Assembly (NCBI RefSeq): GCF_014204755.1
Contig: NZ_JACHLZ010000001.1
Location: 62,001-126,000, forward strand
Length of the DNA stretch: 64,000 nucleotides
Direction of reading: 5' to 3'
DNA from: Brachybacterium aquaticum
Lineage (GTDB): Bacteria; Actinomycetota; Actinomycetes; Actinomycetales; Dermabacteraceae
Both the position numbers and the translations under genes were made by a program. Shown here piece after piece: positions 1 through 64,000 of the stretch. Numbering within the stretch: the first letter of the stretch is position 1; every line of letters starts with the position of its first letter. The notes under the pieces are model-generated. The model worked only from the letters and a program-made list of their open reading frames with translations. It was not told the origin of the DNA and ran no database searches.

Positions 1-310
1 TCGTGGTGACCCGGAGCAGCGTGTGCCGCTCCACCCTTCCGGAGATCGCCTGGCGGGAGACGCCGCCGAGGAGAGCGGCGACCCGGGCCGTGGAGAGGTA
101 GGTGCTGTAGGGGTCGGTGCCACGTGTCGTCTCGCGAACGCCTTGTGCGCTGGCGCGAACGACCTCCGACGCGCTCTTCTCGGTGAAGACGGTGATCTCG
201 CGCGCCTCGATCATGCGGTCGACCTCCCGGGCGTACCGCTCGACGACCTGATCCCGCCAGGACCTGGGCGATGGCGCAGACCTCGGTGACGGTACATGTG
301 CGGTACTCAT
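1..310 (-). CDS. partial helix-turn-helix protein (C-terminus lies outside the window)
   Basis: Open frame read on the minus strand from ATG at 310 to the window edge, giving 103 residues with no stop. A GGGAGG ribosome site sits about 5 bases upstream of the ATG. The N-terminal half is charged (a stretch around YAREVDRMIEAREITVF). The second half, around residues 75-95, reads STARVAALLGGVSRQAISGR, a typical helix-turn-helix pattern (VAxLLG-VSRQAIxxR) as found in excisionase/MerR-like DNA-binding proteins and in antitoxins of several toxin-antitoxin families. The partner gene and C-terminal domain are not visible, so the family is undecided. It is transcribed divergently from the rhamnose genes. 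Confidence 0.6.
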   Translation of the reverse strand, partial: MSTAHVPSPRSAPSPRSWRDQVVERYAREVDRMIEAREITVFTEKSASEVVRASAQGVRETTRGTDPYSTYLSTARVAALLGGVSRQAISGRVERHTLLRVTT

Positions 311-608
311 CCGGGCCTCCCGTCGGTGTCGACTCCACATCGTCAACGTCTGTCAATGTTATGTCGCGCAGCGGTGACACGCCAGAGGGGCGGCCGGCAT
401 GGGAGCAGAGCAGTTGCTTCCAGCTCCAAGGCCTTCCACGCCGCTCACAGTGGCATGGCCCCCGCAAGCTCCCCACGGGACATGCCGATGTCCACGCGAG
501 CGGCGCGCACGAGGCCGGCGGCGTCCGTGCCGCGGTTCAGCATGCCGCGATCATTCCACCGCCCGCGTATCCGGACACCCCCGCCCCAGCCCTGGCAGAC
601 TGTCCGTT
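311..608. other. intergenic region between divergent genes
   Basis: Holds the 5' regions of the minus-strand HTH gene and of rfbA. A TTGACA hexamer lies on the minus strand at 351-356, followed by a second TTGAC repeat. It resembles a -35 element for the HTH gene, but no convincing -10 is seen. No Shine-Dalgarno sequence precedes rfbA. No coding signal of its own was found; the plus-strand open frames across it have the composition of shadows. Confidence 0.4.
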
Positions 609-3936
<3,328 letters not shown>

Positions 3937-3939
<3 letters not shown>

Positions 3940-3960
3940 GCCGGGTGCTGCCCCGGCTCA
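3937..3960 (+). terminator. rho-independent-type hairpin after rfbCD
   Basis: Nine-base perfect arms, 3937-3945 and 3952-3960 (TGAGCCGGG / CCCGGCTCA), around a 6-base loop. They begin at the rfbCD stop codon and are followed by a modest T-containing stretch (TGAGTTCTTG). It separates the rhamnose operon from the glycosyltransferase-exporter operon. Confidence 0.65.
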
Positions 3961-4152
3961 TGAGTTCTTGAACAGTTCTCGTAGGTCGCGAACACCTCGA
4001 GACCGAGGACGGCGAGGACGCACTGGAAGGCCATACGGCTATTGCAGGCGGGGTGGCGCCCACCAGGTCGCATGCAGGGGGCAGGGGACGGACGGCATGC
4101 CCTCGGTATGCTCTCGAAGTCCCATGTCGTCGTGCCCCCCGAACGGAGGATC

Positions 4153-5958
4153 GTGCCCAATCCCCGCCGCCTCTTCCGTAACGTGCGACTCGTCGTCGAC
4201 GCCGCGGTACAGCACCTGCACGACGATCCGGCATTGTTGGCGATCCAGATCAGCAGGCGGCTTCCGATGGCGGTGCGCCGGCGGGTCGGCCTGGCCCTCC
4301 ACGGTCTCGGGACCCGCCTCCCCGGTGCCGCGGGCACCGCTGCGCTCGGTGCCTTCATGGCGGGGGACGTCGCACGTGCGGAGGCCCTGATCGAGAAGTC
4401 CGCGCCGTCCCGCTCGAGGCTTCGGAACGAGGTTGCCGTCCTGCTGGACCGCACGGACCTGATCCCGCCTCGGGCCCCGGCGGCGACCCGAGCCCGGGCG
4501 GCCTGGGCTATGGGCGACTTGGACGGAGCGATCGCGCTGCTCGAGGAGAGCGGCCGCGGGGACAGCGTCCAGACGGCCCGGTACCGGAGCGAGCTCGAGC
4601 TCCTGGGGCAAGACTTCCATCTCGCGACGAGAGATAGTTCGGCTCCGATCCCTTCGCGCACGGTCCCAGACGGGCGATACCGCGCCCTTCACTTCCTCAC
4701 GAACTCGCTCCCGCACACGCAATCCGGCTATGCGCTGCGCACCCACAGCATCCTCACCAGCCTCGCGGAGCACGGGATCGAGTCCGTTGCCCTGACCCGT
4801 ACCGGATACCCGGTGATGGTCGGCAAGGCGCAGGCCGCCCAGGAGGACCTGGTCGACGGGATCCGCTACCGCCGTACCCTCCCGACCCGGCTCGGGACGA
4901 CACCGGCGGACAGGCTCGAACAGGAGGTCGCAGAGGCGCTCGAGCTCGTGCGCGAGTTCCGGCCCGACGTGCTCCATGCGACGACCGACTACCGCAACGC
5001 GCTGGTCGCTCAGGCCGTGAGCTCCACGACCGGGATCCCCTGGGTCTACGAGGTCCGGGGGCTGATGGAACAGACCTGGATCGCCTCGCACCGCAGGCTC
5101 GAGGCACGGGTGAAGGCGGCGCACTCCCAGCGCGTCACCGCCACCGCGTGCACCGAGGCAGCTCTCGCCCGTGACGCCGCAGGCGTCGTCACCCTCGGGG
5201 AAGCGATGGCGGGCGTACTCGTCGGGCGCGGCGTCCCTGCGGAGCGGATCGTTCTCGTCCCCAACGGGGTCGACGAGACCCTCCTCGGCGAAGAGCTGGA
5301 TGTTGCCGCCGCTCGGAGCGCCGTCGGCGTCGATCTCCCGGAGGGGGCGTTCGTCGTTGGTGGCGTGAGTGCTGTCGTCCCCTACGAGGGGCATCATGTG
5401 CTGCTCCGTGCTGCGGCATCCCTGCTCGAAGATCCCGAGACACCGGCGCAGCTGAGGGAGGGACTGCACGTGGTCGTGGTCGGGGACGGCACCGCAGCAC
5501 CGGATCTTCTCGTTCTCGCCCGTGAGCTCGGGATCTCGGATCGGGTGCACCTCCCAGGCCGGGTTCCCCGCCCGGAGGCGAGGCGCTGGGTGCAGGCGAT
5601 GGATGTGGTGTCTGTTCCCCGCCTCGACCTAGAGGTCACCCGCTCCGTCACCCCGCAAAAGCCGATCGAGGCCATGGCGCTGGGCCGCCCTGTGATCGCG
5701 AGTGATCTGCCGGCGCTCCGCGAGACCGTCACCGGCGGTGACGGCCAGCGCCACGCAGTCCTGGTGACGCCCGGCGATGCCGAGAGCCTCGCCGGAGCGA
5801 TCCGCTCCCTCCACGGGGATGAAGGGGCGCGTCGCGACCTCGCCGCCGAGGGGCGTGTCCTCGCACGCGAGCGAACCTGGTCGGCGCTGATGAGACGATA
5901 CGGGGCGTTATACGCGAGCGTCGCGCAGGAACGAGGAACAGGAATGACACGTGGCTGA
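4153..5958 (+). CDS. GT4-type glycosyltransferase with N-terminal extension
   Basis: 601 aa from GTG 4153, chosen for the GGAGG at 4145-4149; an in-frame ATG at 4108 would add 15 residues without a ribosome site. Residues about 1-165 are a helical, alanine-rich region without a recognised domain. From about 175 the chain is a GT-B retaining glycosyltransferase: FLTNSLPHTQSGYALRT matches the acceptor-side start, LVPNGVD is the inter-domain link, and TPQKPIEAMALGRPVIASDL is the nucleotide-sugar binding EX7E-like region. It is cytoplasmic or peripheral. The 3' end overlaps the exporter permease by 8 bases, so it probably acts on the polymer exported by that system. The sugar donor cannot be told from sequence. 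Confidence 0.85.
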   Translation: MPNPRRLFRNVRLVVDAAVQHLHDDPALLAIQISRRLPMAVRRRVGLALHGLGTRLPGAAGTAALGAFMAGDVARAEALIEKSAPSRSRLRNEVAVLLDRTDLIPPRAPAATRARAAWAMGDLDGAIALLEESGRGDSVQTARYRSELELLGQDFHLATRDSSAPIPSRTVPDGRYRALHFLTNSLPHTQSGYALRTHSILTSLAEHGIESVALTRTGYPVMVGKAQAAQEDLVDGIRYRRTLPTRLGTTPADRLEQEVAEALELVREFRPDVLHATTDYRNALVAQAVSSTTGIPWVYEVRGLMEQTWIASHRRLEARVKAAHSQRVTATACTEAALARDAAGVVTLGEAMAGVLVGRGVPAERIVLVPNGVDETLLGEELDVAAARSAVGVDLPEGAFVVGGVSAVVPYEGHHVLLRAAASLLEDPETPAQLREGLHVVVVGDGTAAPDLLVLARELGISDRVHLPGRVPRPEARRWVQAMDVVSVPRLDLEVTRSVTPQKPIEAMALGRPVIASDLPALRETVTGGDGQRHAVLVTPGDAESLAGAIRSLHGDEGARRDLAAEGRVLARERTWSALMRRYGALYASVAQERGTGMTRG

Positions 5959-6853
5959 GGCCAGATCCGCCGCACAGGTCGTGCAGAATCTCGAGGCCCG
6001 CGGGTTCGCCACGGAGGGACTCTCACCGGTAGGCGTGCGGCCGCCTCTGGGCCAGTACCTACGGGAGCTGTGGGACCGACGGCATTTCATCTGGGTGGAC
6101 TCGCGCCACCGGCTCGACACCAAGAACTCGCGCAACCGGCTCGGCCGCATCTGGTTGATCCTGCGGCCGATGCTCGACGCCGCGCTCTATTTCTTCGTCT
6201 TCGGCGTGCTCATCAGCGGTGCCCGCGGAGGCATCGAGAACTTCGCTGCGTACGTGGTGGTCGGGGTTCTCATGTTCCAATCCACGATGCGCAGCCTCAG
6301 CCAGGGACCGGGGCTGATCCGTGGTGGAAGCGCCATGATCCGCGCCTTCTCGTTCCCTCGCGTCGCGATCCCGCTGGCCTGGGCGATCCGCGAAGCGCTG
6401 CAGATGCGGTACACGCTCCCGGTGACCCTGCTCATGATCATGGTGATCCCGCCGAACGAGATGCCGGGTCCGGCATGGCTTCTGGTGGTTCCGATCTTCG
6501 CTCTCCAGATGCTCTTGAACCTGGGGATCGCGCTGCTCATGGCCCGCCTCGGGTTCGTCTTCCCGGACACTTCGCAGCTGATGGGCGTCGTCGCGCGCTT
6601 CCTCATGTACGGGTCCGGGGTGATCTTCCCCGTCGAGCACTACCTGGGGCGATTCGACAACCCATGGTTCGATGCCGCGATCGAGGCGAATCCGATCTAC
6701 CAGATGCTGAGGCTGTACCGGAGCGCGCTCATCGACAACGCTGTGGCGCCGTTTCACTCGTGGCTGATCCTCGCGGCATGGTCGGTGGGGATTCTTGTCA
6801 TCGGTTTCTTCGTGTTCTGGCGAGGGGAGGCGAGCTATGGCGACGCCCACTGA
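5951..6853 (+). CDS. ABC-2 type polysaccharide/teichoic acid exporter permease (TagG/Wzm-like)
   Basis: 300 aa starting at GTG 5951. After a short cytoplasmic N-terminus with the typical RHFIWVDSRHRL segment there are about six membrane spans (for example LYFFVFGVLISGA, YVVVGVLMFQS, LLMIMVIP, LLNLGIALLMARLG, FLMYGSGVIFPVEHYL, LILAAWSVGILVIGFFVFW). The NxLGxIWLILRPMLDA segment is characteristic of TagG/Wzm-type exporters. It pairs with the following ATPase, whose start lies inside this gene. Role by family: moving a lipid-linked wall polymer across the plasma membrane. The start is uncertain within a few codons because no strong ribosome site is present. Confidence 0.88.
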   Translation: MAEARSAAQVVQNLEARGFATEGLSPVGVRPPLGQYLRELWDRRHFIWVDSRHRLDTKNSRNRLGRIWLILRPMLDAALYFFVFGVLISGARGGIENFAAYVVVGVLMFQSTMRSLSQGPGLIRGGSAMIRAFSFPRVAIPLAWAIREALQMRYTLPVTLLMIMVIPPNEMPGPAWLLVVPIFALQMLLNLGIALLMARLGFVFPDTSQLMGVVARFLMYGSGVIFPVEHYLGRFDNPWFDAAIEANPIYQMLRLYRSALIDNAVAPFHSWLILAAWSVGILVIGFFVFWRGEASYGDAH

Positions 6854-7895
6854 CCGCACGGGAGCCAGCACTGGAGCACAACGCAGCGAGGAGGACGAGA
6901 CGAGCTCGGAGCGCTGGGTCGCTCCGGACAGCTCCCCGCTCACCGTGGTCGCACACGATGTGCGAGTGCGCTACCAGACCCCTCGCACCGACCGCACCCC
7001 GTCGAAGACACTGCGCGGGCGACTGACGCGCCGGCAGATGGTTTCCGTGGCGGCCGTCCGCGGGGTCTCCTTCACTGCGCGCTCGGGCGAGTTCATCGGC
7101 ATCATCGGTCGCAACGGCTCCGGGAAATCGACCCTGCTGCGCGTTCTCGCGGGCCTCGAGGCGCCGACGAGCGGTACTGTCCTCACCTCCGCGAAACCAA
7201 TGCTGCTCGGGGTGAGCGCAGCCCTCATCCCTGACCTCACGGGTGCCCAGAACATCACGTTGGGCGGGCTTGCGATGGGTCTCAGCCCTGGGCAGGTCGA
7301 GGAGATGTTCGAGCCGGTCGTCGAGCTCTCCGCTCTCGGCGATGCGATCGATCTGCCGATGCGCACCTACTCATCAGGAATGGCGGCTCGGCTCAAGTTT
7401 GCGATCTCGCTCGGCGCAGATCCGTCGATCCTGATGATCGACGAGGCACTCTCCACGGGTGACGCGACGTTCGCCGAGCGATCCAAGCGCGCGATGGACG
7501 ACATGCTCGCTCGGGCCGGCACGGTGTTCCTCGTGAACCATGCTGCGCAGACGATCGAGAACATGTGCTCCCGTGCGATCTGGATGGAACGGGGCCGGAT
7601 CGTGCTTGACGGGGACGCCGTCGAGGTGGCGCGCAAGTACCGATGGTTCGCGCACAATCTCGCCCAGGGCGACGAGGAGAAGGCCGCCTCGCTCCTGCAC
7701 GATGCGATGGAGGAGGGTGCAGAGGAGCGGCGGCTGACGGAACTGCAGTTCGAGGACCCGGCCACGCAGGACCCCCCGTCGCAAGGGCGCCGACGCTGGC
7801 GCGAGATCCCCGAGCTCGAGCCCGATCCCTTCATGCGGGTCTTTGCCCGGGATTCCGAGGAGAAGACGTTCCCTTCAGATCGCGCGCCCCGGTGA
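6837..7895 (+). CDS. ABC exporter ATPase (TagH/Wzt-like)
   Basis: 352 aa; ATG 6837 is preceded by GGGGAGG at 6824-6830 inside the permease gene (17-base overlap). Walker A is GRNGSGKST at residues 91-99, the ABC signature YSSGM is near 182, and Walker B ILMIDEAL is near 205. This is the arrangement of teichoic acid/O-antigen exporters, where the linker SVAAVRGVSF precedes Walker A. After about residue 270 there is a charged C-terminal tail (about 80 residues) that lacks the large carbohydrate-binding domain of some Wzt proteins. It forms the energising subunit of the exporter with the upstream permease. Confidence 0.9.
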   Translation: MATPTDRTGASTGAQRSEEDETSSERWVAPDSSPLTVVAHDVRVRYQTPRTDRTPSKTLRGRLTRRQMVSVAAVRGVSFTARSGEFIGIIGRNGSGKSTLLRVLAGLEAPTSGTVLTSAKPMLLGVSAALIPDLTGAQNITLGGLAMGLSPGQVEEMFEPVVELSALGDAIDLPMRTYSSGMAARLKFAISLGADPSILMIDEALSTGDATFAERSKRAMDDMLARAGTVFLVNHAAQTIENMCSRAIWMERGRIVLDGDAVEVARKYRWFAHNLAQGDEEKAASLLHDAMEEGAEERRLTELQFEDPATQDPPSQGRRRWREIPELEPDPFMRVFARDSEEKTFPSDRAPR

Positions 7896-7980
7896 ATCGA
7901 GGTTGAACGGAATGAGAAAACATGGAGTGATGAACACTTGCTGCACACACTCGGTGACCGTGCAGACACTGTGATTGCCG

Positions 7981-7986
7981 GATAAT
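7981..7986 (+). promoter_or_regulatory. candidate -10 element upstream of wecB
   Basis: GATAAT at 7981-7986, 35 bases before the wecB start, in an AT-richer stretch than its surroundings. No good -35 lies at 16-18 bases; TGACCG at 7955-7960 is the nearest but is 20 bases away. It suggests that wecB has its own promoter in addition to any read-through from the exporter operon. Confidence 0.35.
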
Positions 7987-8021
7987 GGTTCCTGACTAAT
8001 TCGTCTCCCAAGGAGTTCTCG

Positions 8022-9188
8022 ATGACATTGCGGGTTATGACCATTTACGGCACCCGTCCTGAGGCCATCAAGGTCGCGCCGATCATTCGGGCGATCCAGG
8101 TCGACGAGGAGATGGAAAATGTCATCGTGGTGACCGGTCAGCATCGGGAGATGCTCGATCAGGTGAACATTCTCTTTGGAATCGAGCCGGATCATGACCT
8201 CGACATCATGTCCGGTGGGCAGTCCCTCAACGAGGTCGTCGCCAAGGTGATCACCGGGGTGGACGCGATCCTCGTGGCCGAGAAGCCGGATGTGGTCATC
8301 GTCCAGGGGGACACATCGACAGTGATGGGGGCGGCGGTCGCCGCTTTCAACCGGCGCGTCCCGGTGGTCCACCTCGAGGCGGGACTGCGCTCCGGTGATA
8401 TCCACTCGCCGTTCCCGGAGGAAGCCAACCGTAAGCTCACCAGCCAGATCGCGGCGCTCCACCTCGCCCCGACGCAGACCTCCAAGTCGAACCTTACCCG
8501 TGAGGGCGTCCGCGAGAACGACATCGTGGTGACCGGCAACTCGGTGATCGACACGCTCAAGTACGCGACGGAGAACTTGGCCGTCCGCTTCGAGGACGAG
8601 CGGCTCGAGGCCCTGCAGCAGGAGCACCTCGCCGAGAAGGCCGGTCGGATTCTGCTCGTGACCGCCCATCGTCGGGAGAACCTCGGTGCCGTCATGGAGG
8701 GGATCGGCCAGGCCGTCGCCGATATCGCGCGGAAGTACGCCGATCTCACGATCATCCTTCCGCTGCATCGGAACCCGAAGGTGCGCGCCGCGATCCGTCC
8801 GGCGGTCGACGGCCTCGACAACGTACTGCTCCTCGAGCCCCTGCCGTATGCCGAGTTCACACGCGCGCTCAGCCTTGCGGACGTGGTGCTCACCGACTCG
8901 GGAGGAGTGCAGGAGGAGGCTCCGAGTCTCGGAAAGCCTGTCCTGGTGATGCGGGACAACACCGAACGACCGGAGGCCGTGGTCGCCGGCACGGTGAAAC
9001 TCATCGGCACCCACCCGCAACGTCTCGTGGACGAGGTCTCGATGCTGCTGGACTCCGAGGAGGCTTACCTCGGCATGGCCAACGCCGTGAATCCGTACGG
9101 TGACGGCGACGCGGCGAGGCGCACGGTCGAGGCGATCCGATGGAAGTTTCTCGGTGCCGGGGAGCGCCCGGTCGACTTCCACGCCTGA
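8022..9188 (+). CDS. wecB: UDP-N-acetylglucosamine 2-epimerase (non-hydrolysing)
   Basis: 388 aa with an AAGGAG ribosome site about 8 bases before ATG 8022. Interconverts UDP-GlcNAc and UDP-ManNAc. Family motifs in order: YGTRPEAIKVAP (residues 7-18), QGDTSTVMG near 90, HLEAGLRSGD near 114 followed by PFPEEANRK, TAHRRENLG near 213, and DSGGVQEEAPSLGKPVLVMR near 290 with the nucleotide-contacting residues. Full family length. The matching UDP-ManNAc dehydrogenase lies on the opposite strand at 13351-14604, so the product is probably oxidised to UDP-ManNAcA for the polymer. Convergent with the next gene. Confidence 0.95.
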   Translation: MTLRVMTIYGTRPEAIKVAPIIRAIQVDEEMENVIVVTGQHREMLDQVNILFGIEPDHDLDIMSGGQSLNEVVAKVITGVDAILVAEKPDVVIVQGDTSTVMGAAVAAFNRRVPVVHLEAGLRSGDIHSPFPEEANRKLTSQIAALHLAPTQTSKSNLTREGVRENDIVVTGNSVIDTLKYATENLAVRFEDERLEALQQEHLAEKAGRILLVTAHRRENLGAVMEGIGQAVADIARKYADLTIILPLHRNPKVRAAIRPAVDGLDNVLLLEPLPYAEFTRALSLADVVLTDSGGVQEEAPSLGKPVLVMRDNTERPEAVVAGTVKLIGTHPQRLVDEVSMLLDSEEAYLGMANAVNPYGDGDAARRTVEAIRWKFLGAGERPVDFHA

Positions 9189-9194
9189 CGGAAC

Positions 9195-9224
9195 TTCGGG
9201 GCGGGTCGAGGCGCCTGCCCCGGA
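9195..9224. terminator. bidirectional hairpin between wecB and the hydrolase gene
   Basis: Eleven-base arms 9195-9205 and 9214-9224 (one G-T pair) around an 8-base loop. They sit between the stop of wecB (9188) and the stop of the convergent minus-strand gene (9229). No long T-run on either side. Confidence 0.55.
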
Positions 9225-9228
9225 GGGA

Positions 9229-10128
9229 TCACTGCGAAGCGCTGGTGCCGCCCGGGATGCCGGTGCGGAAGCCGAGCTCTCGCAGCGCCGCAGGGGGGCT
9301 CTCCGCCTCGGCGAGTCCTGTGATGACGCGCTCGGGCTCGGCGCGGGGGACGTGCCGGTGCCCTTCGCCGTCGTCGCGCAGGAGGTGGAGGACCGAAGGG
9401 TCATCAGCATGGCGCTGCGCGAAAGGCAGGAACTGATGGTCGTGGTACATGCGGTCACCGGTGTTCTGGATGATCGCGATGGTGTTGGCAGGGCTGCCGT
9501 TCCACTCGCTGTCCAGAGCGGTGGGAACGAATTCCGCGCGAATGCGCAGTTGTGGCGTCCGTGAGACCGCAGAGTGGCAGTGCACGAGATATTCGCGGAC
9601 GGCGGCCCGGGGTTGCATCCTGAAATCCAGGCGAGGATTGCACAGGAGCGCGAGGCTCTCGGGGAAGTTCTGTGACAGCTCGCCCGCCGCGAATCCTCCG
9701 CCGGACGCTCCGAAGAATACCGTGCGGGTGGAGCCGAGCTGCTCCAGCACATGCTTGATGATCGGGGTGGACAGTGTGCGGAAGCGCCCTTGCGGACGGT
9801 TCCCGAGATACCAGCCGAGCTTCAGATCGGGGTGCATTGCAAGGGACGGATCTGCGATGGCGAGGAGGTTGACGCCGGTCGCTGCGGCAAGGCCTCGTCC
9901 CGAGAACACGGGGAGTGTGGTGACGTGGTCCGGCGCGGCGGCGTGGAGTGCGATCAAAGTGGTGCTCGCTCCGCGGTCCTCCACGAGCAGGTCGATGGGC
10001 AGCCCGCGGTGGATCTCGTGAGGGCCTGGACGGATCTCGCTCGCGAGGAACTCCCCGACGGAGTCATGCTCGATCGCACCGGCCGGGGTGACGTGCCGGC
10101 GTCGTGGCTCAGGAAACGGCGGGAGCAA
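9229..10128 (-). CDS. alpha/beta-hydrolase-like protein in the polymer locus
   Basis: 299 aa if started at TTG 10128, which lies inside the end of the upstream glycosyltransferase gene (20-base overlap). No in-frame ATG or GTG is available near there; the next in-frame GTG is about 45 codons further in. The sequence has a nucleophile elbow GASGGG near residue 142 and a candidate catalytic histidine in GEGHRHVP near residue 265, the ordering of an alpha/beta-hydrolase. There is no signal peptide. It is last in a minus-strand operon with wecC, an unknown membrane protein and a glycosyltransferase, so a role in acylation/deacylation or other tailoring of the glycan is plausible but unproven. Confidence 0.65.
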   Translation of the reverse strand: MLPPFPEPRRRHVTPAGAIEHDSVGEFLASEIRPGPHEIHRGLPIDLLVEDRGASTTLIALHAAAPDHVTTLPVFSGRGLAAATGVNLLAIADPSLAMHPDLKLGWYLGNRPQGRFRTLSTPIIKHVLEQLGSTRTVFFGASGGGFAAGELSQNFPESLALLCNPRLDFRMQPRAAVREYLVHCHSAVSRTPQLRIRAEFVPTALDSEWNGSPANTIAIIQNTGDRMYHDHQFLPFAQRHADDPSVLHLLRDDGEGHRHVPRAEPERVITGLAEAESPPAALRELGFRTGIPGGTSASQ

Positions 10129-12355
10129 GGGACGCGGTCTCTTCTGCGGGGACGGGCCGGCGAAGCGACTCGGACCAGGCGGCGCTGAGCATTGTGATGT
10201 CCCACCGTGCCACGCGCTGCCGGGAGGTGAGAGCGACCTCCTCCCGGGCTTCGGGGGAGCGCAGCGCGAGGATCCGGTCACGGGCATCCTCGAGCGTCGG
10301 GGCGATGAGGTCGGCGCCGAACAGCTCGGCCACGCCTTCGCGGTCCCAAAACACAGCGGCGGAGCCCGAGGCCATGCCTTCGGCCGGGGCGAGATGGAAG
10401 CTCTCGAACTCGTCGACGCTAGGGGACAAAACGGTGCCGATCCCGCGGAGCCAGGAGGCGATGTCCGGGCTGAACTCGTCGAAGACCACGTGCTCCCGCA
10501 ACCTTTCGTCATCTGCGAGTCGGTCGAAGAAGTCCAGGTAGAGGTGACGCTGGGCGGGCTTGTCCCACTCGTAGCCGTACTCCCACGGCATGCGCCCCTT
10601 GAGGTGCAGGACGTATCGGTCATCGACCTCGAGGAGCGCTGAGAGCAGATCCAGCGCGCGGTCGGGACGCTTGCCGAAGGAGACGAAGCCGATCATCCCG
10701 AGGTGGAACTCGGCCCCGGGGAGCTTGGGGCGATCCAGGTCCAGCACGTCCAGGGCGTTCGGGATGACGCGGGACGAGAGGGTGCCGAGACCGAGCGCGG
10801 TCTCAGCCCGGCGGCGGAAGTAGTCGGAGACATAGACCATCTCGTCGATCGCCGAGATGTCCACCTGGCTCCACCAGGGGCCGTTGATCTCGAAGCGATG
10901 GAGGCGGGAGACGAGTCGCTGGTGGGGCTTCTTGTGGTTGCTGTACCAGGCGAGGTTGGGACCCGCCCACTCGCAGAAGATGACGTCGGCCCACTCCAGC
11001 AGCTCGGTGCTGGCAGCGGTGTCGTGCTCCGCGAGCTTCGTCCAGCGATCGATGCGCAACTCGAAGGCGGGGGAGCGCTCCATCCAGTCCAGGATCTCTC
11101 CGAAGAACTTCAGGTCGTGGGAGGCGACGAGGACCCTGGTGGGTACTCCGGTGGGTCGCTGGTCCGGGAGCGCTCCGCCCCGGTGGAACGAGGTGCGGAG
11201 CCGTTCGGCCGAGCGGGAGAGTGAGTACGGGGCAACCTTCGCCGCCGCTGCGCGACGCGCGTCTGCGAGCACAGGCAGAGCGTCCCGGATCGCCAGGGCG
11301 GCGGAGACGGGATCGTCATGACAGTAGAGCGGGTAGTCCTCGCCCCAGACCATGCGATTCGACATCGAGGCGTTCAGGAGCGGAGGAGTACCGGCGGCGG
11401 AGTACTCGAGCGCCTTGGTGGAGAGCTCGAGGCTGCTGTCGAGGGCGCTGGAGCGCCAACTGATGCCGACGTCCGCGCGGGAGATCTGTGCGACTGCGCT
11501 CGCACGGTCCATCCCCCCGAGCCACGTGACGCCGGGGACATCGCCGCGTGAGACGCGATCGAGCGCCTCCTGCATCGACGGTGCCCATTCGGGGGCGGAT
11601 GGATCCACTTGGAGCTTGTCCCCGATGACGGCGAGTTCGGCTTCGACGCCGAGCTCACCGAGCAGGCGTGGTAGGTCGAGCATCTCCAGGGTGCGCCAGT
11701 TGCGCGCGAGCTTCCCGCTGTAGACGAGACGCAGCGGACGCCCCAGTGGTGCATCCTCGGCAGTGGGTTCGGCGAAGAACTGATCCGGGACAGTGGGGGT
11801 GAGCAGCACGGTCTTCCCCGCGGCGGCGGGAGCGATGCTCTCGAGGTATGAGCGTGCGTCCTCGGTCTGCGCGAACATGCGGTGCGATCGTTCGGTGATG
11901 CGCTGCAGCTTCGTGAGGTTGTTCGTCGAGAGGCGGTCGGCGGGGTACGGGAGATCAGTGATGTAGGCCCAGTGGACCTGGGCGAGTGCATCGTTCCCGC
12001 TGACGAACGCTGCGACATCTGTGCCCCGGGTGACGATCGCGTCGGGCTCGATTGAGCCGGCGAGACCGGCGATCCGTTGAGCGGCACGGCGCGGGGGGAG
12101 GGACTCGCGCGAGGAGGAGGGCTCCGCGCCAGGGCGTGCTTGGAGCGGTGGATGGAAGGTCACGTTCGGGAGATCGCGGACGGGCATCAGCACACGGCCC
12201 GTCACGTCGTCCTCCTTGAGCAGGAGGTGGACCTCATCGAAGATCCCCGAGAGAATCTGGGCCATCGTGGCGAGCCAGATGGAGGAGCCGTCGGTGATGT
12301 TGGGGCTGACGTCGCCGTACAGGAGCACGCGCTGCGGGCCGTCGTGGAGGGGCAT
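10109..12355 (-). CDS. tandem two-domain glycosyltransferase
   Basis: 748 aa. ATG 12355 is preceded by a GGAG site lying in the end of the upstream gene. Two GT-B-like modules appear in one chain. Residues about 8-390 start GDVSPNITDGSSIW and include GRPLRLVYSGKLARNW and ALEYSAAGTPPLLNASMSNR. Residues about 400-735 start RVLVASHDLKFFG and include RVIPNALDVLDLDRP, MIGFVSFGKRPDRALDLL and SPSVDEFESFHLAPAEGMASG. The second module carries the EX7E-like acidic site of GT4 enzymes; the first also keeps a related C-terminal region. It may add two successive sugars or use one module for binding. Donor and acceptor are unknown. Sits 3 bases from the unknown membrane protein gene in an operon with wecC. 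Confidence 0.82.
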   Translation of the reverse strand: MPLHDGPQRVLLYGDVSPNITDGSSIWLATMAQILSGIFDEVHLLLKEDDVTGRVLMPVRDLPNVTFHPPLQARPGAEPSSSRESLPPRRAAQRIAGLAGSIEPDAIVTRGTDVAAFVSGNDALAQVHWAYITDLPYPADRLSTNNLTKLQRITERSHRMFAQTEDARSYLESIAPAAAGKTVLLTPTVPDQFFAEPTAEDAPLGRPLRLVYSGKLARNWRTLEMLDLPRLLGELGVEAELAVIGDKLQVDPSAPEWAPSMQEALDRVSRGDVPGVTWLGGMDRASAVAQISRADVGISWRSSALDSSLELSTKALEYSAAGTPPLLNASMSNRMVWGEDYPLYCHDDPVSAALAIRDALPVLADARRAAAAKVAPYSLSRSAERLRTSFHRGGALPDQRPTGVPTRVLVASHDLKFFGEILDWMERSPAFELRIDRWTKLAEHDTAASTELLEWADVIFCEWAGPNLAWYSNHKKPHQRLVSRLHRFEINGPWWSQVDISAIDEMVYVSDYFRRRAETALGLGTLSSRVIPNALDVLDLDRPKLPGAEFHLGMIGFVSFGKRPDRALDLLSALLEVDDRYVLHLKGRMPWEYGYEWDKPAQRHLYLDFFDRLADDERLREHVVFDEFSPDIASWLRGIGTVLSPSVDEFESFHLAPAEGMASGSAAVFWDREGVAELFGADLIAPTLEDARDRILALRSPEAREEVALTSRQRVARWDITMLSAAWSESLRRPVPAEETASLAPAVS

Positions 12356-12358
12356 GGA

Positions 12359-13354
12359 CTACTCCGAGAGGGTCGAGACGATGTCGAGCGGACGGTCAGA
12401 CGCCCAGGGAGCGCCGGACGCTTGTTCCCCGGGGCGGAGCGTCAGGTGGGCCTTGTCGCGCAGTTCCGCATCGAAGTGCCACGTCGCGTCGTCGTCCTCG
12501 AGGAGGATGACGAGCACGGAGTTCTTGCGGGCGGCGAGGAGGAGGTCGCGCAGCGCGCGATACCTCCGCGCGTGCGAGGCGTGCAGTGTTCCGTGCCAGA
12601 TCCCGCTGTGCAGGGCGCGTGACTCGATGACGAGGAACGAGGTGCCGGGGTCGAGCTCCAGCAGATCCGGTCGGAGCGCCCGCACGGAGTAGCTGTTCTG
12701 GAGCCTGGCGAGGGTCCCGGGGAGGGCGATCGTCTGGACCAGAGGACGGGTCTCCGCATCCGAGGAGGTCTGCTCGAGCAGTGCGCAGAGTCTGCGGCGG
12801 CGGTGGGGATCCGGGGCCACGGAGGCGGCGATCCTCCCGGCTGTGAGGCCGGTGTCGTCGTGCTTCAGCGGCACCGAGGCGCGGTTCTGAGAGGGAGCTC
12901 GGCGGGGCCGGACGGAGGAGGAGCGCCCCGCCGCGTCGTCGACCGGGCGAAGGCTCTGCTCGTCCAGTACGGTTTCGAGGCGTGTCACCGTCTCGTGGAC
13001 ACGGTGGAGGTCCTTGCGGATGTTGCCCACGGTAGCCTTGGTGTGAGGGCCGGAGCCCACGAAGTACAGGACCCGCGAGAGCTCCTTGCGCTGACCCCGG
13101 TCCGCCGCGGCGACGTCCTCACGGATCGCGGCGAGCTGGCGATTCGTGAGCGCCCGGCGGGCCTCGCTGCGCCGGTCCGTCTGCCAGAGCGCGATCGCGA
13201 GGAGCGCGAGGGCGGCACCTGCTGCGGCGATCAGGACCCCGTCTCCGATACCGGCGATGACGAGGGCGAGGGTGCCGGCGGCGATGAGGGCAGGCACCAG
13301 TGCGAGGACGGCCTGCGAGGCCGAGGTCGGGCGGAGGGCCCGCAGGCGCTTCAC
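12359..13354 (-). CDS. unrecognised membrane/coiled-coil protein of the polymer locus
   Basis: 331 aa from GTG 13354, which overlaps the wecC stop (GTGA); the apparent longer frame upstream is only a shadow of wecC. Two adjacent hydrophobic segments, residues about 14-34 (AVLALVPALIAAGTLALVIAG) and 38-58, form a membrane hairpin. Then comes a charged, probably coiled region (about 60-140, RRSEARRALTNRQLAAIRED and HRVHETVTRLETVL). A soluble C-terminal domain of about 150 residues ends the chain, with alternating hydrophobic strands such as TSFLVIESRAL and SVLVILLEDDD. I do not recognise the family. Its tight coupling between wecC and a glycosyltransferase suggests a membrane-associated scaffold or chain-length factor; that is inference only. 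Confidence 0.75.
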   Translation of the reverse strand: MKRLRALRPTSASQAVLALVPALIAAGTLALVIAGIGDGVLIAAAGAALALLAIALWQTDRRSEARRALTNRQLAAIREDVAAADRGQRKELSRVLYFVGSGPHTKATVGNIRKDLHRVHETVTRLETVLDEQSLRPVDDAAGRSSSVRPRRAPSQNRASVPLKHDDTGLTAGRIAASVAPDPHRRRRLCALLEQTSSDAETRPLVQTIALPGTLARLQNSYSVRALRPDLLELDPGTSFLVIESRALHSGIWHGTLHASHARRYRALRDLLLAARKNSVLVILLEDDDATWHFDAELRDKAHLTLRPGEQASGAPWASDRPLDIVSTLSE

Positions 13355-14604
13355 CGCCAGAGTCCCTTGGTGTCGATCACGACCTTCTCCTGGAGCTTGT
13401 CCCGGTCGAGGGCGCGGAAGGGGTCGTGATCGACGAGCAGGAGCACGATGTCCGCGCGCTCGACGGCGTCGTCGAGCTCGGCGAGCTCCACGTTGTCGTG
13501 TCTGTCGAACTCCGGGGGGAGCGCGTCGATATTGGGCTCGACGACCAGGACCGTCCCCTCGCCGAGGCGCTCGGTGAGCGCGACGGCGATGTTTTTGCTC
13601 GGCGACTGCCGGAGGTCGTCGATGTTCGCCTTGAAGGCGAGTCCGAGAGCCGCGACCGTCGGGTTCTTCAGCCGATCGGCACGGGCGAGCACCTTGGCCA
13701 GCACCGCTTCGGGCTTCGAGTCGTTGACGGCGCGCGCCGTGGCGATCAGCCGTGAGTTCTCGCGGTCCGCGGAGACGATGAACCAGGGGTCGACCGCGAT
13801 GCAGTGCCCGCCGACGCCCGGGCCGGGCTGGAGGATGTTCACCCGCGGATGATGGTTGGCGAGCTCGATCAGCTCCCATACATCGATCCCTTGCTTCTGG
13901 GTGATGAGGGAGAGCTCGTTGGCGAAGGCGATGTTCACGTCGCGGAACGCGTTCTCGGTGAGCTTGGCCATCTCCGCGGTCCGTGAATCGGTGAGGAGCA
14001 GCTCGCCTCGGCAGAAGCTCGCGTAGAGATCGCGGTTCAGCTCAGCGGCCTGTGGGGTGAGCCCGCCGATGATGCGGTCGTTCTCGACCATCTCGATCAT
14101 AATGCGTCCGGGCAGAACCCGCTCAGGCGCGTGGGAGAAGTAGAGCGAGGTGGGCAGGCCAGGGTCTCGAGTGAGGTCAGGTCGCGCCTCGAGGATCACG
14201 TCCGCCATGTGCTCGGTGGTGCCGGGAGGAGCGGTGGACTCGAGGACGACGAGCTCGCCACCGGACAGCGTCGGGGCGATGCCGCGCGCAGCTGCCTCGA
14301 TGTACGACAGGTCCGCTTCGTGGTCAGCGAGGAACGGGGTGGGCACGGACACGATGTAGGCGTCCGCCTCGGGGGTCTGGGCCTGCGCGGTGAGCTTCCC
14401 CTGCGCGACGGTGCCGGCGACGACCGTCTCGAGGCCCTCCTCGACGAAGGGCACCGTGCCCGCGTTGACCGCGTCGACGGTCCGCTGGGACACATCCACA
14501 CCGATGACCTTCTTCCCCGCCTGCGCGAGGACTGCCGCCGTAGGCAGGCCGATGTAGCCGAGGCCGATGACGGCGACGGTGTCGAGAGGGTGCTGCGAAC
14601 TCAC
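13351..14604 (-). CDS. wecC: UDP-N-acetyl-D-mannosamine dehydrogenase
   Basis: 417 aa. GTG 14604 is preferred because AGGAG lies 8 bases upstream; an in-frame ATG at 14628 would put that site inside the gene. NAD-dependent four-electron oxidation of UDP-ManNAc to UDP-ManNAcA. Motifs: VIGLGYIGLPTA near residue 12, STAPPGTTEHM, FSHAPERVLPG near 160, KLTENAFRDVNIAFANEL near 210, and GPGVGGHCIAVDPWF near 260 with the catalytic cysteine. The HAPERVLPG form with the HCIAVDPWF ending is typical of WecC rather than glucose dehydrogenases, and wecB is nearby. First gene of a four-gene minus-strand operon. Confidence 0.92.
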   Translation of the reverse strand: MSSQHPLDTVAVIGLGYIGLPTAAVLAQAGKKVIGVDVSQRTVDAVNAGTVPFVEEGLETVVAGTVAQGKLTAQAQTPEADAYIVSVPTPFLADHEADLSYIEAAARGIAPTLSGGELVVLESTAPPGTTEHMADVILEARPDLTRDPGLPTSLYFSHAPERVLPGRIMIEMVENDRIIGGLTPQAAELNRDLYASFCRGELLLTDSRTAEMAKLTENAFRDVNIAFANELSLITQKQGIDVWELIELANHHPRVNILQPGPGVGGHCIAVDPWFIVSADRENSRLIATARAVNDSKPEAVLAKVLARADRLKNPTVAALGLAFKANIDDLRQSPSKNIAVALTERLGEGTVLVVEPNIDALPPEFDRHDNVELAELDDAVERADIVLLLVDHDPFRALDRDKLQEKVVIDTKGLWR

Positions 14605-15063
14605 TGAAGTGGCTCCTGGAGAGGGCATGAACGCCGGGACGGATCGATGGGGGAGGCGTCGCGAGTATGCTACGTTCCGTCGATTCGCAAGGCCTCGGTG
14701 GAGATGCCCATCTCTCGCTCGTGGGACGCGGGCGTGATGAGTACTCACAGTTCACCTGGACGTCACCGTGATGATTACTGCACGTCATCGGATGCGGTCC
14801 TCGCACCGTCCTCTCTTCTCAGCGCGACCTGCGGGGGAAGAAACCGTCGGACTGCCTGTTCACCTGCTCGTGGCCTGCGCGGGAGCGAGTGTTCTTCCGC
14901 GACGCGCGCTCGCTCTGGAGAAGTACCTGTTGGGATGGTCGGGGTTTCCCGAGAATTCACCGACTGGTTAGAGTTCGGCCATGGTGCCTTCTCTCCTCGT
15001 CCTGGTTCCCGGCCGGCTGGATCTCCGAACCGCGATGCGTGCGATGGATCGGGGGGACGCGGC
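14605..15063. other. 459-bp intergenic region between divergent wecC and gpsA
   Basis: No convincing gene. It should hold both promoters. On the minus strand, TAGCAT (forward 14667-14672) with TTGCGA (forward 14685-14690) is a weak -10/-35 candidate for wecC, but the 12-base gap is too short; shifting the -10 to CATACT gives 15. The plus-strand frame at 14768-14971 lacks a ribosome site and is not believed. A GGGGGA ribosome site precedes gpsA. Confidence 0.4.
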
Positions 15064-16065
15064 ATGACGCGCATCGCGATGCTCGGAGCAGGAAGCTGGG
15101 GCAGTACCTTCTCCCTCGTCCTCGGTGACGCCGGCTGCGATGTCGTGGTGTGGGCGCGTCGTGAGGAGGCAGCCCGTGCGATCCGGGAGGAGCATCGCAA
15201 CGCCGAGTACCTGGGGGATGTGGAGCTTCCCGCATCGGTGACCGCCACCGCGAACGTCGCCGAGGCTCTCGAGGCGGTCGACGGCGTGGTGCTCGCGCTG
15301 CCCACCCAGCGGCTGAGGGACAACCTCGTGGGGTGGAAGGACGACGGCATCGCCCTTCCCAAGGTCCCGGTCCTCTCTCTCGCCAAGGGGATCGAGCGGG
15401 GGACCGATCAGCGCATGAGCCAGGTGATCGCTGAGGCGGTCGACGTGGACCCGGCACTCATCGCGGTGCTCTCGGGGCCCAATCTCGCTGGCGAGATCGC
15501 GGCACGGCAGCCCAGCGGGAGCGTGATCGCTGCGGCGGACGAAGCTCTCGCCCATGAGGTCGCCGCGTGGTGCGCCGCGCCCGGGTTCCGGTCGTATGTG
15601 TCCCAGGATGTCGTTGGCGTCGAGATCGCCGGGGCGATGAAGAACGTCATCGCGATAGCCGTCGGGGCTGCGGTGGGCCTTGGATACGGGACAAACACCT
15701 GCTCCACCCTTATCACTCGCGGCCTCGCCGAGATCACCCGGCTCGGCGTCGTCCTCGGTGGCCACCCCGCAACGTTCGCGGGTCTGGCGGGCATGGGAGA
15801 TCTCGTCGCTACCTGCACGTCGCCGCTCTCGCGCAATCACCGCCTCGGCCACGCACTCGGCCGGGGGCTGGACGTCGAGGCCGCACTCCTCGAGGTGGGG
15901 CAGACCGCCGAGGGCGTCGCCACGGCACGAGCCGTGGACGAGCTGGCGCAGCGACTCGACATCGACATGCCCATCACGAAGACCCTCGTGGGCGTGGTCG
16001 ACCACGGCGTGACCATCGAGGAAGCCACCTCGTATCTCCTCGCACGCTCCGTCAGGCCGGAGTGA
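15064..16065 (+). CDS. gpsA: NAD(P)-dependent glycerol-3-phosphate dehydrogenase
   Basis: 333 aa, full length; ATG 15064 follows GGGGGA. Reduces dihydroxyacetone phosphate to sn-glycerol-3-phosphate. Motifs: GAGSWGSTFSLVLGDAG at residues 7-23 (nucleotide binding), SLAKGIERGT near 108, VLSGPNLAGEIA near 138, GAMKNVIAIAVGAAVGLGYG near 186 with the catalytic lysine, and AGMGDLVATCTSPLSRN near 244. It heads the plus-strand operon with two TagF-type polymerases and tagD, so this copy probably supplies glycerol phosphate for CDP-glycerol as well as phospholipid synthesis. Confidence 0.95.
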   Translation: MTRIAMLGAGSWGSTFSLVLGDAGCDVVVWARREEAARAIREEHRNAEYLGDVELPASVTATANVAEALEAVDGVVLALPTQRLRDNLVGWKDDGIALPKVPVLSLAKGIERGTDQRMSQVIAEAVDVDPALIAVLSGPNLAGEIAARQPSGSVIAAADEALAHEVAAWCAAPGFRSYVSQDVVGVEIAGAMKNVIAIAVGAAVGLGYGTNTCSTLITRGLAEITRLGVVLGGHPATFAGLAGMGDLVATCTSPLSRNHRLGHALGRGLDVEAALLEVGQTAEGVATARAVDELAQRLDIDMPITKTLVGVVDHGVTIEEATSYLLARSVRPE

Positions 16066-16074
16066 GGCGCGGAG

Positions 16075-19000
16075 GTGGCTCGCGAGACAGCGACGCGGCG
16101 TATCCTCGGAGGGGTCGCTGCGGCATGGAGACGAACACGACGACCTGAGGTCAGCGTGGTGATCCCGTGCAAGGACGCCGAGCCGTACCTGGAAGCCGCG
16201 ATCCGCAGCGCACTGAACCAATCCGTGCGGGACATCGAGGTGATCGTCGTCGATGACGGGTCGACGGACGGCTCCCGAGACGTCGCCTCGGGCCTCGCCG
16301 CGCGCGACCGTCGCGTAGTCGTCCTGGACGGGGAGCAACGAGGTCCGGGGTCTGCACGTAACCGCGGTGTCGAGAGAGCTCGCGGGACCTTCCTCGCGTT
16401 CGTCGACGCGGACGATGTCATGCTCCCCGGCGCCCTCGAGTCAATGCTTGCCGCAGCTCGCCGGAGTGGTTCCGATGTAGTGAAGGGCTCGTACCGACGG
16501 CACAGCGCGATGGGGTCCCACCGGCCCAAGCTCACGGCGCGAGTGCACGCCGAGGAGCGGCTGGGCACGACGCCCGAGGAGTTCCCGGATCTGCTCGACG
16601 AGCCGGTCCTCTGGAACGGGCTGTATCGGACCACATTCTGGAAGAGCAGAGTGCATCCGATCCCGGAGGACGTGAACTACGAGGACCAGGAGCCGAGCCT
16701 CGCCGCTGCGCTGCAGGCGCGGAGCGTCGACGTGCTGCCCACGGACGTTTACTCGTGGCGACTGCCGGAGGAACGGGCCACCCGGTCCCAGTCGAAGTCG
16801 AGTCTTGAGGACCTCGCGGACCGGCGAACCGTTCTCCACCGAATGCGCGTGATGCTGGACGAGCACGGCGCCTCCCATGCAGTTCGCCAGCACTTGCTGG
16901 CGGTCTGGCTCGGACGTGACCTCCTCATGTACGCGGAGAAGGTCCCTGGCGCGGTCCCGACGTTCAGGGAGGAGCTCCGCCTGATCGGTGCTGAGCTCAC
17001 CGCGCTGGTGGATGTGGGGACCTGGAACACCTTAGGGTTCTGGGAACGGATGACAGCTTGGGCGCTGAGCCACCCCGATCCGGAAGTGCTCGATGACGTG
17101 CTCGCCACGCGGTGGGAGGAGACGAGCGCGCTTCCTCTCTTCCTCGACCAGGACACAGGCGAACTGCGTGCCGCGCACCCCCTTCTCGAACGGTGGCCAG
17201 AGGTCCCCCAGCACGTGCGGGCTCTCTCGCCACTCGACATACGGCTTGTCTGCACCGCCCGGAAGATGCGGTTCGCCGACGCTCACCATGTCGAGATGAA
17301 AGCCGAAGTGCACCTCGCGGGTCTCGACCCTCGACGCTCGCCGTTGGATGTCGAGATCGCTGCGGTGAGCGTGGACGGCACCGCGGAAGTGCACGGAACG
17401 GTGGAGCGGGTGAAGGCACCGTGGGCGGACCTTGTTGCGAACGACCCATGGCGTTCCTACACCTCGGCAGGTATTCGAGCGCGAGTCCCGTTGGCGGATG
17501 CGGAGGCGCAGCAGTTCTGGGTGCGCACCACGGTGGGAGGCAGGGCGCTCGAGGCGGTGGTACCGCTGCCGGTGACCTCGCTGAGCTACCGGCTGGGGCC
17601 CGTCGAGGGGAGCCGGCAGTCTGCCCTCATGGCTGCCGACGATGGTGCCGCGCTGGTTACGGCCATCAACGTCTCACCGTTCGTCATCCAGCGAGTGCGC
17701 ACTGGCCCCGAGCACGTCGAGCTCCACGTCCTCTGCACGGATCTCCCGGTCCTCGATGGCGAGGTTCGAGCCGTTGCACGCCGTCAGGGGACGGAGATCG
17801 AAGGGCGGATCTCGCGCGACTGGACGCAGTTGGAGATCCGGTTCGATCTGCCTGGGATGAAGGAGGGGCCAACCTATCGAGGGGAGAGGGGCTTCGAGGT
17901 CCAGATCCTCGTGGGCGGACGTTCCTTCCCCGTCTCCTGGGATCGGAAGGTTAAGGCAGCGAGGGCCCGGGCGGTGCGTGCCATCCCCGACAGGGCAGGC
18001 GATCTCCAGATCGAGCAGCGTTTCGCACGCGTGACCATCGACGGTGTCAACGTCGAGGGGCCCGTCGCTCGACTGTCGGGCCGCGTTGATCCTCCCGGGC
18101 TCGTACCGCAGATCTGGCTCGTCTCCTCCCGTGCGCGCGCACGCTTGGAGCCAGTGCAACGGCGGAAGGGGCGATGGAGCGCAGACGTGGATCTCTCGGA
18201 TCCCTCGCTCGCCTCCGATGGCTACTTCGTCCGATGGTCCCTCACCCCGGAAGAGCAACCCGAGGGGTGGGCTCGTGCCGGACGTGACCTGCGGAAGGGT
18301 GAGCACTACGTCGAGGGCACGTGCCGCAGTGTGCGGCTCTCGCCGAAGCAGGGCGGCCCGCTCGGAATCACTCTGGGCCCCCCACTTTCACGGACCGAGC
18401 GCACGCGGGCGGGCAGAACACGGCTGATCGCGATGGACTTCGGCCCGTTGACGCCCGGTATCTTCTTCGAGTCCTTCAACGGGAAGTCCTCGGGTGGGAA
18501 CCCCCGGGCGCTCTTCGACGCGCTTCTCCAGGAGACCGAGGGGCCGCTGTGGTGGTCCGTAGCGGACGGGACAGTCCCTGTGCCACCCGGTGCGACTCCT
18601 GTGGTCGCAGGATCTGAGCCCTGGTTCCGGGCCCTCCGCACTGCACGTGTCCTGGTCACGAACAACAACTTCCCTCACTGGTTCACCAAGGTGCCAGGGC
18701 AGATGATCGTGCAGACGTGGCACGGTACCCCGATCAAGAAGTTGATCCACGACGCCCCATCCAACTTCACTCCCCTGGTGTATCGCCGCTTGATCGAGCG
18801 CCAGGCGGCGCAATGGGATCTGCTGCTGGCCCAGGACGAGGAGGCGGAGCGTCGCCTCCGATCTGCGCTCAGGTACGACGGACCCGTGCGTCTCGGAGAC
18901 CAGCCTCAGAACGTCCGCCTGGAGCAGGGGGCGAAGGGCCGCGAACGAGTGCGCGATGAGCTCGGCATCCCGACAGGAGCTCGTGCGGTCCTGTATGCGC

Positions 19001-19539
19001 CGACCTGGCGAGAGAAGATGCGACGCGCTTCGGGCGAGGACTCGCTGAAGGCACTCATGGATCCCGCAGGTCTAGCGGCTGAGACAGGCGCGTGGGTGCT
19101 CGTGCGGAGCCACCACATGAACGGGCTCCGTGCGGAGGGGGCGCGGGTGATCGATGTGGGCAGCTACCCGCATGTCGAAGATCTGATGCTGGCCAGCGAT
19201 GTGCTCGTCTCCGACTACTCGAGCATCTTCTACGACTACCGACTCACGGGACAGCCGATGATCGTGCACGCTCCCGACCTCGAGTGGTACCGCGACGTCG
19301 AGCGGGGCTTCTACGGACGATGGCCCGTTGACCTGAGCCTTCCGATGTCCAGGACCCAAGAGGAGCTCACGGTCCTCGTCAACGGCGCGCTGACGGTTGC
19401 ACACCACCGACCAGACCCGGTCAGCACTGCGAGGGAGAACATCTCCTGGCTTCGAGGCGAGGTCCTGAAAGCGATCCACGGCACAGACGGGTCACATCAT
19501 CCCGCACAGCAGGATGACAACTGCCCACTGAATCCCTGA
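16075..19539 (+). CDS. giant GT2 glycosyltransferase + TagF-type polyglycerophosphate transferase
   Basis: 1154 aa from GTG 16075, 9 bases after gpsA. A GGAGG touches the start codon, so the exact start is uncertain, but no other start precedes the GT2 domain. Residues about 24-250 form a family 2 glycosyltransferase: SVVIPCKDAEPYLEAAIRSA, VVDDGSTDGS, GPGSARNRGV and FVDADD. A middle region (about 390-760) of repeated beta-strand-like segments has no recognised family. Residues about 840-1130 match CDP-glycerol glycerophosphotransferase: VQTWHGTPIKKL, VLYAPTWREKM and VSDYSSIFYDYRLTGQPM. It therefore probably couples sugar addition with poly(glycerol-phosphate) addition on the cytoplasmic membrane face. 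tagD follows 54 bases later. Confidence 0.88.
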   Translation: MARETATRRILGGVAAAWRRTRRPEVSVVIPCKDAEPYLEAAIRSALNQSVRDIEVIVVDDGSTDGSRDVASGLAARDRRVVVLDGEQRGPGSARNRGVERARGTFLAFVDADDVMLPGALESMLAAARRSGSDVVKGSYRRHSAMGSHRPKLTARVHAEERLGTTPEEFPDLLDEPVLWNGLYRTTFWKSRVHPIPEDVNYEDQEPSLAAALQARSVDVLPTDVYSWRLPEERATRSQSKSSLEDLADRRTVLHRMRVMLDEHGASHAVRQHLLAVWLGRDLLMYAEKVPGAVPTFREELRLIGAELTALVDVGTWNTLGFWERMTAWALSHPDPEVLDDVLATRWEETSALPLFLDQDTGELRAAHPLLERWPEVPQHVRALSPLDIRLVCTARKMRFADAHHVEMKAEVHLAGLDPRRSPLDVEIAAVSVDGTAEVHGTVERVKAPWADLVANDPWRSYTSAGIRARVPLADAEAQQFWVRTTVGGRALEAVVPLPVTSLSYRLGPVEGSRQSALMAADDGAALVTAINVSPFVIQRVRTGPEHVELHVLCTDLPVLDGEVRAVARRQGTEIEGRISRDWTQLEIRFDLPGMKEGPTYRGERGFEVQILVGGRSFPVSWDRKVKAARARAVRAIPDRAGDLQIEQRFARVTIDGVNVEGPVARLSGRVDPPGLVPQIWLVSSRARARLEPVQRRKGRWSADVDLSDPSLASDGYFVRWSLTPEEQPEGWARAGRDLRKGEHYVEGTCRSVRLSPKQGGPLGITLGPPLSRTERTRAGRTRLIAMDFGPLTPGIFFESFNGKSSGGNPRALFDALLQETEGPLWWSVADGTVPVPPGATPVVAGSEPWFRALRTARVLVTNNNFPHWFTKVPGQMIVQTWHGTPIKKLIHDAPSNFTPLVYRRLIERQAAQWDLLLAQDEEAERRLRSALRYDGPVRLGDQPQNVRLEQGAKGRERVRDELGIPTGARAVLYAPTWREKMRRASGEDSLKALMDPAGLAAETGAWVLVRSHHMNGLRAEGARVIDVGSYPHVEDLMLASDVLVSDYSSIFYDYRLTGQPMIVHAPDLEWYRDVERGFYGRWPVDLSLPMSRTQEELTVLVNGALTVAHHRPDPVSTARENISWLRGEVLKAIHGTDGSHHPAQQDDNCPLNP

Positions 19540-19593
19540 ATATTGGATGAACACACGGCAACGGGGGTCCTTGACGCCCAGGAAAGGCAAGTC

Positions 19594-19986
19594 ATGCAGC
19601 GCGTGATCACCTACGGCACCTACGACCTGCTCCACTACGGGCACATCGAGCTCCTCCGACGTGCACGGTCCCTCGGTGACTACCTCGTGGTGGCGCTGTC
19701 CACGGACGAGTTCAACGCGGGCAAGGGCAAGAAGTGCTACTACTCGTGGGAGGAGCGCCGGCGCATGCTCGAGTCGATCCGCTTCGTGGACCTCGTGATC
19801 CCCGAGACCACCTGGGAGCAGAAGGTCGACGACGTGGCACGCTACAACATCGACACCTTCGTCATCGGCGACGACTGGGAGGGCAAGTTCGACTTCCTCC
19901 GCGACCAATGCGAGGTCGTCTACCTGCCGCGCACGCCTGACATTTCTACCACCCGCATCAAGACAGATCTTCACCAGAGGGCCTGA
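19594..19986 (+). CDS. tagD: glycerol-3-phosphate cytidylyltransferase
   Basis: 130 aa from ATG 19594, preceded by GGAAAGG; an upstream in-frame ATG (19543) lacks a site and would exceed the usual length of about 130. Makes CDP-glycerol from CTP and sn-glycerol-3-phosphate. Motifs: YGTYDLLHYGHIELLRRA (HxGH signature) at the N-terminus, LVVALSTDEFNAGKGKK, and the C-terminal RTPDISTTRIK. Gene order gpsA - TagF fusion - tagD - TagF fusion gives a complete CDP-glycerol supply and polymerisation set. Confidence 0.95.
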   Translation: MQRVITYGTYDLLHYGHIELLRRARSLGDYLVVALSTDEFNAGKGKKCYYSWEERRRMLESIRFVDLVIPETTWEQKVDDVARYNIDTFVIGDDWEGKFDFLRDQCEVVYLPRTPDISTTRIKTDLHQRA

Positions 19987-20000
19987 GGGAACGTAAAACG

Positions 20001-23000
20001 ATGATGTTCAATAATCTTAATCCCGCTCTCCGCAAGCCGATGCAGAGGTTGTGGCGGGCGACAATTCCCGAGTCGACGAGGCGCGAGCTATTCGCCCGCC
20101 GAAGGGCAAAGAATGAGTCACTCCTGTCAATTATTGTGCCGGTATACAAGGTCGAAGATTACCTAGATGAATGCATAAGTTCACTGGTTGAACAAACATA
20201 TTCAAACCTCGAAATCATCCTTGTGGATGATGGTTCGCCAGATAATTGCGGCGCGATGTGTGACGCTTGGAAGCGGGAAGACGGTCGCATAAAAGTCCTA
20301 CATCAGGTCAATGGCGGGCTCTCCAATGCGCGGAATAATGGCGCAAGGCTTGCGACCGGAAAGTACCTCGCCTTTGTAGACTCAGACGACATCGTCCCCA
20401 AAGACGCATTCAAGCTCTTGGTCGAGTCCCTGGAAACAACCGGATCAGATGTTTCCACCGGAAACGTACAGCGCTTCCAGAGAGGACGCCAGTGGCAGGC
20501 CTGGAATCAGACCTACAGCCATCGGCGAGATAATTTTGGCGCGCTGGAGGAGGATCATAAGGTCGCAAGGGCGGTCACCCTTGAGAGCCATCCGGAATTG
20601 CTGTTCGACACCACTGCTTGGAATAAAGTATTCCGCAGGGATTTCTTCCGTCGATCAAAGATAACCTTTCCCGAGGGCAAGCTTTACGAAGACATGCTTC
20701 CTATGGCGCAGGCATTCTCGGCGGCCCGATCGATCGACGTCGTGCTCGACACTACGTATCTTTATCGCGAACGCGAAGACAAGACTTCTATAACCCAAAA
20801 GCGCGGCGAGGTTAACAATCTCGGCGACAAGATGGAGATGGTCGACAGGATTCTAGATCTACGCCTCGGCCTCGGCGCGCCCGCCAAAGAAGTGCAGACG
20901 ATTGTATTCAAGGCCCTAGAGGGAGATCTGCCAGTATACTCTCCTTACCTAGGGAGGGCGAAAGACTTTGACGCGATCTACATGCGCAGCCTAAGAAAGT
21001 ACTGGGGACTGGCGACGCGAGAGACGAAGGACCGGCTCGCCCTCGACAGAAGAGTGCTGTATCTTACCCAGCTTTTTGGTGACCCTAGCGAGGCAGAGAC
21101 CAACGCGGGAGAAGTCCGAAACCGATTCCACGAGATTCCGATTATCGCAGGCGATGCGGGCCTCGTTGCCGACATTGATTGGGATCCCAGGTTGCTGGGA
21201 GTCCTCGCACCGGGAGGCGATGCGTCGATGGAACGCTACGTCTATCTCCGGCAATGCATCACTGACGCAAGGGTCGGCGGGGGGAGGATGCAAATAACCG
21301 GGTTCGCGTTCCTCGAGTACGTGCCAGATCCTCAAGAAGCGACAATCGAAGTTTCTTTGCGTAATGCTGAAGGAACGAATGTTTCGCTGGAGCCGCAATC
21401 GTTCCCATCCCCTGAAGCCAATGGCTACTGGGGATCCGGGAATGCGGATCGCACAGATTGTGGGTTCCGGATCGACCAGTCCCTAGATTCCATATTCGGT
21501 GATGTCCACCTAGAATCCACTCAACGTTGGGATGTGTGGGTGCGAGTGCAATATCGCGGGCGCTCCTGGGAATCTGTCGCCTTCGCTTACTGGCGTGGTG
21601 GGACCATTCGGGCCGGAGTCAGTGCCCACGTCGGAACAGCGCATCACGGAATGTTTTCATGGCAGCCGTGGGGTAAACCGCTTGCTTTCATAACGCATCC
21701 CCCTCGCGTGGAAGTGCTCGTGGTCAGAGTAGATGATAACCTCATCGACATCGAGCTTTCGCCCACGAAAGAAAGAATTACGGGCGCCGCTATGATGCGC
21801 TCGTGGGATTCGGGCGAGATCAGTGGTAAATTGCTCGGAACGGGCAAGAATGGCGGACTCCTCGTTCAATTTGATACCCACGACATGGCGGATCGAGGCG
21901 AAGCAGGCGGTAATCTAAACGCGTGGCGCCCTTCGGTAACTCTGGATGACGGCAGCACCTTGTACCCCTCTTGCGCCACCGACTCAAGCAGCCTGCTAAC
22001 TGACTCGGCCGGGTGGGAGGTGCGCAACAATTCTGCCCAAGAGTTGCTACTTATTGACAAGTGCTGCCTATTTGAAGTAACCGAAGCACATTTCGAAGAA
22101 AATAGACTCATCCTGTCGGGGGTCAACTTCGGCGGCGACGCAATGGACCACAAGGGAGAATTCTGGGGCGCCGATGGCAATAATATCCGCCATTGCGAAT
22201 TCGTAAACCTGGAGGGCAACCGGTTTGAGTTTCGTGTGAACCTAGAAGTGGAGGACCGGTTCGGCAACGCGGCAGCATGGAAGCCCGGCGAGTATAGAAT
22301 TCGCCTGTGGCATGCAGACGGAACTCACTGCAAGCAGCGAGTACGCTCCTCCACTGCCCTCCTCCAGTCCGCCCTGCCGCTTGAATGGACCGGGTCTCTT
22401 TGTCACGCGCGCCTGCACGTCCTCTCAGATACACTGGAGTTCTCACTAGGGATCAAGGCCCCACTCACCATTCATGAGCGTGGGCGATACAACCATGACC
22501 GTATGCGTGATGCTTGGCGCGGGTTGGGAGACGATGATGTCACCCCGCGTGAAGCGGTCGTGTTCTCTGTAAATATGGGTGGGCCCGCGGGAGATTCGGG
22601 ACTTGCGATTTTGCAGGAGATGCGGAAACGCGATCTCCCACTCGAGTATTTTTGGGCCGTTACGGACACCTCGATTGATGTGCCGCTGGGCGTACGTAAG
22701 TTGGTCAGAGGTTCATCTGAATGGTTTGAACTGCTATCTACGGCACGCGTTGTTGTGAACAACTACGGTGGCATTGATTCCTACGGTGATCGCGCTTTCC
22801 AGTACTATCTGCAGACCTGGCACGGAACTCCCTTAAAGTTCATTGGGCGCTCGGAGATAGAGCAAGAGGCCCGCTGGGCTGCCGGCAAGGCTGCACGGGC
22901 TCGTAGAGAGGCGGGGGAGTGGGACGCGCTGATCTCGCCCAACAAGTTCTTCACGTCTATAGCGAGCCGAGAATTCTATTACGAAGGGAAGGTCCTGGAG

Positions 23001-23657
23001 ATCGGGTACCCTCGTAACGACCGGCTTGTGAACTCAACCCCCGAGGAGAGGGCCGAGCTTCGAGCGAGCATCGGGATACCTGAGGAATGCCGCGCGGTGC
23101 TGTACGCACCAACTTGGCGTGATGTTGGGGCGAGCGGTTATGCGAGTCCTATGGTTGAGTTCTTTGATCCAGAGGACCTCGCTGAACAGATAGGTGGGAA
23201 GACCACGTTCCTCGTCCGGGGACACTCATTCAACCTTCGCGCTGGGGCCGGGCGGAGAGAGGACAGGTCGCGTGTCATCGACGTGACATCGTATCCAGAT
23301 GTAAATGAACTCATGATTGCTTCGGATGTCTTGGTCACAGACTATTCGTCCATCATGTTCGACTATCTGTGCACCGGCAAGCCTATTGTTTACTTTGCTC
23401 CCGATCTGGACGAATATCTTGCGAATCGTGGCATGTACATGGAGCTTCAAGATGTTCTTGCTGGTCCGCTTGTGCAGAACGTGCCCGATCTGGTTTCAGA
23501 ACTCGTCCACCTTGACACTTTCGAGGAAAGATTCGGTCCGCAGTATGAGGCGTTGGCGGAAGCCTTTATCTCGTGGGACGACGGCAGGGCAAGCTCACGC
23601 GCAGTCGACGCCATCCTGAATGCGATCTCGGACCCAAATAGGACCAAGCAACAATAG
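20001..23657 (+). CDS. second giant GT2 + TagF-type fusion (lower-GC gene)
   Basis: 1218 aa. ATG 20001 lies 14 bases after tagD. Same architecture as 16075-19539: GT2 at residues about 40-260 (LSIIVPVYKVEDYLDECISS, LVDDGSPDN, GGLSNARNNG, FVDSDD), a long beta-rich middle (about 400-830), and a TagF-type C-terminus at about 870-1200 (LQTWHGTPLKFIG, VLYAPTWRDVG, VTDYSSIMFDYLCTGKP). Codon use is markedly different from the neighbours, with many A/T third positions (ATT, AAT, ATA, CTA). This points to acquisition from a lower-GC donor and not simple duplication of the first fusion. Probably adds a different sugar/glycerol-phosphate repeat. Confidence 0.87.
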   Translation: MMFNNLNPALRKPMQRLWRATIPESTRRELFARRRAKNESLLSIIVPVYKVEDYLDECISSLVEQTYSNLEIILVDDGSPDNCGAMCDAWKREDGRIKVLHQVNGGLSNARNNGARLATGKYLAFVDSDDIVPKDAFKLLVESLETTGSDVSTGNVQRFQRGRQWQAWNQTYSHRRDNFGALEEDHKVARAVTLESHPELLFDTTAWNKVFRRDFFRRSKITFPEGKLYEDMLPMAQAFSAARSIDVVLDTTYLYREREDKTSITQKRGEVNNLGDKMEMVDRILDLRLGLGAPAKEVQTIVFKALEGDLPVYSPYLGRAKDFDAIYMRSLRKYWGLATRETKDRLALDRRVLYLTQLFGDPSEAETNAGEVRNRFHEIPIIAGDAGLVADIDWDPRLLGVLAPGGDASMERYVYLRQCITDARVGGGRMQITGFAFLEYVPDPQEATIEVSLRNAEGTNVSLEPQSFPSPEANGYWGSGNADRTDCGFRIDQSLDSIFGDVHLESTQRWDVWVRVQYRGRSWESVAFAYWRGGTIRAGVSAHVGTAHHGMFSWQPWGKPLAFITHPPRVEVLVVRVDDNLIDIELSPTKERITGAAMMRSWDSGEISGKLLGTGKNGGLLVQFDTHDMADRGEAGGNLNAWRPSVTLDDGSTLYPSCATDSSSLLTDSAGWEVRNNSAQELLLIDKCCLFEVTEAHFEENRLILSGVNFGGDAMDHKGEFWGADGNNIRHCEFVNLEGNRFEFRVNLEVEDRFGNAAAWKPGEYRIRLWHADGTHCKQRVRSSTALLQSALPLEWTGSLCHARLHVLSDTLEFSLGIKAPLTIHERGRYNHDRMRDAWRGLGDDDVTPREAVVFSVNMGGPAGDSGLAILQEMRKRDLPLEYFWAVTDTSIDVPLGVRKLVRGSSEWFELLSTARVVVNNYGGIDSYGDRAFQYYLQTWHGTPLKFIGRSEIEQEARWAAGKAARARREAGEWDALISPNKFFTSIASREFYYEGKVLEIGYPRNDRLVNSTPEERAELRASIGIPEECRAVLYAPTWRDVGASGYASPMVEFFDPEDLAEQIGGKTTFLVRGHSFNLRAGAGRREDRSRVIDVTSYPDVNELMIASDVLVTDYSSIMFDYLCTGKPIVYFAPDLDEYLANRGMYMELQDVLAGPLVQNVPDLVSELVHLDTFEERFGPQYEALAEAFISWDDGRASSRAVDAILNAISDPNRTKQQ

Positions 23658-23702
23658 TTTCTATGGTCACTAAAGCAATGTGGGTGACGAACGGAGAGTT
23701 AT

Positions 23703-23879
23703 ATGCACTATCTTGTTGGAGGGGCGGGAGTCCCCAATTATGGTGATGAGTTGATCATTCGATCATGGGTCGACTGGTATCAGAACGCATTGGGGCATGC
23801 TTCAAACGGTGAGCTCATCGTTGCAGGGGCGAGTCAGCCGGTACTGCCGTGTGACTTGCAAGCGCGAGCGGTTCGGTAA
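23703..23879 (+). pseudogene. N-terminal remnant of a polysaccharide pyruvyl transferase
   Basis: A 58-codon frame with a GGAG site 8-10 bases upstream of ATG 23703. It begins MHYLVGGAGVPNYGDELIIR, which closely matches the N-terminus of bacterial polysaccharide pyruvyl transferases (GGAGxxNYGDELI). It runs about 50 convincing residues, to ELIVAGASQPVLP, and then stops at 23877-23879. No continuation is found in the other frames downstream, so the remaining roughly 300 residues have been deleted. It may still be translated as a short peptide. Lies between the second TagF fusion and an intact pyruvyl transferase. Confidence 0.6.
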
Positions 23880-23963
23880 GTTCCTATTTTCCAGCTTGTG
23901 AATAGTATCGCGTAATGGGCAAGGCTTTGCTTGCCGTTACTGGATTTCGTTGAAAGGCGTATT

Positions 23964-25292
23964 GTGGCTACTGCCGTTGTGCTCGGGGATATTGGGTGGC
24001 GATATCTTTATCATCTTGGCGACGAGGCGATGACGGAAGCGGCTGTTGCGGAGCTCCGGAGGCGGGATGTAGAGCCTGTTGTCGTGGCTGGCAGTCCTGC
24101 CGTGGCTCGAGAGATGTATGGGGTCTCATCGGTTGCGAGGTTTGGTTTCCGGTCGAAGTGGAAGATGGCCGAGCATGAGGAGTTGCTGAGCAAGGTCGAA
24201 CGCGATCTAGATCGCGGCGAAGCCTCTGAGTCATCCCTCCTTGAGGCATTGCGGAAATGTGACATCGCTATCATTGCGGGCGGAGGAAATCTAGCTTCTC
24301 AATTCCCAAGTCATGTCTTTGAGCGCTACGCCTTTGCGCTCGCGGCCACGAAGTTTGGTAAACCTCTCGTAGTCCTTAGTCAAACTATTGGCCCAACGAT
24401 TGAGGGCCGCGTGGGTGAGCTGGTTCAATCCGTACTCCGCATGGCTAAGGTTGTCGGCTGTCGAGAGTCGATTTCGTATGACCTCACATTGGGTCTTGAT
24501 CTTGATGGGCAGAAGGTTGTCCGAAGTTTTGACGACGCCATCTTGTTGAATGCCGACGGCGCGGATCGCGATGAGGCTGCGATGTATGCCCCGAAGGGAA
24601 GGCCGTTTGTCATCGGGTCTTTTCCTGGTCGTAATGGAAGTCTTCCCTGGTCGGAGGAAGAGCATGTTGCGCGCGTTTCGGCACTGTTGGACAAGTTTGC
24701 GCTCTCCCATGGGTGTGATGTCTTGCTGGTGCCCCATATGGCTTCGTTGCCGGCGGGGCACGATAAGGCGGATCAGCTATCCCATGCAGCAATCGTTGCC
24801 TCGAGTCAAAGCGGTCTGGTTCGTGCGCTCCCCGGCATTCGGGCAAAGACGCTGGTAGCGCTGATGGAGATGTCGCGGGCGTCGGTCTCTTCGCGGTATC
24901 ACCCGGCCGTGTTCGCTTTGCCTTCAGCTTCGCCGGTTGTCGGTGTTCCAACTTCGCGGTACTCGCTTGTGAAGCTGCAAGGAGCGCTAGAGAATGCTGG
25001 TATGTCCGCGCTCGCAGTGCCTACGGCTGCCTGGAATCTGCTTCTGCCTGCGTTGGATGAGGCGTGGGACAGGAGCTCAGAGCTTTCTTCGCATCTCCTG
25101 TCGATTAGGAAGTCTGCGTCGGCGTATCAGTGTGGTTTGTGGGATGGTGTGGCCGACCTTGCCCTAGATGGGACATTTAACATGCCGTCCGGCTTCCCTG
25201 TGGCGGACCAGATGCCGATGGCTGGTGCGTGGAGCGTGGAGGCGCAGGGTGCAATGACTGTGTTCAAGCAGTGGCTGCAGGCGTCGGCGTGA
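23964..25292 (+). CDS. polysaccharide pyruvyl transferase family protein
   Basis: 442 aa from GTG 23964, supported by GAAAGG 6 bases upstream; an earlier in-frame TTG at 23931 has no site. The start VVLGDIGWRYLYHLGDEAMTEA and later IIAGGGNLASQFP, VLSQTIGP, SFDDAILL, LVPHMASLPAGHDKAD and SSRYHPAVFALPSASPVVGV are the ordered signatures of the pyruvyl transferase family (CsaB/WcaK-like). These proteins usually transfer pyruvate from phosphoenolpyruvate to glycan sugars, giving a ketal that in other bacteria anchors SLH-domain proteins. Codon use remains lower in G+C, as in the gene before it. Last gene before the IS cluster. Confidence 0.82.
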   Translation: MATAVVLGDIGWRYLYHLGDEAMTEAAVAELRRRDVEPVVVAGSPAVAREMYGVSSVARFGFRSKWKMAEHEELLSKVERDLDRGEASESSLLEALRKCDIAIIAGGGNLASQFPSHVFERYAFALAATKFGKPLVVLSQTIGPTIEGRVGELVQSVLRMAKVVGCRESISYDLTLGLDLDGQKVVRSFDDAILLNADGADRDEAAMYAPKGRPFVIGSFPGRNGSLPWSEEEHVARVSALLDKFALSHGCDVLLVPHMASLPAGHDKADQLSHAAIVASSQSGLVRALPGIRAKTLVALMEMSRASVSSRYHPAVFALPSASPVVGVPTSRYSLVKLQGALENAGMSALAVPTAAWNLLLPALDEAWDRSSELSSHLLSIRKSASAYQCGLWDGVADLALDGTFNMPSGFPVADQMPMAGAWSVEAQGAMTVFKQWLQASA

Positions 25293-26682
25293 CGCGGAGC
25301 GTTTGTAGTCTTTCTGTTGGGCCGTAAACCTATCCGGGACCGTTCATGAATCGGACGGGATCGATGAAGGCCTTGACTCGGCCCAGGTTCTCTGCCGCTA
25401 CTTTGCGGGTTCGGGCTCTCGGGCGAGGGCCTCGTAGTGGAGCGTCTCGGACTCTACCGGGGTCAGCAGCCCCAGGGGGCCGTGGAGGCGTCGGTTGTTG
25501 TACCAGTCGACCCAGCCGGCAGTGGCGAACTCGACGTCTGAGAGCGTCCGGAACGGGCCGTGGTGGAAGACGGTGGTGCGGGTGCACTCGGTCTTGAACA
25601 GCCCATTGACCGTCTCCATGAGCGCGTTATCGAACGCATCGCCGACGGTCCCGATCGAGGGAGCGATGCCCTCGAGGTCGAGGTGCTCGGTGTACCGGAT
25701 CGACGTGTACTACTTGGGTTCAATCGGTCGATGCAACACCGGGTTGGTGGAGTGAGCGTAGTTGTTCTTCGAATACCTCGGCAGGGGTCTTCCACTCGAG
25801 GACCTTGCGGGGTCGGTTGTTGAGCGCGTGCGCGATGGCCTCGAGGTCCTCAGCGGACCATCGTGAGAGGTCCGTGCCCTTGGGGAAGTACTGGCGCAGC
25901 AAGCCGTTGGTGTTCTCGTTCGTCGGCCGCTGCCATGGCGAGTGGGGGTCGGCGAAGAACATCTTCGTGCCAGTCTCCACGGAGAACTGTGCGTGACCAG
26001 AGAGCTCCTTGCCTCGATCCCAGGTCAGGGTCTTCCGCAGCTGCTCGGGCAGCGTGGTCATCGACGCACTGAGCGCCGCGTTCATCGCGAGAGCGCCGTA
26101 GCCGCCGAGCGATGGACCGTTCTTCACGTAGGGCTGCTCGCCCCAGCCCTCCATGCGGGGCAAGTGGACCAGGATCGTTGAGCGGCTGCTGCGCTCAACG
26201 ATCGTCCCGATCGCCGACCGGCCAGTGCCGATGATCAGGTCGCCCTCCCAGTGACCGGGCACGGCGCGGTCTGCGGCTTCCGCGGGGCGTTCGCTGAGGA
26301 CCACATCGGCCGTGACATGCCCACCGGGCTTGTTCCGCGACCGGGCCCTGGGCCTCCGTAGCGCGCGACCGGTGCGCAGGCACGTGACCAGTTCCCGCTT
26401 GAGAGCGCCGCGACCCTCGATGAACAGCGACTGGTAGATCGCCTCGTGGCTGATGCGCATGGACTCATCATCGGGAAAGTCGATCTTCAAGCGCTGTGCG
26501 ATCTGCTCCGGGCTCCAGGCCAGCGCCCACCGCCGGTCGGCACGGTGCGGCTTGTTCAGCCCTTTCCACGGGGCCGGGGTGGGGCCAGTGACGATCGTGC
26601 CGTCGGGTCGGCGAACGTTGCCGGCGAGCCGGTCGTGGACGTACTGGCGCAGCTGCGTGTTCTCAAGCAGCTTCGCGGCCTT

Positions 26683-26709
26683 GGTCAAGTCCCTGGAAGT
26701 GGTGTAGCG
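26683..26709 (+). repeat. IS256 terminal inverted repeat, left
   Basis: Inner 12 bases AGTGGTGTAGCG (26698-26709) match the right end perfectly; the outer part shares AGTCCC. Preceded by the target duplication GCGGCCTT at 26675-26682. Confidence 0.85.
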
Positions 26710-26725
26710 ATCCTTCGTTTGGGGG

Positions 26726-27976
26726 TCAGGCGGTCAGGGCGGGCAGAGAGCTTGTGGTGACCTCCTCGGTGCTGGTTTCGGGGACGACGGTGAGGCGGCA
26801 GCGGGCGAGGACGTCGAGGCCGAGGTAGCGGCGCCCCTCGGCCCACTCGTCGGTCTGTTCGGCCAGGACCGCGCCGACGAGGCGGACGATCGCCTCGCGG
26901 GTCGGGAAGATGCCGACGGAATCGGTGCGGCGACGGATCTCCTTGTTCAAACGCTCGGTGGGATTGTTCGACCAGATCTGGACCCACACGTCCTTGGGAA
27001 ACCCCGTGAACGCGAGCAGATCTGCGCGGGCGGCATCGAGGTGCTCGGCCACGTCCGGGAGCTTCTCGCTGACGTAGCCCAGCAGCCGCTCGAACTGCGC
27101 GTTCACCGCTTGTGCGTCGGGCTGGTCATAGACGCTGTGCAGCATCGCTTTCACCGCCGGCCACATGCTCTTGGGCGTCACGGCCATGAGGTTCGCGGCG
27201 TAGTGGGTGCGGCACCGTTGCCAGGCCGCGCCGGGCAGGTGCGCAGCGATCGCCTCGACGAGTCCCGCGTGCGCATCACTGGTGACCAGGCGGACCCCGG
27301 CGAGGCCGCGAGCGACGAGGTCAGCGAAGAAGCCGTTCCACGCCGCTCCGGTCTCGGAGGTGGCAACACGCATGCCGAGGACTTCGCGGTGCCCGTCGCC
27401 GTTCACGCCGGTCGCGAGCAGGACGACGGCGTTGATCACGCGCCCACCCTCGCGGACTTTCATCGTCAGCGCGTCAGCGGAGACGAACGTGAACGGCCCG
27501 GCCTCGTCCAAGGGCCGGTGGCGGAACTGCTCGACATGCTCGTCCAACCACTCCGCCATCCTGCTGACCTGCGACTTCGAAAGACTGTGGATGCCCAGGG
27601 TCTTCACGAGCTTATCCATCCGGCGCGTGGAGACACCGGCGAGATAGCAGTCCGCGACGACCGTGATCAGGGCGGATTCGGCGCGCTTGCGCCGCTCGAG
27701 CAGCCACTCGGGGAAGTAGGTGCCAGAGCGGAGCTTGGGGACCGCGACGTCGATCGTGCCGACGCGGGTGTCGAGGTCGCGGTGGCGGTAGCCGTTGCGC
27801 TGCGCGACCCGGCCGCTGCTGGGGCGGCCGTACTCCGCGCCGGCGACAGCGTCTGCGTCCGCGGAGAGCAGGGTATTGATCACGTCCTGGAGCAGGCTGC
27901 GCATCAGATCCGGGGACGCTTCAGCCAGGGCTTCACCGAGCAGGCCGGAAGGGTCGACAATGTGAGGAGCGGTCAT
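26726..27976 (-). CDS. IS256-family transposase, intact
   Basis: 416 aa, normal for the family (about 400-420). Cut-and-paste DDE transposase with the all-alpha insertion. Recognisable segments in order: LLQDVINTLLSADADAVAGAEYG at the N-terminus, RNGYRHRDLDTRVGTID, SKSQVSRMAEWLDEHV, FVSADALTMKVREGG (first catalytic Asp), VTSDAHAGLVEAIAAHLPGA (second Asp), RCRTHYAANLM, and WSNNPTERLNKEIRRRTDSVG containing the catalytic glutamate (TERLNKEIRRR). It fills most of the 1413-bp element. It may be active, since gene, ends and target duplication are all intact. Confidence 0.93.
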   Translation of the reverse strand: MTAPHIVDPSGLLGEALAEASPDLMRSLLQDVINTLLSADADAVAGAEYGRPSSGRVAQRNGYRHRDLDTRVGTIDVAVPKLRSGTYFPEWLLERRKRAESALITVVADCYLAGVSTRRMDKLVKTLGIHSLSKSQVSRMAEWLDEHVEQFRHRPLDEAGPFTFVSADALTMKVREGGRVINAVVLLATGVNGDGHREVLGMRVATSETGAAWNGFFADLVARGLAGVRLVTSDAHAGLVEAIAAHLPGAAWQRCRTHYAANLMAVTPKSMWPAVKAMLHSVYDQPDAQAVNAQFERLLGYVSEKLPDVAEHLDAARADLLAFTGFPKDVWVQIWSNNPTERLNKEIRRRTDSVGIFPTREAIVRLVGAVLAEQTDEWAEGRRYLGLDVLARCRLTVVPETSTEEVTTSSLPALTA

Positions 27977-28068
27977 CGTGATGACTCCGTTCGAGAGTGC
28001 TGTGGAAGGTTCACTCGAAGGATCACACGGTGGCCGCGCCCACGTCCGAGACGATCACGGGGCCACCG

Positions 28069-28095
28069 CGCTACACCACTATGCGGGACTCAACT
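28069..28095 (-). repeat. IS256 terminal inverted repeat, right
   Basis: Reverse complement matches the left end, with the same AGTCCC and AGTGGTGTAGCG blocks. Followed by the duplicated target GCGGCCTT at 28096-28103. Confidence 0.85.
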
Positions 28096-29293
28096 GCGGC
28101 CTTGGGCCGCTTGGCCGACTGTTGCGCCTTCCACTGGGCAACCGTGGCCCGGTATTCCAGCTTCCCGGCACGAGTCGCAGCGTTGCGGCGCAGCTCGCGG
28201 GAGACGGTTCCGGGGTCACGCCCGATCTCGCGGGCAATCTCTCGAACGCCCTTGGCCTGGGCGTGCAGGATGGCGATCTCCTCGCGTTCTTCGAAGCTCA
28301 GGTATCGGCCGATGGGCTCAGCCAGCGAGATAGGCGACATCCCGCCAGCGTGGCGATACCAGCGGGACCCGACTGGCACGGACACGCCGACCGCGAGCGC
28401 CGCTTCTGCCGACGTGATGCCCGTGGCGATCAGGCGCCAGAACTGCCGTTGCACCGCCCGGGACGGGGCAGGGCGTCCGGGCGAGCGCATCGGCGGTCTC
28501 AGCGCCCGGTCAGCACGCACTGACGACGAAGCTCCACCGGCGCGTCGCTCGTCTTCTTGCTCCAGTCTCCCGTGGCCATGCTCGAACACCTCCGAAGTCG
28601 AGGTGTTGCGACGACCAGTTGAATCCGCCCTGAGATCCGGCATCGCTGTGATGGATCAAATCACCTGGTGAGACCTGGTTTCCGTCGCGTTCCCGCTGCC
28701 ACAGCGCGATCCGCAGTGGCGTCATGACGAGATCGGTGCGCATGCTCGAGGACGCGTGCCAGCCCACGATCCGCTGAGCGAACACGTCAACGACGCACGC
28801 GACGTACACGAGCCCGGCCCAGGTGCGAACGTAGGTGAAATCGGTGACCCAGACCAGGTTCGGAGCCGGGCCGTGAAGTCGCGATTGAGCAGGTCACCCG
28901 CCCGTTTCCCATTAGGGTTCGGGATGGTGGTGCGCAGCTTCTTCGCCCGCCGAATACCTTCGAAGCCGAGGGTGCGCATCGCCCGGTCCACCGCCCCACG
29001 GGAGGTGCCGGCCAGGCCTTCCTGACGGCGGAGCAGCGCGACCCACTTCCGCCGCCCGTAGAGCCCTTCAGGGGTCATCTGCCACCGCTGGGTGGTGGCG
29101 TTGAACGTCCAGGCCAGCTCACGGATCTTGTCCTCGACCAGAGCGTCTGTGACCGTCCGAGCGGCGACGCGGGCCGGGTGCTTCCAGGACCGGTAAGTGC
29201 CTGCAGCGATGCTCAGGCCCTGCTGACGCAGGACGCGGAGGACCGGCTCGACTGCATAGCCCTCGGCTCGCATCTCGTCGATGAACGCGCAGA

Positions 29294-29605
29294 TCAGCGG
29301 TTTCGGGGGTCGAGCTCTCCCGCGAAGAAAATTGAAGCCCGGCGGAGGATTTCATTGTCCTCCCGCAGCCTCTTGTTCTCCGCTTTCAGGCGTTTGACCT
29401 CGGCAGACTCCTCGCTGGTGACGCCCGGGCGGGCCCCGTCGTCAACCTCGGCCTGGGCCAGCCAGCGCCGCACGGTCTCCCGCGAGACACCCTCCTGACG
29501 CGCGACCGCGGCAGTGGCCGCCGTGAGAGTGGGGTATTCCTGCTGGTGCTCGCGCACGAGCCGCACGCACCTCGCGCGCAGCTGGGGATCGATCTTCTTC
29601 GGCAT
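29294..29605 (-). CDS. IS3-family OrfA (helix-turn-helix subunit)
   Basis: 103 aa from ATG 29605; a nearby ATG at 29614 would add three residues. Begins MPKKIDPQLRARCVRLVREH, has the helix-turn-helix VARQEGVSRETVRRWLAQAE near residue 40, and a C-terminal leucine-zipper coiled coil (VKRLKAENKRLREDNEILRR) used in this family for multimerisation. Normally fused to OrfB by -1 ribosomal frameshifting near the overlap. Here OrfB is broken, so only the regulatory OrfA can be made. Confidence 0.85.
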   Translation of the reverse strand: MPKKIDPQLRARCVRLVREHQQEYPTLTAATAAVARQEGVSRETVRRWLAQAEVDDGARPGVTSEESAEVKRLKAENKRLREDNEILRRASIFFAGELDPRNR

Positions 29606-29667
29606 GCTGTCCATCCTCTCGGACTCAAACAGCAGCGGCATCAAACCTGGGATGCTTCTATGTTGTG

Positions 29668-30750
29668 TCAAGCCGCGGCGGCGGCGTCCGGGACGGGGTG
29701 GGCAACTGTGAGTGATCGGAAGATCTGGCGGCTGATGTAGCGCTTGAGGCAGCGTCGGATCTCTCTGGATGTCTTGCCCTCGCTTTGGCGCCGCTCGATG
29801 TAGGTGCGGGTGGCAGGATCGGTGCGCATCCTGGTGAGCACGATGGTGTTCAGCGCGCGGTTCAGCCGTCGGTCTCCACCGCGGTTGAGGCGATGCCTCG
29901 TGGTGTTACCCGAGGAGGCCGGGATCGGGCAGACTCCTGCGATCATGGCGAATGCGGCCTCGTTGCGTATTCGGCCGGGGTGCGACCAGACCGTCAAGAT
30001 CACGGCTGCGGTGACTGCGCCGACTCCTGGCAGGTCCAGCAGCTCGGGAGCTGTGGTCTCCACGAGGTGAGTGATCCGTTCACGGTTCTCGGCGAGGTCC
30101 CTCTCGAGCGTCGTGATCTGCTTCGCGAGGCGTGTCGCTTCGGCGCGGGCGGTTGCTGTCCCCAGCGTCTCTTCTCGGCGACGCCAGCTCGCGATCGTCG
30201 CGATCTGCATTCCGGTCAAGGCCCGGCGTGCATCGATTCCAAGGTCGTGGGTTCTCACGAGTGCGGTGAGGGCGTTGATGCACCGCAATCTGTCGGCGTT
30301 CTGTTGGTCGCGGGCACCGGTGAGGACTTGGAGCGCCGACTGCAGGTCACCGGTGCGACGATCTCGCAACGTCGTCAACGGCATGACGAGACTCGATCGG
30401 GCGGCGAGTAGCGCGTCGAGGGCGTCGGTCTTGCTTCGGGCTCGTGCACGACGCGGGGTCGGTGCCTCGACGACTCGGTAGCCGACCTGCTGCAGCACGT
30501 CGCTGAGAACTGCCCCGTAAGAGCCGGTTCCTTCCACGGCGATCAGCACACCGTCGAGGTCTCCCTCGGTGCGGCGCGCGATCCATTCTCGTGCGCGTCG
30601 CAGCCCTGCAGGGCTGGTCGGGAAGACATTCTGATCGATGAGGCCGCCGTTCGGAGCCTCGATGATCGCGTAGGAGTGGGTTGCGGCGTGGGTGTCGACT
30701 CCGACGACGTATCGGTAGAAGTCCCCTACGGTGGCAGGCAGACTGTTCAT
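29668..30750 (-). CDS. IS110-family transposase/recombinase
   Basis: 360 aa, complete. The N-terminal DEDD RuvC-like domain shows VVGVDTHAATHSYAII (first Asp), VLIAVEGTGSYGAVL (Glu), and RRARARSKTDALDALLAA (Asp pair). A coiled region follows. The C-terminal Transposase_20 domain (about 235-345) reads LLDLPGVGAVTAAVILTVW, EAAFAMIAGVCPIPASSGNT and RLNRGGDRRLNRALNTIV, with the serine of PASSGN as the family catalytic residue. Members recombine DNA using a structured bridge RNA transcribed from the element's noncoding end. Coding frame is intact, so it may be active. Confidence 0.93.
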   Translation of the reverse strand: MNSLPATVGDFYRYVVGVDTHAATHSYAIIEAPNGGLIDQNVFPTSPAGLRRAREWIARRTEGDLDGVLIAVEGTGSYGAVLSDVLQQVGYRVVEAPTPRRARARSKTDALDALLAARSSLVMPLTTLRDRRTGDLQSALQVLTGARDQQNADRLRCINALTALVRTHDLGIDARRALTGMQIATIASWRRREETLGTATARAEATRLAKQITTLERDLAENRERITHLVETTAPELLDLPGVGAVTAAVILTVWSHPGRIRNEAAFAMIAGVCPIPASSGNTTRHRLNRGGDRRLNRALNTIVLTRMRTDPATRTYIERRQSEGKTSREIRRCLKRYISRQIFRSLTVAHPVPDAAAAA

Positions 30751-31078
30751 GACGATGTTCCTCTCGAATCGCTGGGACGGGACGTCGTTGCCGGCGTCGG
30801 CCCAGGATGAGAGTCACTACGAGGCGGGCCTGTAATGAGCCACGCCGCCGAGATCGAGCTCCCGGCGGTGGACATGCTTCTGATCAAGCCATCGTGGTGG
30901 GCCAGGGCTGGCGCCGGCACCCGGCCCCCGCCGGACAGATCCCGGGAATGACACCCCGCAGGGGTCAGCCGATTCAGGAGTCACGACGGGCGCCGGGCTA
31001 CCAGCACCAACCCTGCCAGCCAGCCCCGGGCCGGCCACCACGAACACTTACAGCCGATTCACATTTGCGAAGAGCCCG
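30751..31078 (-). ncRNA. candidate IS110 bridge-RNA leader region
   Basis: A 328-bp region without a believable gene on the 5' side of the IS110 recombinase, where IS110-group elements encode their bridge RNA. It is rich in short hairpins, for example CCGCCG/CGGCGG arms at 30845-30868 and a CCCC/GGGG hairpin with TGA/TCA flanks near 30946-30970. The 11-mer CAGCCGATTCA occurs twice (30966-30976, 31051-31061). No RNA boundaries or guide loops could be assigned by eye; this is position and composition evidence only. Confidence 0.4.
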
Positions 31079-32749
31079 TTAATCGGGGGACGGTCCTGAG
31101 CCTGTGGACGCGCTCTCTTCTGGGATGAGCTCGAGGGCGGTCACGGTGCCGGGAGAGGTGGTGACAGTTATCGGATCCTGGGAGCCGAGCTGGAGGGACC
31201 TGAGCTCACTCGAGACATCTGCCGACGCTCCGAGCGTGCTGCGGGAATCCGAGAGGTCAGTGCCTGCGAGTCGCGACGCGTACCTCACTCTCCACGTCTC
31301 AGGTTCCTCCTTGGGCATCCCGGACGGGCCGCAGAGTCGTACAGGCAACGGATCTGCGGTGACGGGATTGCGCAGGTCGACGATTAGGAGCGAGAGTGAG
31401 CCGTCGTCACCGAGTACCCCATGCGCCATGACAGTGCCGCCGCCGGAGACGGTGGGCGTGAGCACCTGTCCGTCCGGGATCTGGCTGAGCAGCATGAGCG
31501 CCAGGAAGCTGCCCTGGCCCTCCACGATCTGACCGGGGTTCTGGTACGGGCCCGTCGCGCACAGCGGGCTCATGGGGGCGCCGCCGTCACAGGCCTGCAG
31601 CGTCGAATGGAAAGCGATGCGCTCCACCCCCAGCTCGGCGATGGTCAGCGAATAATCGACGGTCCACAGGGCCTGCGCATGGGTGCGGGAGACGTCAGTG
31701 GTCCCTGGGCATGACGTCGGGCCCGTCTCCTCCATCCACAGCGGCAGGTTGTGCTCGTCGGCGACCTCGACGCCCTGGCCCACGATCTTCCGAGCCTGGT
31801 CCCTGATCGCTGGTGCAGTGAGATCCTCGACCGTCGGATTTGCGATCGAGTCCTCCTGGCCGTCGCAGTCCCACAGCGGATACCAGTGCATGGACAGGGC
31901 CCGCTGGTCAGGGATGCCGGACTCTGCGAAAGCTCGCCACCAGGTCGCGTCATACGCGCCGGGGCCCGCGACGGAAATGCCCGGAACGTCCTCCTGCAGA
32001 GCATCGGAGTACCCCCGCAGCGAGTCCTGATAGGGCCCGGGCCCCCACAAGTCGGTGCGGACGGCCAGCTGGGGCTGGTTCTCGTGGAAGAAGCCGTTGG
32101 GCTCATTGCCGATCGACACCGCGAGCAGCCTGTCCCCGAACGCCAGCTGCGCATGGGCGGCCATGTCGGCGGCGCGGGCAGGGTCGTCGTGCCCCAGATC
32201 CAGTACCAGGGTGACCTCGGCATCGACGTCCTCGGCGACGTTCGCGACCCGCTCCAGGTCCTCCGGCGTGACCGTCACGTCCGCCCAGCCCGGTGCGGGC
32301 TCGTCGGCGGAGGTCCACCACATGCGGCGGTCCACGCCGTTGCCGCCGAAGCGCAGCACGGGTCGGTCGAGCTCTGCAAGGGTGAGCGTCAAGTTCGATT
32401 CCGGGGAGTCCCACATCGGATTCGCGAGCTCGGTGGCATCGAAGCTCAGCCCCACCGTTCTGCCGAAGCGGGGAGCGTCGGGCTCCAGTGCGAGCGAGAC
32501 GGTGATGCCGTCACCGGTCGCGTCCTCGAGTGGGGTGAGCGTGAACGGGCCGGGATCGGGGTCGTAGCCGGGCAGACGGGTGGACTCCCACGGAGGGGGA
32601 GAGGTCGGCTCAGGAGAGGCGGTGGTCGTGCTGCTCGGACCGGCGGAGGGAGCGGCAGGCTGCTGCGGCCGCAGCACGAGGATGTCCACGGTCGCTACGA
32701 GAGCGAGAACGAGGACAGCGGCGAGCAGAGTCCAGCGGGCCCGGGTCAT
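31079..32749 (-). CDS. membrane-anchored GH79-like glycosidase
   Basis: 556 aa from ATG 32749, with GAGG about 10 bases upstream; an in-frame GTG at 32791 is possible. A signal anchor (WTLLAAVLVLALVATVDILVL, residues about 6-26) and a Ser/Thr/Pro linker place the enzyme outside the membrane. The TIM-barrel part holds LRFGGNGVDRRMWW, LVLDLGHDDP, the acid/base candidate in SIGNEPNGF near residue 240, and a nucleophile candidate in LWMEETGPT near 360, followed by a C-terminal beta domain. This order fits clan GH-A enzymes of the GH79 (glucuronidase/heparanase) type. In this locus it may trim or remodel a uronic-acid polymer; the substrate is inferred. Confidence 0.72.
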   Translation of the reverse strand: MTRARWTLLAAVLVLALVATVDILVLRPQQPAAPSAGPSSTTTASPEPTSPPPWESTRLPGYDPDPGPFTLTPLEDATGDGITVSLALEPDAPRFGRTVGLSFDATELANPMWDSPESNLTLTLAELDRPVLRFGGNGVDRRMWWTSADEPAPGWADVTVTPEDLERVANVAEDVDAEVTLVLDLGHDDPARAADMAAHAQLAFGDRLLAVSIGNEPNGFFHENQPQLAVRTDLWGPGPYQDSLRGYSDALQEDVPGISVAGPGAYDATWWRAFAESGIPDQRALSMHWYPLWDCDGQEDSIANPTVEDLTAPAIRDQARKIVGQGVEVADEHNLPLWMEETGPTSCPGTTDVSRTHAQALWTVDYSLTIAELGVERIAFHSTLQACDGGAPMSPLCATGPYQNPGQIVEGQGSFLALMLLSQIPDGQVLTPTVSGGGTVMAHGVLGDDGSLSLLIVDLRNPVTADPLPVRLCGPSGMPKEEPETWRVRYASRLAGTDLSDSRSTLGASADVSSELRSLQLGSQDPITVTTSPGTVTALELIPEESASTGSGPSPD

Positions 32750-32799
32750 CGCCTGCCACCTCGCCCGTTGTTGCGCATCAGGATTCCGCACGGCACGCG

Positions 32800-34698
32800 T
32801 CAGAACATCACGTGTGCGTCGTTCCGCCCGAACCAGGCGACATCCGCGGTGGCGAGGAGTTCCTGGTCGCTCGCCGACCAGGCGTGCCCGCCCGATGCGC
32901 CGCGGCGCATCTGCGTGAAGTTGAAGCGGTCCGCGGAGTAGATCCGGCCGCCGGCCTCGGCAACGGCGGTGAGGAAGCCGGTGTCCTCCCCCCGGTTCAC
33001 GTCATGGAAGGGGTGCGCGCGGAACACGTCGCGGCCCGCGGTGATCGTGGGCCCCATGACCCGGTCGGTGAAGCGGTGCTCGAGCCACGGGAAGCGCAGC
33101 AGGGTCGCGTCCGAGCCGGCGAGGTACATGTAGTGCGCGTGCTTGCCGACCACGTCCGCGGCGGCGAAGTCCCGCGCACGCAGCAGGTCGTGGAGGTAGA
33201 ACTCACCGTAGAGGTCGTCGTCGTCCATCTTCGCGCAGACCGTCCCGTCGGCCCGCTCGACCGCTGCGTTCAGGCACGCCCCGAGAGTCCAGTCGCGCGG
33301 CGCCTCCAGCACCACCACGTTCTCCACGCCGAGCTTGCGAGCGCGCTCGGCCGTCGCTCCGGGCGATGCGAAGCCGTGCGTGACCAACAGCAGCTGACGC
33401 TCCATGCCCACCTGGCGCGCCACCTGATCCACTAGGTGGTCGAGCTGGTCCGGCCGGTTCGTCGCCGCGAGGACACTGACCGTCGGTAGACCGGCGGAGC
33501 CGGACTGCTCCCCGAGCCCCACCGACTGAAGCACCTGCCGCGCCCGATGGGTGTATGTGTGCTCGTGCCAGATCCGGCGCTGTGCACGATGCACCATCCG
33601 GTCGCGCAGCTCGGAGGAGCGCACCAGTGCGCGGACCGCGTGGGCGGCCTCCTCCCGCGTGGCCGCGACCGCCACCTCGTCCTCGTCGAAGAATTCCCGG
33701 ATCGCGGGCGAGGGGGCGGAGACCACCGGGGTGCCCGACGCCGTGATCTCGAAGATGCGCCGCGCGCACATTGACGGGCTCGTCACCACCGAGTTCACGT
33801 TGAGGAACACCTTGTAGGCCTTGTAGGCGGTGAGCATCTGCTCGTAGGGCAGCGAGCCGACCACCCGCTCCGCGAGCTCGCCGGGGAACTGGTAACGCTC
33901 GTCGTCCCCGAGGAAGCGGGAGAAGATCTCCAGCCCCTTGTCCATGCGCCCGGAGGCGTCCAGCGCACCGCCCAGCAGCATGTCCATCTGCTCGCGACGC
34001 TCGGGGAACTTGTGCGCGAAGTACATGCCGGCGAAGGCGACGTCGCGCACCTGATGGCCGTGCTGCGGACGGATCGGATTGTGCACCGCGGACTGTGCGG
34101 CGAAGGGAAGCACGGCGACGCGGTCATGGCCCAGCTCCTCCCGATAGCGGGGCAGCAGGGTGACGTCGGTGGTGAAGACCTGGTCGAACAGCTTCGCCGT
34201 CTCGAGGAAGTCCCTGAAGTGCGGCGGATCCTCCTTGTTCCAGAAGACCGTCGGGATCCCCACCTCGCGGCAGTGGGAGACCAGCTCACGCAACGGGGCG
34301 GAGGGGGCACTGGAGCCCGTGAGATGGTACTGCCAGGCGTCCTGATTGCCATGCCAAGCGGACTCCACGAAGAGCAGGTCGACGGGGATCCTAGCCAGCT
34401 CTTCGCGCCATCCGCTCGGTGTCACGGCGACCGTCTCGAACTCGTAAGACCAGGCCAGCATCGAGAAGTCGTCGAGGATCACCGCGGCGCGCAGTCCGGG
34501 CAGACGTGGACGGCGCTCAGGCATCTGCATCTCGGGGAACGTCAGTCCTTCCCGCTCGTCCCCACTGCCGATGCTGCTGGCCGGTCCAAGTGAGGCGGTG
34601 CGCCGACGTCGCCTCCAGTCCCGGAACTGGCCGAAGCCCCCCGTGCGCAGATGCCAGAGACCGGTGCGGAGCGTCCGCAGCGGGGACGAAGACGGCAC
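32800..34698 (-). CDS. CgeB-like glycosyltransferase fused to a GT2-like domain
   Basis: 632 aa from GTG 34698; GGAGG lies 11-12 bases upstream, and the farther TTG at 34734 has no site. Residues about 1-60 are arginine-rich (LRTGLWHLRTGGFGQFRDWR). Residues about 70-390 resemble CgeB/GT1_2 proteins: FVESAWHGN, PTVFWNKEDPPHF, LPFAAQSAVHNP, VFLNVNSVVTSPSMCARRIFEITASGTPVVSA. Residues about 420-630 are GT2-like: TVSVLAATNRPDQLDHLVDQ, GACLNAAVERADGTVCAKMDDDD (DxD region). The stop lies 50 bases before the glycosidase start; the two are probably cotranscribed. Donor sugar unknown. Confidence 0.82.
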   Translation of the reverse strand: MPSSSPLRTLRTGLWHLRTGGFGQFRDWRRRRRTASLGPASSIGSGDEREGLTFPEMQMPERRPRLPGLRAAVILDDFSMLAWSYEFETVAVTPSGWREELARIPVDLLFVESAWHGNQDAWQYHLTGSSAPSAPLRELVSHCREVGIPTVFWNKEDPPHFRDFLETAKLFDQVFTTDVTLLPRYREELGHDRVAVLPFAAQSAVHNPIRPQHGHQVRDVAFAGMYFAHKFPERREQMDMLLGGALDASGRMDKGLEIFSRFLGDDERYQFPGELAERVVGSLPYEQMLTAYKAYKVFLNVNSVVTSPSMCARRIFEITASGTPVVSAPSPAIREFFDEDEVAVAATREEAAHAVRALVRSSELRDRMVHRAQRRIWHEHTYTHRARQVLQSVGLGEQSGSAGLPTVSVLAATNRPDQLDHLVDQVARQVGMERQLLLVTHGFASPGATAERARKLGVENVVVLEAPRDWTLGACLNAAVERADGTVCAKMDDDDLYGEFYLHDLLRARDFAAADVVGKHAHYMYLAGSDATLLRFPWLEHRFTDRVMGPTITAGRDVFRAHPFHDVNRGEDTGFLTAVAEAGGRIYSADRFNFTQMRRGASGGHAWSASDQELLATADVAWFGRNDAHVMF

Positions 34699-34934
34699 AG
34701 GAATCGAAACCTCCGGAGGTGAGGGGCAGTGCAAGGATCATCCTATGAGGCGGCGTCCAGCGGTCTGGACGGAGTCGCCCATCTGGTAGGCCGCTCTCCG
34801 GGCATCGTTGCGTTGACCACGGGTGGAGGGGGAGTGCGGGCGGGTGCTGGGGCCGCTGAGTAGTCTGTGCTCACCACCGAGCCCCCGTTCGTCGGCCCGC
34901 ACCGGGCCGCGGGCCCCAGCGCCAGAGGATTCCT

Positions 34935-35708
34935 GTGTCCGACCAGCCACCTTCCGCCGCTCCTGCGGTCCGTGCGGCCGTCTACGGCAGCTGCGTCGCG
35001 CGGGACACGATTGACCTTGCGGGATCTGGTCGCTTCGACGTCGTCGCCTACATCGCTCGGCAGTCACTGATCTCCGCCGAGGTCGATGCGTCCTCGCACT
35101 TCCCCGCGGATCCGGGCGTGGACTCCGATTTCCAGCTCCGCATGATGACCGGGGACTTCGCGGGAGATCTGGAGAAGCGCCTCGCCGAGGCGGCGCCGGA
35201 CACGGATGTGCTCCTGTGGGACCTCGCCGACGAACGGCACGGTGTGCATGTCTTCGAGGACGGCAGCATCGTCACCCGCAGCATCGACATGGTGCGGGCT
35301 CCTGAGGTGGTCGGCGCCGTGGAGGGAGCCCGCCATATCCCCTTCGGGACGGACGAGCACTATGAGCTGTGGGCGCCTCGCGCGGAGCAGCTGCGAGAGG
35401 AGCTCCAGCGACTCGGCCTCTTCGACAGAACGATCGTGCTCCAGGTCCCGTGGGCGCTCGTGACCTCTGACGGCCAGACGACCCCGTGGAGCATGGGGAA
35501 GTCCGCCCGCGAGGCGAACGTCGAATACCTGCGCTACTACCAGCGGCTCCGCGAGCTCGGGTTCACGATCATCGAGCTGCAGCCGCTGGGCGTGCTGGCA
35601 GACCCCGAGCATCGCTGGGGGCTCGCCCCCTTCCACTACACCCAGGAGGTGTACGAGGAGGTCGCGCAACGGGTGCTCGAGACTCTGCGGAGGGACGAGT
35701 CCGACTGA
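34935..35708 (+). CDS. DUF6270-type protein
   Basis: 257 aa from GTG 34935, with AGAGGA 6-8 bases upstream. The N-terminal AAVYGSCVARDTIDL is the mark of the DUF6270 family. These SGNH/GDSL-like soluble proteins often lie in exopolysaccharide and teichoic acid loci and have no established reaction. The middle contains LLWDLADERHGVHVF (aspartate-rich) and the end LQPLGVLADPEHRWGLAPFHYT, which could supply Asp and His partners to the Ser/Cys of the GSC motif. Divergent from the CgeB-like gene; TAGTCT at 34861-34866 is a weak -10 candidate. Function in glycan acylation is a guess from fold similarity. Confidence 0.72.
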   Translation: MSDQPPSAAPAVRAAVYGSCVARDTIDLAGSGRFDVVAYIARQSLISAEVDASSHFPADPGVDSDFQLRMMTGDFAGDLEKRLAEAAPDTDVLLWDLADERHGVHVFEDGSIVTRSIDMVRAPEVVGAVEGARHIPFGTDEHYELWAPRAEQLREELQRLGLFDRTIVLQVPWALVTSDGQTTPWSMGKSAREANVEYLRYYQRLRELGFTIIELQPLGVLADPEHRWGLAPFHYTQEVYEEVAQRVLETLRRDESD

Positions 35709-35729
35709 CGCCGGGAGCGTTCTCCGGCG
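35709..35729. terminator. short hairpin between convergent genes
   Basis: Arms 35709-35717 and 35722-35729 with a one-base bulge around the tetraloop CGTT. Lies between the stops of the DUF6270 gene (35708) and the GNAT gene (35743). Confidence 0.4.
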
Positions 35730-35742
35730 GGACGAGGTCCCC

Positions 35743-36324
35743 TCACCGCCCCGGCGGCACCTCACGCTGATCCAGCGTCTTCTGCAGGAACACCAGGTCC
35801 AGCCACTTGCCGAACTTGGCGCCGACCTGCGGCAGGTGGCCCACCTTCTCGAAGCCGAGCTTCTCGTGGAGGATCAGGGAGCCGGTGTTGCCGGCCTCGA
35901 TCCCGGCGACCATCACGTGGATGCCCTGCGCGGCGGCGCGCTCGAGCAGCGCCTCCATGAGCGTGCGCCCGAGCCCCTTGCCGCGCTGGTCCCCGCGCAC
36001 GTACACCGAGTGCTCCACGGTATGGCGATACCCGTCGAACGCCCGCCAGGGACCGTAGGTCGCATAGCCGAGCACCTCGCCCGTGCCGGCGGGCCCGTCG
36101 GCCGCACCCGACGTGCCGACCCCGTCGGCCGACCTCGCCCCGTCGTCCGACCCGAGAGCGACCAGCACCGGGAACCCGGCCGCCTGGCGGTCCGCGAGCC
36201 AGGCGGCGCGGTTGTCCGCGCCGATCAGCTGCTCGTTCCACACGGCGGTGGTGTGCGCGACCGCGTCGTTGTAGATGGCGGCGATACCGGGAGCGTGGAC
36301 GCTCTGGGCGTCGATGATCTGCAC
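35743..36324 (-). CDS. GNAT acetyltransferase (phosphinothricin acetyltransferase-like)
   Basis: 193 aa from GTG 36324, with AAGGA about 9 bases upstream. N-terminus HAPGIAAIYNDAVAHTTAVWNE and the acetyl-CoA loop VRGDQRGKGLGRTLMEALL (near 110-128), followed by GIEAGNTGSLILHEKLGFEKVG, place it in the Pat/Bar/YncA group that N-acetylates amino-acid-like or small amine substrates. Residues about 60-85 are an unusual Ser/Ala/Asp/Gly-rich insertion (GARSADGVGTSGAADGPAGTG region) absent from standard family members. Not clearly part of the glycan pathway. Confidence 0.85.
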   Translation of the reverse strand: MQIIDAQSVHAPGIAAIYNDAVAHTTAVWNEQLIGADNRAAWLADRQAAGFPVLVALGSDDGARSADGVGTSGAADGPAGTGEVLGYATYGPWRAFDGYRHTVEHSVYVRGDQRGKGLGRTLMEALLERAAAQGIHVMVAGIEAGNTGSLILHEKLGFEKVGHLPQVGAKFGKWLDLVFLQKTLDQREVPPGR

Positions 36325-36346
36325 GAGGGGTCCTTCTGCTCGGGTG

Positions 36347-36371
36347 CGCGCCCGAGAAGCGGGCGGGCGCG
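36347..36371 (-). terminator. hairpin downstream of the M23 peptidase gene
   Basis: Eight-base arms 36347-36354 and 36364-36371 (CGCGCCCG/CGGGCGCG) around a 9-base loop, between the M23 gene stop and the GNAT start. No T-run. Confidence 0.4.
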
Positions 36372-36425
36372 GCCCGTCCCGGTGGCAGCTGTGGCCGGCT
36401 CAGCGGGGGTGGGGCGCAGACTCGA

Positions 36426-37256
36426 TCATCGCACCGCCGGGGCCGGCGCCGTGAACAGCTCGTCGTCCGCGGGCACACCCTCCCGCACCTCGCCGTTCTC
36501 GCCCACATAGGTCCAGGTGAACGGCAGACCGGTCGCGGTGCGCAGATCCGGGCCGTCCATGAGCTGGACGTGCACGTGCGGGTCCGAGGAGTTGCCCGAG
36601 TTCCCGCACCGGCCCACCACCTGCCCGGCCTCGACCTGCTCACCCACCCCGACGACCGGCGAGTGCTGCTGCAGGTGGGCGAGGACCGCGACGGTCCCGT
36701 CGGCCGACCGCACCATGACGTGGTTGCCGAGCAGATGCCGCGGCGCGCCGACGCTGCGCACCAGCGACTCGACCAGCAGGTACGCGAGCCCCGGCACGGA
36801 CTGGCGGCTGAGGTGATCGCGGGCCGCGCCGTGCACGGCGATCACCTCCCCGCCCACGGGGGAGAGGACCTCCTGGCCGAAGGACGGGAACGTCTCCGGG
36901 CGGCGCATCGGCCGGTGCCACGGGTCGAAGCGCCGCGGCTCGGCGCCGACGGGCTCGTGGGTGATGTCCAGCGCGTAGGTCTGCGCGAGGGCATGGGTGT
37001 GCGAGGGGACCTTCGAGGTGGGCGAGTTCAGGCCCCGCCACCGCCCGCGCACCGGGATCGCGATCGGGCGGGGCGGGACGCCTGTGCGGGGGCGCTGGCG
37101 GCGGGGGCCGACGACGATCCCGACCAGACCCACCACCAGCAGCGCGACGCCGAGCAGGTACATGGGCCCGATCCCGCGGCCCTGCGTCACTGAGACGACC
37201 ACGAGCACGGCGCCGAGCAGGGCGGCGGGGAGGGACAGTCGCTGCAGGGCCGGCAT
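36426..37256 (-). CDS. M23 family peptidase, membrane-anchored
   Basis: 276 aa. Two hydrophobic segments at residues about 8-24 (LSLPAALLGAVLVVVSVT) and 32-50 (MYLLGVALLVVGLVGIVVG) anchor it. The peptidase domain has SHTHALAQTYALDI near residue 85 (His and Asp zinc ligands, spaced wider than in lysostaphin) and DPHVHVQL near 235 (HxH). GNHVMVRSADGTVAVLAHLQQ and QVEAGQVVGRCGNSGNS match the conserved LytM core. Family role is peptidoglycan endopeptidase, although the membrane topology could put the domain on either face. It lies at the edge of the cell-wall locus. Confidence 0.85.
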   Translation of the reverse strand: MPALQRLSLPAALLGAVLVVVSVTQGRGIGPMYLLGVALLVVGLVGIVVGPRRQRPRTGVPPRPIAIPVRGRWRGLNSPTSKVPSHTHALAQTYALDITHEPVGAEPRRFDPWHRPMRRPETFPSFGQEVLSPVGGEVIAVHGAARDHLSRQSVPGLAYLLVESLVRSVGAPRHLLGNHVMVRSADGTVAVLAHLQQHSPVVGVGEQVEAGQVVGRCGNSGNSSDPHVHVQLMDGPDLRTATGLPFTWTYVGENGEVREGVPADDELFTAPAPAVR

Positions 37257-37394
37257 GGGGGAGCCTTGTCGGTCGGGGGCGGGTGTGGCTCCACCGTAGG
37301 TGGGGTGGTGGTGGGGAGGCCAGGGGGGGCGATGAGCGATCGGGATATGCCCTAGCCTTCACGGGCTCAGCGTAATCGCTGGCTCCAACCGCGA

Positions 37395-38054
37395 TCAATC
37401 ATGTGCAGATGCTGTGTCCGTGACCTTCAGAATCTGCTCCGTGCCATAGAGGACAAACTTGAGGTAGTAGGGCGCGTGCGGCTGGGTGAAATCCTGCGAG
37501 GCTTCGATGAGGCTGATCTGTAGATCCCCCTTCGGCACATCCCACTCTTTCTCAGCGAAGCTGACTGCTGCTGACTGGACGCTGATTGGGAGCTCAGTCC
37601 AGAGGGCCAACGACGAGCTGGAAAGGATTTCCTCGCTGTCTGCATCGGGGCCCGCTGGAGCGGCGAACGACCGATTGGGCTGAATCGGTACCGCATTGGC
37701 AGAAACTCGGAGGGCTGTAGTGGCTTTGGCCCGTTGGCCGATCGTCAACCCTCCAGCCCCGAAAGTCGGCACCCAGACGAGGCCTGTGATCGCCATAAGG
37801 GTGAACAAGGTGAGGAGCACGAAGAGGACACCCGCGATCACTCCGTCGACCGGGGCGGAGACGCTAACAGTGCAACCTTCTATACCCTCGCAGGCCGGAG
37901 CTGCTGCAAGGTTGGTTCGTGGCCAGAACAAGTAGTAGGCGACTACCAACAGGAGAATTCCGGCGATCACACCGGACGCGCCACGAGCCTTTAGTGTCAG
38001 CCGTCTATCTTCGGTGGCCCCGTTGCTGTCCTTTTTAGTGACATCAGTAGTCAT
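37395..38054 (-). CDS. unrecognised two-span membrane protein
   Basis: 219 aa; ATG 38054 has GGGAG about 6 bases upstream. Membrane segments at residues about 28-46 (GVIAGILLLVVAYYLFW) and 72-97 (GVIAGVLFVLLTLFTLMAITGLVWV) flank an extracytoplasmic loop with two cysteines (ACEGIEGC). The C-terminal 110 residues are a soluble domain ending in TQPHAPYYLKFVLYGTEQILKV. I recognise no family. The gene and its flanks (about 37,390-38,270) are lower in G+C than the surrounding genes, which hints at a separate origin. Confidence 0.7.
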   Translation of the reverse strand: MTTDVTKKDSNGATEDRRLTLKARGASGVIAGILLLVVAYYLFWPRTNLAAAPACEGIEGCTVSVSAPVDGVIAGVLFVLLTLFTLMAITGLVWVPTFGAGGLTIGQRAKATTALRVSANAVPIQPNRSFAAPAGPDADSEEILSSSSLALWTELPISVQSAAVSFAEKEWDVPKGDLQISLIEASQDFTQPHAPYYLKFVLYGTEQILKVTDTASAHD

Positions 38055-38281
38055 GGCCAGCTCCCGCTTCTATGCAAACGACGTCGTCTCGACGTCGTCA
38101 CTTCTGCGGCGGGTCACACCATCGTGAGCGCGTCGGAAGTGGCGACCGGAGCTGAATATTACGCCCGGGGTGAGGCTTCGGTCGAGAGGCAATCTACGGG
38201 CGTTTCCGCAGTCGTTCCCTGTCTCGGTCGACCCTGATGTGCTGGCACCGTCGGCCGAGGGCGCGAACGTGAGCTCAAAGC

Positions 38282-39358
38282 TCAGGCGGCGGGCGTAGTT
38301 CGGTGCCGGGCCACGTACCTCGCGAAGTCCCACGGCTCCTGCTCGTGGTCGCCGTCCAGGAAGGCGAGCGCCGCCTTGCGGCCCTTGCGGTACAGCAGCT
38401 CCCGCTCCTCGGCCGAGAGGTCGAACTGGGTGGGGCGCACCGCGGCGGTGTCGATGAAGATCGTGCGGTGCACGGCGTGCTGCGCGTCGATGTGCATCCG
38501 GTCGTAGAACCCGGTGACCGTGTCCACCACGGCCTTGCCGAAGCTCAGCGGGCCGGCGATGCGGTTGCGGGTGCCGAAGTCCGCCTCCGGCTTGGCGGAG
38601 AGCTTGATGCCGAAGGTGGGCCAGCGCGGCACCTTACCGTCGGGGCGGTCGAACACCGCGACCGGGAAGTTCGAGAGCATCCCGCCGTCCACCAGCACGG
38701 ACTTCAGCTCGGCGCCGTCCTTCCAGGTCACGGGCCGGAAGAACAGCGGGATCGAGGAGGAGACCCGCACCGCGTCCGCGATCCGCAGCCGCTCCGGGGT
38801 GAGGCCGTAGACCGCGGCGTCCGTGGGCAGGAAGCGCAGGCGCCCGGAGGAGAGGTCCGAGGCGGTGACGACCAGGCGGAACTGCTCGGGGCGCGGCGGG
38901 GTCGCGGCGTGGTCGTGCGGAGCGGGGTCGAGGTCGTCGGGGTCGGCGACGCGGAGGTCCGCGAAGGTGCCGGACAGGCCCGGGGCGCCGTACTGGGCGA
39001 GCAGGTCCTCGAGCCACGTGGTGAGGCGGTCGCCGCGGTGGATGCCGTTGTGCAGCAGGATCGACAGGCCCTTGCCGACCAGGGACCGCGTCCACCAGGC
39101 GCCGTCCTCGAAGAGGCGGTAGTCGGTCTCGCGGAGGATCTGCACCATCGTGCGGCCGCTGACCCCGGAGGCGGCCAGGGCTCCCGCGATCGCGCCGGCG
39201 CTGGACCCGGCGACGCGGTGGATCCGGTAGCCGCGCTCCTCGAGCACCTCGATCGCACCGGCAAGGGCGATGCCCTTCACGCCGCCGCCCTCCATGACGA
39301 GGTCCACGCGCTTGTCCATCGGTGGCGTGGGGGTGGGGGTGGCGCTGGGGGAGGTCAT
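38282..39358 (-). CDS. patatin-like phospholipase
   Basis: 358 aa from ATG 39358, although ATG 39319 (MDKRVDLVMEGGG) is also possible and neither has a strong ribosome site. Oxyanion loop EGGGVKGIALAGA, nucleophile GSSAG near residue 50, and the catalytic aspartate in VDGGMLSNFP form the Ser-Asp dyad of patatin lipid acyl hydrolases. Full-length domain, no signal peptide, so a cytoplasmic or membrane-surface lipase acting on phospholipids or acylglycerols. The region downstream to 38055 holds only a doubtful small frame. Confidence 0.9.
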   Translation of the reverse strand: MTSPSATPTPTPPMDKRVDLVMEGGGVKGIALAGAIEVLEERGYRIHRVAGSSAGAIAGALAASGVSGRTMVQILRETDYRLFEDGAWWTRSLVGKGLSILLHNGIHRGDRLTTWLEDLLAQYGAPGLSGTFADLRVADPDDLDPAPHDHAATPPRPEQFRLVVTASDLSSGRLRFLPTDAAVYGLTPERLRIADAVRVSSSIPLFFRPVTWKDGAELKSVLVDGGMLSNFPVAVFDRPDGKVPRWPTFGIKLSAKPEADFGTRNRIAGPLSFGKAVVDTVTGFYDRMHIDAQHAVHRTIFIDTAAVRPTQFDLSAEERELLYRKGRKAALAFLDGDHEQEPWDFARYVARHRTTPAA

Positions 39359-39437
39359 GGTCGCCAGGCTAGGGGAGAGGTGGGACGCGGGACGTGGTGC
39401 GGCGAGGGCGGGAGGGGTGCGGGCGCGCGGGGGAGAG

Positions 39438-39477
39438 GTGCTGGAATGACGCCGCAGTAGCGACAAGTGTTCCCCGC
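39438..39477 (+). repeat. 40-bp direct repeat, copy 1
   Basis: Matches 39532-39571 at 36 of 40 positions; the last 17 bases (CGACAAGTGTTCCCCGC) are identical. Lies just upstream of the patatin gene in a 396-bp gene-free interval (39359-39754). Confidence 0.7.
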
Positions 39478-39531
39478 GGACGTGCGGCTACGGGTGGCGT
39501 CGCGGAGCCGTCGGGAGTGTGCGGGGAAGAA

Positions 39532-39571
39532 GTGCTCGAATAGCGCCGCAGTAACGACAAGTGTTCCCCGC
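39532..39571 (+). repeat. 40-bp direct repeat, copy 2
   Basis: Second copy, 94 bases downstream of copy 1. Together they fill part of the region between the patatin start and the end of the Gfo/Idh operon; the remainder contains one strong hairpin (39671-39716) and no gene. Confidence 0.7.
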
Positions 39572-39670
39572 CGGCTGGCCGGGGAGGGCGGCGGCGAAAG
39601 GATAAGCCCTAAAGTTTCTCGGCCCAGCCGGGAGATGAACCTTAGCGCTTGTCATCGCACGCACCCGGAA

Positions 39671-39716
39671 CATCACGATGCCCGCCCCGGCAGCAGCCGG
39701 GACGGGCATCGTGATG
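39671..39716. terminator. strong 21-bp hairpin downstream of the Gfo/Idh operon
   Basis: Arms 39671-39691 and 39696-39716 pair over 21 positions with a single A/C mismatch, around the tetraloop AGCA. It sits about 40 bases past the dehydrogenase stop (minus strand). Confidence 0.75.
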
Positions 39717-39754
39717 CGCAGGGAGCAGGACGCCTCAGCGCCCCGTCACCCGCC

Positions 39755-40891
39755 TCAGAGGGTCTTGGCCAGCGGGTCGAAGTCTGCGGGCACCGCGGGG
39801 ATCTCAGCGACCGAGGACTCGACGGTGACGAACTCGCCGCTCGCGGCGGACTCCTCGGCCGAGAGCATGATGTCCAGGACGTGGTAGCCGACCTCGCCGG
39901 TGGCGACGTGCGGGCGGTTCTCGTTGATCGCACGGACCATGTCCAGCAGGCCCAGGCCGCGGCCGGTGACCGGGCCCTCCTGCGGGATCTCGATCCACTC
40001 CTGCTCCGGCGGGCGCTCGCCGAAGGTCTCGAAGGGGCGCACGTAGGCGATGCGGCCCTCGAACATGTTCGGGTCGGGCACGACCAGCGAGCCCTCGGTG
40101 CCATGGATCTCGACGATGCCCTGGCGGGCCAGCGGCGAGTCGAAGCTCAGCAGCGAGGTGCCGGTCTGGCCGGCCTCGAACTGGGTGAGCACCGAGATGG
40201 TGGAGGGCACCTCGACGGGGAAGGTGGTCCCCGCCTTGTCGCCGACGCGGATCTCCCGCTCCTCGGTGGCCTTCAGGCCGATCGCGGCGACCTTGTCCAC
40301 GGTCCCGAACAGGCTCACGAGAGTCGTGAAGTAGTACGGGCCCATGTCCAGCAGGGGGCCGGCGCCCTTGGCGAAGAGGAAGCCGGGGTTCGGGTGGAAC
40401 ACCTCGGGGCCCTGCCACTGCATGGAGGTCTGCGCGAACAGCGGGCGGCCGATGAGGCCGTCGAGGATCGCGCGCTTGGCGGTCTGGACGCCGGCACCCA
40501 GCACCGTGTCGGGCGCGGAGCCGATGCGCAGCCCGGCCTCGTCGGCCTGCGCGAGCAGGGCCTTGCTGGCCTCGCGCTCGAGGCCCAGCGGCTTCTCGGT
40601 CCACACGTGCTTGCCCGCGGCGATCGCCTGGGAGGAGATCTCGGTGTGCACGGCGGGGATCGTCAGGTTCACGACGACCTGCACGCCCGGGTGGTCCAGG
40701 ACGTCCTGGGCGGTGCCGGAGGCGGGGACGCCGTACTTGGCGGCCTGCGCGGCGGCGCGCTCGGTGTCCAGGTCGCCGAGGATCAGGACCTCGACGTCCG
40801 GGAAGGTGGTGAGGTTGGTGAGGTACTGGTCCGAGATGACGCCGGCTCCGATGAAGCCGACGCCGACGGGGCCGGTGAAGGGGGTGGTCAC
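39755..40891 (-). CDS. Gfo/Idh/MocA-family sugar dehydrogenase
   Basis: 378 aa from GTG 40891, with GGAGG 9 bases upstream and a GTGA overlap with the isomerase gene. N-terminal Rossmann fold VGFIGAGVISDQYLTNL (residues about 11-27), the conserved EKPLGLE lysine motif near 95, and a C-terminal substrate domain with NPGFLFAKGAGPLLDMGPYY. Family members oxidise or reduce sugars or cyclitols with NAD(P). Its translational coupling to a sugar-phosphate-isomerase-type TIM barrel suggests a catabolic pair, for example for an inositol or a rare hexose. The exact substrate cannot be read from sequence. Confidence 0.9.
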   Translation of the reverse strand: MTTPFTGPVGVGFIGAGVISDQYLTNLTTFPDVEVLILGDLDTERAAAQAAKYGVPASGTAQDVLDHPGVQVVVNLTIPAVHTEISSQAIAAGKHVWTEKPLGLEREASKALLAQADEAGLRIGSAPDTVLGAGVQTAKRAILDGLIGRPLFAQTSMQWQGPEVFHPNPGFLFAKGAGPLLDMGPYYFTTLVSLFGTVDKVAAIGLKATEEREIRVGDKAGTTFPVEVPSTISVLTQFEAGQTGTSLLSFDSPLARQGIVEIHGTEGSLVVPDPNMFEGRIAYVRPFETFGERPPEQEWIEIPQEGPVTGRGLGLLDMVRAINENRPHVATGEVGYHVLDIMLSAEESAASGEFVTVESSVAEIPAVPADFDPLAKTL

Positions 40892-41712
40892 TGTGCGAGT
40901 CCTCCGTCGATCAGGAAGCGGTAGCTGTTCTCGATGTCCTCGAACACGTCGCCGGGGACGTTGTCGTATTCGATGACGGCGTACTTGACGCTGGTCGCGG
41001 CGTTCATCGCGTCGATGGTGGGCACCTCGCCCTCGCCGGCGTGGCGCTGGTCCAGGGAGGAGGAGTTGAACTTCGGCGCGTCGGGCGCGAAGGGGTTCGA
41101 CGGCGGCTTGATGCCGTCCTTGACGTGGATGGCGACGAGGCGGTCGCCGAGCTCCTTGACGAGCCCCACCACGTCCTGGCCCCCCACGAGCGCCCAGTAC
41201 AGGTCCAGCTCGATCTCGACGGCGGGGTCCACCAGCGACAGGAAGCGCTGGTAGGCGGTCTGGCCGTCGAAGTCCGCGAGGAACTCCTGGGCGTGGTTGT
41301 GGTAGCCGACCTTCAGGCCGAACTCCTTGGCCTTCTCGGAGGCGGCGTTGAGGCGCTCGGCGATGTCCTTCACACCGTCCTCGGTGAGCCAGCGCTCGGT
41401 GGGGACCATCGGGTCGATGACGGTCTTCATCCCGATCTCGGCCGCGGCCTCGAAGACCACCTCGTTGGAGGGGGTGGGGATGGAGCCGTCCGGGGTCCAC
41501 AGCTCGTCGGAGAGCAGCGGCGCGTGGCCGGTGGGGGAGTCGAGGCCGGAGGCGTCCAGCGCCGCACGGATCTCCGCGGGACGGCGCACGAAGTCGAAGG
41601 CCTCGACGTGCTTGAGGCCGATCTTCGCGAGCTTGTCGAGGGAGCCGTTCATGTCGGCGGAGAACTCCGCGGCCAGCGTGTACAGCTGGACGGAGGCGAG
41701 GGGCAATGCCAC
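40888..41712 (-). CDS. xylose-isomerase-like TIM-barrel sugar isomerase/epimerase
   Basis: 274 aa from GTG 41712. Begins VALPLASVQLYTLAAEF and shows the AP-endonuclease-2/IolE-like barrel with metal-ligand-type segments GYHNHAQEF, IELDLYWALVGG, AIHVKDG and YAVIEYDNV. Such enzymes isomerise or epimerise free sugars or keto-inositols. Overlaps the dehydrogenase start by 4 bases (GTGA). The divergent TetR gene 194 bases away could control this pair. Confidence 0.88.
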   Translation of the reverse strand: MALPLASVQLYTLAAEFSADMNGSLDKLAKIGLKHVEAFDFVRRPAEIRAALDASGLDSPTGHAPLLSDELWTPDGSIPTPSNEVVFEAAAEIGMKTVIDPMVPTERWLTEDGVKDIAERLNAASEKAKEFGLKVGYHNHAQEFLADFDGQTAYQRFLSLVDPAVEIELDLYWALVGGQDVVGLVKELGDRLVAIHVKDGIKPPSNPFAPDAPKFNSSSLDQRHAGEGEVPTIDAMNAATSVKYAVIEYDNVPGDVFEDIENSYRFLIDGGLAQ

Positions 41713-41849
41713 GGGAGACCTGCTTTCGTACGTCGTCGTCGGGGGCGGTCCGCACCGCGCGGGGCGTCGATGCCGGTGCCGGGCCGTGCGGCCCAGGGTG
41801 GCACGAATGTGCACCCCGCGGGAGGGTGGCGCCAGCGTAGCACCAGATC

Positions 41850-41873
41850 CCACCAGTTGGAGGTTTTTGGTGG
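41850..41873. promoter_or_regulatory. candidate operator between isomerase and TetR genes
   Basis: Inverted repeat CCACCA (41850-41855) / TGGTGG (41868-41873) with a 12-base spacer, in the AT-richest part of the divergent intergenic region (41713-41905). The size fits a TetR-type site, but six-base arms are weak evidence. Confidence 0.3.
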
Positions 41874-41905
41874 TGCGAGTTTTAGTTGATGGGTACTGTG
41901 AGCCC

Positions 41906-42598
41906 ATGAGCACCGACGACGGTCCCCTGGACACCTCCCGCATCGGCCGTCCCGGCTCCTACTCCAAGGGCATCGCGAGGCGCCAGGAGATCCTCGACCG
42001 AGCGATCGAGGTGTTCCGCGATCGCGGGGCCGACGGCACCTCTCTGCGCCGCATCGCCGAGGCGATCGGCGTCTCGCATGGCGCGCTGCTGCACTACTTC
42101 TCCTCCCGCGAGGAGCTGCTGGTGGCCGTGTACGAGCATGCAGAGCATCGACGCGACCTGGAGGAGCAGGCGTCGGCCGACGAGGGCGCGACCGAGGGCG
42201 ACGGTGAGACCGAGGGCTCCGCGGACGAGCGGGACGGGAAGGGCTTCGCCGTCGACGTGCTCACGAACGCGGCGCTCGCGAACCTCGAGGTCCCGGGCCT
42301 CGTCCAGCTCTACTCCACCCTGGTGGCGACCTCGCTCGAGTCCGAGAAGGGGCCCTCCCGCGAGTTCTTCACCAGCCGCTTCGAGCGTGTGCGCTCCGAC
42401 CTCACGGAGCGCCTGCGCGAGGACCAGGCCGCCGGACGGGTCCGCGACGACCTGGACCCCGCCCGGATCGCGGCCCTGATCGTCGCCGCGTCGGACGGCC
42501 TGCAGATCCAGTGGCTGCTCGAGCCGTCCATCGCGCTGAAGGAGACGCTGGAGGACTTCGCGGTGCTGCTGGCGCCGCCGGGCGAGCGGACCCCGTGA
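41906..42598 (+). CDS. TetR-family transcriptional regulator
   Basis: 230 aa from ATG 41906; no strong ribosome site. The N-terminal DNA-binding domain is RQEILDRAIEVFRDRGADGT followed by SLRRIAEAIGVSHGALLHYF (residues about 29-69), the canonical TetR helix-turn-helix. The C-terminal ligand domain contains an acidic insertion (about 92-115, EGDGETEGSADERDG) that is unusual. The stop overlaps the start of the MFS gene (GTGA), so it is cotranscribed with it; it may also control the divergent isomerase-dehydrogenase pair. Confidence 0.9.
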   Translation: MSTDDGPLDTSRIGRPGSYSKGIARRQEILDRAIEVFRDRGADGTSLRRIAEAIGVSHGALLHYFSSREELLVAVYEHAEHRRDLEEQASADEGATEGDGETEGSADERDGKGFAVDVLTNAALANLEVPGLVQLYSTLVATSLESEKGPSREFFTSRFERVRSDLTERLREDQAAGRVRDDLDPARIAALIVAASDGLQIQWLLEPSIALKETLEDFAVLLAPPGERTP

Positions 42599-43848
42599 CC
42601 GCCGCCCTCCCCGCACCCCGCCGCTTCGGCCCCCTGCGCGACAAGCACTCCCGCCCGTACCTGATCACGGCGGGGCTGTCGATGATGGGCGACAACATCG
42701 AGCACGTCATCACCTACTGGGTGCTGTGGCAGGTGTTCGCCTCGCCGTGGCTGGTCGGCTTCCAGCTGATCAGTCACTGGCTGCCCTTCCTGCTCTTCTC
42801 CGTTGTCTTCGGCGGGCTCGCCGAGAAGTACGACTGCCGACGCCTCATCCAGATCGCCCAGCTGCTGTTCGCGTTCGTGTCGCTGAGCTGGGGGCTGCTG
42901 TTCCTCACCGGGACGCTGGAGATGTGGAGCGCCTGCGTGCTGCTGGTGCTGCACGGCTGCGCCGGCGCGTTGTGGGGTCCGGCCGAGCAGCTGATGCTCC
43001 ACGACTTCGCCACCCCGGAGGAGCTGCCGAGCGCCGTGCGGCTGAACGCCACGTTCAAGAGCCTCGGTGTCCTCGCTGGGCCGGTGGTCGGCTCGGCGCT
43101 CATGCTCCTGCTCGGCACGACGTGGGGGATCTTCGCCAACATCCTGTTCTACCTGCCGATGACCCTGCTCATGCTGCGCACCCCCTTCACCGGCCACACC
43201 CGCTCCGGCTACGTGCGTCGGGAGCGGATCTCGATCCTGGACACCCCGCGGGTGCTCGGCACCGTGCGCCGCGATCCGGTGCTGGTGGGGATGATCGCCC
43301 TGGCCGGACTGATCGCCGTGTGCATGGGCACCTCGCTGCAGGTGGTCATGCCGTCCGTCGCGGACGGCCTCGGAGCCGGGGACGAGGGCGGCCTCGGGTA
43401 CGGGGCGCTGCTGTTCGCCAACGGCGTCGGCGGGGTGGTCGGCGGAATCCTCATCGAGGCCACCGGCGTGCTCCGCGTCGAGGTGCGCAGCGCCGTCCTC
43501 GCCGCGATCGTGTACGGGCTGACGTCGATCATCGCGGTCACCTCCGGAAGCTACGCCCTGGTGCTCACTGCGCTCGTGATCGGCGGGGTCGCGAACCTCG
43601 CCGCGACCGCGGTCGGCCAGGCGCTCGTGCAGATCCGTGCCCCCGAGGAACAGCGCGGCCGCGTGGTCGGGGCGTACTCGATGATCGGCAGCGGAATGCG
43701 CACCGGCAACGGCATCACCCTCGGCGCGATCGGCACTGTGCTCGGGGTGGGCGGCGCGGTCGCCGTCGGCGGCGTCGGCCTCATCGCCGGCACCGCGCTC
43801 ATCGCCGCTCTGATCGCTCTCCACGCCCGGCGAGGGCGCGCGGCCTGA
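42595..43848 (+). CDS. MFS transporter (EntS/MFS_3-like)
   Basis: 417 aa from GTG 42595. About ten to twelve membrane spans are visible, starting YLITAGLSMMGDNIEHVITYW and including FLLFSVVFGGLAEKYDCRRL (the conserved inter-helix loop 2-3 motif), ALWGPAEQLMLHDF, LATAVGQALVQIRAPEEQRGRV and the terminal glycine-rich span. This pattern matches the MFS_3/enterobactin-exporter type. Translationally coupled to the TetR gene, which suggests an efflux pump under that regulator. The substrate is unknown. Confidence 0.88.
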   Translation: MTAALPAPRRFGPLRDKHSRPYLITAGLSMMGDNIEHVITYWVLWQVFASPWLVGFQLISHWLPFLLFSVVFGGLAEKYDCRRLIQIAQLLFAFVSLSWGLLFLTGTLEMWSACVLLVLHGCAGALWGPAEQLMLHDFATPEELPSAVRLNATFKSLGVLAGPVVGSALMLLLGTTWGIFANILFYLPMTLLMLRTPFTGHTRSGYVRRERISILDTPRVLGTVRRDPVLVGMIALAGLIAVCMGTSLQVVMPSVADGLGAGDEGGLGYGALLFANGVGGVVGGILIEATGVLRVEVRSAVLAAIVYGLTSIIAVTSGSYALVLTALVIGGVANLAATAVGQALVQIRAPEEQRGRVVGAYSMIGSGMRTGNGITLGAIGTVLGVGGAVAVGGVGLIAGTALIAALIALHARRGRAA

Positions 43849-43856
43849 GACATGCG

Positions 43857-43888
43857 GCGACGCCCCGGAGATTCCCCCGGGGCGTCGT
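43857..43888. terminator. bidirectional terminator between MFS and surface-protein genes
   Basis: An 11- to 12-bp stem, core arms GACGCCCCGG (43859-43868) and CCGGGGCGTC (43877-43886), around an 8-base loop, placed between the convergent stops at 43848 and 43914. Confidence 0.75.
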
Positions 43889-43913
43889 GGTCAGCTGGTG
43901 CGGAGCTGGGCAG

Positions 43914-45227
43914 TCAGCCGTTGCGTCGGCGCTGGAGCCAGATCGCGCCGACTCCGCCGAGCAGGGCGAGGACAGCGACCGCGGCCGGCAGCATGACGCT
44001 CGTACCGGTCTCGGCGAGCTCGCCGCCGCCGTCGGACGCCTCGGAGCCCTCACCGCCGCCGTCGGATGCGGCCGGGGCGGTGGCGCCGGTGGCGTCGGTC
44101 GCCTGACCGTTCTGCGCTCCGGTGGCCGGGTCGATCACCGCATGCGCATCGGCCGGGGCGGTGCCCACCTGGCCCTCGGAGACACCGTGCGCGAACAGCG
44201 AGGTCATGAGCAGGGCGAGGTTGCCCTTCTCGACCTGCGCCTGGGTGTACTCCGGGATCGCGGCCGGGAAGTCGTTGGTCGCATTGCTCGGCGCGGCCGG
44301 GGGCTGCTGCGGGGCGTGCGCCGCCGGGGCGGGCCGGCCCGCGGCCGACGGGTCACCGCTACGCGGGAACGGGTTCGTCGCCGTGCTCGGTGCGGCCGGA
44401 TCCGTGGCCGTGGGGGACTGGGCGCTGGCGCCCGGCGGGGGAGTGTTCTGGCCGGAGGTGCTGTCCTCTCCGGCGCTCGCCGAGGGCTGGCCGTTGTTAT
44501 TGGTCCCGCCGGTCTGATCGCCGGTCTGCTGGCCGCCCGTCTGGCTCTCGTCGGTCGAGCTGCTGCCTTTGTCCGCCCCGTCTCCGGAGCCGTCGGTGCT
44601 CTGGCCGTCGTCGGCGCCGTCGCCCGGGGTCGGGGTGGTGGTGCCGTCGTCCATGGAGGGAGGGGTCGTCTCCCCACCGTCACCGGGCTCCTCGGCGGGC
44701 GGATCGCTGGGCTGCTCGGGCTCCGGGGTCGGCTCCGGAGTGGGCTCGGGATCCGGGGTCGGCTCCGGGTCCGGAGAGGGCTCAGGATCCGGGGGCGGCT
44801 CCTCCTCGGGCGGCGCAGCCACGGTGAACCCGACGGTGTCCTGCACGCTGTTGACGGTGACGATGGCCGAGTAGTCGCCCTCGGTCTCGGGAGCGAAGGT
44901 CGCCGAGACGCCGCCATCGGAATCGGCGGTCACATCGGCGTCCTCTTGGGAGTCCGAGTTCCCGGGAATGAAGATCTCGATGGTCCCGGACCCGGGGTAC
45001 GGGGCGAAGCAGGTACCGGAGATCGTCACGGACTGACCGACGGTGATCGACGACGAGGACGCGCTGGCCTGCGGATTCTGGTCCTGGCAGTCCGCAGACG
45101 GGGCGGGGTCCCCGCCCCCGTCGGACGCGTCGCCCGGCGCCGCGAACGCGGCCGTCGGCCCCATCGCGCACGCCGCAGCGAGCAGGAGCCCGGCGCTGAC
45201 GCGGGCGGTGGTGCGGCGGACGATCAT
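43914..45227 (-). CDS. sortase-anchored surface protein with LAETG motif
   Basis: 437 aa. A signal peptide (residues 1-29: MIVRRTTARVSAG, a hydrophobic core, then TAAFAA cleavage) is followed by an Ig-like/beta-sandwich segment (about 45-135, TVGQSVTISGTCFAPYPGSG). Then come about 220 residues of proline, glutamate, aspartate, serine and threonine low-complexity stalk. The end is LAETG near residue 408, a hydrophobic span and the basic tail LQRRRNG. LAxTG is the signal used by class E sortases of actinobacteria. It is therefore probably covalently linked to the cell wall. No sortase gene lies in the window; ligand unknown. Confidence 0.85.
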   Translation of the reverse strand: MIVRRTTARVSAGLLLAAACAMGPTAAFAAPGDASDGGGDPAPSADCQDQNPQASASSSSITVGQSVTISGTCFAPYPGSGTIEIFIPGNSDSQEDADVTADSDGGVSATFAPETEGDYSAIVTVNSVQDTVGFTVAAPPEEEPPPDPEPSPDPEPTPDPEPTPEPTPEPEQPSDPPAEEPGDGGETTPPSMDDGTTTPTPGDGADDGQSTDGSGDGADKGSSSTDESQTGGQQTGDQTGGTNNNGQPSASAGEDSTSGQNTPPPGASAQSPTATDPAAPSTATNPFPRSGDPSAAGRPAPAAHAPQQPPAAPSNATNDFPAAIPEYTQAQVEKGNLALLMTSLFAHGVSEGQVGTAPADAHAVIDPATGAQNGQATDATGATAPAASDGGGEGSEASDGGGELAETGTSVMLPAAVAVLALLGGVGAIWLQRRRNG

Positions 45228-45258
45228 CGGAACCTCTCAGGTGGCATGCAGGACCGGT

Positions 45259-45269
45259 CATACTGTATG
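45259..45269. promoter_or_regulatory. perfect palindrome in the divergent promoter region
   Basis: CATACTGTATG (45259-45269) lies 31 bases from the surface-protein start and 90 from the moxR start. It contains TACTGT on one strand and TACAGT on the other, so it could serve as a -10 for either gene or as a regulator site. Confidence 0.3.
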
Positions 45270-45359
45270 GGGCGACAGTGCTCCCGTGACCCACGATGTG
45301 TTCATCGCGCGGCAAACTCTTCATGAACAGCCGTCCGGGAGCGGACCCGAGGAGCCGAC

Positions 45360-46388
45360 ATGATCGAGAATGTGCCCGGCGACCCCGAGCCCTCCACCGA
45401 CGAGCGCCCCACCGGGGAGACCCTCACCGAGGCGCAGGTCCACGAGATCGCCGAGGAGGCGGACGCGGTGGTCCGCGAGATCGCCACGATCGTCGAGGGC
45501 AAGGACGAGGTCGCGCGCATCGCGGTGCTCGTGCTGCTGGCCGGCGGGCACCTCCTGGTCGAGGACATCCCGGGCGTCGGCAAGACGATGCTCGCCAAGT
45601 CCCTGGCCGCAGCGCTCGGCGCCGAGCGCCACCGCATCCAGTTCACCCCCGACCTGCTGCCCGGCGACGTCACCGGCGCGAGCGTGTTCAACCAGGCCAG
45701 CGGCGAGTTCGAGTTCCGTCCCGGCGCCGTGTTCACCCAGATCCTGCTGGCCGACGAGATCAACCGCGCCTCTCCGAAGACCCAGTCCGCCCTCCTCGAG
45801 GCGATGGAGGAGCGGCAGGTCAGCGTCGACGGCACCACCTACGCCCTCGCCGAGCCGTTCATGGTCGTCGCCACCGCCAACCCTGTCGAGATGGAGGGCA
45901 CCTACCGCCTGCCCGAGGCGCAGCGCGACCGGTTCCTCGCCCAGACCTCCATGGGCTACCCGGTCCCGTCGGCCGAGGCGCGGATGCTCGCCGCCCAGGC
46001 CGGCCCCGTCCCCATCGGGGACCGCGACATCCTCGACGCCGTCACCGAGCGCACCAGCCCGGAGCGGATCGCCGCCCATGTGCGGGCCGTGCGCGCCGTC
46101 CACGCCTCCCCGGTGGTGCTCGACTACGTGGTGCGTCTGGCGGATGCGACCCGCTCCCACCCGCAGATCACCCTCGGCGCCTCGCCCCGCGCGGCCGTGC
46201 ACCTGGTCCGCGCGGCGAAGGCGAAGGCGGCGCTGTCGGGCCGCACCTACGTCACCCCGCAGGACGTGCACGACGTGATCATGCCGGTGTGGCGCCACCG
46301 CCTGCACCTGACCCCGCAGGCCCTCTCGCGCGGGGCGAGCGCGGGCGATCTGCTGGATCAGGTGCTGCGCAGCACGGCGCAGACGTGA
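45360..46388 (+). CDS. MoxR-family AAA+ ATPase
   Basis: 342 aa from ATG 45360, preceded by GAGGAG. Walker A IPGVGKTMLAKSLAAAL near residue 75, MoxR-specific PDLLPGDVTGA near 104, Walker B LLADEINRASPKTQSALLEAMEE near 136, sensor ATANPVEMEGTYRLPEAQRDRF near 175. Members act as chaperone-like ATPases for the maturation of partner complexes, often with DUF58 proteins. The stop overlaps the DUF58 start (GTGA), and a transglutaminase gene follows. Confidence 0.93.
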   Translation: MIENVPGDPEPSTDERPTGETLTEAQVHEIAEEADAVVREIATIVEGKDEVARIAVLVLLAGGHLLVEDIPGVGKTMLAKSLAAALGAERHRIQFTPDLLPGDVTGASVFNQASGEFEFRPGAVFTQILLADEINRASPKTQSALLEAMEERQVSVDGTTYALAEPFMVVATANPVEMEGTYRLPEAQRDRFLAQTSMGYPVPSAEARMLAAQAGPVPIGDRDILDAVTERTSPERIAAHVRAVRAVHASPVVLDYVVRLADATRSHPQITLGASPRAAVHLVRAAKAKAALSGRTYVTPQDVHDVIMPVWRHRLHLTPQALSRGASAGDLLDQVLRSTAQT

Positions 46389-47764
46389 GCCCCCGAGCGG
46401 CCACCGGGGCGCGACCGGGCAGCCTCCTGCGCCCCACCGGGCGCGGCCTCGTGATCCTCCTGGCCTGCCCGGCGCTGTGGCTGCTCAGCGACCTCACCCG
46501 CGTCACCCCCGCGCGTCAGCTCGCCGCCGCGCTCCTGCTGATCCTCGTCGTCTCCGCGGTCTCGATGGCCGTGATCTCGGTGGGGCTGCGCGTGAGCAGG
46601 CGGGTCGTGGACGATGCGGTGCCCGTCGGCGGCGTCGCCCGCGTGATGCTCGAGGTGACCGGCAGCGCCCTGATCACCACCCTCCCGCTCGGCCGCGGGA
46701 TCGTGCGCGAGCACCTGCCGGCCGCGCTCGGCGGCCAGGGCGACCTGCCGCTCGCCCGCCGCATGCCCCACGTCCTGCACGTCACCCGCCGCGGCGGCCA
46801 CGACCTCGGCCCCTGCTCCCTCATCGTCCGCGACGTGTTCGGCCTGTTCCACCTTCGCCGCACCGTCGTGGACGCGCAGCGGATCACGGGCCTGCCCGTC
46901 GTCGCCGAGATGACCCCCGCGGCCGAGCGCGCCACCGGCATCGCCCCCGAGGCCGTCGTCGGCGTGGCCCCGGTGCCGGGCATCGGCGAGATCGGCCCGA
47001 TCGCCCGCCCCTACGCCAGCGGCGACGACATCCGCAGGATCCACTGGCGCGCGAGCGCCCGCGTCGGCCGCCTCATGACCCGCGAGGACGAGCCCGCCGC
47101 CGGGCGCAGCGCCGTGGTCGTCCTGGACACCACCCGCCGCGAGGGCCTCACCGCCCAGGTCGAGGACGCGCTCGTCTCGCACGCCGCGACCGTGCTCGAG
47201 GCACTGGGCCTGAACGGTTGGGAGGTGCGGATCGTCGACGCCGCCGGCGACGAGATCACCCGCACCCAGCGTCGACGGGGCATCCCCGGCCCGTCGCCGC
47301 TGGGGAGCGAGGCCGATGCCCTCGAGCGCCGCGCCTCCCTGCTCGCCCTCGCCGACGTCGACTTCGACGACGACATCGCGGCCGACGGGGTCGGGCACGA
47401 CCACGCGGCCGGGCACGCCGAGCTCGCCATCGCGCTCGGGCCCGACACCGGCGAGCCCTTCTCCGGCCTCGAGCTGGACCGCTTCGCCGGCCGCGCCACC
47501 CACCGCACGGCGATCGCGCTGCGCCCGGCCCTGCCCGACGAGGACGAGGACGGGGGGCGCGGGGCGCGGCGCGCGCGCCGCATCGGCCCGGCCGACGGGG
47601 ACGATTTCGGCCACGCCCATGAGCGCTACGCGCAGCAGCTCGCCGCCGCCCGCGCCGAGCGCCCGCCGCGCCACTCCCGGATCTGGACCTGGACCCTCGT
47701 GGGCGGCACCAGCGCCGACACCCTCAGCGACCTGCTCACCGCGGCCGAGGAGGAGACGGCATGA
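46385..47764 (+). CDS. DUF58 protein
   Basis: 459 aa from GTG 46385. Two N-terminal membrane spans (residues about 22-38 and 45-67). The conserved DUF58 motif ARPYASGDDIRRIHWRASARVGRLMTRE is near 217, followed by a von Willebrand A-like fold (SAVVVLDTT). The C-terminal half carries a long acidic/arginine-rich insertion around 320-400. Probable partner of the upstream MoxR ATPase in assembling or protecting an envelope enzyme, here the transglutaminase. Confidence 0.88.
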   Translation: MSPRAATGARPGSLLRPTGRGLVILLACPALWLLSDLTRVTPARQLAAALLLILVVSAVSMAVISVGLRVSRRVVDDAVPVGGVARVMLEVTGSALITTLPLGRGIVREHLPAALGGQGDLPLARRMPHVLHVTRRGGHDLGPCSLIVRDVFGLFHLRRTVVDAQRITGLPVVAEMTPAAERATGIAPEAVVGVAPVPGIGEIGPIARPYASGDDIRRIHWRASARVGRLMTREDEPAAGRSAVVVLDTTRREGLTAQVEDALVSHAATVLEALGLNGWEVRIVDAAGDEITRTQRRRGIPGPSPLGSEADALERRASLLALADVDFDDDIAADGVGHDHAAGHAELAIALGPDTGEPFSGLELDRFAGRATHRTAIALRPALPDEDEDGGRGARRARRIGPADGDDFGHAHERYAQQLAAARAERPPRHSRIWTWTLVGGTSADTLSDLLTAAEEETA

Positions 47765-47829
47765 GCGGGAAGAGGGTGAGCGGGGAGCACACGAGCGGGA
47801 AGAACGAGAGCCGGGAGGAGACGCCGTGA
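47761..47829 (+). CDS. 22-residue linking ORF between DUF58 and transglutaminase genes
   Basis: ATG 47761 overlaps the DUF58 stop (ATGA), and its own TGA (47827-47829) overlaps the GTG of the transglutaminase gene (GTGA). It reads MSGKRVSGEHTSGKNESREE + TP, with an imperfect internal repeat (SGKRVSGE / SGKNESRE). It may act only to hand ribosomes across the 61-base gap, or it may be chance; a GGGAGGAG ribosome site also lies inside it for the next gene. Confidence 0.3.
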   Translation: MSGKRVSGEHTSGKNESREETP

Positions 47830-50423
47830 GCCCGCTGCTCGGCCGACCCACCCTCGAGGGCGGCGCCCTGACCGGCCGCGCGCTGCTGCTGCTCGTCGCC
47901 GTGCTCCTCGCCGCCGCCCCCATCACCCAGCTGCTCGCCGGGTCGTCCTGGTTCCTCATCGCCATGACGTGTGCGATGCCGGTGATCCTCGGCGGGCTCG
48001 TGCTGCGTCACCTGCTGCGCCGCACCCTGCTCGTGCCCGTGCTGCAGCTGGTCCTGATCGTGGTGCTGCTGCTGGTCGTCGAGACGTTCGTGGGGGTAGC
48101 GCCCTGGAGCGAAGGGCCGCTCGCCGTGATCGCCGCCCAGCAGGAGGTGTTCCGCCTCGGCGTGCGGGAGCTCGCCTCCGGCGTCGCGCCGCTGCTGCTC
48201 GGCCCCGAGGGGACCGTGCTCGCCGTCGCCATCGGCGCGCTCGTGGTGCTCGTGCTGGACATGATGTTCCTCGACCTCGGCTGGCACACCCCCACCGGGC
48301 TCGCGCTCATGGGGTCACTGCTCATCCCTTCGTTGCAGCAGCCCGCCGGCGGTCCCTGGTGGCAGGTGGTGCTGCCCGTCGCCGCCGGTGCCGCGATCCT
48401 CGCCACCCGCACCGCCCACGGCGACCCCCGCTACCTCGTGGGGGACCGGCGCCCCCAGGCCGGGCCCCTCCACCGCCCCTGGCGGACCCTCGGCGCGGCG
48501 GCGCTGAGCGTCGCGCTCGTCGCCGGGCTCACCCCGCTGCTCGCCCCCGCCCTGCCCCAGCTTGTGGAGCCGCGGGTCGCCCTGAACGTCGAGCTGCTGA
48601 ACCGCTGGCAGGACCCCGACGCGCCCGCGCTCGGCCCGGTCATGGTCGACGACTCCGTCTCGGTGCGCCGCGCCCTGCTCGAGCAGAGCGACACCGAGGT
48701 GCTGCGCTACACCACCACCTCCACCGACCCCTCCTACCTGCGCCTGCGCACCCTGAACAGCTTCGACGGCGAGACCTTCCGCGCCACCGCCTCCGGCGAG
48801 GGCGTGGACCTGGGCCTGGACGCCTTCTCCACCGCGCGCGACGACGGCCGGACCCTCGGGGACGCGTCGGGCGACGTCACCCGGATGCAGATCCAGAGCT
48901 ATGCCGGGGACCGCCTGCCCGTCCCCGAGAACCTCCGCCGCCTCGACGCGGACGACCCCGCGCTGCAGGACGCGGTGTCCCTCGACCCCGTCAGCGGCGA
49001 GGCGAGGACCGGTGCGACCGCCATGGGACTCGTCGGCCAGCAGTACGAGATCCTCTCCGAGCCGACCGCCGCCACCCCCGACGAGCTGCGCACCGTCCCC
49101 GACTCCCAGCTCCGCGCCCCCTTCGACACCGGCTACACCTCCAGCGACGAGGTGCCGCAGGTCGCCGCCGACCTCGCCGAGGAGGTCGCGGCCAACGCCG
49201 GGGCCGACAACGCCTTCGACACCGCGCTCGCCTACCAGGACTACTTCCGCAACACCTTCGCCTACTCCCTGACCGTCTCCACCCCGCCCGGCGCGGACCC
49301 GCTGGAGTCCTTCCTCGAGGACCGCATCGGGTACTGCGAGCAGTTCGCCGCGGCGTTCGCGCTGATGATGACCTCGCAGGGCTACCCGACCCGCGTGGTC
49401 ATCGGCTTCACCGCCGGGGACGTGGACGGCGAGGAGCGCACCGTCACCGCCCGCAACGCCCACGCCTGGCCCGAGGTGTGGTTCGGGCCCGAGTACGGCT
49501 GGGTCCAGTTCGAGCCCACCCCCGCCGCGGCCGCGAACGGCGTGCGCACGCCCGCCGTCACCGATGCCACCGCCGGGGCGGACGACGTCGAGGCGCCGAC
49601 CGACGCCCCGACCACCGAGGCGCCCAGCGACTCGCCCTCGAGCACCGAGGAGGGAACTACCGAGGAGCAGTCCTCGGCCGAGGCGCAGGCATCGGACGCC
49701 GGCGGCGTCTCGACCGGGACCGTGCGCCGCGTCGAGTTCGGCATGTTCACCGTGCTCGGCCTCGGCGTGCTGGTCACGGTCGCGGCCGCGGCCACCGTGC
49801 TGATGATCCGCCGACGGCGGGTGACAGCGCGCGAGGAGCGCTGGGCGGCGCTCGCTGAGGGCGTCGGGGGCGGCGCGGCCGACGGGGGCGGGGCCGACGG
49901 GGGTGCGGCCGACGGGGGCGGAGCCCCCGCGCCCGGTGGACGCGGCGGCGCGCCCGCCGACCCGTACTCCGCCGAGCGCTTGCGACGCCGGGCCGGGGAG
50001 CTCGCCTGGTCCGAGCTCGAGCGGGAGCTGTCCGTGCGCCGGCTCGCTATCCGCTGGCTCGGGATCACCGGCGCTTGGGGCCGCCCGCCGCAGCAGCTCA
50101 CACTGGACCGCACCCTGCCCCCGCACCGCGCCCTGGACGACCTTCTCGACCAGATCGCGGCCGGGTCCCGCGAGGTCACCGCGGAGGACCGCGCCGCCGC
50201 AGGCCGTGTCGCCGACGCCCATACCGCCGCGGTCTACGCCGCCCGGTTGCCGGAGGCGGGGGAGGGGGCGGCCGGTGCGGTGAGCGCTGCCCCGTCGGCC
50301 GCGCCCGCGTCGTCGGCCACGACCGAGCCCGCCGCGTCGCCCGCGACCCGCCCCGCGCGCCCCGTGCACCCGCTGCGCCACGACGCCGATCGTCTCGTCG
50401 AGCTCATCCGCACCGCGCGCTGA
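47826..50423 (+). CDS. transglutaminase-domain membrane protein (TgpA-like, with C-terminal DUF4129-like region)
   Basis: 865 aa from GTG 47826, preceded by GGGAGGAG. Residues about 1-210 hold six or so membrane spans (LLLLVAVLLAAAPITQLLAG, VLVPVLQLVLIVVLLLVVE, VLAVAIGALVVLVLDMMFL and others). An extracytoplasmic part follows with the transglutaminase core: catalytic Cys in RIGYCEQFAAAFALMMTSQG near 505, His in NAHAWPEVWF near 545, Asp/Glu equivalent in EYGWVQFEPTP. A Thr/Ser/Glu linker, another span (about 640-660) and a cytoplasmic C-terminal region with a PADGGGADGG repeat end the chain. It forms an operon with MoxR and DUF58. Confidence 0.9.
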   Translation: MSPLLGRPTLEGGALTGRALLLLVAVLLAAAPITQLLAGSSWFLIAMTCAMPVILGGLVLRHLLRRTLLVPVLQLVLIVVLLLVVETFVGVAPWSEGPLAVIAAQQEVFRLGVRELASGVAPLLLGPEGTVLAVAIGALVVLVLDMMFLDLGWHTPTGLALMGSLLIPSLQQPAGGPWWQVVLPVAAGAAILATRTAHGDPRYLVGDRRPQAGPLHRPWRTLGAAALSVALVAGLTPLLAPALPQLVEPRVALNVELLNRWQDPDAPALGPVMVDDSVSVRRALLEQSDTEVLRYTTTSTDPSYLRLRTLNSFDGETFRATASGEGVDLGLDAFSTARDDGRTLGDASGDVTRMQIQSYAGDRLPVPENLRRLDADDPALQDAVSLDPVSGEARTGATAMGLVGQQYEILSEPTAATPDELRTVPDSQLRAPFDTGYTSSDEVPQVAADLAEEVAANAGADNAFDTALAYQDYFRNTFAYSLTVSTPPGADPLESFLEDRIGYCEQFAAAFALMMTSQGYPTRVVIGFTAGDVDGEERTVTARNAHAWPEVWFGPEYGWVQFEPTPAAAANGVRTPAVTDATAGADDVEAPTDAPTTEAPSDSPSSTEEGTTEEQSSAEAQASDAGGVSTGTVRRVEFGMFTVLGLGVLVTVAAAATVLMIRRRRVTAREERWAALAEGVGGGAADGGGADGGAADGGGAPAPGGRGGAPADPYSAERLRRRAGELAWSELERELSVRRLAIRWLGITGAWGRPPQQLTLDRTLPPHRALDDLLDQIAAGSREVTAEDRAAAGRVADAHTAAVYAARLPEAGEGAAGAVSAAPSAAPASSATTEPAASPATRPARPVHPLRHDADRLVELIRTAR

Positions 50424-50461
50424 CCGAGTCCCCGGTAAGGGGTCTCCGAGCCCTGCGTCGA

Positions 50462-50502
50462 GCGCTGACCCCGGTTGCTGAGGCGCTGACCCCGGTTGCT
50501 GA
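50462..50502 (+). repeat. two tandem 21-bp repeats
   Basis: The 20-mer GCGCTGACCCCGGTTGCTGA occurs at 50462-50481 and again at 50483-50502, directly before a long perfect hairpin. Confidence 0.8.
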
Positions 50503-50507
50503 AAAGG

Positions 50508-50549
50508 CATGAGCGTCTGTGTTCCATAGGTGGAACACAGACGCTCATG
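50508..50549. terminator. 19-bp perfect hairpin between convergent genes
   Basis: Arms 50508-50526 and 50531-50549 are perfectly complementary around the tetraloop TAGG. On the minus strand the stem is followed by TTTT (forward AAAA 50502-50505), so it can terminate ndh transcripts, and probably transglutaminase transcripts from the other side. Confidence 0.85.
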
Positions 50550-50647
50550 ACTTACGGGTAACCCGCCCGCCCGGCGAGTTGTGGGTAGCTCACCGGGCCG
50601 GTGGCGGGGTGGGGTGGGGCGCGCCCCGGGGCACGGTGCCCCGCCGC

Positions 50648-52108
50648 TCAGTCGCCCGAGCCGGAGGCGACGTCGGCCGCGCCGGGGGCCTCGTCGGCCG
50701 CGGCCTGCGCGACCGGGTCGGCCGAGCCCGCACCCTCGCCGTAGAGGCGGTTGGGGGCCTGCTCTTCGAAGATCTTCGCGGCGCGCAGCGAGTCGACCTC
50801 GCCGACCACGGGGTTCGGCTGGTGTGTGCCGCGGGTGCCGCCGTAGAGGGAGATGAGGTTCATCGCGACCGCGCGCTGGTTGCGGTGGCCGAGCATCTTG
50901 GTGATGTGCACGGCGAGCCAGGCGCCCCACCCCGGGGAGCCAGCGAGCCCGCCGAAGTGGGGGATCTCCGCGATCGCGGCATGACGGCCGATGGTGGCCA
51001 TGGTGCCCAGGTCCGTGTAGGAGAACTTCTTGCGCGGCGTGCCCGCCACCTCGGCGGCGATGTTCTTCGCGGCGGCGCGGCCGGTCTGGATCGCGGGCTG
51101 CGCGAGCTGGGGCAGGGCCTCGTCCTGGGCGGCGATGTCGCCGGCGGCGTACACCCCGGGGAAACCCTTGACCTGCAGGTAGTCGTCCACCGCGAGGCGT
51201 CCGCGCTTGTCCTGCGGCAGGCCCCACTCCTTGACGTAGTCGGGGATGCCCACGCCTGCGGCCCAGATGGTGATGTCGGACTCGAGCACGGTGTCGTCGT
51301 CCAGGACCACGTGGTCGTAGCCCACCGCCTTCACGCCGTGGCCGAGCTTGAGGATCACGCCGCGCTTGCGCAGCTCCTCGGCCGCGTAGCCGCGGTACTT
51401 GGTGGAGAACTCCTTGAGCAGCTCCTCGCCGCGCTGGAGCACGGTGACCTGGAGGGTGCCGGGGTCCATCTCCGGGTAGAGGATGTCCAGCTCCTGCATG
51501 CGGAAGTCCGCGAGTGCACCGGCGATCTCCACGCCCGTCGGCCCGCCGCCCACGATCGCGACGTGCAGCTTGTCGTGGGTGGTGGAACCGCGGCCGGTGC
51601 CCGCCTCACGGCTGGAGCGCTCGAGCTCGGAGAAGACGCGATCGCGGATCGCCAGGGCCTGCGAGCGCGTGTACATCGGCATCGCGTGCTCCTCGGCGCC
51701 CGGGGTGCCGAAGAAGGTGGTGGTCGCGCCGTTGGCGACCACGAGGTAGTCGTAGGAGAGCTCCTGCTCGCCGCGCTGGCCCTCGTCCAGCGTGACGACC
51801 TTGCGCTCGGGGTCCACGTTCAGCACCTCGCCCTGGCGGTAGCGCATGTTGGGGACCTTCAGGGACAGGCCGCGCAGGAACATGGTGACGTCGCCCGGGT
51901 TCAGGCCCGCGGTCGCCACCTGGTAGAGCAGCGGCTGAAAGGTCTTGTAGACGTTGCGGTCGATCAGGGTGACGCGCACGCGCGCATCGCGCAGGCCCAG
52001 CACGGCATTCGCGCCGGCGAAGCCACCGCCCAGGATGACCACGTGCGGCCAGCTCGCACCGTCCTTCGCGGGGACGGTGGGACGGCGGCTGAGGAACGGC
52101 ATCATCAT
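50648..52108 (-). CDS. ndh: type II NADH:quinone dehydrogenase
   Basis: 486 aa from the first of three consecutive ATG codons (52108), with AAGGAG 7 bases upstream. FAD-binding ILGGGFAGANAVLGLRDA near residue 25, NAD-binding AIVGGGPTGVEIAGALADF near 190, second FAD segment PGVYAAGDIAAQ near 325, and the quinone-site AQPAIQTGRAAAKNI near 345. The membrane-association region (IPHFGGLAGSPGWGAWLAVHITKML) and a Glu/Ala tail follow. Transfers electrons from NADH to the quinone pool without proton pumping, as a peripheral membrane protein. The tail beyond residue 455 is low complexity. Confidence 0.93.
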   Translation of the reverse strand: MMMPFLSRRPTVPAKDGASWPHVVILGGGFAGANAVLGLRDARVRVTLIDRNVYKTFQPLLYQVATAGLNPGDVTMFLRGLSLKVPNMRYRQGEVLNVDPERKVVTLDEGQRGEQELSYDYLVVANGATTTFFGTPGAEEHAMPMYTRSQALAIRDRVFSELERSSREAGTGRGSTTHDKLHVAIVGGGPTGVEIAGALADFRMQELDILYPEMDPGTLQVTVLQRGEELLKEFSTKYRGYAAEELRKRGVILKLGHGVKAVGYDHVVLDDDTVLESDITIWAAGVGIPDYVKEWGLPQDKRGRLAVDDYLQVKGFPGVYAAGDIAAQDEALPQLAQPAIQTGRAAAKNIAAEVAGTPRKKFSYTDLGTMATIGRHAAIAEIPHFGGLAGSPGWGAWLAVHITKMLGHRNQRAVAMNLISLYGGTRGTHQPNPVVGEVDSLRAAKIFEEQAPNRLYGEGAGSADPVAQAAADEAPGAADVASGSGD

Positions 52109-52669
52109 GGGGAGACTCCTTGGGCGACGGGATCCCGGGGCCGGGCGCGGCGGGTGGCCGGCCAGGTTCTGGACCGCGTCTGTCGAGGGGAGAGCGGCGG
52201 AGCTGAGCGGGCTGCGGGCGGGGCCGGGGGCGGTCCGCGGAACCGGATCCGAGATCATCGGGGCCGGATCCGCGACGTGCGGAGCTCTCGGTCCGTCCTG
52301 AGTCCTCGCCGATGCTACCCATTCGCGGGGCCGACGGCACGAGCCCGAGGGGCGGTAGTGGTCAGGCATCACAAGCGCGGGGTGCGGGTCGGGGTCGCCT
52401 CGGGGAGCCCGGCGAACGCTTGCCCGCCCCGCTCCCCACGCTCTCCCGCCGTCATCCGACAAGCGTCAAATCTTGGCAAAGCGCGGCTTTGCCGCAGGTC
52501 AAGCGCGCGGGGCCAGGTGGGCGTCTCAGATGAATTCTGGATGACAGCTCGATACCGGATGGGCGAAACCGGGGACGGAACGGCTGTCGATGGGGTGAGA
52601 TGACATGGCGCACACGTGCGTCCCCTTCTCGACTCCCGTCGCCCCTCCCTGTCTCCAGGAGCCTCCTTC
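52109..52669. other. 561-bp divergent intergenic region
   Basis: No gene seen between ndh (minus) and the 5'-nucleotidase (plus). It contains a hairpin with 8-base arms GGCAAAGC/GCTTTGCC (52475-52482, 52486-52493) in an AT-richer patch, and TAGCAT on the minus strand (52312-52317) as a weak -10 for ndh. The AT-richer stretch 52460-52600 probably holds the nucleotidase promoter, but no clear -35/-10 pair could be set. Confidence 0.4.
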
Positions 52670-55225
52670 ATGATCGACAACCCCGTCCGCCGCGTCGCGC
52701 GCGGCGCGGCCGTCGGCCTCGGCGCCACTGCCTTCGCGTTCGCGACGGCCGTGGTCCCGATCAGCGCCGCTGCCGCCGCCGAGCCCGGCGACCAGGTCAC
52801 CCTGCTCGGCTTCAACGACTTCCACGGCGCCCTCAACGGCGGTGCGGCCCTCGCCTGCACCGTCACCAACGCCCGCGCCGAGGCCTCGAACTCCGTGCTC
52901 ATCTCCTCCGGCGACAACGTGGGCGGCTCCGCCTTCGTCTCCGCCGTCGCGAACGACGAGCCGACCATCGACTTCCTCAACGCCCTCGGCGTCGACGCGA
53001 GCGCGATCGGCAACCACGAGTACGACCAGGGTCAGGACGACCTGAAGGACCGCATCGAGCCGCACACCGACTTCCCGGACCTCGCCGCGAACGTCTACCA
53101 GGCCGACGGCACCCGCCTCCACGAGGCCTACACCGTGGTCGACCAGGGCGACGTGAAGGTCGCCGTCGTCGGTGCGGTCACCACCAAGACCGTCGCCAAG
53201 GTGAGTCCCGCCGCGATCCAGGGCCTCGAGTTCCGCGACCCGGTCGACTCGGTCAACGCCGCGATCGACGAGATGGATCGGGATGGTGTCGAGTACGACG
53301 TCCTCGTCGTCTCCTACCACGAGGGTGCCACCGGCTCCGCCGAGGTCGGCTCCGCCCCGGCGAGTACCGAGGCCATCTTCGACAAGATCGTGAGCGAGAC
53401 CTCTGCCGAGGCTGATGCGATCTTCAACGGCGACTCCCACCAGACCTACGCGTACAACGCGCCGGTCCCCAGCCAGGAGGGCGAGGTCCGCCCGATCATC
53501 CAGACCGGAGCCAGCGCTGCGAACCTCGGCACCGTCACCCTCGAGCTCGGGGCCGACGGGGACTGGGACGTCTCCGAGGACCCGAACCTGATCGCCACCT
53601 CCGGTGTGGATCCGGCCAGCTGCGCCGGCGACCCGGTCTTCGACGCCGCCGCCGGTGTCGCGGCCGACGCGATCGACGAGGCCGCGGTGCTGGGCTCCGT
53701 CGAGGTCGGCACCATCGGCGGTGACATCACCACCTCCTGGAACGACTCCAAGGCCACCTACGACGAGAACGGCGTGCGCGTCCCGCTCGCCGACGTCGCC
53801 GGTGCCAACCAGGCCACCACCAAGGGTGATGACCGCACCCGCCACTCCGCGGCCGGCAACATGCTCGCCGACTCCATGAAGTGGTACCTCGAGGAGTCCG
53901 GCAAGGCCGGCGAGCACGAGGTCATCGGCTGGATGAACCCCGGCGGCATCCGCGCCGAGCTGTGGGACGCTGCCGCGGGCGCCGAGGGCGATGGCGTGGT
54001 CACCTACGCCGAGGCCAACAACATGGTGCCCTTCGGTAACACCCTGAACTCCGGCGAGGTCACCGGCGCCCAGTTCGTGCAGATGCTCGAGGACCAGTGG
54101 AACGATGACACCGACGCGTTCCTCGCCTTCAGCGTCTCGAACAACGTCGAGTACATCTTCGACTCCTCCGCCGACCGTGAGGGCCGCATCATCCAGGTGC
54201 GCGTGAACGGCGAGCCGATCCAGGACGATGCGCTTTACACCATCGTCACCGCCAGCTTCCTCTTCGAGGGTGGCGACGGCATGAAGACCCTCGCCGGTGC
54301 CCAGGACGTGCGCGACTCCGGCGTTCTGGACCGCGATGCCTTCACCGAGTACCTCGGCGCCTTCCCGGATCTCGCCCCCGACTACTCGCAGCGTCAGATC
54401 GACGTGCAGGTCCTCGAGGCCGGCGAGTACGATTCCGCGGCCGGCATCGACCAGGACCCGGTCCTGCGCCTGTCCCGCCTCGAGTCCCTCAGCCTCGGCG
54501 CTCCCCGCATCACCTCGGTGACCGTGGACGCCGGCGAGTACGGCACCTTCGAGGCGCCCTACGAGCTCGATGACGAGACCGGCAAGTACCGCGCCGACGT
54601 CACCCTCACCGACTGGCTGTGCGTCCCCGCGGACACCCAGGTGCCGCTGACCGTCACCGCGATCCCCGAGGTCGGGACCGAGATCGTCTTCGAGGTCGAG
54701 TCCTTCACCTGGACCTCCGGCAGCGCCCCGAGCGAGCTCTGCGGCGACGACGATGACGACACCACCACCCCGCCGCCCGGCGACGATGATGACGACGACA
54801 CCACCACCCCGCCCCCGGGTGACGATGACGACACCACCACCCCGCCGCCCGGCGACGACGATGACGACTCCACCACACCGCCCCCGAGCGACAACGGCGG
54901 TTCCGACAACGGTGGCTCCGACAACGGTGGGACCAACAACGGCGGGACCAACAACGGTGGTTCCAACAATGGTGGTTCCAACAATGGTGGGACCAACAAC
55001 GGTGGTTCCAACAATGGTGGCTCCAACAATGGTGGTTCCAACAATGGTGGCTCCACCAACGGCGGCACCAACAATGGCGGTTCCAACAACGGTGGCTCCA
55101 ACAACGGTCGCTCCGACCTGCCCCGCACCGGTGCTCCCGCCGGCGCGATGGCCGCAGCTGCCGGTCTCCTGACCCTCTCGGGTCTGGGCGCCCTCGGCCT
55201 GCACCGCCGCTTCACCCGCGGCTGA
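52670..55225 (+). CDS. LPXTG-anchored 5'-nucleotidase / metallophosphoesterase
   Basis: 851 aa from ATG 52670, AGGAG about 9 bases upstream. A signal peptide (residues 1-37, ending SAAAAAEP) exports it. The metallophosphoesterase domain shows LLGFNDFHGALNGG (here DxH as DFH), SSGDNVGGSAF, AIGNHEYDQG and VVSYHEGATG. The 5'-nucleotidase C-terminal domain (about 390-560) has MNPGGIRAEL and NNMVPFGNTL. An acidic TTTPPPGDDDD repeat tract, about fifteen NNGGS-type repeats and LPRTG + hydrophobic span + RRFTRG finish the chain. It would release phosphate and nucleosides from nucleotides at the cell surface, anchored by a housekeeping sortase. Confidence 0.93.
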   Translation: MIDNPVRRVARGAAVGLGATAFAFATAVVPISAAAAAEPGDQVTLLGFNDFHGALNGGAALACTVTNARAEASNSVLISSGDNVGGSAFVSAVANDEPTIDFLNALGVDASAIGNHEYDQGQDDLKDRIEPHTDFPDLAANVYQADGTRLHEAYTVVDQGDVKVAVVGAVTTKTVAKVSPAAIQGLEFRDPVDSVNAAIDEMDRDGVEYDVLVVSYHEGATGSAEVGSAPASTEAIFDKIVSETSAEADAIFNGDSHQTYAYNAPVPSQEGEVRPIIQTGASAANLGTVTLELGADGDWDVSEDPNLIATSGVDPASCAGDPVFDAAAGVAADAIDEAAVLGSVEVGTIGGDITTSWNDSKATYDENGVRVPLADVAGANQATTKGDDRTRHSAAGNMLADSMKWYLEESGKAGEHEVIGWMNPGGIRAELWDAAAGAEGDGVVTYAEANNMVPFGNTLNSGEVTGAQFVQMLEDQWNDDTDAFLAFSVSNNVEYIFDSSADREGRIIQVRVNGEPIQDDALYTIVTASFLFEGGDGMKTLAGAQDVRDSGVLDRDAFTEYLGAFPDLAPDYSQRQIDVQVLEAGEYDSAAGIDQDPVLRLSRLESLSLGAPRITSVTVDAGEYGTFEAPYELDDETGKYRADVTLTDWLCVPADTQVPLTVTAIPEVGTEIVFEVESFTWTSGSAPSELCGDDDDDTTTPPPGDDDDDDTTTPPPGDDDDTTTPPPGDDDDDSTTPPPSDNGGSDNGGSDNGGTNNGGTNNGGSNNGGSNNGGTNNGGSNNGGSNNGGSNNGGSTNGGTNNGGSNNGGSNNGRSDLPRTGAPAGAMAAAAGLLTLSGLGALGLHRRFTRG
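54888..55114 (+). repeat. 15-bp coding repeats (NNGGS/T linker)
   Basis: About fifteen tandem 15-base units such as AACAATGGTGGTTCC encoding Asn-Asn-Gly-Gly-Ser/Thr, following four TTTPPPG-acidic units (54745-54890). A flexible wall-spanning stalk; the near-identical units make it prone to length change. Confidence 0.9.
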
Positions 55226-55249
55226 CGCACCACCCACCACGCACGAGGG

Positions 55250-55280
55250 AGGGGCCGGATCTCCTCGCGAGGTTCGGCCC
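55250..55280 (+). terminator. hairpin after the 5'-nucleotidase gene
   Basis: Arms GGGGCCG (55250-55256) and CGGCCCC (55274-55280) with an inner CCTC/GAGG stem. Located 24 bases past the stop and before the ExeM-like gene. Confidence 0.65.
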
Positions 55281-55438
55281 CTTCGCTCGCTCTGCCCGCT
55301 TCCCTTCTCGAAGCTCCCGCCCTGGCGCAGCCGCCGGGGCGCCCTTCCCCGGCATCCCCGCCGGGGCGCCCCGTCCCGGCGCTCGTCGGCCGCGACGACA
55401 TCACTCTTCCCACCCCTCTCCCACTCCCAGGAGCACCT

Positions 55439-58231
55439 ATGTCACCCCGCCTCACCGGCGACGCGCTGCGCACCCCGTTCACGCGCATCGGCATCACCGC
55501 CGCCGCCTTCGCCCTCGGGCTCTCCGCCCTGCCTGGCATGTCCCCGGCCGCCAACGCCGCCGTCGTCACCCCCGGTGACGTCCAGATCAACGAGGTCTAC
55601 GGCGGTGGCGGCAACTCCGGCGCCACCTTCAAGAACGACTTCGTCGAGCTGGTCAACACCTCCGACCAGGACATCTCGATCGACGGGTGGATGCTGCACT
55701 ATGCCTCCGCGGCCGGCGACCGCATCGGCGGCCGTCTGGCGCTGACCGGCACCGTTCCCGCCGGCGGCACCTTCCTCATCCAGCTCGCCGCAGGCAACGG
55801 CAACGGGGCCGACCTCCCCACCGCAGACCTGACCGGCGGGCTCAACGCCTCCGGCACCACCGGCGTCTTCCTTCTCACCAACACCTCCGGTGAGCTGGTC
55901 TGCGCGGGCGCGGCCTGCGCCGAGGATCCCGCGGTTGTCGACCTCGTCGGCTGGGGCTCCGGCGCCACCCGCTTCTCCGGCACCGCCCCGGCGCCCGGCA
56001 CCACCAACGCCACCTCGATCTCCCGCGTCGCCGCGACCGGCGAGAACTCGACCGACTTCGTCGCCGGCGCCCCCACCCCGGCCCCGTCCGGCGGCTCCAC
56101 CACCGATCCCGAGGATCCCGAGGACCCGGAGGAGCCCGGCCAGCCGGGCGAGACCCGCGAGGTCTCCATCGCCGAGATCCAGGGCACCGGCGCCACGAGC
56201 CCGCTGGTCGGCCAGACCGTGACCACCGAGGGCGTCGTCACCGCCGTCTACGCGACCGGCGGCCTCAACGGCTACGTCATCCAGACCGGCGGCACCGGCG
56301 GCGCGCTCGACTTCTCCACCCACACCGGCTCCACCGCCGTGTTCGTGTACTCGTCCGCCACCGCCTCCCAGGTCGCCATCGGCGACTCGGTGCGCGTGAC
56401 CGGCCAGGTCTCGGAGTACAACGGCTCCACCCAGATCTCCGTCGGCGCCACTGGCCTTGCGAAGCTCGACACCGCCCTCGAGCCGGTCCAGCCCGCCACC
56501 CTCACGGGCGGCTTCCCCACCGAGGAGGCGCAGCGCGAGTCGATCGAGCACATGCTGTACCTGCCCGGCGAGGGCGACTTCACCGTCACCGACGTGTACA
56601 GCACCAACACGTACGGCGAGGTCGGTCTCGCCATCGGCGACGAGCCGCTGTGGCAGGCCGGCGACATCATGCGCCCCGGCGCGGAGGCCACCGCCTACTA
56701 CGAGAGCCGCGCCGATCAGCTGGTGCTGCTCGACGACGGCCGCACGACCAACTTCCAGTCCAACCCCACCCAGCCGATGAGCTGGCTGACCACCGAGGAG
56801 CCCGTGCGGGTCGGGGCCCACCCCACCTTCACCGAGCCCGTCGTGGTCGCCTACTCCTTCAAGCAGTGGCGTCTGAACACCACCACCCCGTGGGAGTCGG
56901 CCTCCACCGACGGTGTGGACTTCGAGAACACCCGCCAGGACGCCCCCGACGAGGTGGGCGGCGACCTCCAGCTCGCCACCTTCAACGTGCTGAACTACTT
57001 CACCACCCTCGGCGCGGACACCCCCGGCTGCACCCCGTACACCAACATCCACGGTGACGGCACCAACGTGCGCGGCGGCTGCGACCTCCGCGGCGCATGG
57101 GACGAGGGCGACCTCGAGCGCCAGCAGTCCAAGATCGTCGACGCGATCTCCGGCACCGGCGCCGAGGTGGTGGGCCTGACCGAGATCGAGAACTCCGCCC
57201 GACTCGGCGAGACGCCCGACGAGGCCACCGCCACCCTGGTCGCCGCGCTGAACGTCAAGGACGGCGAGGGCACCTGGGCCTACGTCCCCACCGCGGAGGC
57301 CTACGCCGCGCAGGGCCTGACCGGTGGTCAGGACGCGATCACCAACGCGATCATCTACAAGCCCGCCGCGGTCACCCCCGTCGGCGGCGCGCAGATCCTC
57401 GCCGGCGATCCCGCCTTCGACAACGCCCGCGAGCCGATCGGCCAGGTCTTCGCGCCGCTCGGTGAGGGTGCGGATGGCGAGTCCGTGCAGGGCGAGCCGT
57501 TCTTCTTCTCCATCAACCACTTCAAGTCCAAGGGTTCCGCGGACGCCGAGGACGCGGGTCTCGTGGCCGACCCGGTCCAGGGCAACTCCCGCACCTCTCG
57601 CCTCCAGCAGGCCCAGGCGCTGCTGACCTGGGGTGAGGAGACCGCGGCCGCGGCCGGTGTCGAGGACATCTTCTACGGCGGCGACTTCAACTCCTACACC
57701 CAGGAGGACCCGCTGCACCTGTTCTACGACCAGGGCTTCATCAATGTCGGCGAGACCTACGACGCCGAGAGCTGGTCCTACAGCTATGGCGGCATGGTCG
57801 GCTCGCTCGATCACGTGCTCGCGAACCCGTCGGCCGCTGAGCGCCTCACCGGTGCCACCGACTGGCAGATCAACGGCCCCGAGTCCGTGATGACCCAGTA
57901 CGCCCGCTATCAGAACAACGTGGTGGACGTCTACGAGTCCGGTCCCTTCGGGTCCTCGGACCACGACCCGATCATCGTGGGCCTGAACGCCGAGTTCCCC
58001 GCCGCTCCGGAGGAGCCGGGCGAGCCGCAGGAGCCGGGCACCGGCACCGACAACCCCAACAAGGGCCCGGGCAACAACTCCGGCACCCCCGGCGGCCAGA
58101 ACTCCGGCAACGGGAACTCCAACGGCAACGGCCCCGGCAGCAACAACGGGAACGGCAACGGGAATAACGGGAACGACAACCCGAACAAGGGCCCGGGCAA
58201 CAACTCCGGCAAGGGCAAGGGCAACAACTGA
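55439..58231 (+). CDS. ExeM/NucH-like extracellular nuclease
   Basis: 930 aa from ATG 55439, AGGAG 6 bases upstream. Signal peptide (to about residue 40, ANAAVV). A lamin-tail domain (about 42-215: VQINEVYGGGGNSGATFKND), an Asp/Glu/Pro linker, an OB-fold domain (about 240-345) and an endonuclease/exonuclease/phosphatase domain (about 505-860) follow. The last carries LATFNVLNYF, VGLTEIEN, INHFKSKGS, GGDFNSYTQEDP and SSDHDPIIVGL, the complete ExeM catalytic set. A Gly/Asn/Pro-rich tail with two NPNKGPGNNSG repeats ends it. There is no LPXTG, so it is released or held non-covalently. Degrades extracellular DNA. Confidence 0.92.
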   Translation: MSPRLTGDALRTPFTRIGITAAAFALGLSALPGMSPAANAAVVTPGDVQINEVYGGGGNSGATFKNDFVELVNTSDQDISIDGWMLHYASAAGDRIGGRLALTGTVPAGGTFLIQLAAGNGNGADLPTADLTGGLNASGTTGVFLLTNTSGELVCAGAACAEDPAVVDLVGWGSGATRFSGTAPAPGTTNATSISRVAATGENSTDFVAGAPTPAPSGGSTTDPEDPEDPEEPGQPGETREVSIAEIQGTGATSPLVGQTVTTEGVVTAVYATGGLNGYVIQTGGTGGALDFSTHTGSTAVFVYSSATASQVAIGDSVRVTGQVSEYNGSTQISVGATGLAKLDTALEPVQPATLTGGFPTEEAQRESIEHMLYLPGEGDFTVTDVYSTNTYGEVGLAIGDEPLWQAGDIMRPGAEATAYYESRADQLVLLDDGRTTNFQSNPTQPMSWLTTEEPVRVGAHPTFTEPVVVAYSFKQWRLNTTTPWESASTDGVDFENTRQDAPDEVGGDLQLATFNVLNYFTTLGADTPGCTPYTNIHGDGTNVRGGCDLRGAWDEGDLERQQSKIVDAISGTGAEVVGLTEIENSARLGETPDEATATLVAALNVKDGEGTWAYVPTAEAYAAQGLTGGQDAITNAIIYKPAAVTPVGGAQILAGDPAFDNAREPIGQVFAPLGEGADGESVQGEPFFFSINHFKSKGSADAEDAGLVADPVQGNSRTSRLQQAQALLTWGEETAAAAGVEDIFYGGDFNSYTQEDPLHLFYDQGFINVGETYDAESWSYSYGGMVGSLDHVLANPSAAERLTGATDWQINGPESVMTQYARYQNNVVDVYESGPFGSSDHDPIIVGLNAEFPAAPEEPGEPQEPGTGTDNPNKGPGNNSGTPGGQNSGNGNSNGNGPGSNNGNGNGNNGNDNPNKGPGNNSGKGKGNN

Positions 58232-58292
58232 GCCCCTGCTCGTCCCCGAGGGGCCAGGTCTGACAGGCTTGTCCTGACGAACCCGCCCCGGT

Positions 58293-58340
58293 CCTGAGCG
58301 GCACGACGCGCGTCCCCCGACGCGGGCCGTGCCGCTCAGG
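58293..58340 (+). terminator. two-tier hairpin after the ExeM-like gene
   Basis: Outer arms CCTGAGCGGCACG (58293-58305) and CGTGCCGCTCAGG (58328-58340) are perfect over 13 bp; inner arms CGCGTC/GACGCG (58309-58314, 58319-58324). Lies 62 bases past the stop. Confidence 0.75.
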
Positions 58341-58422
58341 CCACTCCCGGGCCGCGCCGTCGGCCGACGGGATGAGCCCGGCCCGTCGGCCGACCTCCGA
58401 CCACCCACGACGAACGGATCGC

Positions 58423-59796
58423 ATGACCGCCACCCCCGGCCCCGCCACCCTCTCCCGCCGACTCGGCCTCGCCGACGCCGTGGTCATCGGCCTCGCCTCG
58501 ATGATCGGCGCCGGAGCGTTCGTCTCCCTCGGCGCCGCGCAGGACCTCGCCGGGGCCCTCGCCCCGCTCGCCGTGCTCGTCGCGGCCGTGGTCGCTCTGT
58601 GCAATGCGACCTCCACCGCGCAGCTCGCCGCCCAGCACCCCACCTCCGGCGGCACCTACCACTACGGCCGCGCGCAGCTCGGACCCTGGTGGGGCTTCCT
58701 CGCCGGCTGGTGCTTCGTGATCGGCAAGATCGCCTCCTGCGCCGCGATGGCCCTGGTCATCGCCGCCTACCTCGCGCCCGAGCCCGCCCAGCGTCTAGTC
58801 GCCGCGCTCGTGGTGGCGGTGCTGACCGCGGTGAACCTCGTGGGCATCACCCGCACCGCGGCGCTCGCCCGGATCCTCGTCACCGTCGCGATCGCGGCGC
58901 TCGTGCTCACCGGGGTGCGTCTGCTGGTCGGCGGCGTCGGCGATGGCGCTGCGGGCGGTGGCGATCCTCTGGCCGATGCGATCCCCGGCCCCCTCGCCGG
59001 AGCCGCCGCCGGACTGTGGGACGGGGGCCTCGCCGCCGTGCTCGGCGCGGGCAGCGGCGGCGTCGGCGGGATCGCGCTGGCCGTGATCCAGGCGGCGGCG
59101 CTGATGTTCTTCGCATTCGCCGGGTACGCGCGCGTGGCGACCCTCGGCGAGGAGGTCACCGACCCGCGCCGGACGATCCCGCGCGCGATCCTGCTCGCCC
59201 TCGCCGCCGTGTGCGGGTTGTACGTGGTGCTGTCCGTGGTGCTCGTGCTGGTGGGGCCCGCACCGGGGGGCCAGGGCTGGGGCCCGGCGCCCTTCCTCGC
59301 CGCGCTCGACGCGGTCGGCGCCGGCGGCATCTGGCACGTGATCGTCACCGTCGGCGCGGTGGCCGCGGCGAGCGGCGCTCTCCTGGCGCTGGTCGCCGGG
59401 GTCTCCCGCACCGTGCTCGCCATGGCCCGGGAGCGCGACCTCCCTCCGGTTCTCGCGCACGTCAGCCCCCGCTTCTCCGTCCCGCAGCGCGCCGAGGTCG
59501 CGGCGGGCGTCGCCGTGCTGCTCCTGGTGCTGTTCGCGTCGAACGTGCTCGTCGCCGTCGCCGCCTCCTCCTTCGGGGTGCTGCTGTACTACGCGATCGC
59601 GAACCTCGCCGCGCTCACCCAGGTGGGGGAGTGGCGGCTGTTCCCGAAGGTCATGCAGTGGGTGGGCCTCGTGGGGTGCGTGCTGCTGGTCGGCGCGCTG
59701 CCCGGGCGGACCATCGTCGCGGGGCTCGTGGTGATCGCGGTGGGTGTGGCGTACCGCGTGGCGGTGCGGAGGGTCGCGGGGCGCGCAGCGGGGTGA
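58423..59796 (+). CDS. APC-superfamily amino acid permease
   Basis: 457 aa from ATG 58423; only a weak GGA site precedes it. About twelve membrane spans beginning LGLADAVVIGLASMIGAGAF, with the APC hallmark GAGAF in span 1. Also AQHPTSGGTYHYGRAQLGPWWGFLAGW (loop into span 3), FFAFAGYARVATLGEEVTDP near 230 (span 6 and the conserved E-E-V-x-D/N-P loop), and SRTVLAMARERDLPPVLAHV near 345. Imports (or exchanges) amino acids or cationic amines; the exact substrate is unknown. Followed by a hairpin and tandem repeats. Confidence 0.9.
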   Translation: MTATPGPATLSRRLGLADAVVIGLASMIGAGAFVSLGAAQDLAGALAPLAVLVAAVVALCNATSTAQLAAQHPTSGGTYHYGRAQLGPWWGFLAGWCFVIGKIASCAAMALVIAAYLAPEPAQRLVAALVVAVLTAVNLVGITRTAALARILVTVAIAALVLTGVRLLVGGVGDGAAGGGDPLADAIPGPLAGAAAGLWDGGLAAVLGAGSGGVGGIALAVIQAAALMFFAFAGYARVATLGEEVTDPRRTIPRAILLALAAVCGLYVVLSVVLVLVGPAPGGQGWGPAPFLAALDAVGAGGIWHVIVTVGAVAAASGALLALVAGVSRTVLAMARERDLPPVLAHVSPRFSVPQRAEVAAGVAVLLLVLFASNVLVAVAASSFGVLLYYAIANLAALTQVGEWRLFPKVMQWVGLVGCVLLVGALPGRTIVAGLVVIAVGVAYRVAVRRVAGRAAG

Positions 59797-59841
59797 CGCC
59801 GCGCCGCAGCTTCGGCCCCGCCCCCGGGCAGGGTGCTTGAG

Positions 59842-59870
59842 GCGTCGCTACGCGGCAGGTGTAGCGACGC
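59842..59870 (+). terminator. hairpin downstream of the permease gene
   Basis: Perfect 10-bp arms GCGTCGCTAC (59842-59851) and GTAGCGACGC (59861-59870), 9-base loop. Degenerate versions of this hairpin recur in the tandem array that follows. Confidence 0.65.
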
Positions 59871-59876
59871 GTGAAG

Positions 59877-60251
59877 CGTCGTGCCCCGTGAATGGCGACG
59901 CGTGAAGCACCGTGGCCCGTGAAAAGCGACGCCCCAGGCACCGTGCCCCGTGAATGGCGACGCGTGAGGCACCGTGGCCGGCCGCAGGTCGCCGTGCGGT
60001 GTCCCTGTCTCCGGGCAGGGTGCGTGAGTTGTCGCTACGTGGCAGGTTTGGCGACGCCCCAGGCACCGTGCCCCGTGAATGGCGACGCGTGAAGCACCGC
60101 GGCCGGGCTCGGGTCGCCGTGCCGTGCACCCGCCCCCGGGCAGGGTGCGTGAGTTGTCGTTACGTGGCAGGTTTGGCGACGCCCCAGGCACCGTGGCCCG
60201 CGAATGGCGACGCGTCAGGCACCGCGCCCCGGGCGCAACGCCACGCGTGCC
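59877..60251 (+). repeat. tandem array of 31-bp and 94-bp units (125-bp period)
   Basis: Two near-identical 125-bp units (59939-60063 and 60064-60188), each a 31-bp block (CACCGTGCCCCGTGAATGGC...) plus a 94-bp block (...CGGGCAGGGTGCGTGAGTTG...), followed by a third 31-bp block (60189-60219). Extra 31-bp blocks lie at 59877-59907 and 59908-59938, with decayed sequence at 60220-60251. A partial 94-bp copy occurs just past the permease stop. No coding signal. Confidence 0.85.
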
Positions 60252-60283
60252 GTCGAGTCGCACCTCGCCCCACTCCCCGTCGC

Positions 60284-60299
60284 ATAAGACTTGACTTAT
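60284..60299. promoter_or_regulatory. operator-like palindrome and promoter of the ArsR gene
   Basis: ATAAG (60284-60288) and CTTAT (60295-60299) form a perfect 5-bp inverted repeat with a 6-base centre in a sharply AT-rich island. TTGACT (60291-60296) overlaps it and, 18 bases on, GATGCT (60315-60320) could be the -10. Binding here would block transcription of arsR-SRPBCC, the usual autoregulation. Confidence 0.45.
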
Positions 60300-60326
60300 A
60301 TATCCGTGGAGGGCGATGCTGTCCCC

Positions 60327-60833
60327 GTGCACGCGCTCGATGTCCTCGGCGACCCCGTGCGGCGCAGGATCCTCGAGCTCCTGGCCGACGACGGGGAACT
60401 CAGCGCCGGGGAGATCGGGCAGGTGGTGCAGGAGGAGTTCGGGATCAGCCAGCCCGCGGTCTCCCAGCACCTGCGCCTGCTGCGCGAGCACGGCTTCGCG
60501 TCCGTCCGTCCCGAGGGCAGGCGCAGGCTGTACGCGCTGGACCCGCGCGGCCCCCAGGAGGCCCGTGAATGGCTGACCCCGTTCGAGCGCTTCTGGCTCC
60601 CGAAGCTCGACGCCCTCGGCACCGAGCTCGCGCGCGGGAAGCGCCAGCGCAGACTGGCCGCCGAGGCCGAAGAGAACGGTACGGCCGCAGCTGAAGTGGA
60701 AGCTACGGCCGCAGCCGAGGCGGAAACTGCGTCTGAGGCCGATGCCGCCGATCGCGCCGGCCCGGCCCCTGCCGCCGACACCACCACCGACCCCGATCGC
60801 GGCACCCCGCCGCCCACCCAGAAGGAGACCTGA
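60327..60833 (+). CDS. ArsR-family transcriptional regulator
   Basis: 168 aa from GTG 60327 (start MHALDVLGDPVRRRILELL, standard for the family); TTG 60291 and GTG 60306 are in frame but would lie in the promoter. Winged helix-turn-helix: LSAGEIGQVVQEEFGISQPAVSQHLRLLREHGFASVRPEGRRRLYAL (residues about 25-72). After about residue 105 there is an unusual 60-residue Ala/Glu/Thr/Pro low-complexity tail. The next gene, an SRPBCC protein, starts 1 base after the stop; ArsR/SRPBCC pairs are common. No metal-binding cysteines are visible, so it probably senses something other than a metal. Confidence 0.88.
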   Translation: MHALDVLGDPVRRRILELLADDGELSAGEIGQVVQEEFGISQPAVSQHLRLLREHGFASVRPEGRRRLYALDPRGPQEAREWLTPFERFWLPKLDALGTELARGKRQRRLAAEAEENGTAAAEVEATAAAEAETASEADAADRAGPAPAADTTTDPDRGTPPPTQKET

Positions 60834-60834
60834 C

Positions 60835-61515
60835 ATGGTCGACGTCCCCACCCAGCTCGCCGCCGTCACCCGCGCCTACACCACCGGTGAGCGCGACGGG
60901 CAGCCCGCGCACGTGCAGTCCCTCGAGCAGACCTACCCCGCTGCGCTCGCCGACGTGTGGGAGGCGGTCACCACCGCCGACCGCATCCAGCGCTGGTTCC
61001 TGCCCATCTCCGGTGACCTGGAGCTCGGCGGCCGCTACCAGTTCGAGGGCAACGCGGGCGGGGCGATCACCGCCTGCGAGCCGCCGGCCGACGGGGTCGC
61101 CGAGTACTCGGCGACCTGGGAGGCCATGGGCGGCGTGTCCTGGCTGACCGTGCGCCTGACCGAGGTCGACGACAGCCACACCACCTTCGAGCTCGAGCAC
61201 ACGAGCCTCGTCGCCGACGTCCCCGCGGAGATGTGGGAGATGTTCGGCCCCGGCGCCACCGGCGTGGGCTGGGACGGTGGGCTGCTGGGCCTCGGTCTGC
61301 ACCTCGGTGCCACGGAGGGGTCGCTCTCCCCGGAGGAGGCGCAGGCCTGGGCGTTCACCGATGAGGGGCGCTCCTTCTACCGCGGCGCTGCCGACGGCTG
61401 GGCCGTGGCCGAGGCCGCCTCCGGCGTGGACGCGGAGACCGCTGCCCGCCACGCGGACGCCTGCTACGGCTTCTACACCGGCACCGGCCAGGAAGGCGAA
61501 GGCCAGGAGGGCTGA
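60835..61515 (+). CDS. SRPBCC (AHSA1-like) protein
   Basis: 226 aa from ATG 60835, AAGGAG 8 bases upstream. The N-terminal 150 residues form the AHSA1 START-like fold: LEQTYPAALADVWEAVTTADRIQRWF, then SGDLELGGRYQFEGNAGG, TACEPP, and FELEHTSLV, with the long C-terminal helix (GATGVGWDGGLLGLGLHLG). It would bind a hydrophobic ligand in the cytoplasm. The last 60 residues (AWAFTDEGRSFYRGAADGWA...) are an added helical region. Cotranscribed with the ArsR regulator, which it may help to modulate or be controlled by. Confidence 0.88.
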   Translation: MVDVPTQLAAVTRAYTTGERDGQPAHVQSLEQTYPAALADVWEAVTTADRIQRWFLPISGDLELGGRYQFEGNAGGAITACEPPADGVAEYSATWEAMGGVSWLTVRLTEVDDSHTTFELEHTSLVADVPAEMWEMFGPGATGVGWDGGLLGLGLHLGATEGSLSPEEAQAWAFTDEGRSFYRGAADGWAVAEAASGVDAETAARHADACYGFYTGTGQEGEGQEG

Positions 61516-61589
61516 CACCAAGCAACTGAGGTGCCACCCCGCCGGTGACCGCCGGAACCCTGGCGTTCGCGGGCATCACAGCGATCACG

Positions 61590-61643
61590 GGCGGAATACG
61601 GAGGAGCAGGTCCGATTCGGGGCCTGCTCCTTCGTATTTCGCC
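61590..61643. terminator. 21-bp hairpin after the SRPBCC gene
   Basis: Arms 61590-61610 and 61623-61643 pair throughout (two G-T pairs) around a 12-base loop, in the 266-bp gap (61516-61781) between convergent genes. No gene seen in the gap. Confidence 0.8.
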
Positions 61644-61781
61644 ACCAAATGCCGTCGCCACTGGGGGAAGCAGGCATGCGGCGATCCGTGAGGAGACGTG
61701 GGCCGCCGCGATCCGTGCTGTGCCGCGGAGGGCCTCCGCACTGCGCAGGCCGCCCCGGCTCTGCTCAGGACGCCGCGGCCC

Positions 61782-63386
61782 TCACCCCCGCCGCAGCTCC
61801 CTCGGCAGCTCCTCGAGCAGACGCAGCCACAGCTCCGACGCGGTCGGATAGCTGGGCACGGCGTGGCGCAGCACGTGGATCGGCACGCGGCCGACGATCG
61901 CGATGGTCGCCGCATGCAGCAGCTCGGCCGCCTCGGGGCCGACGAACGTGGCCCCGACCAGCGTCCCCGCTTCCCGGTCCACCACCAGCTGGGCGGTGCC
62001 GGTGACGTCGTCGCGCAGCAGCGCCGCCCCGGCGGCACCGCCGAAGGGTACGCGCGCAGTGACCACGTCGAGGCCGGCGCTGGTCGCCTCGGCCTCGGTG
62101 AGTCCGACGGCCGCGACCTGCGGATCGGTGAACACCACCTGCGGCACGGGCACGACCTCGGGGACGGGCTCCGGCTCCTCCCCGGTCGCCTCGGCGCGGA
62201 TCGCCTGCCCGATGACACGGGCGCGGTACTTGCCCCAGTGCGTCAGCGGCGCCTCGCCGCTCGCATCGCCCACCACGTGCAGCCACGCGGGCAGAGGCGC
62301 GCCGGTCGCATCGTCCGAGGTCGCGGCGCCCGACGCGGCGGACCTCGCGTCGGCGCCGGTGATGTCGGCGGGGGAGAGGCCGAGGCTCTCGAGACCGACG
62401 TCGTCCAGGCGCGGGCGGCGGCCGGTCGCGATGAGCACCTCGTCGGCCGACACCTCGCGGGTCGCGCCCGCCCCGGTTCCGTCGGCAGCGCGTTCTCCCT
62501 CGGCCGACGGGCCTCCGGCCCCGCCCGTGCCCGCGACCTGCAGCGCCACCCGCCCGCCGTGGATCTTCCCGAGCCCGGTCTCCTCCGCGCCGTCCCGCTC
62601 GCCGGAGACGACCGACGCGCCGAGCTCCACCTCCACGCCGAGCGCCCGCAGGGCCTTCAGCACGTGGCGCCCGGCGAAGGGCTCCATGCCGCGCAGCAGC
62701 GCGTCGCCGCGCACGAGCATCCGCACCCGGGAGCCGAGCGCGGCCATCCAGGTCGCGGCCTCGACGGCGACCACGCCGCCGCCGACGATCACCAGCTCCT
62801 TCGGGATCTCGACCACCCCAGTGACGTCGCGGGAGGTCCACGGCGCGAGGTGCGCGAGGGCGCGGGGGAGCACGGGCACCGAGCCGGTGGCGAGGACGAC
62901 GGCGCGCTCGGCGCGCAGCCGCTGCGGGGTGCGCCCGTCGGCCGAGTCGCTCGTGCTCTCGACCTCGACCCGGACCTCGACCTCGCGCTCGCCGACGAGT
63001 CGGCCGTGCCCGCGCACCACCCGCATGCCCGCGCCCTCGGCCCAGGAGACCTGGTCGGCGTCGTCGTAGTGGGAGACCCAGTCGTCGCGCCGGGCGAGGA
63101 GGGCCGGGACGTCGACCTCGGGCGTGGAGATCCCCGGCAGGTGCGCGGCGGCGTCCGCGACGGCGAGGGGGCGCAGCAGCGCCTTCGAGGGCATGCACGC
63201 GTAGTAGGAGCACTCGCCGCCGAGCAGCTCGCCCTCGACGAGGACCGCGGTGAGGTCGGTGCCCTCGATCGCGTACTGGGCGACGTTCTCGCCGACGGGT
63301 CCGCCGCCGAGCACGATCACGTCGGCGGTGAGGACGTCGGAGTCGGCGGGGGTGGTGGCAGGGGTGGGGGTGTCGTCGGAGGCCAT
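61782..63386 (-). CDS. NAD(P)/FAD-dependent disulfide-oxidoreductase-family protein
   Basis: 534 aa from ATG 63386; GTG 63395 is also possible. Class I pyridine nucleotide-disulfide oxidoreductase fold: FAD loop VIVLGGGPVGENVAQYA near residue 25, redox pair GGECSYYACMPSK near 58 (two cysteines five residues apart, as in lipoamide dehydrogenase, but with Ser-Tyr-Tyr-Ala between them). NAD(P) loop VIVGGGVVAVEAATWMAAL near 200, second FAD segment WLHVVGDASGEAPLTHWG near 380, C-terminal dimer domain VVFTDPQVAAVGLTEAEA. The usual C-terminal HxxxxE active site is not evident: the end reads VLRHAVPSYPTASELW, with His and Glu spaced differently. Substrate unknown. Confidence 0.85.
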   Translation of the reverse strand: MASDDTPTPATTPADSDVLTADVIVLGGGPVGENVAQYAIEGTDLTAVLVEGELLGGECSYYACMPSKALLRPLAVADAAAHLPGISTPEVDVPALLARRDDWVSHYDDADQVSWAEGAGMRVVRGHGRLVGEREVEVRVEVESTSDSADGRTPQRLRAERAVVLATGSVPVLPRALAHLAPWTSRDVTGVVEIPKELVIVGGGVVAVEAATWMAALGSRVRMLVRGDALLRGMEPFAGRHVLKALRALGVEVELGASVVSGERDGAEETGLGKIHGGRVALQVAGTGGAGGPSAEGERAADGTGAGATREVSADEVLIATGRRPRLDDVGLESLGLSPADITGADARSAASGAATSDDATGAPLPAWLHVVGDASGEAPLTHWGKYRARVIGQAIRAEATGEEPEPVPEVVPVPQVVFTDPQVAAVGLTEAEATSAGLDVVTARVPFGGAAGAALLRDDVTGTAQLVVDREAGTLVGATFVGPEAAELLHAATIAIVGRVPIHVLRHAVPSYPTASELWLRLLEELPRELRRG

Positions 63387-63419
63387 GATCTGCACGCTAC
63401 GCCGTGCGCGGCGCGGGGT

Positions 63420-63455
63420 CACGGGGCGTCGCCCGCTCACGGGGCGTCGCCCGCT
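63420..63455. repeat. two tandem 18-bp repeats upstream of the oxidoreductase gene
   Basis: CACGGGGCGTCGCCCGCT at 63420-63437 and 63438-63455, each with a GGGC/GCCC hairpin. Between the oxidoreductase start and the end of thiE, both minus strand. Confidence 0.7.
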
Positions 63456-63482
63456 CACCGCCCTGCGTTCACGCTCCTGCTC

Positions 63483-64000
63483 TCACCGCCCCGCGTGCCC
63501 CGCGAGCACCTCCCGCACCACCGCGGCCGGGTCCGCAGCGTCCATCACCGCGCGGACCAGCGCCGTCCCCGCGACCCCCACCTGCGCGAGCGCGGGGACG
63601 TCCGCCGGGGTGACGTCCCCGATCGCGACGATCGGCAGAGAGGAGGCTGCGAGCAGCGGGGCGTAGCCGGCGACGCCGAGCGGTTCGCGGCCGGAGTCCT
63701 TGGTGGGGGTGCGGCGGAACGGTCCGGCGCCGAGGTAGTCCAGGTGTTCACTCAGCGACTCCGCGGCGCGGACCAGGTCGAGCGTGCCGGTGGTCAGGCC
63801 GATCACGGCGTCCTCGCCGAGCAGTTCGCGGGCGTCGGCGACGGGCAGGTCGTCCTGGCCGAGGTGGACGCCCGCGACCGGGGCGCCGCGCCGACGGGCC
63901 GCCCAGGCCACGTCCGCCCGGTCGTCGACCAGCACCGCCGTCGCCGTGTTCGCGGCGTGGACGGCATCCGCGACGGCGAGGACGAGCTCGAGAAGCTCCG
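63483..64000 (-). CDS. thiE: thiamine-phosphate synthase, partial
   Basis: Minus strand, 172 codons visible; the N-terminus lies beyond 64000. Joins HMP-PP and HET-P to thiamine phosphate. Motifs of the ThiE TIM barrel: LVDDRADVAWAARRRGAP then AGVHLGQDDLPVADARELLG, IGLTTGTLD, DYLGAGPFRRTPTKDSG (phosphate loop TPTK), and PIVAIGDVTPADVPALAQVGVAGTALV near the end. The C-terminus is complete. Other thiamine genes would lie outside the window. Confidence 0.9.
   Translation of the reverse strand, partial: ELLELVLAVADAVHAANTATAVLVDDRADVAWAARRRGAPVAGVHLGQDDLPVADARELLGEDAVIGLTTGTLDLVRAAESLSEHLDYLGAGPFRRTPTKDSGREPLGVAGYAPLLAASSLPIVAIGDVTPADVPALAQVGVAGTALVRAVMDAADPAAVVREVLAGHAGR

Follow-up and report, generated by a model that had tools for sequence, protein, structure and literature searches.

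Two divergent GT2-TagF fusion enzymes flanking tagD in Brachybacterium aquaticum as candidates for type II wall teichoic acid synthesis

Two open reading frames, P0001 and P0002, lie close together in the 64,000-nucleotide stretch of Brachybacterium aquaticum DNA analysed here (the window), and each joins a GT2 glycosyltransferase to a TagF-type transferase. Do the two enzymes perform the same work, and what does the long region between their catalytic halves contribute? The original prediction was that both are polymerases which alternate the addition of sugar and glycerol-phosphate. Our analysis leads to a different reading, which we hold with moderate confidence: each chain would be a TarS/RmlT-like glycosyltransferase fused to a TarL/TagF-like transferase, with P0002 polymerising and P0001 starting or linking the chain.

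The gene run around tagD

P0001 (GTG start) encodes 1154 residues and P0002 (ATG start) 1218. PF00535 and PF04464 were found in both, which bears out the predicted pair of 1150-1220-residue fusions. The run is headed by gpsA, whose start was set at the ATG of MTRIAM and which ends 9 bases before P0001; its counterpart in genome G002 holds the equivalent position and is 86% identical. Between P0001 and P0002 lies tagD (TIGR01518, 199.9 bits against a cut-off of 165.4), the only TIGR01518 match in the source genome. The two fusions thus flank tagD, as had been proposed, and they are divergent paralogues with 36% identity in the TagF part and 29% in the GT2 part.

The gpsA product would provide sn-glycerol-3-phosphate and that of tagD would convert it to CDP-glycerol, and the presence of both genes in the run supports such a supply route. 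The adjacency of tagD points to CDP-glycerol as the donor of P0001 and P0002, as opposed to the CDP-ribitol of TarL/TarK. The predicted difference in base composition was also confirmed: GC is 66.6% in P0001 (GC3 78.5%) and 55.3% in P0002 (GC3 61.4%), compared with 68.8% for the whole window. An Rfam scan of the window at the gathering threshold gave zero matches.

Table 1. Features of the gene run, with positions in the window
Feature	Residues	Position	Strand	Basis and remarks
gpsA, NAD glycerol-3-phosphate dehydrogenase		15064..16065	+	PF07479 + PF01210; heads gene run
P0001, GT2 - helical linker - three beta (Ig-like) domains - TagF		16075..19539	+	Pfam, AF2, structure matches, tree; divergent clade A
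P0001 GT2 head	27-159	16153..16551	+	PF00535, E 6.7e-36
P0001 helical region behind GT2 core	265-385	16867..17229	+	AF2 secondary structure; family-profile homology
P0001 Ig-like domain 1	390-502	17242..17580	+	AF2 strands, model residues 127-235
P0001 beta domain 2, lower confidence	536-621	17680..17937	+	AF2 strands, block pLDDT 52-81
P0001 Ig-like domain 3	648-770	18016..18384	+	resembles TarL/TarK N-domain and TarS C1
P0001 TagF domain	796-1101	18460..19377	+	PF04464 positions 16-327 of 367, E 4.3e-57
tagD, glycerol-3-phosphate cytidylyltransferase (makes CDP-glycerol)		19594..19986	+	TIGR01518
P0002, GT2 - helical linker - three beta (Ig-like) domains - TagF		20001..23657	+	Pfam, AF2, structure matches; lower GC
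P0002 GT2 head	43-216	20127..20648	+	PF00535, E 8.4e-40
P0002 helical region	292-412	20874..21236	+	AF2; resembles TarS/RmlT helical bundle
P0002 Ig-like domain 1	414-526	21240..21578	+	AF2 strands, model residues 125-235
P0002 beta domain 2, lower confidence	570-636	21708..21908	+	AF2, block pLDDT 61-83
P0002 Ig-like domain 3	686-822	22056..22466	+	resembles TarL/TarK N-domain
P0002 TagF domain	850-1206	22548..23618	+	PF04464 positions 13-366 of 367, E 1.9e-86
Polysaccharide pyruvyl transferase		23931..25292	+	PF04230, E 6.3e-25; GC 57.5%

Active sites and the middle region

The residue table showed that the GT2 catalytic residues are present in P0001 (D111/D113/D114, then E203/D204) and in P0002 (D127/D129/D130, then E230/D231). 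The TagF domains score 194.2 bits (P0001) and 290.8 bits (P0002) against a curated PF04464 cut-off of 22.1, and both keep the equivalents of H444/H584 (H883/H1013 and H941/H1075, respectively). In P0002, GYPRND, TDYSS and DDGRA are all there. P0001 has DQPQNV in place of GYPRND, which we take to be one of five TagF active-site motifs, and is without the C-terminal DDGxA stretch. Of the motifs originally named, WHGTP and LYAPTWR occur in both chains, but SDYSSI is exact only in P0001 and reads TDYSSI in P0002.

No Pfam match was found between GT2 and TagF at E<=0.01 in either protein. In AF2 models this middle region measures about 500 residues, of which about 120 are helical and the following 380-410 or so beta-rich; the original estimate of about 400 residues fits the beta part but not the whole middle. 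The models have a mean pLDDT of 78-79 and were built from alignments of 70 rows at about 16% identity (an 80% identity filter reduced 86 long family members to 73, and 68 of these were used together with P0001 and P0002). The final third of the P0002 helical region is poorly modelled (pLDDT <50 at model residues 77-103).

The middles of P0001 and P0002 belong to one actinobacterial family, and they are not a new fold. BLASTP between the two gave no match of note, and at E<=0.01 a BLASTP search with the middles gave none among the matches listed, so that a profile was needed. The family profile, built without the window proteins, scored 80.8 bits for P0001 and 72.3 for P0002 over its full length, and 41.9 and 59.4 bits with the beta core only (best of 400 shuffles, 6.2 bits).

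Structural comparison placed the closest solved relatives of these Ig-like domains among teichoic-acid enzymes. Domain 3 of P0002 matched the TarL/TarK N-domain (8v33) with Z 15.1 (rmsd 2.5, 130 aligned), and its model matched TarS (5u02) with Z 14.0 over 222 residues (rmsd 5.4) and RmlT with Z 11.6 over 205 residues (rmsd 9.6), the TarS and RmlT alignments both beginning at model residue 1. For P0001, domain 3 matched 8v33 (Z 13.9, rmsd 3.0, 119 aligned), the TarS C1 domain (5tz8; Z 11.2, rmsd 2.9, 126 aligned) and RmlT (Z 9.8). The best unrelated structures reached Z 6.6 for P0002 and 7.0 for P0001. Because the structural re-comparison scores both models clearly higher against teichoic-acid enzymes than against generic Ig structures, we discarded the idea of an unknown non-carbohydrate middle. 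The middles resolve into Ig-like domains with their closest solved relatives in teichoic-acid enzymes, and the catalytic residues are intact in both halves, so that neither of the two findings named in advance as contradicting the original prediction was made for P0001 and P0002.

A TarS-type part followed by a TarL-type part is the best fit to the modelled middles. It is not proved, because domain 3 of P0001 fits both the TarL N-domain and TarS C1, the P0001 helices and first Ig-like domain have no specific TarS match (domain 1 gives generic Ig matches only, Z about 6-7, and the TarS C1 and RmlT matches are confined to domain 3), Foldseek alone puts TarS (3.7e-7) level with a titin Ig domain (6.3e-7) for the P0001 model, and rmsd values lie between 5 and 10 where P0002 matches TarS and RmlT over several domains. 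TarL, TarK and RmlT were absent among the best 50 Foldseek matches listed for P0001. Domain 1 of P0002 is covered by RmlT alignments and by generic Ig matches. PF22181 (TarS_linker) was detected at E<=1 in 43 of the 70 aligned members (best 3e-6) and at this threshold was not found in P0002 itself. A profile of the 70 middles searched against sequences of solved structures returned just two lectin chains (E 2.2), read as chance. The weak second beta domain may have a fold other than Ig, and a shared Ig-like fold does not prove acceptor binding.

Comparison with known transferases

In layout, P0001 and P0002 probably resemble S. aureus TarS and L. monocytogenes RmlT, which have a GT2 core, helices behind the core and an Ig-like domain; the TarS and RmlT chains stop after the Ig-like domains, whereas P0001 and P0002 run on into the TarL/TagF-like half. 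That half has counterparts in S. aureus TarL/TarK and S. epidermidis TagF, whose TagF domains carry H444/H584, and in TarL/TarK, as in P0001 and P0002, an Ig-like N-domain directly precedes the TagF domain. By phmmer, S. epidermidis TagF has a GT2-like head of its own; TarL showed no match to GT2. The gap between the two phmmer matches is about 235-250 residues in TagF and about 670-700 in P0001 and P0002.

These likenesses bear on the possibility that the TarS-like head adds side-group sugars to a type I poly(glycerol-phosphate) while the tail extends it. The linker and Ig domains appear to resemble those of two enzymes that decorate ribitol-phosphate chains, TarS and RmlT, and the tail with its Ig-like domain resembles TagF and TarL, which make polyol-phosphate backbones. 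By sequence, however, the GT2 heads are closer to GalT1, chondroitin synthase and 3bcv than to TarS or RmlT, obligate alternation explains the covalent fusion at least equally well, and PMC5974469 describes the sugar of Gram-negative GT-A/TagF-like enzymes as part of the backbone. We consider decoration by the head unlikely.

The same paper describes Gram-negative capsule polymerases (CslB, Cps1B, Cps12B and Ccs2; PMC5974469) that, like P0001 and P0002, have an N-terminal GT-A head with DxD and a TagF-like domain with two histidines, and so two transfers in one chain. Compared by description only, P0001 and P0002 differ in their Ig-like middle of about 500 residues, in their adjacent gpsA and tagD, and in that no TPR domain was found, whereas Cps1B has one. 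A TarS-like domain is also mentioned for an enzyme of Streptomyces (PMC13274773). A TarS construct from which the Ig-like trimerisation domains were missing was less processive, with an intrinsic processivity of 133 against 2400 (PMC5156392), in favour of the chain-holding role originally suggested for the middle. Among the papers that our search of the open literature listed, we noticed none on GT2-Ig-TagF fusions of actinobacteria and none on a TarL/TarK structure.

Clade A and the division of labour

P0001 falls in a clade (clade A; 9 members found, support 100/100) in a tree of 46 of 184 TagF domains, from which motif and C-terminal columns were excluded. P0001 and P0002 lie in separate supported groups, and their recent duplication in the source genome was rejected on this ground. 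By alignment counts, all nine members are without the G and D of GYPRND, the G of PGP and the DDGxA tail, positions nearly invariant in the 175 other TagF domains. The histidines are kept (H444 equivalent in 9/9, H584 equivalent in 8/9); outside the clade, 11 of the 175 domains are without the first, 5 without the second and 3 without the D of GYPRND. The GT2 active site is broken in three of the nine members, and P0001 has all of its residues. The motif losses count as one inherited event, not nine.

Alternating addition is unlikely as the general job of clade A, because near-invariant TagF positions are missing and the GT2 is broken in 3/9, and the claim that both chains are alternating polymerases is not supported on this point. 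P0001 itself, with its GT2 catalytic residues intact, could still add the two units in alternation. Two independent alternating polymerases, making two polymers or a block copolymer, would agree with the retention of the GT2 DxDD, the YED pair and the two TagF histidines by P0001 as well as P0002, and with the common occurrence of several TagF ORFs per locus. We regard this arrangement as improbable in view of the clade A losses, and the neighbour of a clade A gene is either of the normal type or a TPR-TagF-GT4 enzyme.

GT2-TagF fusions are common in actinobacteria (147 ORFs at 77 of the 79 loci kept by one scan). Eight of the nine clade A genes adjoin another TagF gene, which is weak evidence alone since at least two TagF ORFs occur at 51/79 loci. 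Across four compared genomes, the clade A gene and tagD are constant and the slot behind tagD is exchangeable, holding a P0002-like gene in G000 and G041 and a TPR-TagF-GT4 gene in G002 and G198. Within the genus, 2 of 24 genomes (G000 and G002) have tagD above cut-off, and in both a P0001-type gene sits between gpsA and tagD. That placement, in the sole two such genomes, argues against a P0001 TagF half that transfers another group, either hexose-1-phosphate from a UDP-sugar (as in Cps1B/CslB-type enzymes) or another polyol-phosphate, which we judge quite unlikely even though the GYPRND, PGP and DDGxA positions are lost with both catalytic histidines intact and TagF-like domains are known to transfer hexose-phosphate (PMC5974469).

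From the calculated domains, fold matches, motifs, clade and gene order we infer the substrates, the holding of the acceptor and a split between starter and polymerase. Each chain would combine a TarS/RmlT-like half (GT2, helical linker, Ig-like) with a TarL/TagF-like polyol-phosphate transferase (Ig-like, TagF of GT-B fold). P0002 retains both active sites together with the family motifs and is most likely the polymerase; it would assemble a type II wall teichoic acid of sugar and glycerol-phosphate and, through its Ig-like domains, keep hold of the chain between the two active sites as it grows. P0001 is probably a starter or linker enzyme rather than a chain builder. It would act ahead of the polymerase in the exchangeable slot behind tagD, which would be P0002 in the source genome and the TPR-TagF-GT4 enzyme in others.

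By analogy, the role of P0001 is most likely comparable to that of CpsA or TagB. In A. pleuropneumoniae, as set out in PMC11666461, the TagF-like CpsA starts the chain, CpsB supplies CDP-glycerol and CpsD, a TPR-TagF-GT enzyme, polymerises, all in one cluster; G002 and G198 hold a similar set. The starter candidate P0001 is a GT2-TagF fusion, unlike CpsA, and the likeness is one of layout and proposed role. Tentatively, clade A as a whole may be a dedicated starter/linker fusion for actinobacterial type II wall teichoic acids, constant beside tagD and handing its product to whichever enzyme, GT2-Ig-TagF or TPR-TagF-GT4, occupies the slot. If so, exchange of one gene would swap the polymer type.

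The authors of PMC5974469 call type II wall teichoic acid biosynthesis little known and urge studies of whether TagF-like homologues take part in it. P0001, P0002, their gene set and many actinobacterial relatives provide concrete candidates, for which domains and residues are defined and a division into starter and polymerase is proposed. If the middle is read as a TarS-type followed by a TarL-type set of Ig domains, it also suggests an evolutionary route of fusion or separation between decorating and polymerising enzymes.

The class-level search (E<=1e-80) returned 3 of 394 genomes, namely the source genome, G506 and G568; the relatives in the latter two keep the PGP motif and were left out of the clade A count. 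At order level (E<=1e-60), P0001 matched 17 of 297 genomes and P0002 24 of 297, source genome included. The P0001 matches lie in 16 other genomes, and of 10 examined, 7 belong to clade A and 3 fall outside. A P0002 search of viral contigs matched two stretches, neither a relative. The pyruvyl transferase gene downstream lies within the lower-GC stretch of P0002, and its product possibly decorates the polymer.

Gene run and integrity of the two fusion proteins

The original prediction described two long fusion frames, one of higher and one of lower GC content, on either side of tagD. Both frames and the tagD gene were found in this arrangement, with a Pfam GT2 match at the head of each frame and a Glyphos_transf (TagF) match at its tail. 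No Pfam domain was matched between GT2 and TagF in either P0001 or P0002. The base composition also differed as described (GC 66.6% and GC3 78.5% for P0001 versus 55.3% and 61.4% for P0002); GC3 of tagD was 90.1%. The SDYSSI motif ascribed to both copies was present in P0001, but P0002 reads TDYSSI. Because the gaps along gpsA, P0001, tagD and P0002 are only 9 (from the end of gpsA to the start of P0001), 54 and 14 bases, the four genes look like one transcription unit. Downstream of the lower-GC stretch, which holds P0002 and a pyruvyl transferase gene, lie transposase genes of the IS256, IS110 and, presumably, IS30-like types (the last on a weak rve match). They are consistent with an acquisition of this stretch.

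Genes discussed, in window coordinates
Feature	Position	Strand	Details
Wall-polymer cluster genes	399-9188 and 13351-14748		rmlA, rmlC-rmlD fusion frame, GT4-type glycosyltransferase, ABC-2 permease and ATPase, UDP-GlcNAc 2-epimerase, UDP-sugar dehydrogenase
ABC-2 permease and ATPase	5951-7895		
P0001 open frame	16075-19539	+	1154 aa
tagD	19594-19986		between P0001 and P0002; TIGR01518 above its cut-off
P0002 open frame	20001-23657	+	1218 aa
Transposase genes	25720-30750		

Loss of catalytic residues, which was to count against the prediction, was not seen in either half of either protein. By alignment, the GT2 head of P0001 retains D111/D113/D114 and E203/D204, and its TagF tail H883 and H1013; the residues retained in P0002 are D127/D129/D130, E230/D231, H941 and H1075. 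In phmmer alignments, the histidine pairs of both tails correspond to the pair in S. epidermidis TagF. PMC5974469 gives a catalytic role to H444 and H584 (TagF numbering) and to the DxD of the GT-A domain.

Fold of the middle region

A profile was built from 68 middle regions, mostly actinobacterial, with P0001 and P0002 excluded. It scored 80.8 bits (P0001) and 72.3 bits (P0002) over the whole middle and 41.9 and 59.4 bits over the beta core alone, while none of 400 shuffled controls scored above 6.2 bits. These scores place both middles in one sequence family, despite only ~16% identity to one another. At E<=1, Pfam TarS_linker matched 43 of the 70 aligned family members, the best at 3e-6; P0002 was not among them.

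AlphaFold models of the two middles (pLDDT 78.3 and 79.1; pTM 0.76 and 0.61) both showed ~120 mostly helical residues followed by three beta domains, with domain 2 of low confidence. In structural comparison, domain 3 of P0002 matched the TarL N-terminal domain (Z 15.1, rmsd 2.5, 130 aligned), and the P0002 model matched TarS 217-571 from the helices onward (Z 14.0, 222 residues, rmsd 5.4) and RmlT (Z 11.6, 205 residues, rmsd 9.6); the top-scoring unrelated Ig protein had Z 6.6. For P0001, domain 3 alone matched TarL (N-domain; Z 13.9, rmsd 3.0, 119 aligned) as well as TarS (C1; Z 11.2, 126 aligned, rmsd 2.9). RmlT scored Z 9.8, again over domain 3 of P0001, with unrelated proteins beginning at 7.0, and no specific TarS match was found for the helices or first domain of P0001. 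Foldseek alone ranked RmlT, TarS, TarL and TarK first for P0002; for P0001, TarS came first, closely followed in E-value by a titin Ig, and the 50 matches listed included neither TarL nor TarK nor RmlT. In the structural comparison the best matches were teichoic-acid enzymes, rather than the non-carbohydrate domain that would have spoken against the prediction. By sequence, TarS and RmlT were poorer matches to the GT2 heads than were GalT1, chondroitin synthase and 3bcv. Our best reading of the models is that each protein would have a layout resembling TarS/RmlT, to which a TarL/TagF-like transferase is joined on the C-terminal side.

Parts of PMC5156392 liken the Ig-like domains of TarS to carbohydrate-binding modules, and report a processivity of 133 versus 2400 for a construct without them, which was also no longer trimeric. 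By analogy, we infer that the Ig-like domains of P0001 and P0002 may hold the growing chain.

Distribution of the architecture and the P0001 clade

A genome scan with a three-protein alignment gave 147 ORFs with both GT2 and TagF matches at 77 of the best 79 loci. These loci had been selected for their similarity to the query, and the counts therefore do not measure prevalence. ORF sizes clustered at ~690-760, 950 and 1150-1300 residues, and in 86 of the 147 the TagF match started 700-900 residues after the GT2 start. At least two TagF ORFs occurred at 51 of the 79 loci. In S. epidermidis TagF, phmmer likewise detects a GT2-like head, this part scoring 29.6 and 32.6 bits. The architecture is thus a widespread one. 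All record titles were from Actinomycetota except one, a Pediococcus acidilactici record (Bacillota) with a 1665-residue GT2-TagF frame on a long tree branch (L124:8004-13001). In an order-wide sample at E<=1e-60, P0001 had matches in 17 and P0002 in 24 of 297 genomes, own genome included. The own genome has a second site (L042:7944-10052 and 15275-16996; C1 ~238-247 kb) with two PF04464-matching proteins, one of 702 residues and one of 573 with a partial match; neither has a Pfam GT2 head.

The pair of fusions does exist, in good order and of an ordinary type, but the paired clade to which P0001 belongs was unexpected. In a tree of 184 TagF domains, P0001 fell within a group of nine (clade A, support 1.0); the same nine were recovered at 100/100 when 46 of these domains were used for a more careful tree that excluded the motif and C-terminal columns. 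Every clade-A member has lost or altered both the G and the D of GYPRND, as well as the glycine of (A/P)GP and the DDGxA at the C terminus. Among the remaining 175 domains, the GYPRND G is kept in 175 and the D in 172, the (A/P)GP G in 175 and the DDG G in 173. The motif reads GYPRND in TagF, GYPRID in Cps3D and GVPRTD in TarL (phmmer alignments). Clade A retains the first histidine in 9/9 and the second in 8/9. In the GT2 heads of L149, L154 and L155, DxDD is altered (at least the D113 equivalent replaced) and YED is gone; of the three, only L154 still had a Pfam GT2 match (E 4.9e-5), while at E<=0.001 none was seen for L149 and L155. The clade-A relative L155:9538-12660 (genome G184; 1040 residues, uninterrupted frame) also lacks the second histidine and DYSS, and with catalytic residues replaced in both halves it is a candidate pseudo-enzyme, retained for some other function. 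P0002 paired with L149:4826-8689 (100/100, 46-domain tree); in the 184-domain tree, the next relatives of P0002 came mostly from Propionibacteriales records, a grouping of moderate support (0.858).

Among 24 genomes of the genus, several incomplete, tagD above cut-off and P0001 occurred only in the window's own genome and in G002 (75% identity between the P0001 copies). In G002, gpsA (86%) precedes the P0001 relative and tagD (95%) follows it, and next comes a 1282-residue TPR-TagF-GT4 protein, not P0002. Two genomes come from another family of the order. G041 has a clade-A gene, a gene for a UDP-sugar dehydrogenase, then tagD and a P0002-like gene (identity to P0002 51% in both GT2 and TagF, and 29% in the middle); G198 has a gene for a UDP-sugar dehydrogenase, then a clade-A gene, tagD and a TPR-TagF-GT4 protein of 1361 residues. 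TPR-TagF-GT4 proteins in relatives (L041:7686-11534, L154:4808-8893) share the domain order of the capsule polymerase Cps3D of Gram-negative bacteria. Another TagF ORF lies within 6 kb of eight of the nine clade-A genes, a GT2-TagF fusion in five of these eight, and this pairing is worth testing.

Proposed roles and export

CDP-glycerol would be supplied via gpsA and tagD. Most simply, P0002 would be a polymerase with two sites, which add sugar and glycerol-phosphate to one chain. The proposal of two alternating polymerases would then hold for P0002, which keeps both sites, but is less likely for P0001, whose clade has lost TagF positions shared by polymerases. A CpsA/TagB-like role as starter or linker enzyme would fit P0001, because its clade retains the transfer chemistry without these positions and because, across the four genomes compared, the clade-A gene is always present beside tagD while the polymerase next to it varies. 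PMC11666461 describes such a role for CpsA, which adds one glycerol-phosphate to the anchor, and for TagB.

Judged from gene content, both genes belong to a larger exported wall-polymer cluster. The nearby ABC-2 permease/ATPase and sugar genes suggest that the polymer is made in the cytoplasm and then exported by the ABC transporter, with rhamnose and ManNAcA as possible sugars.
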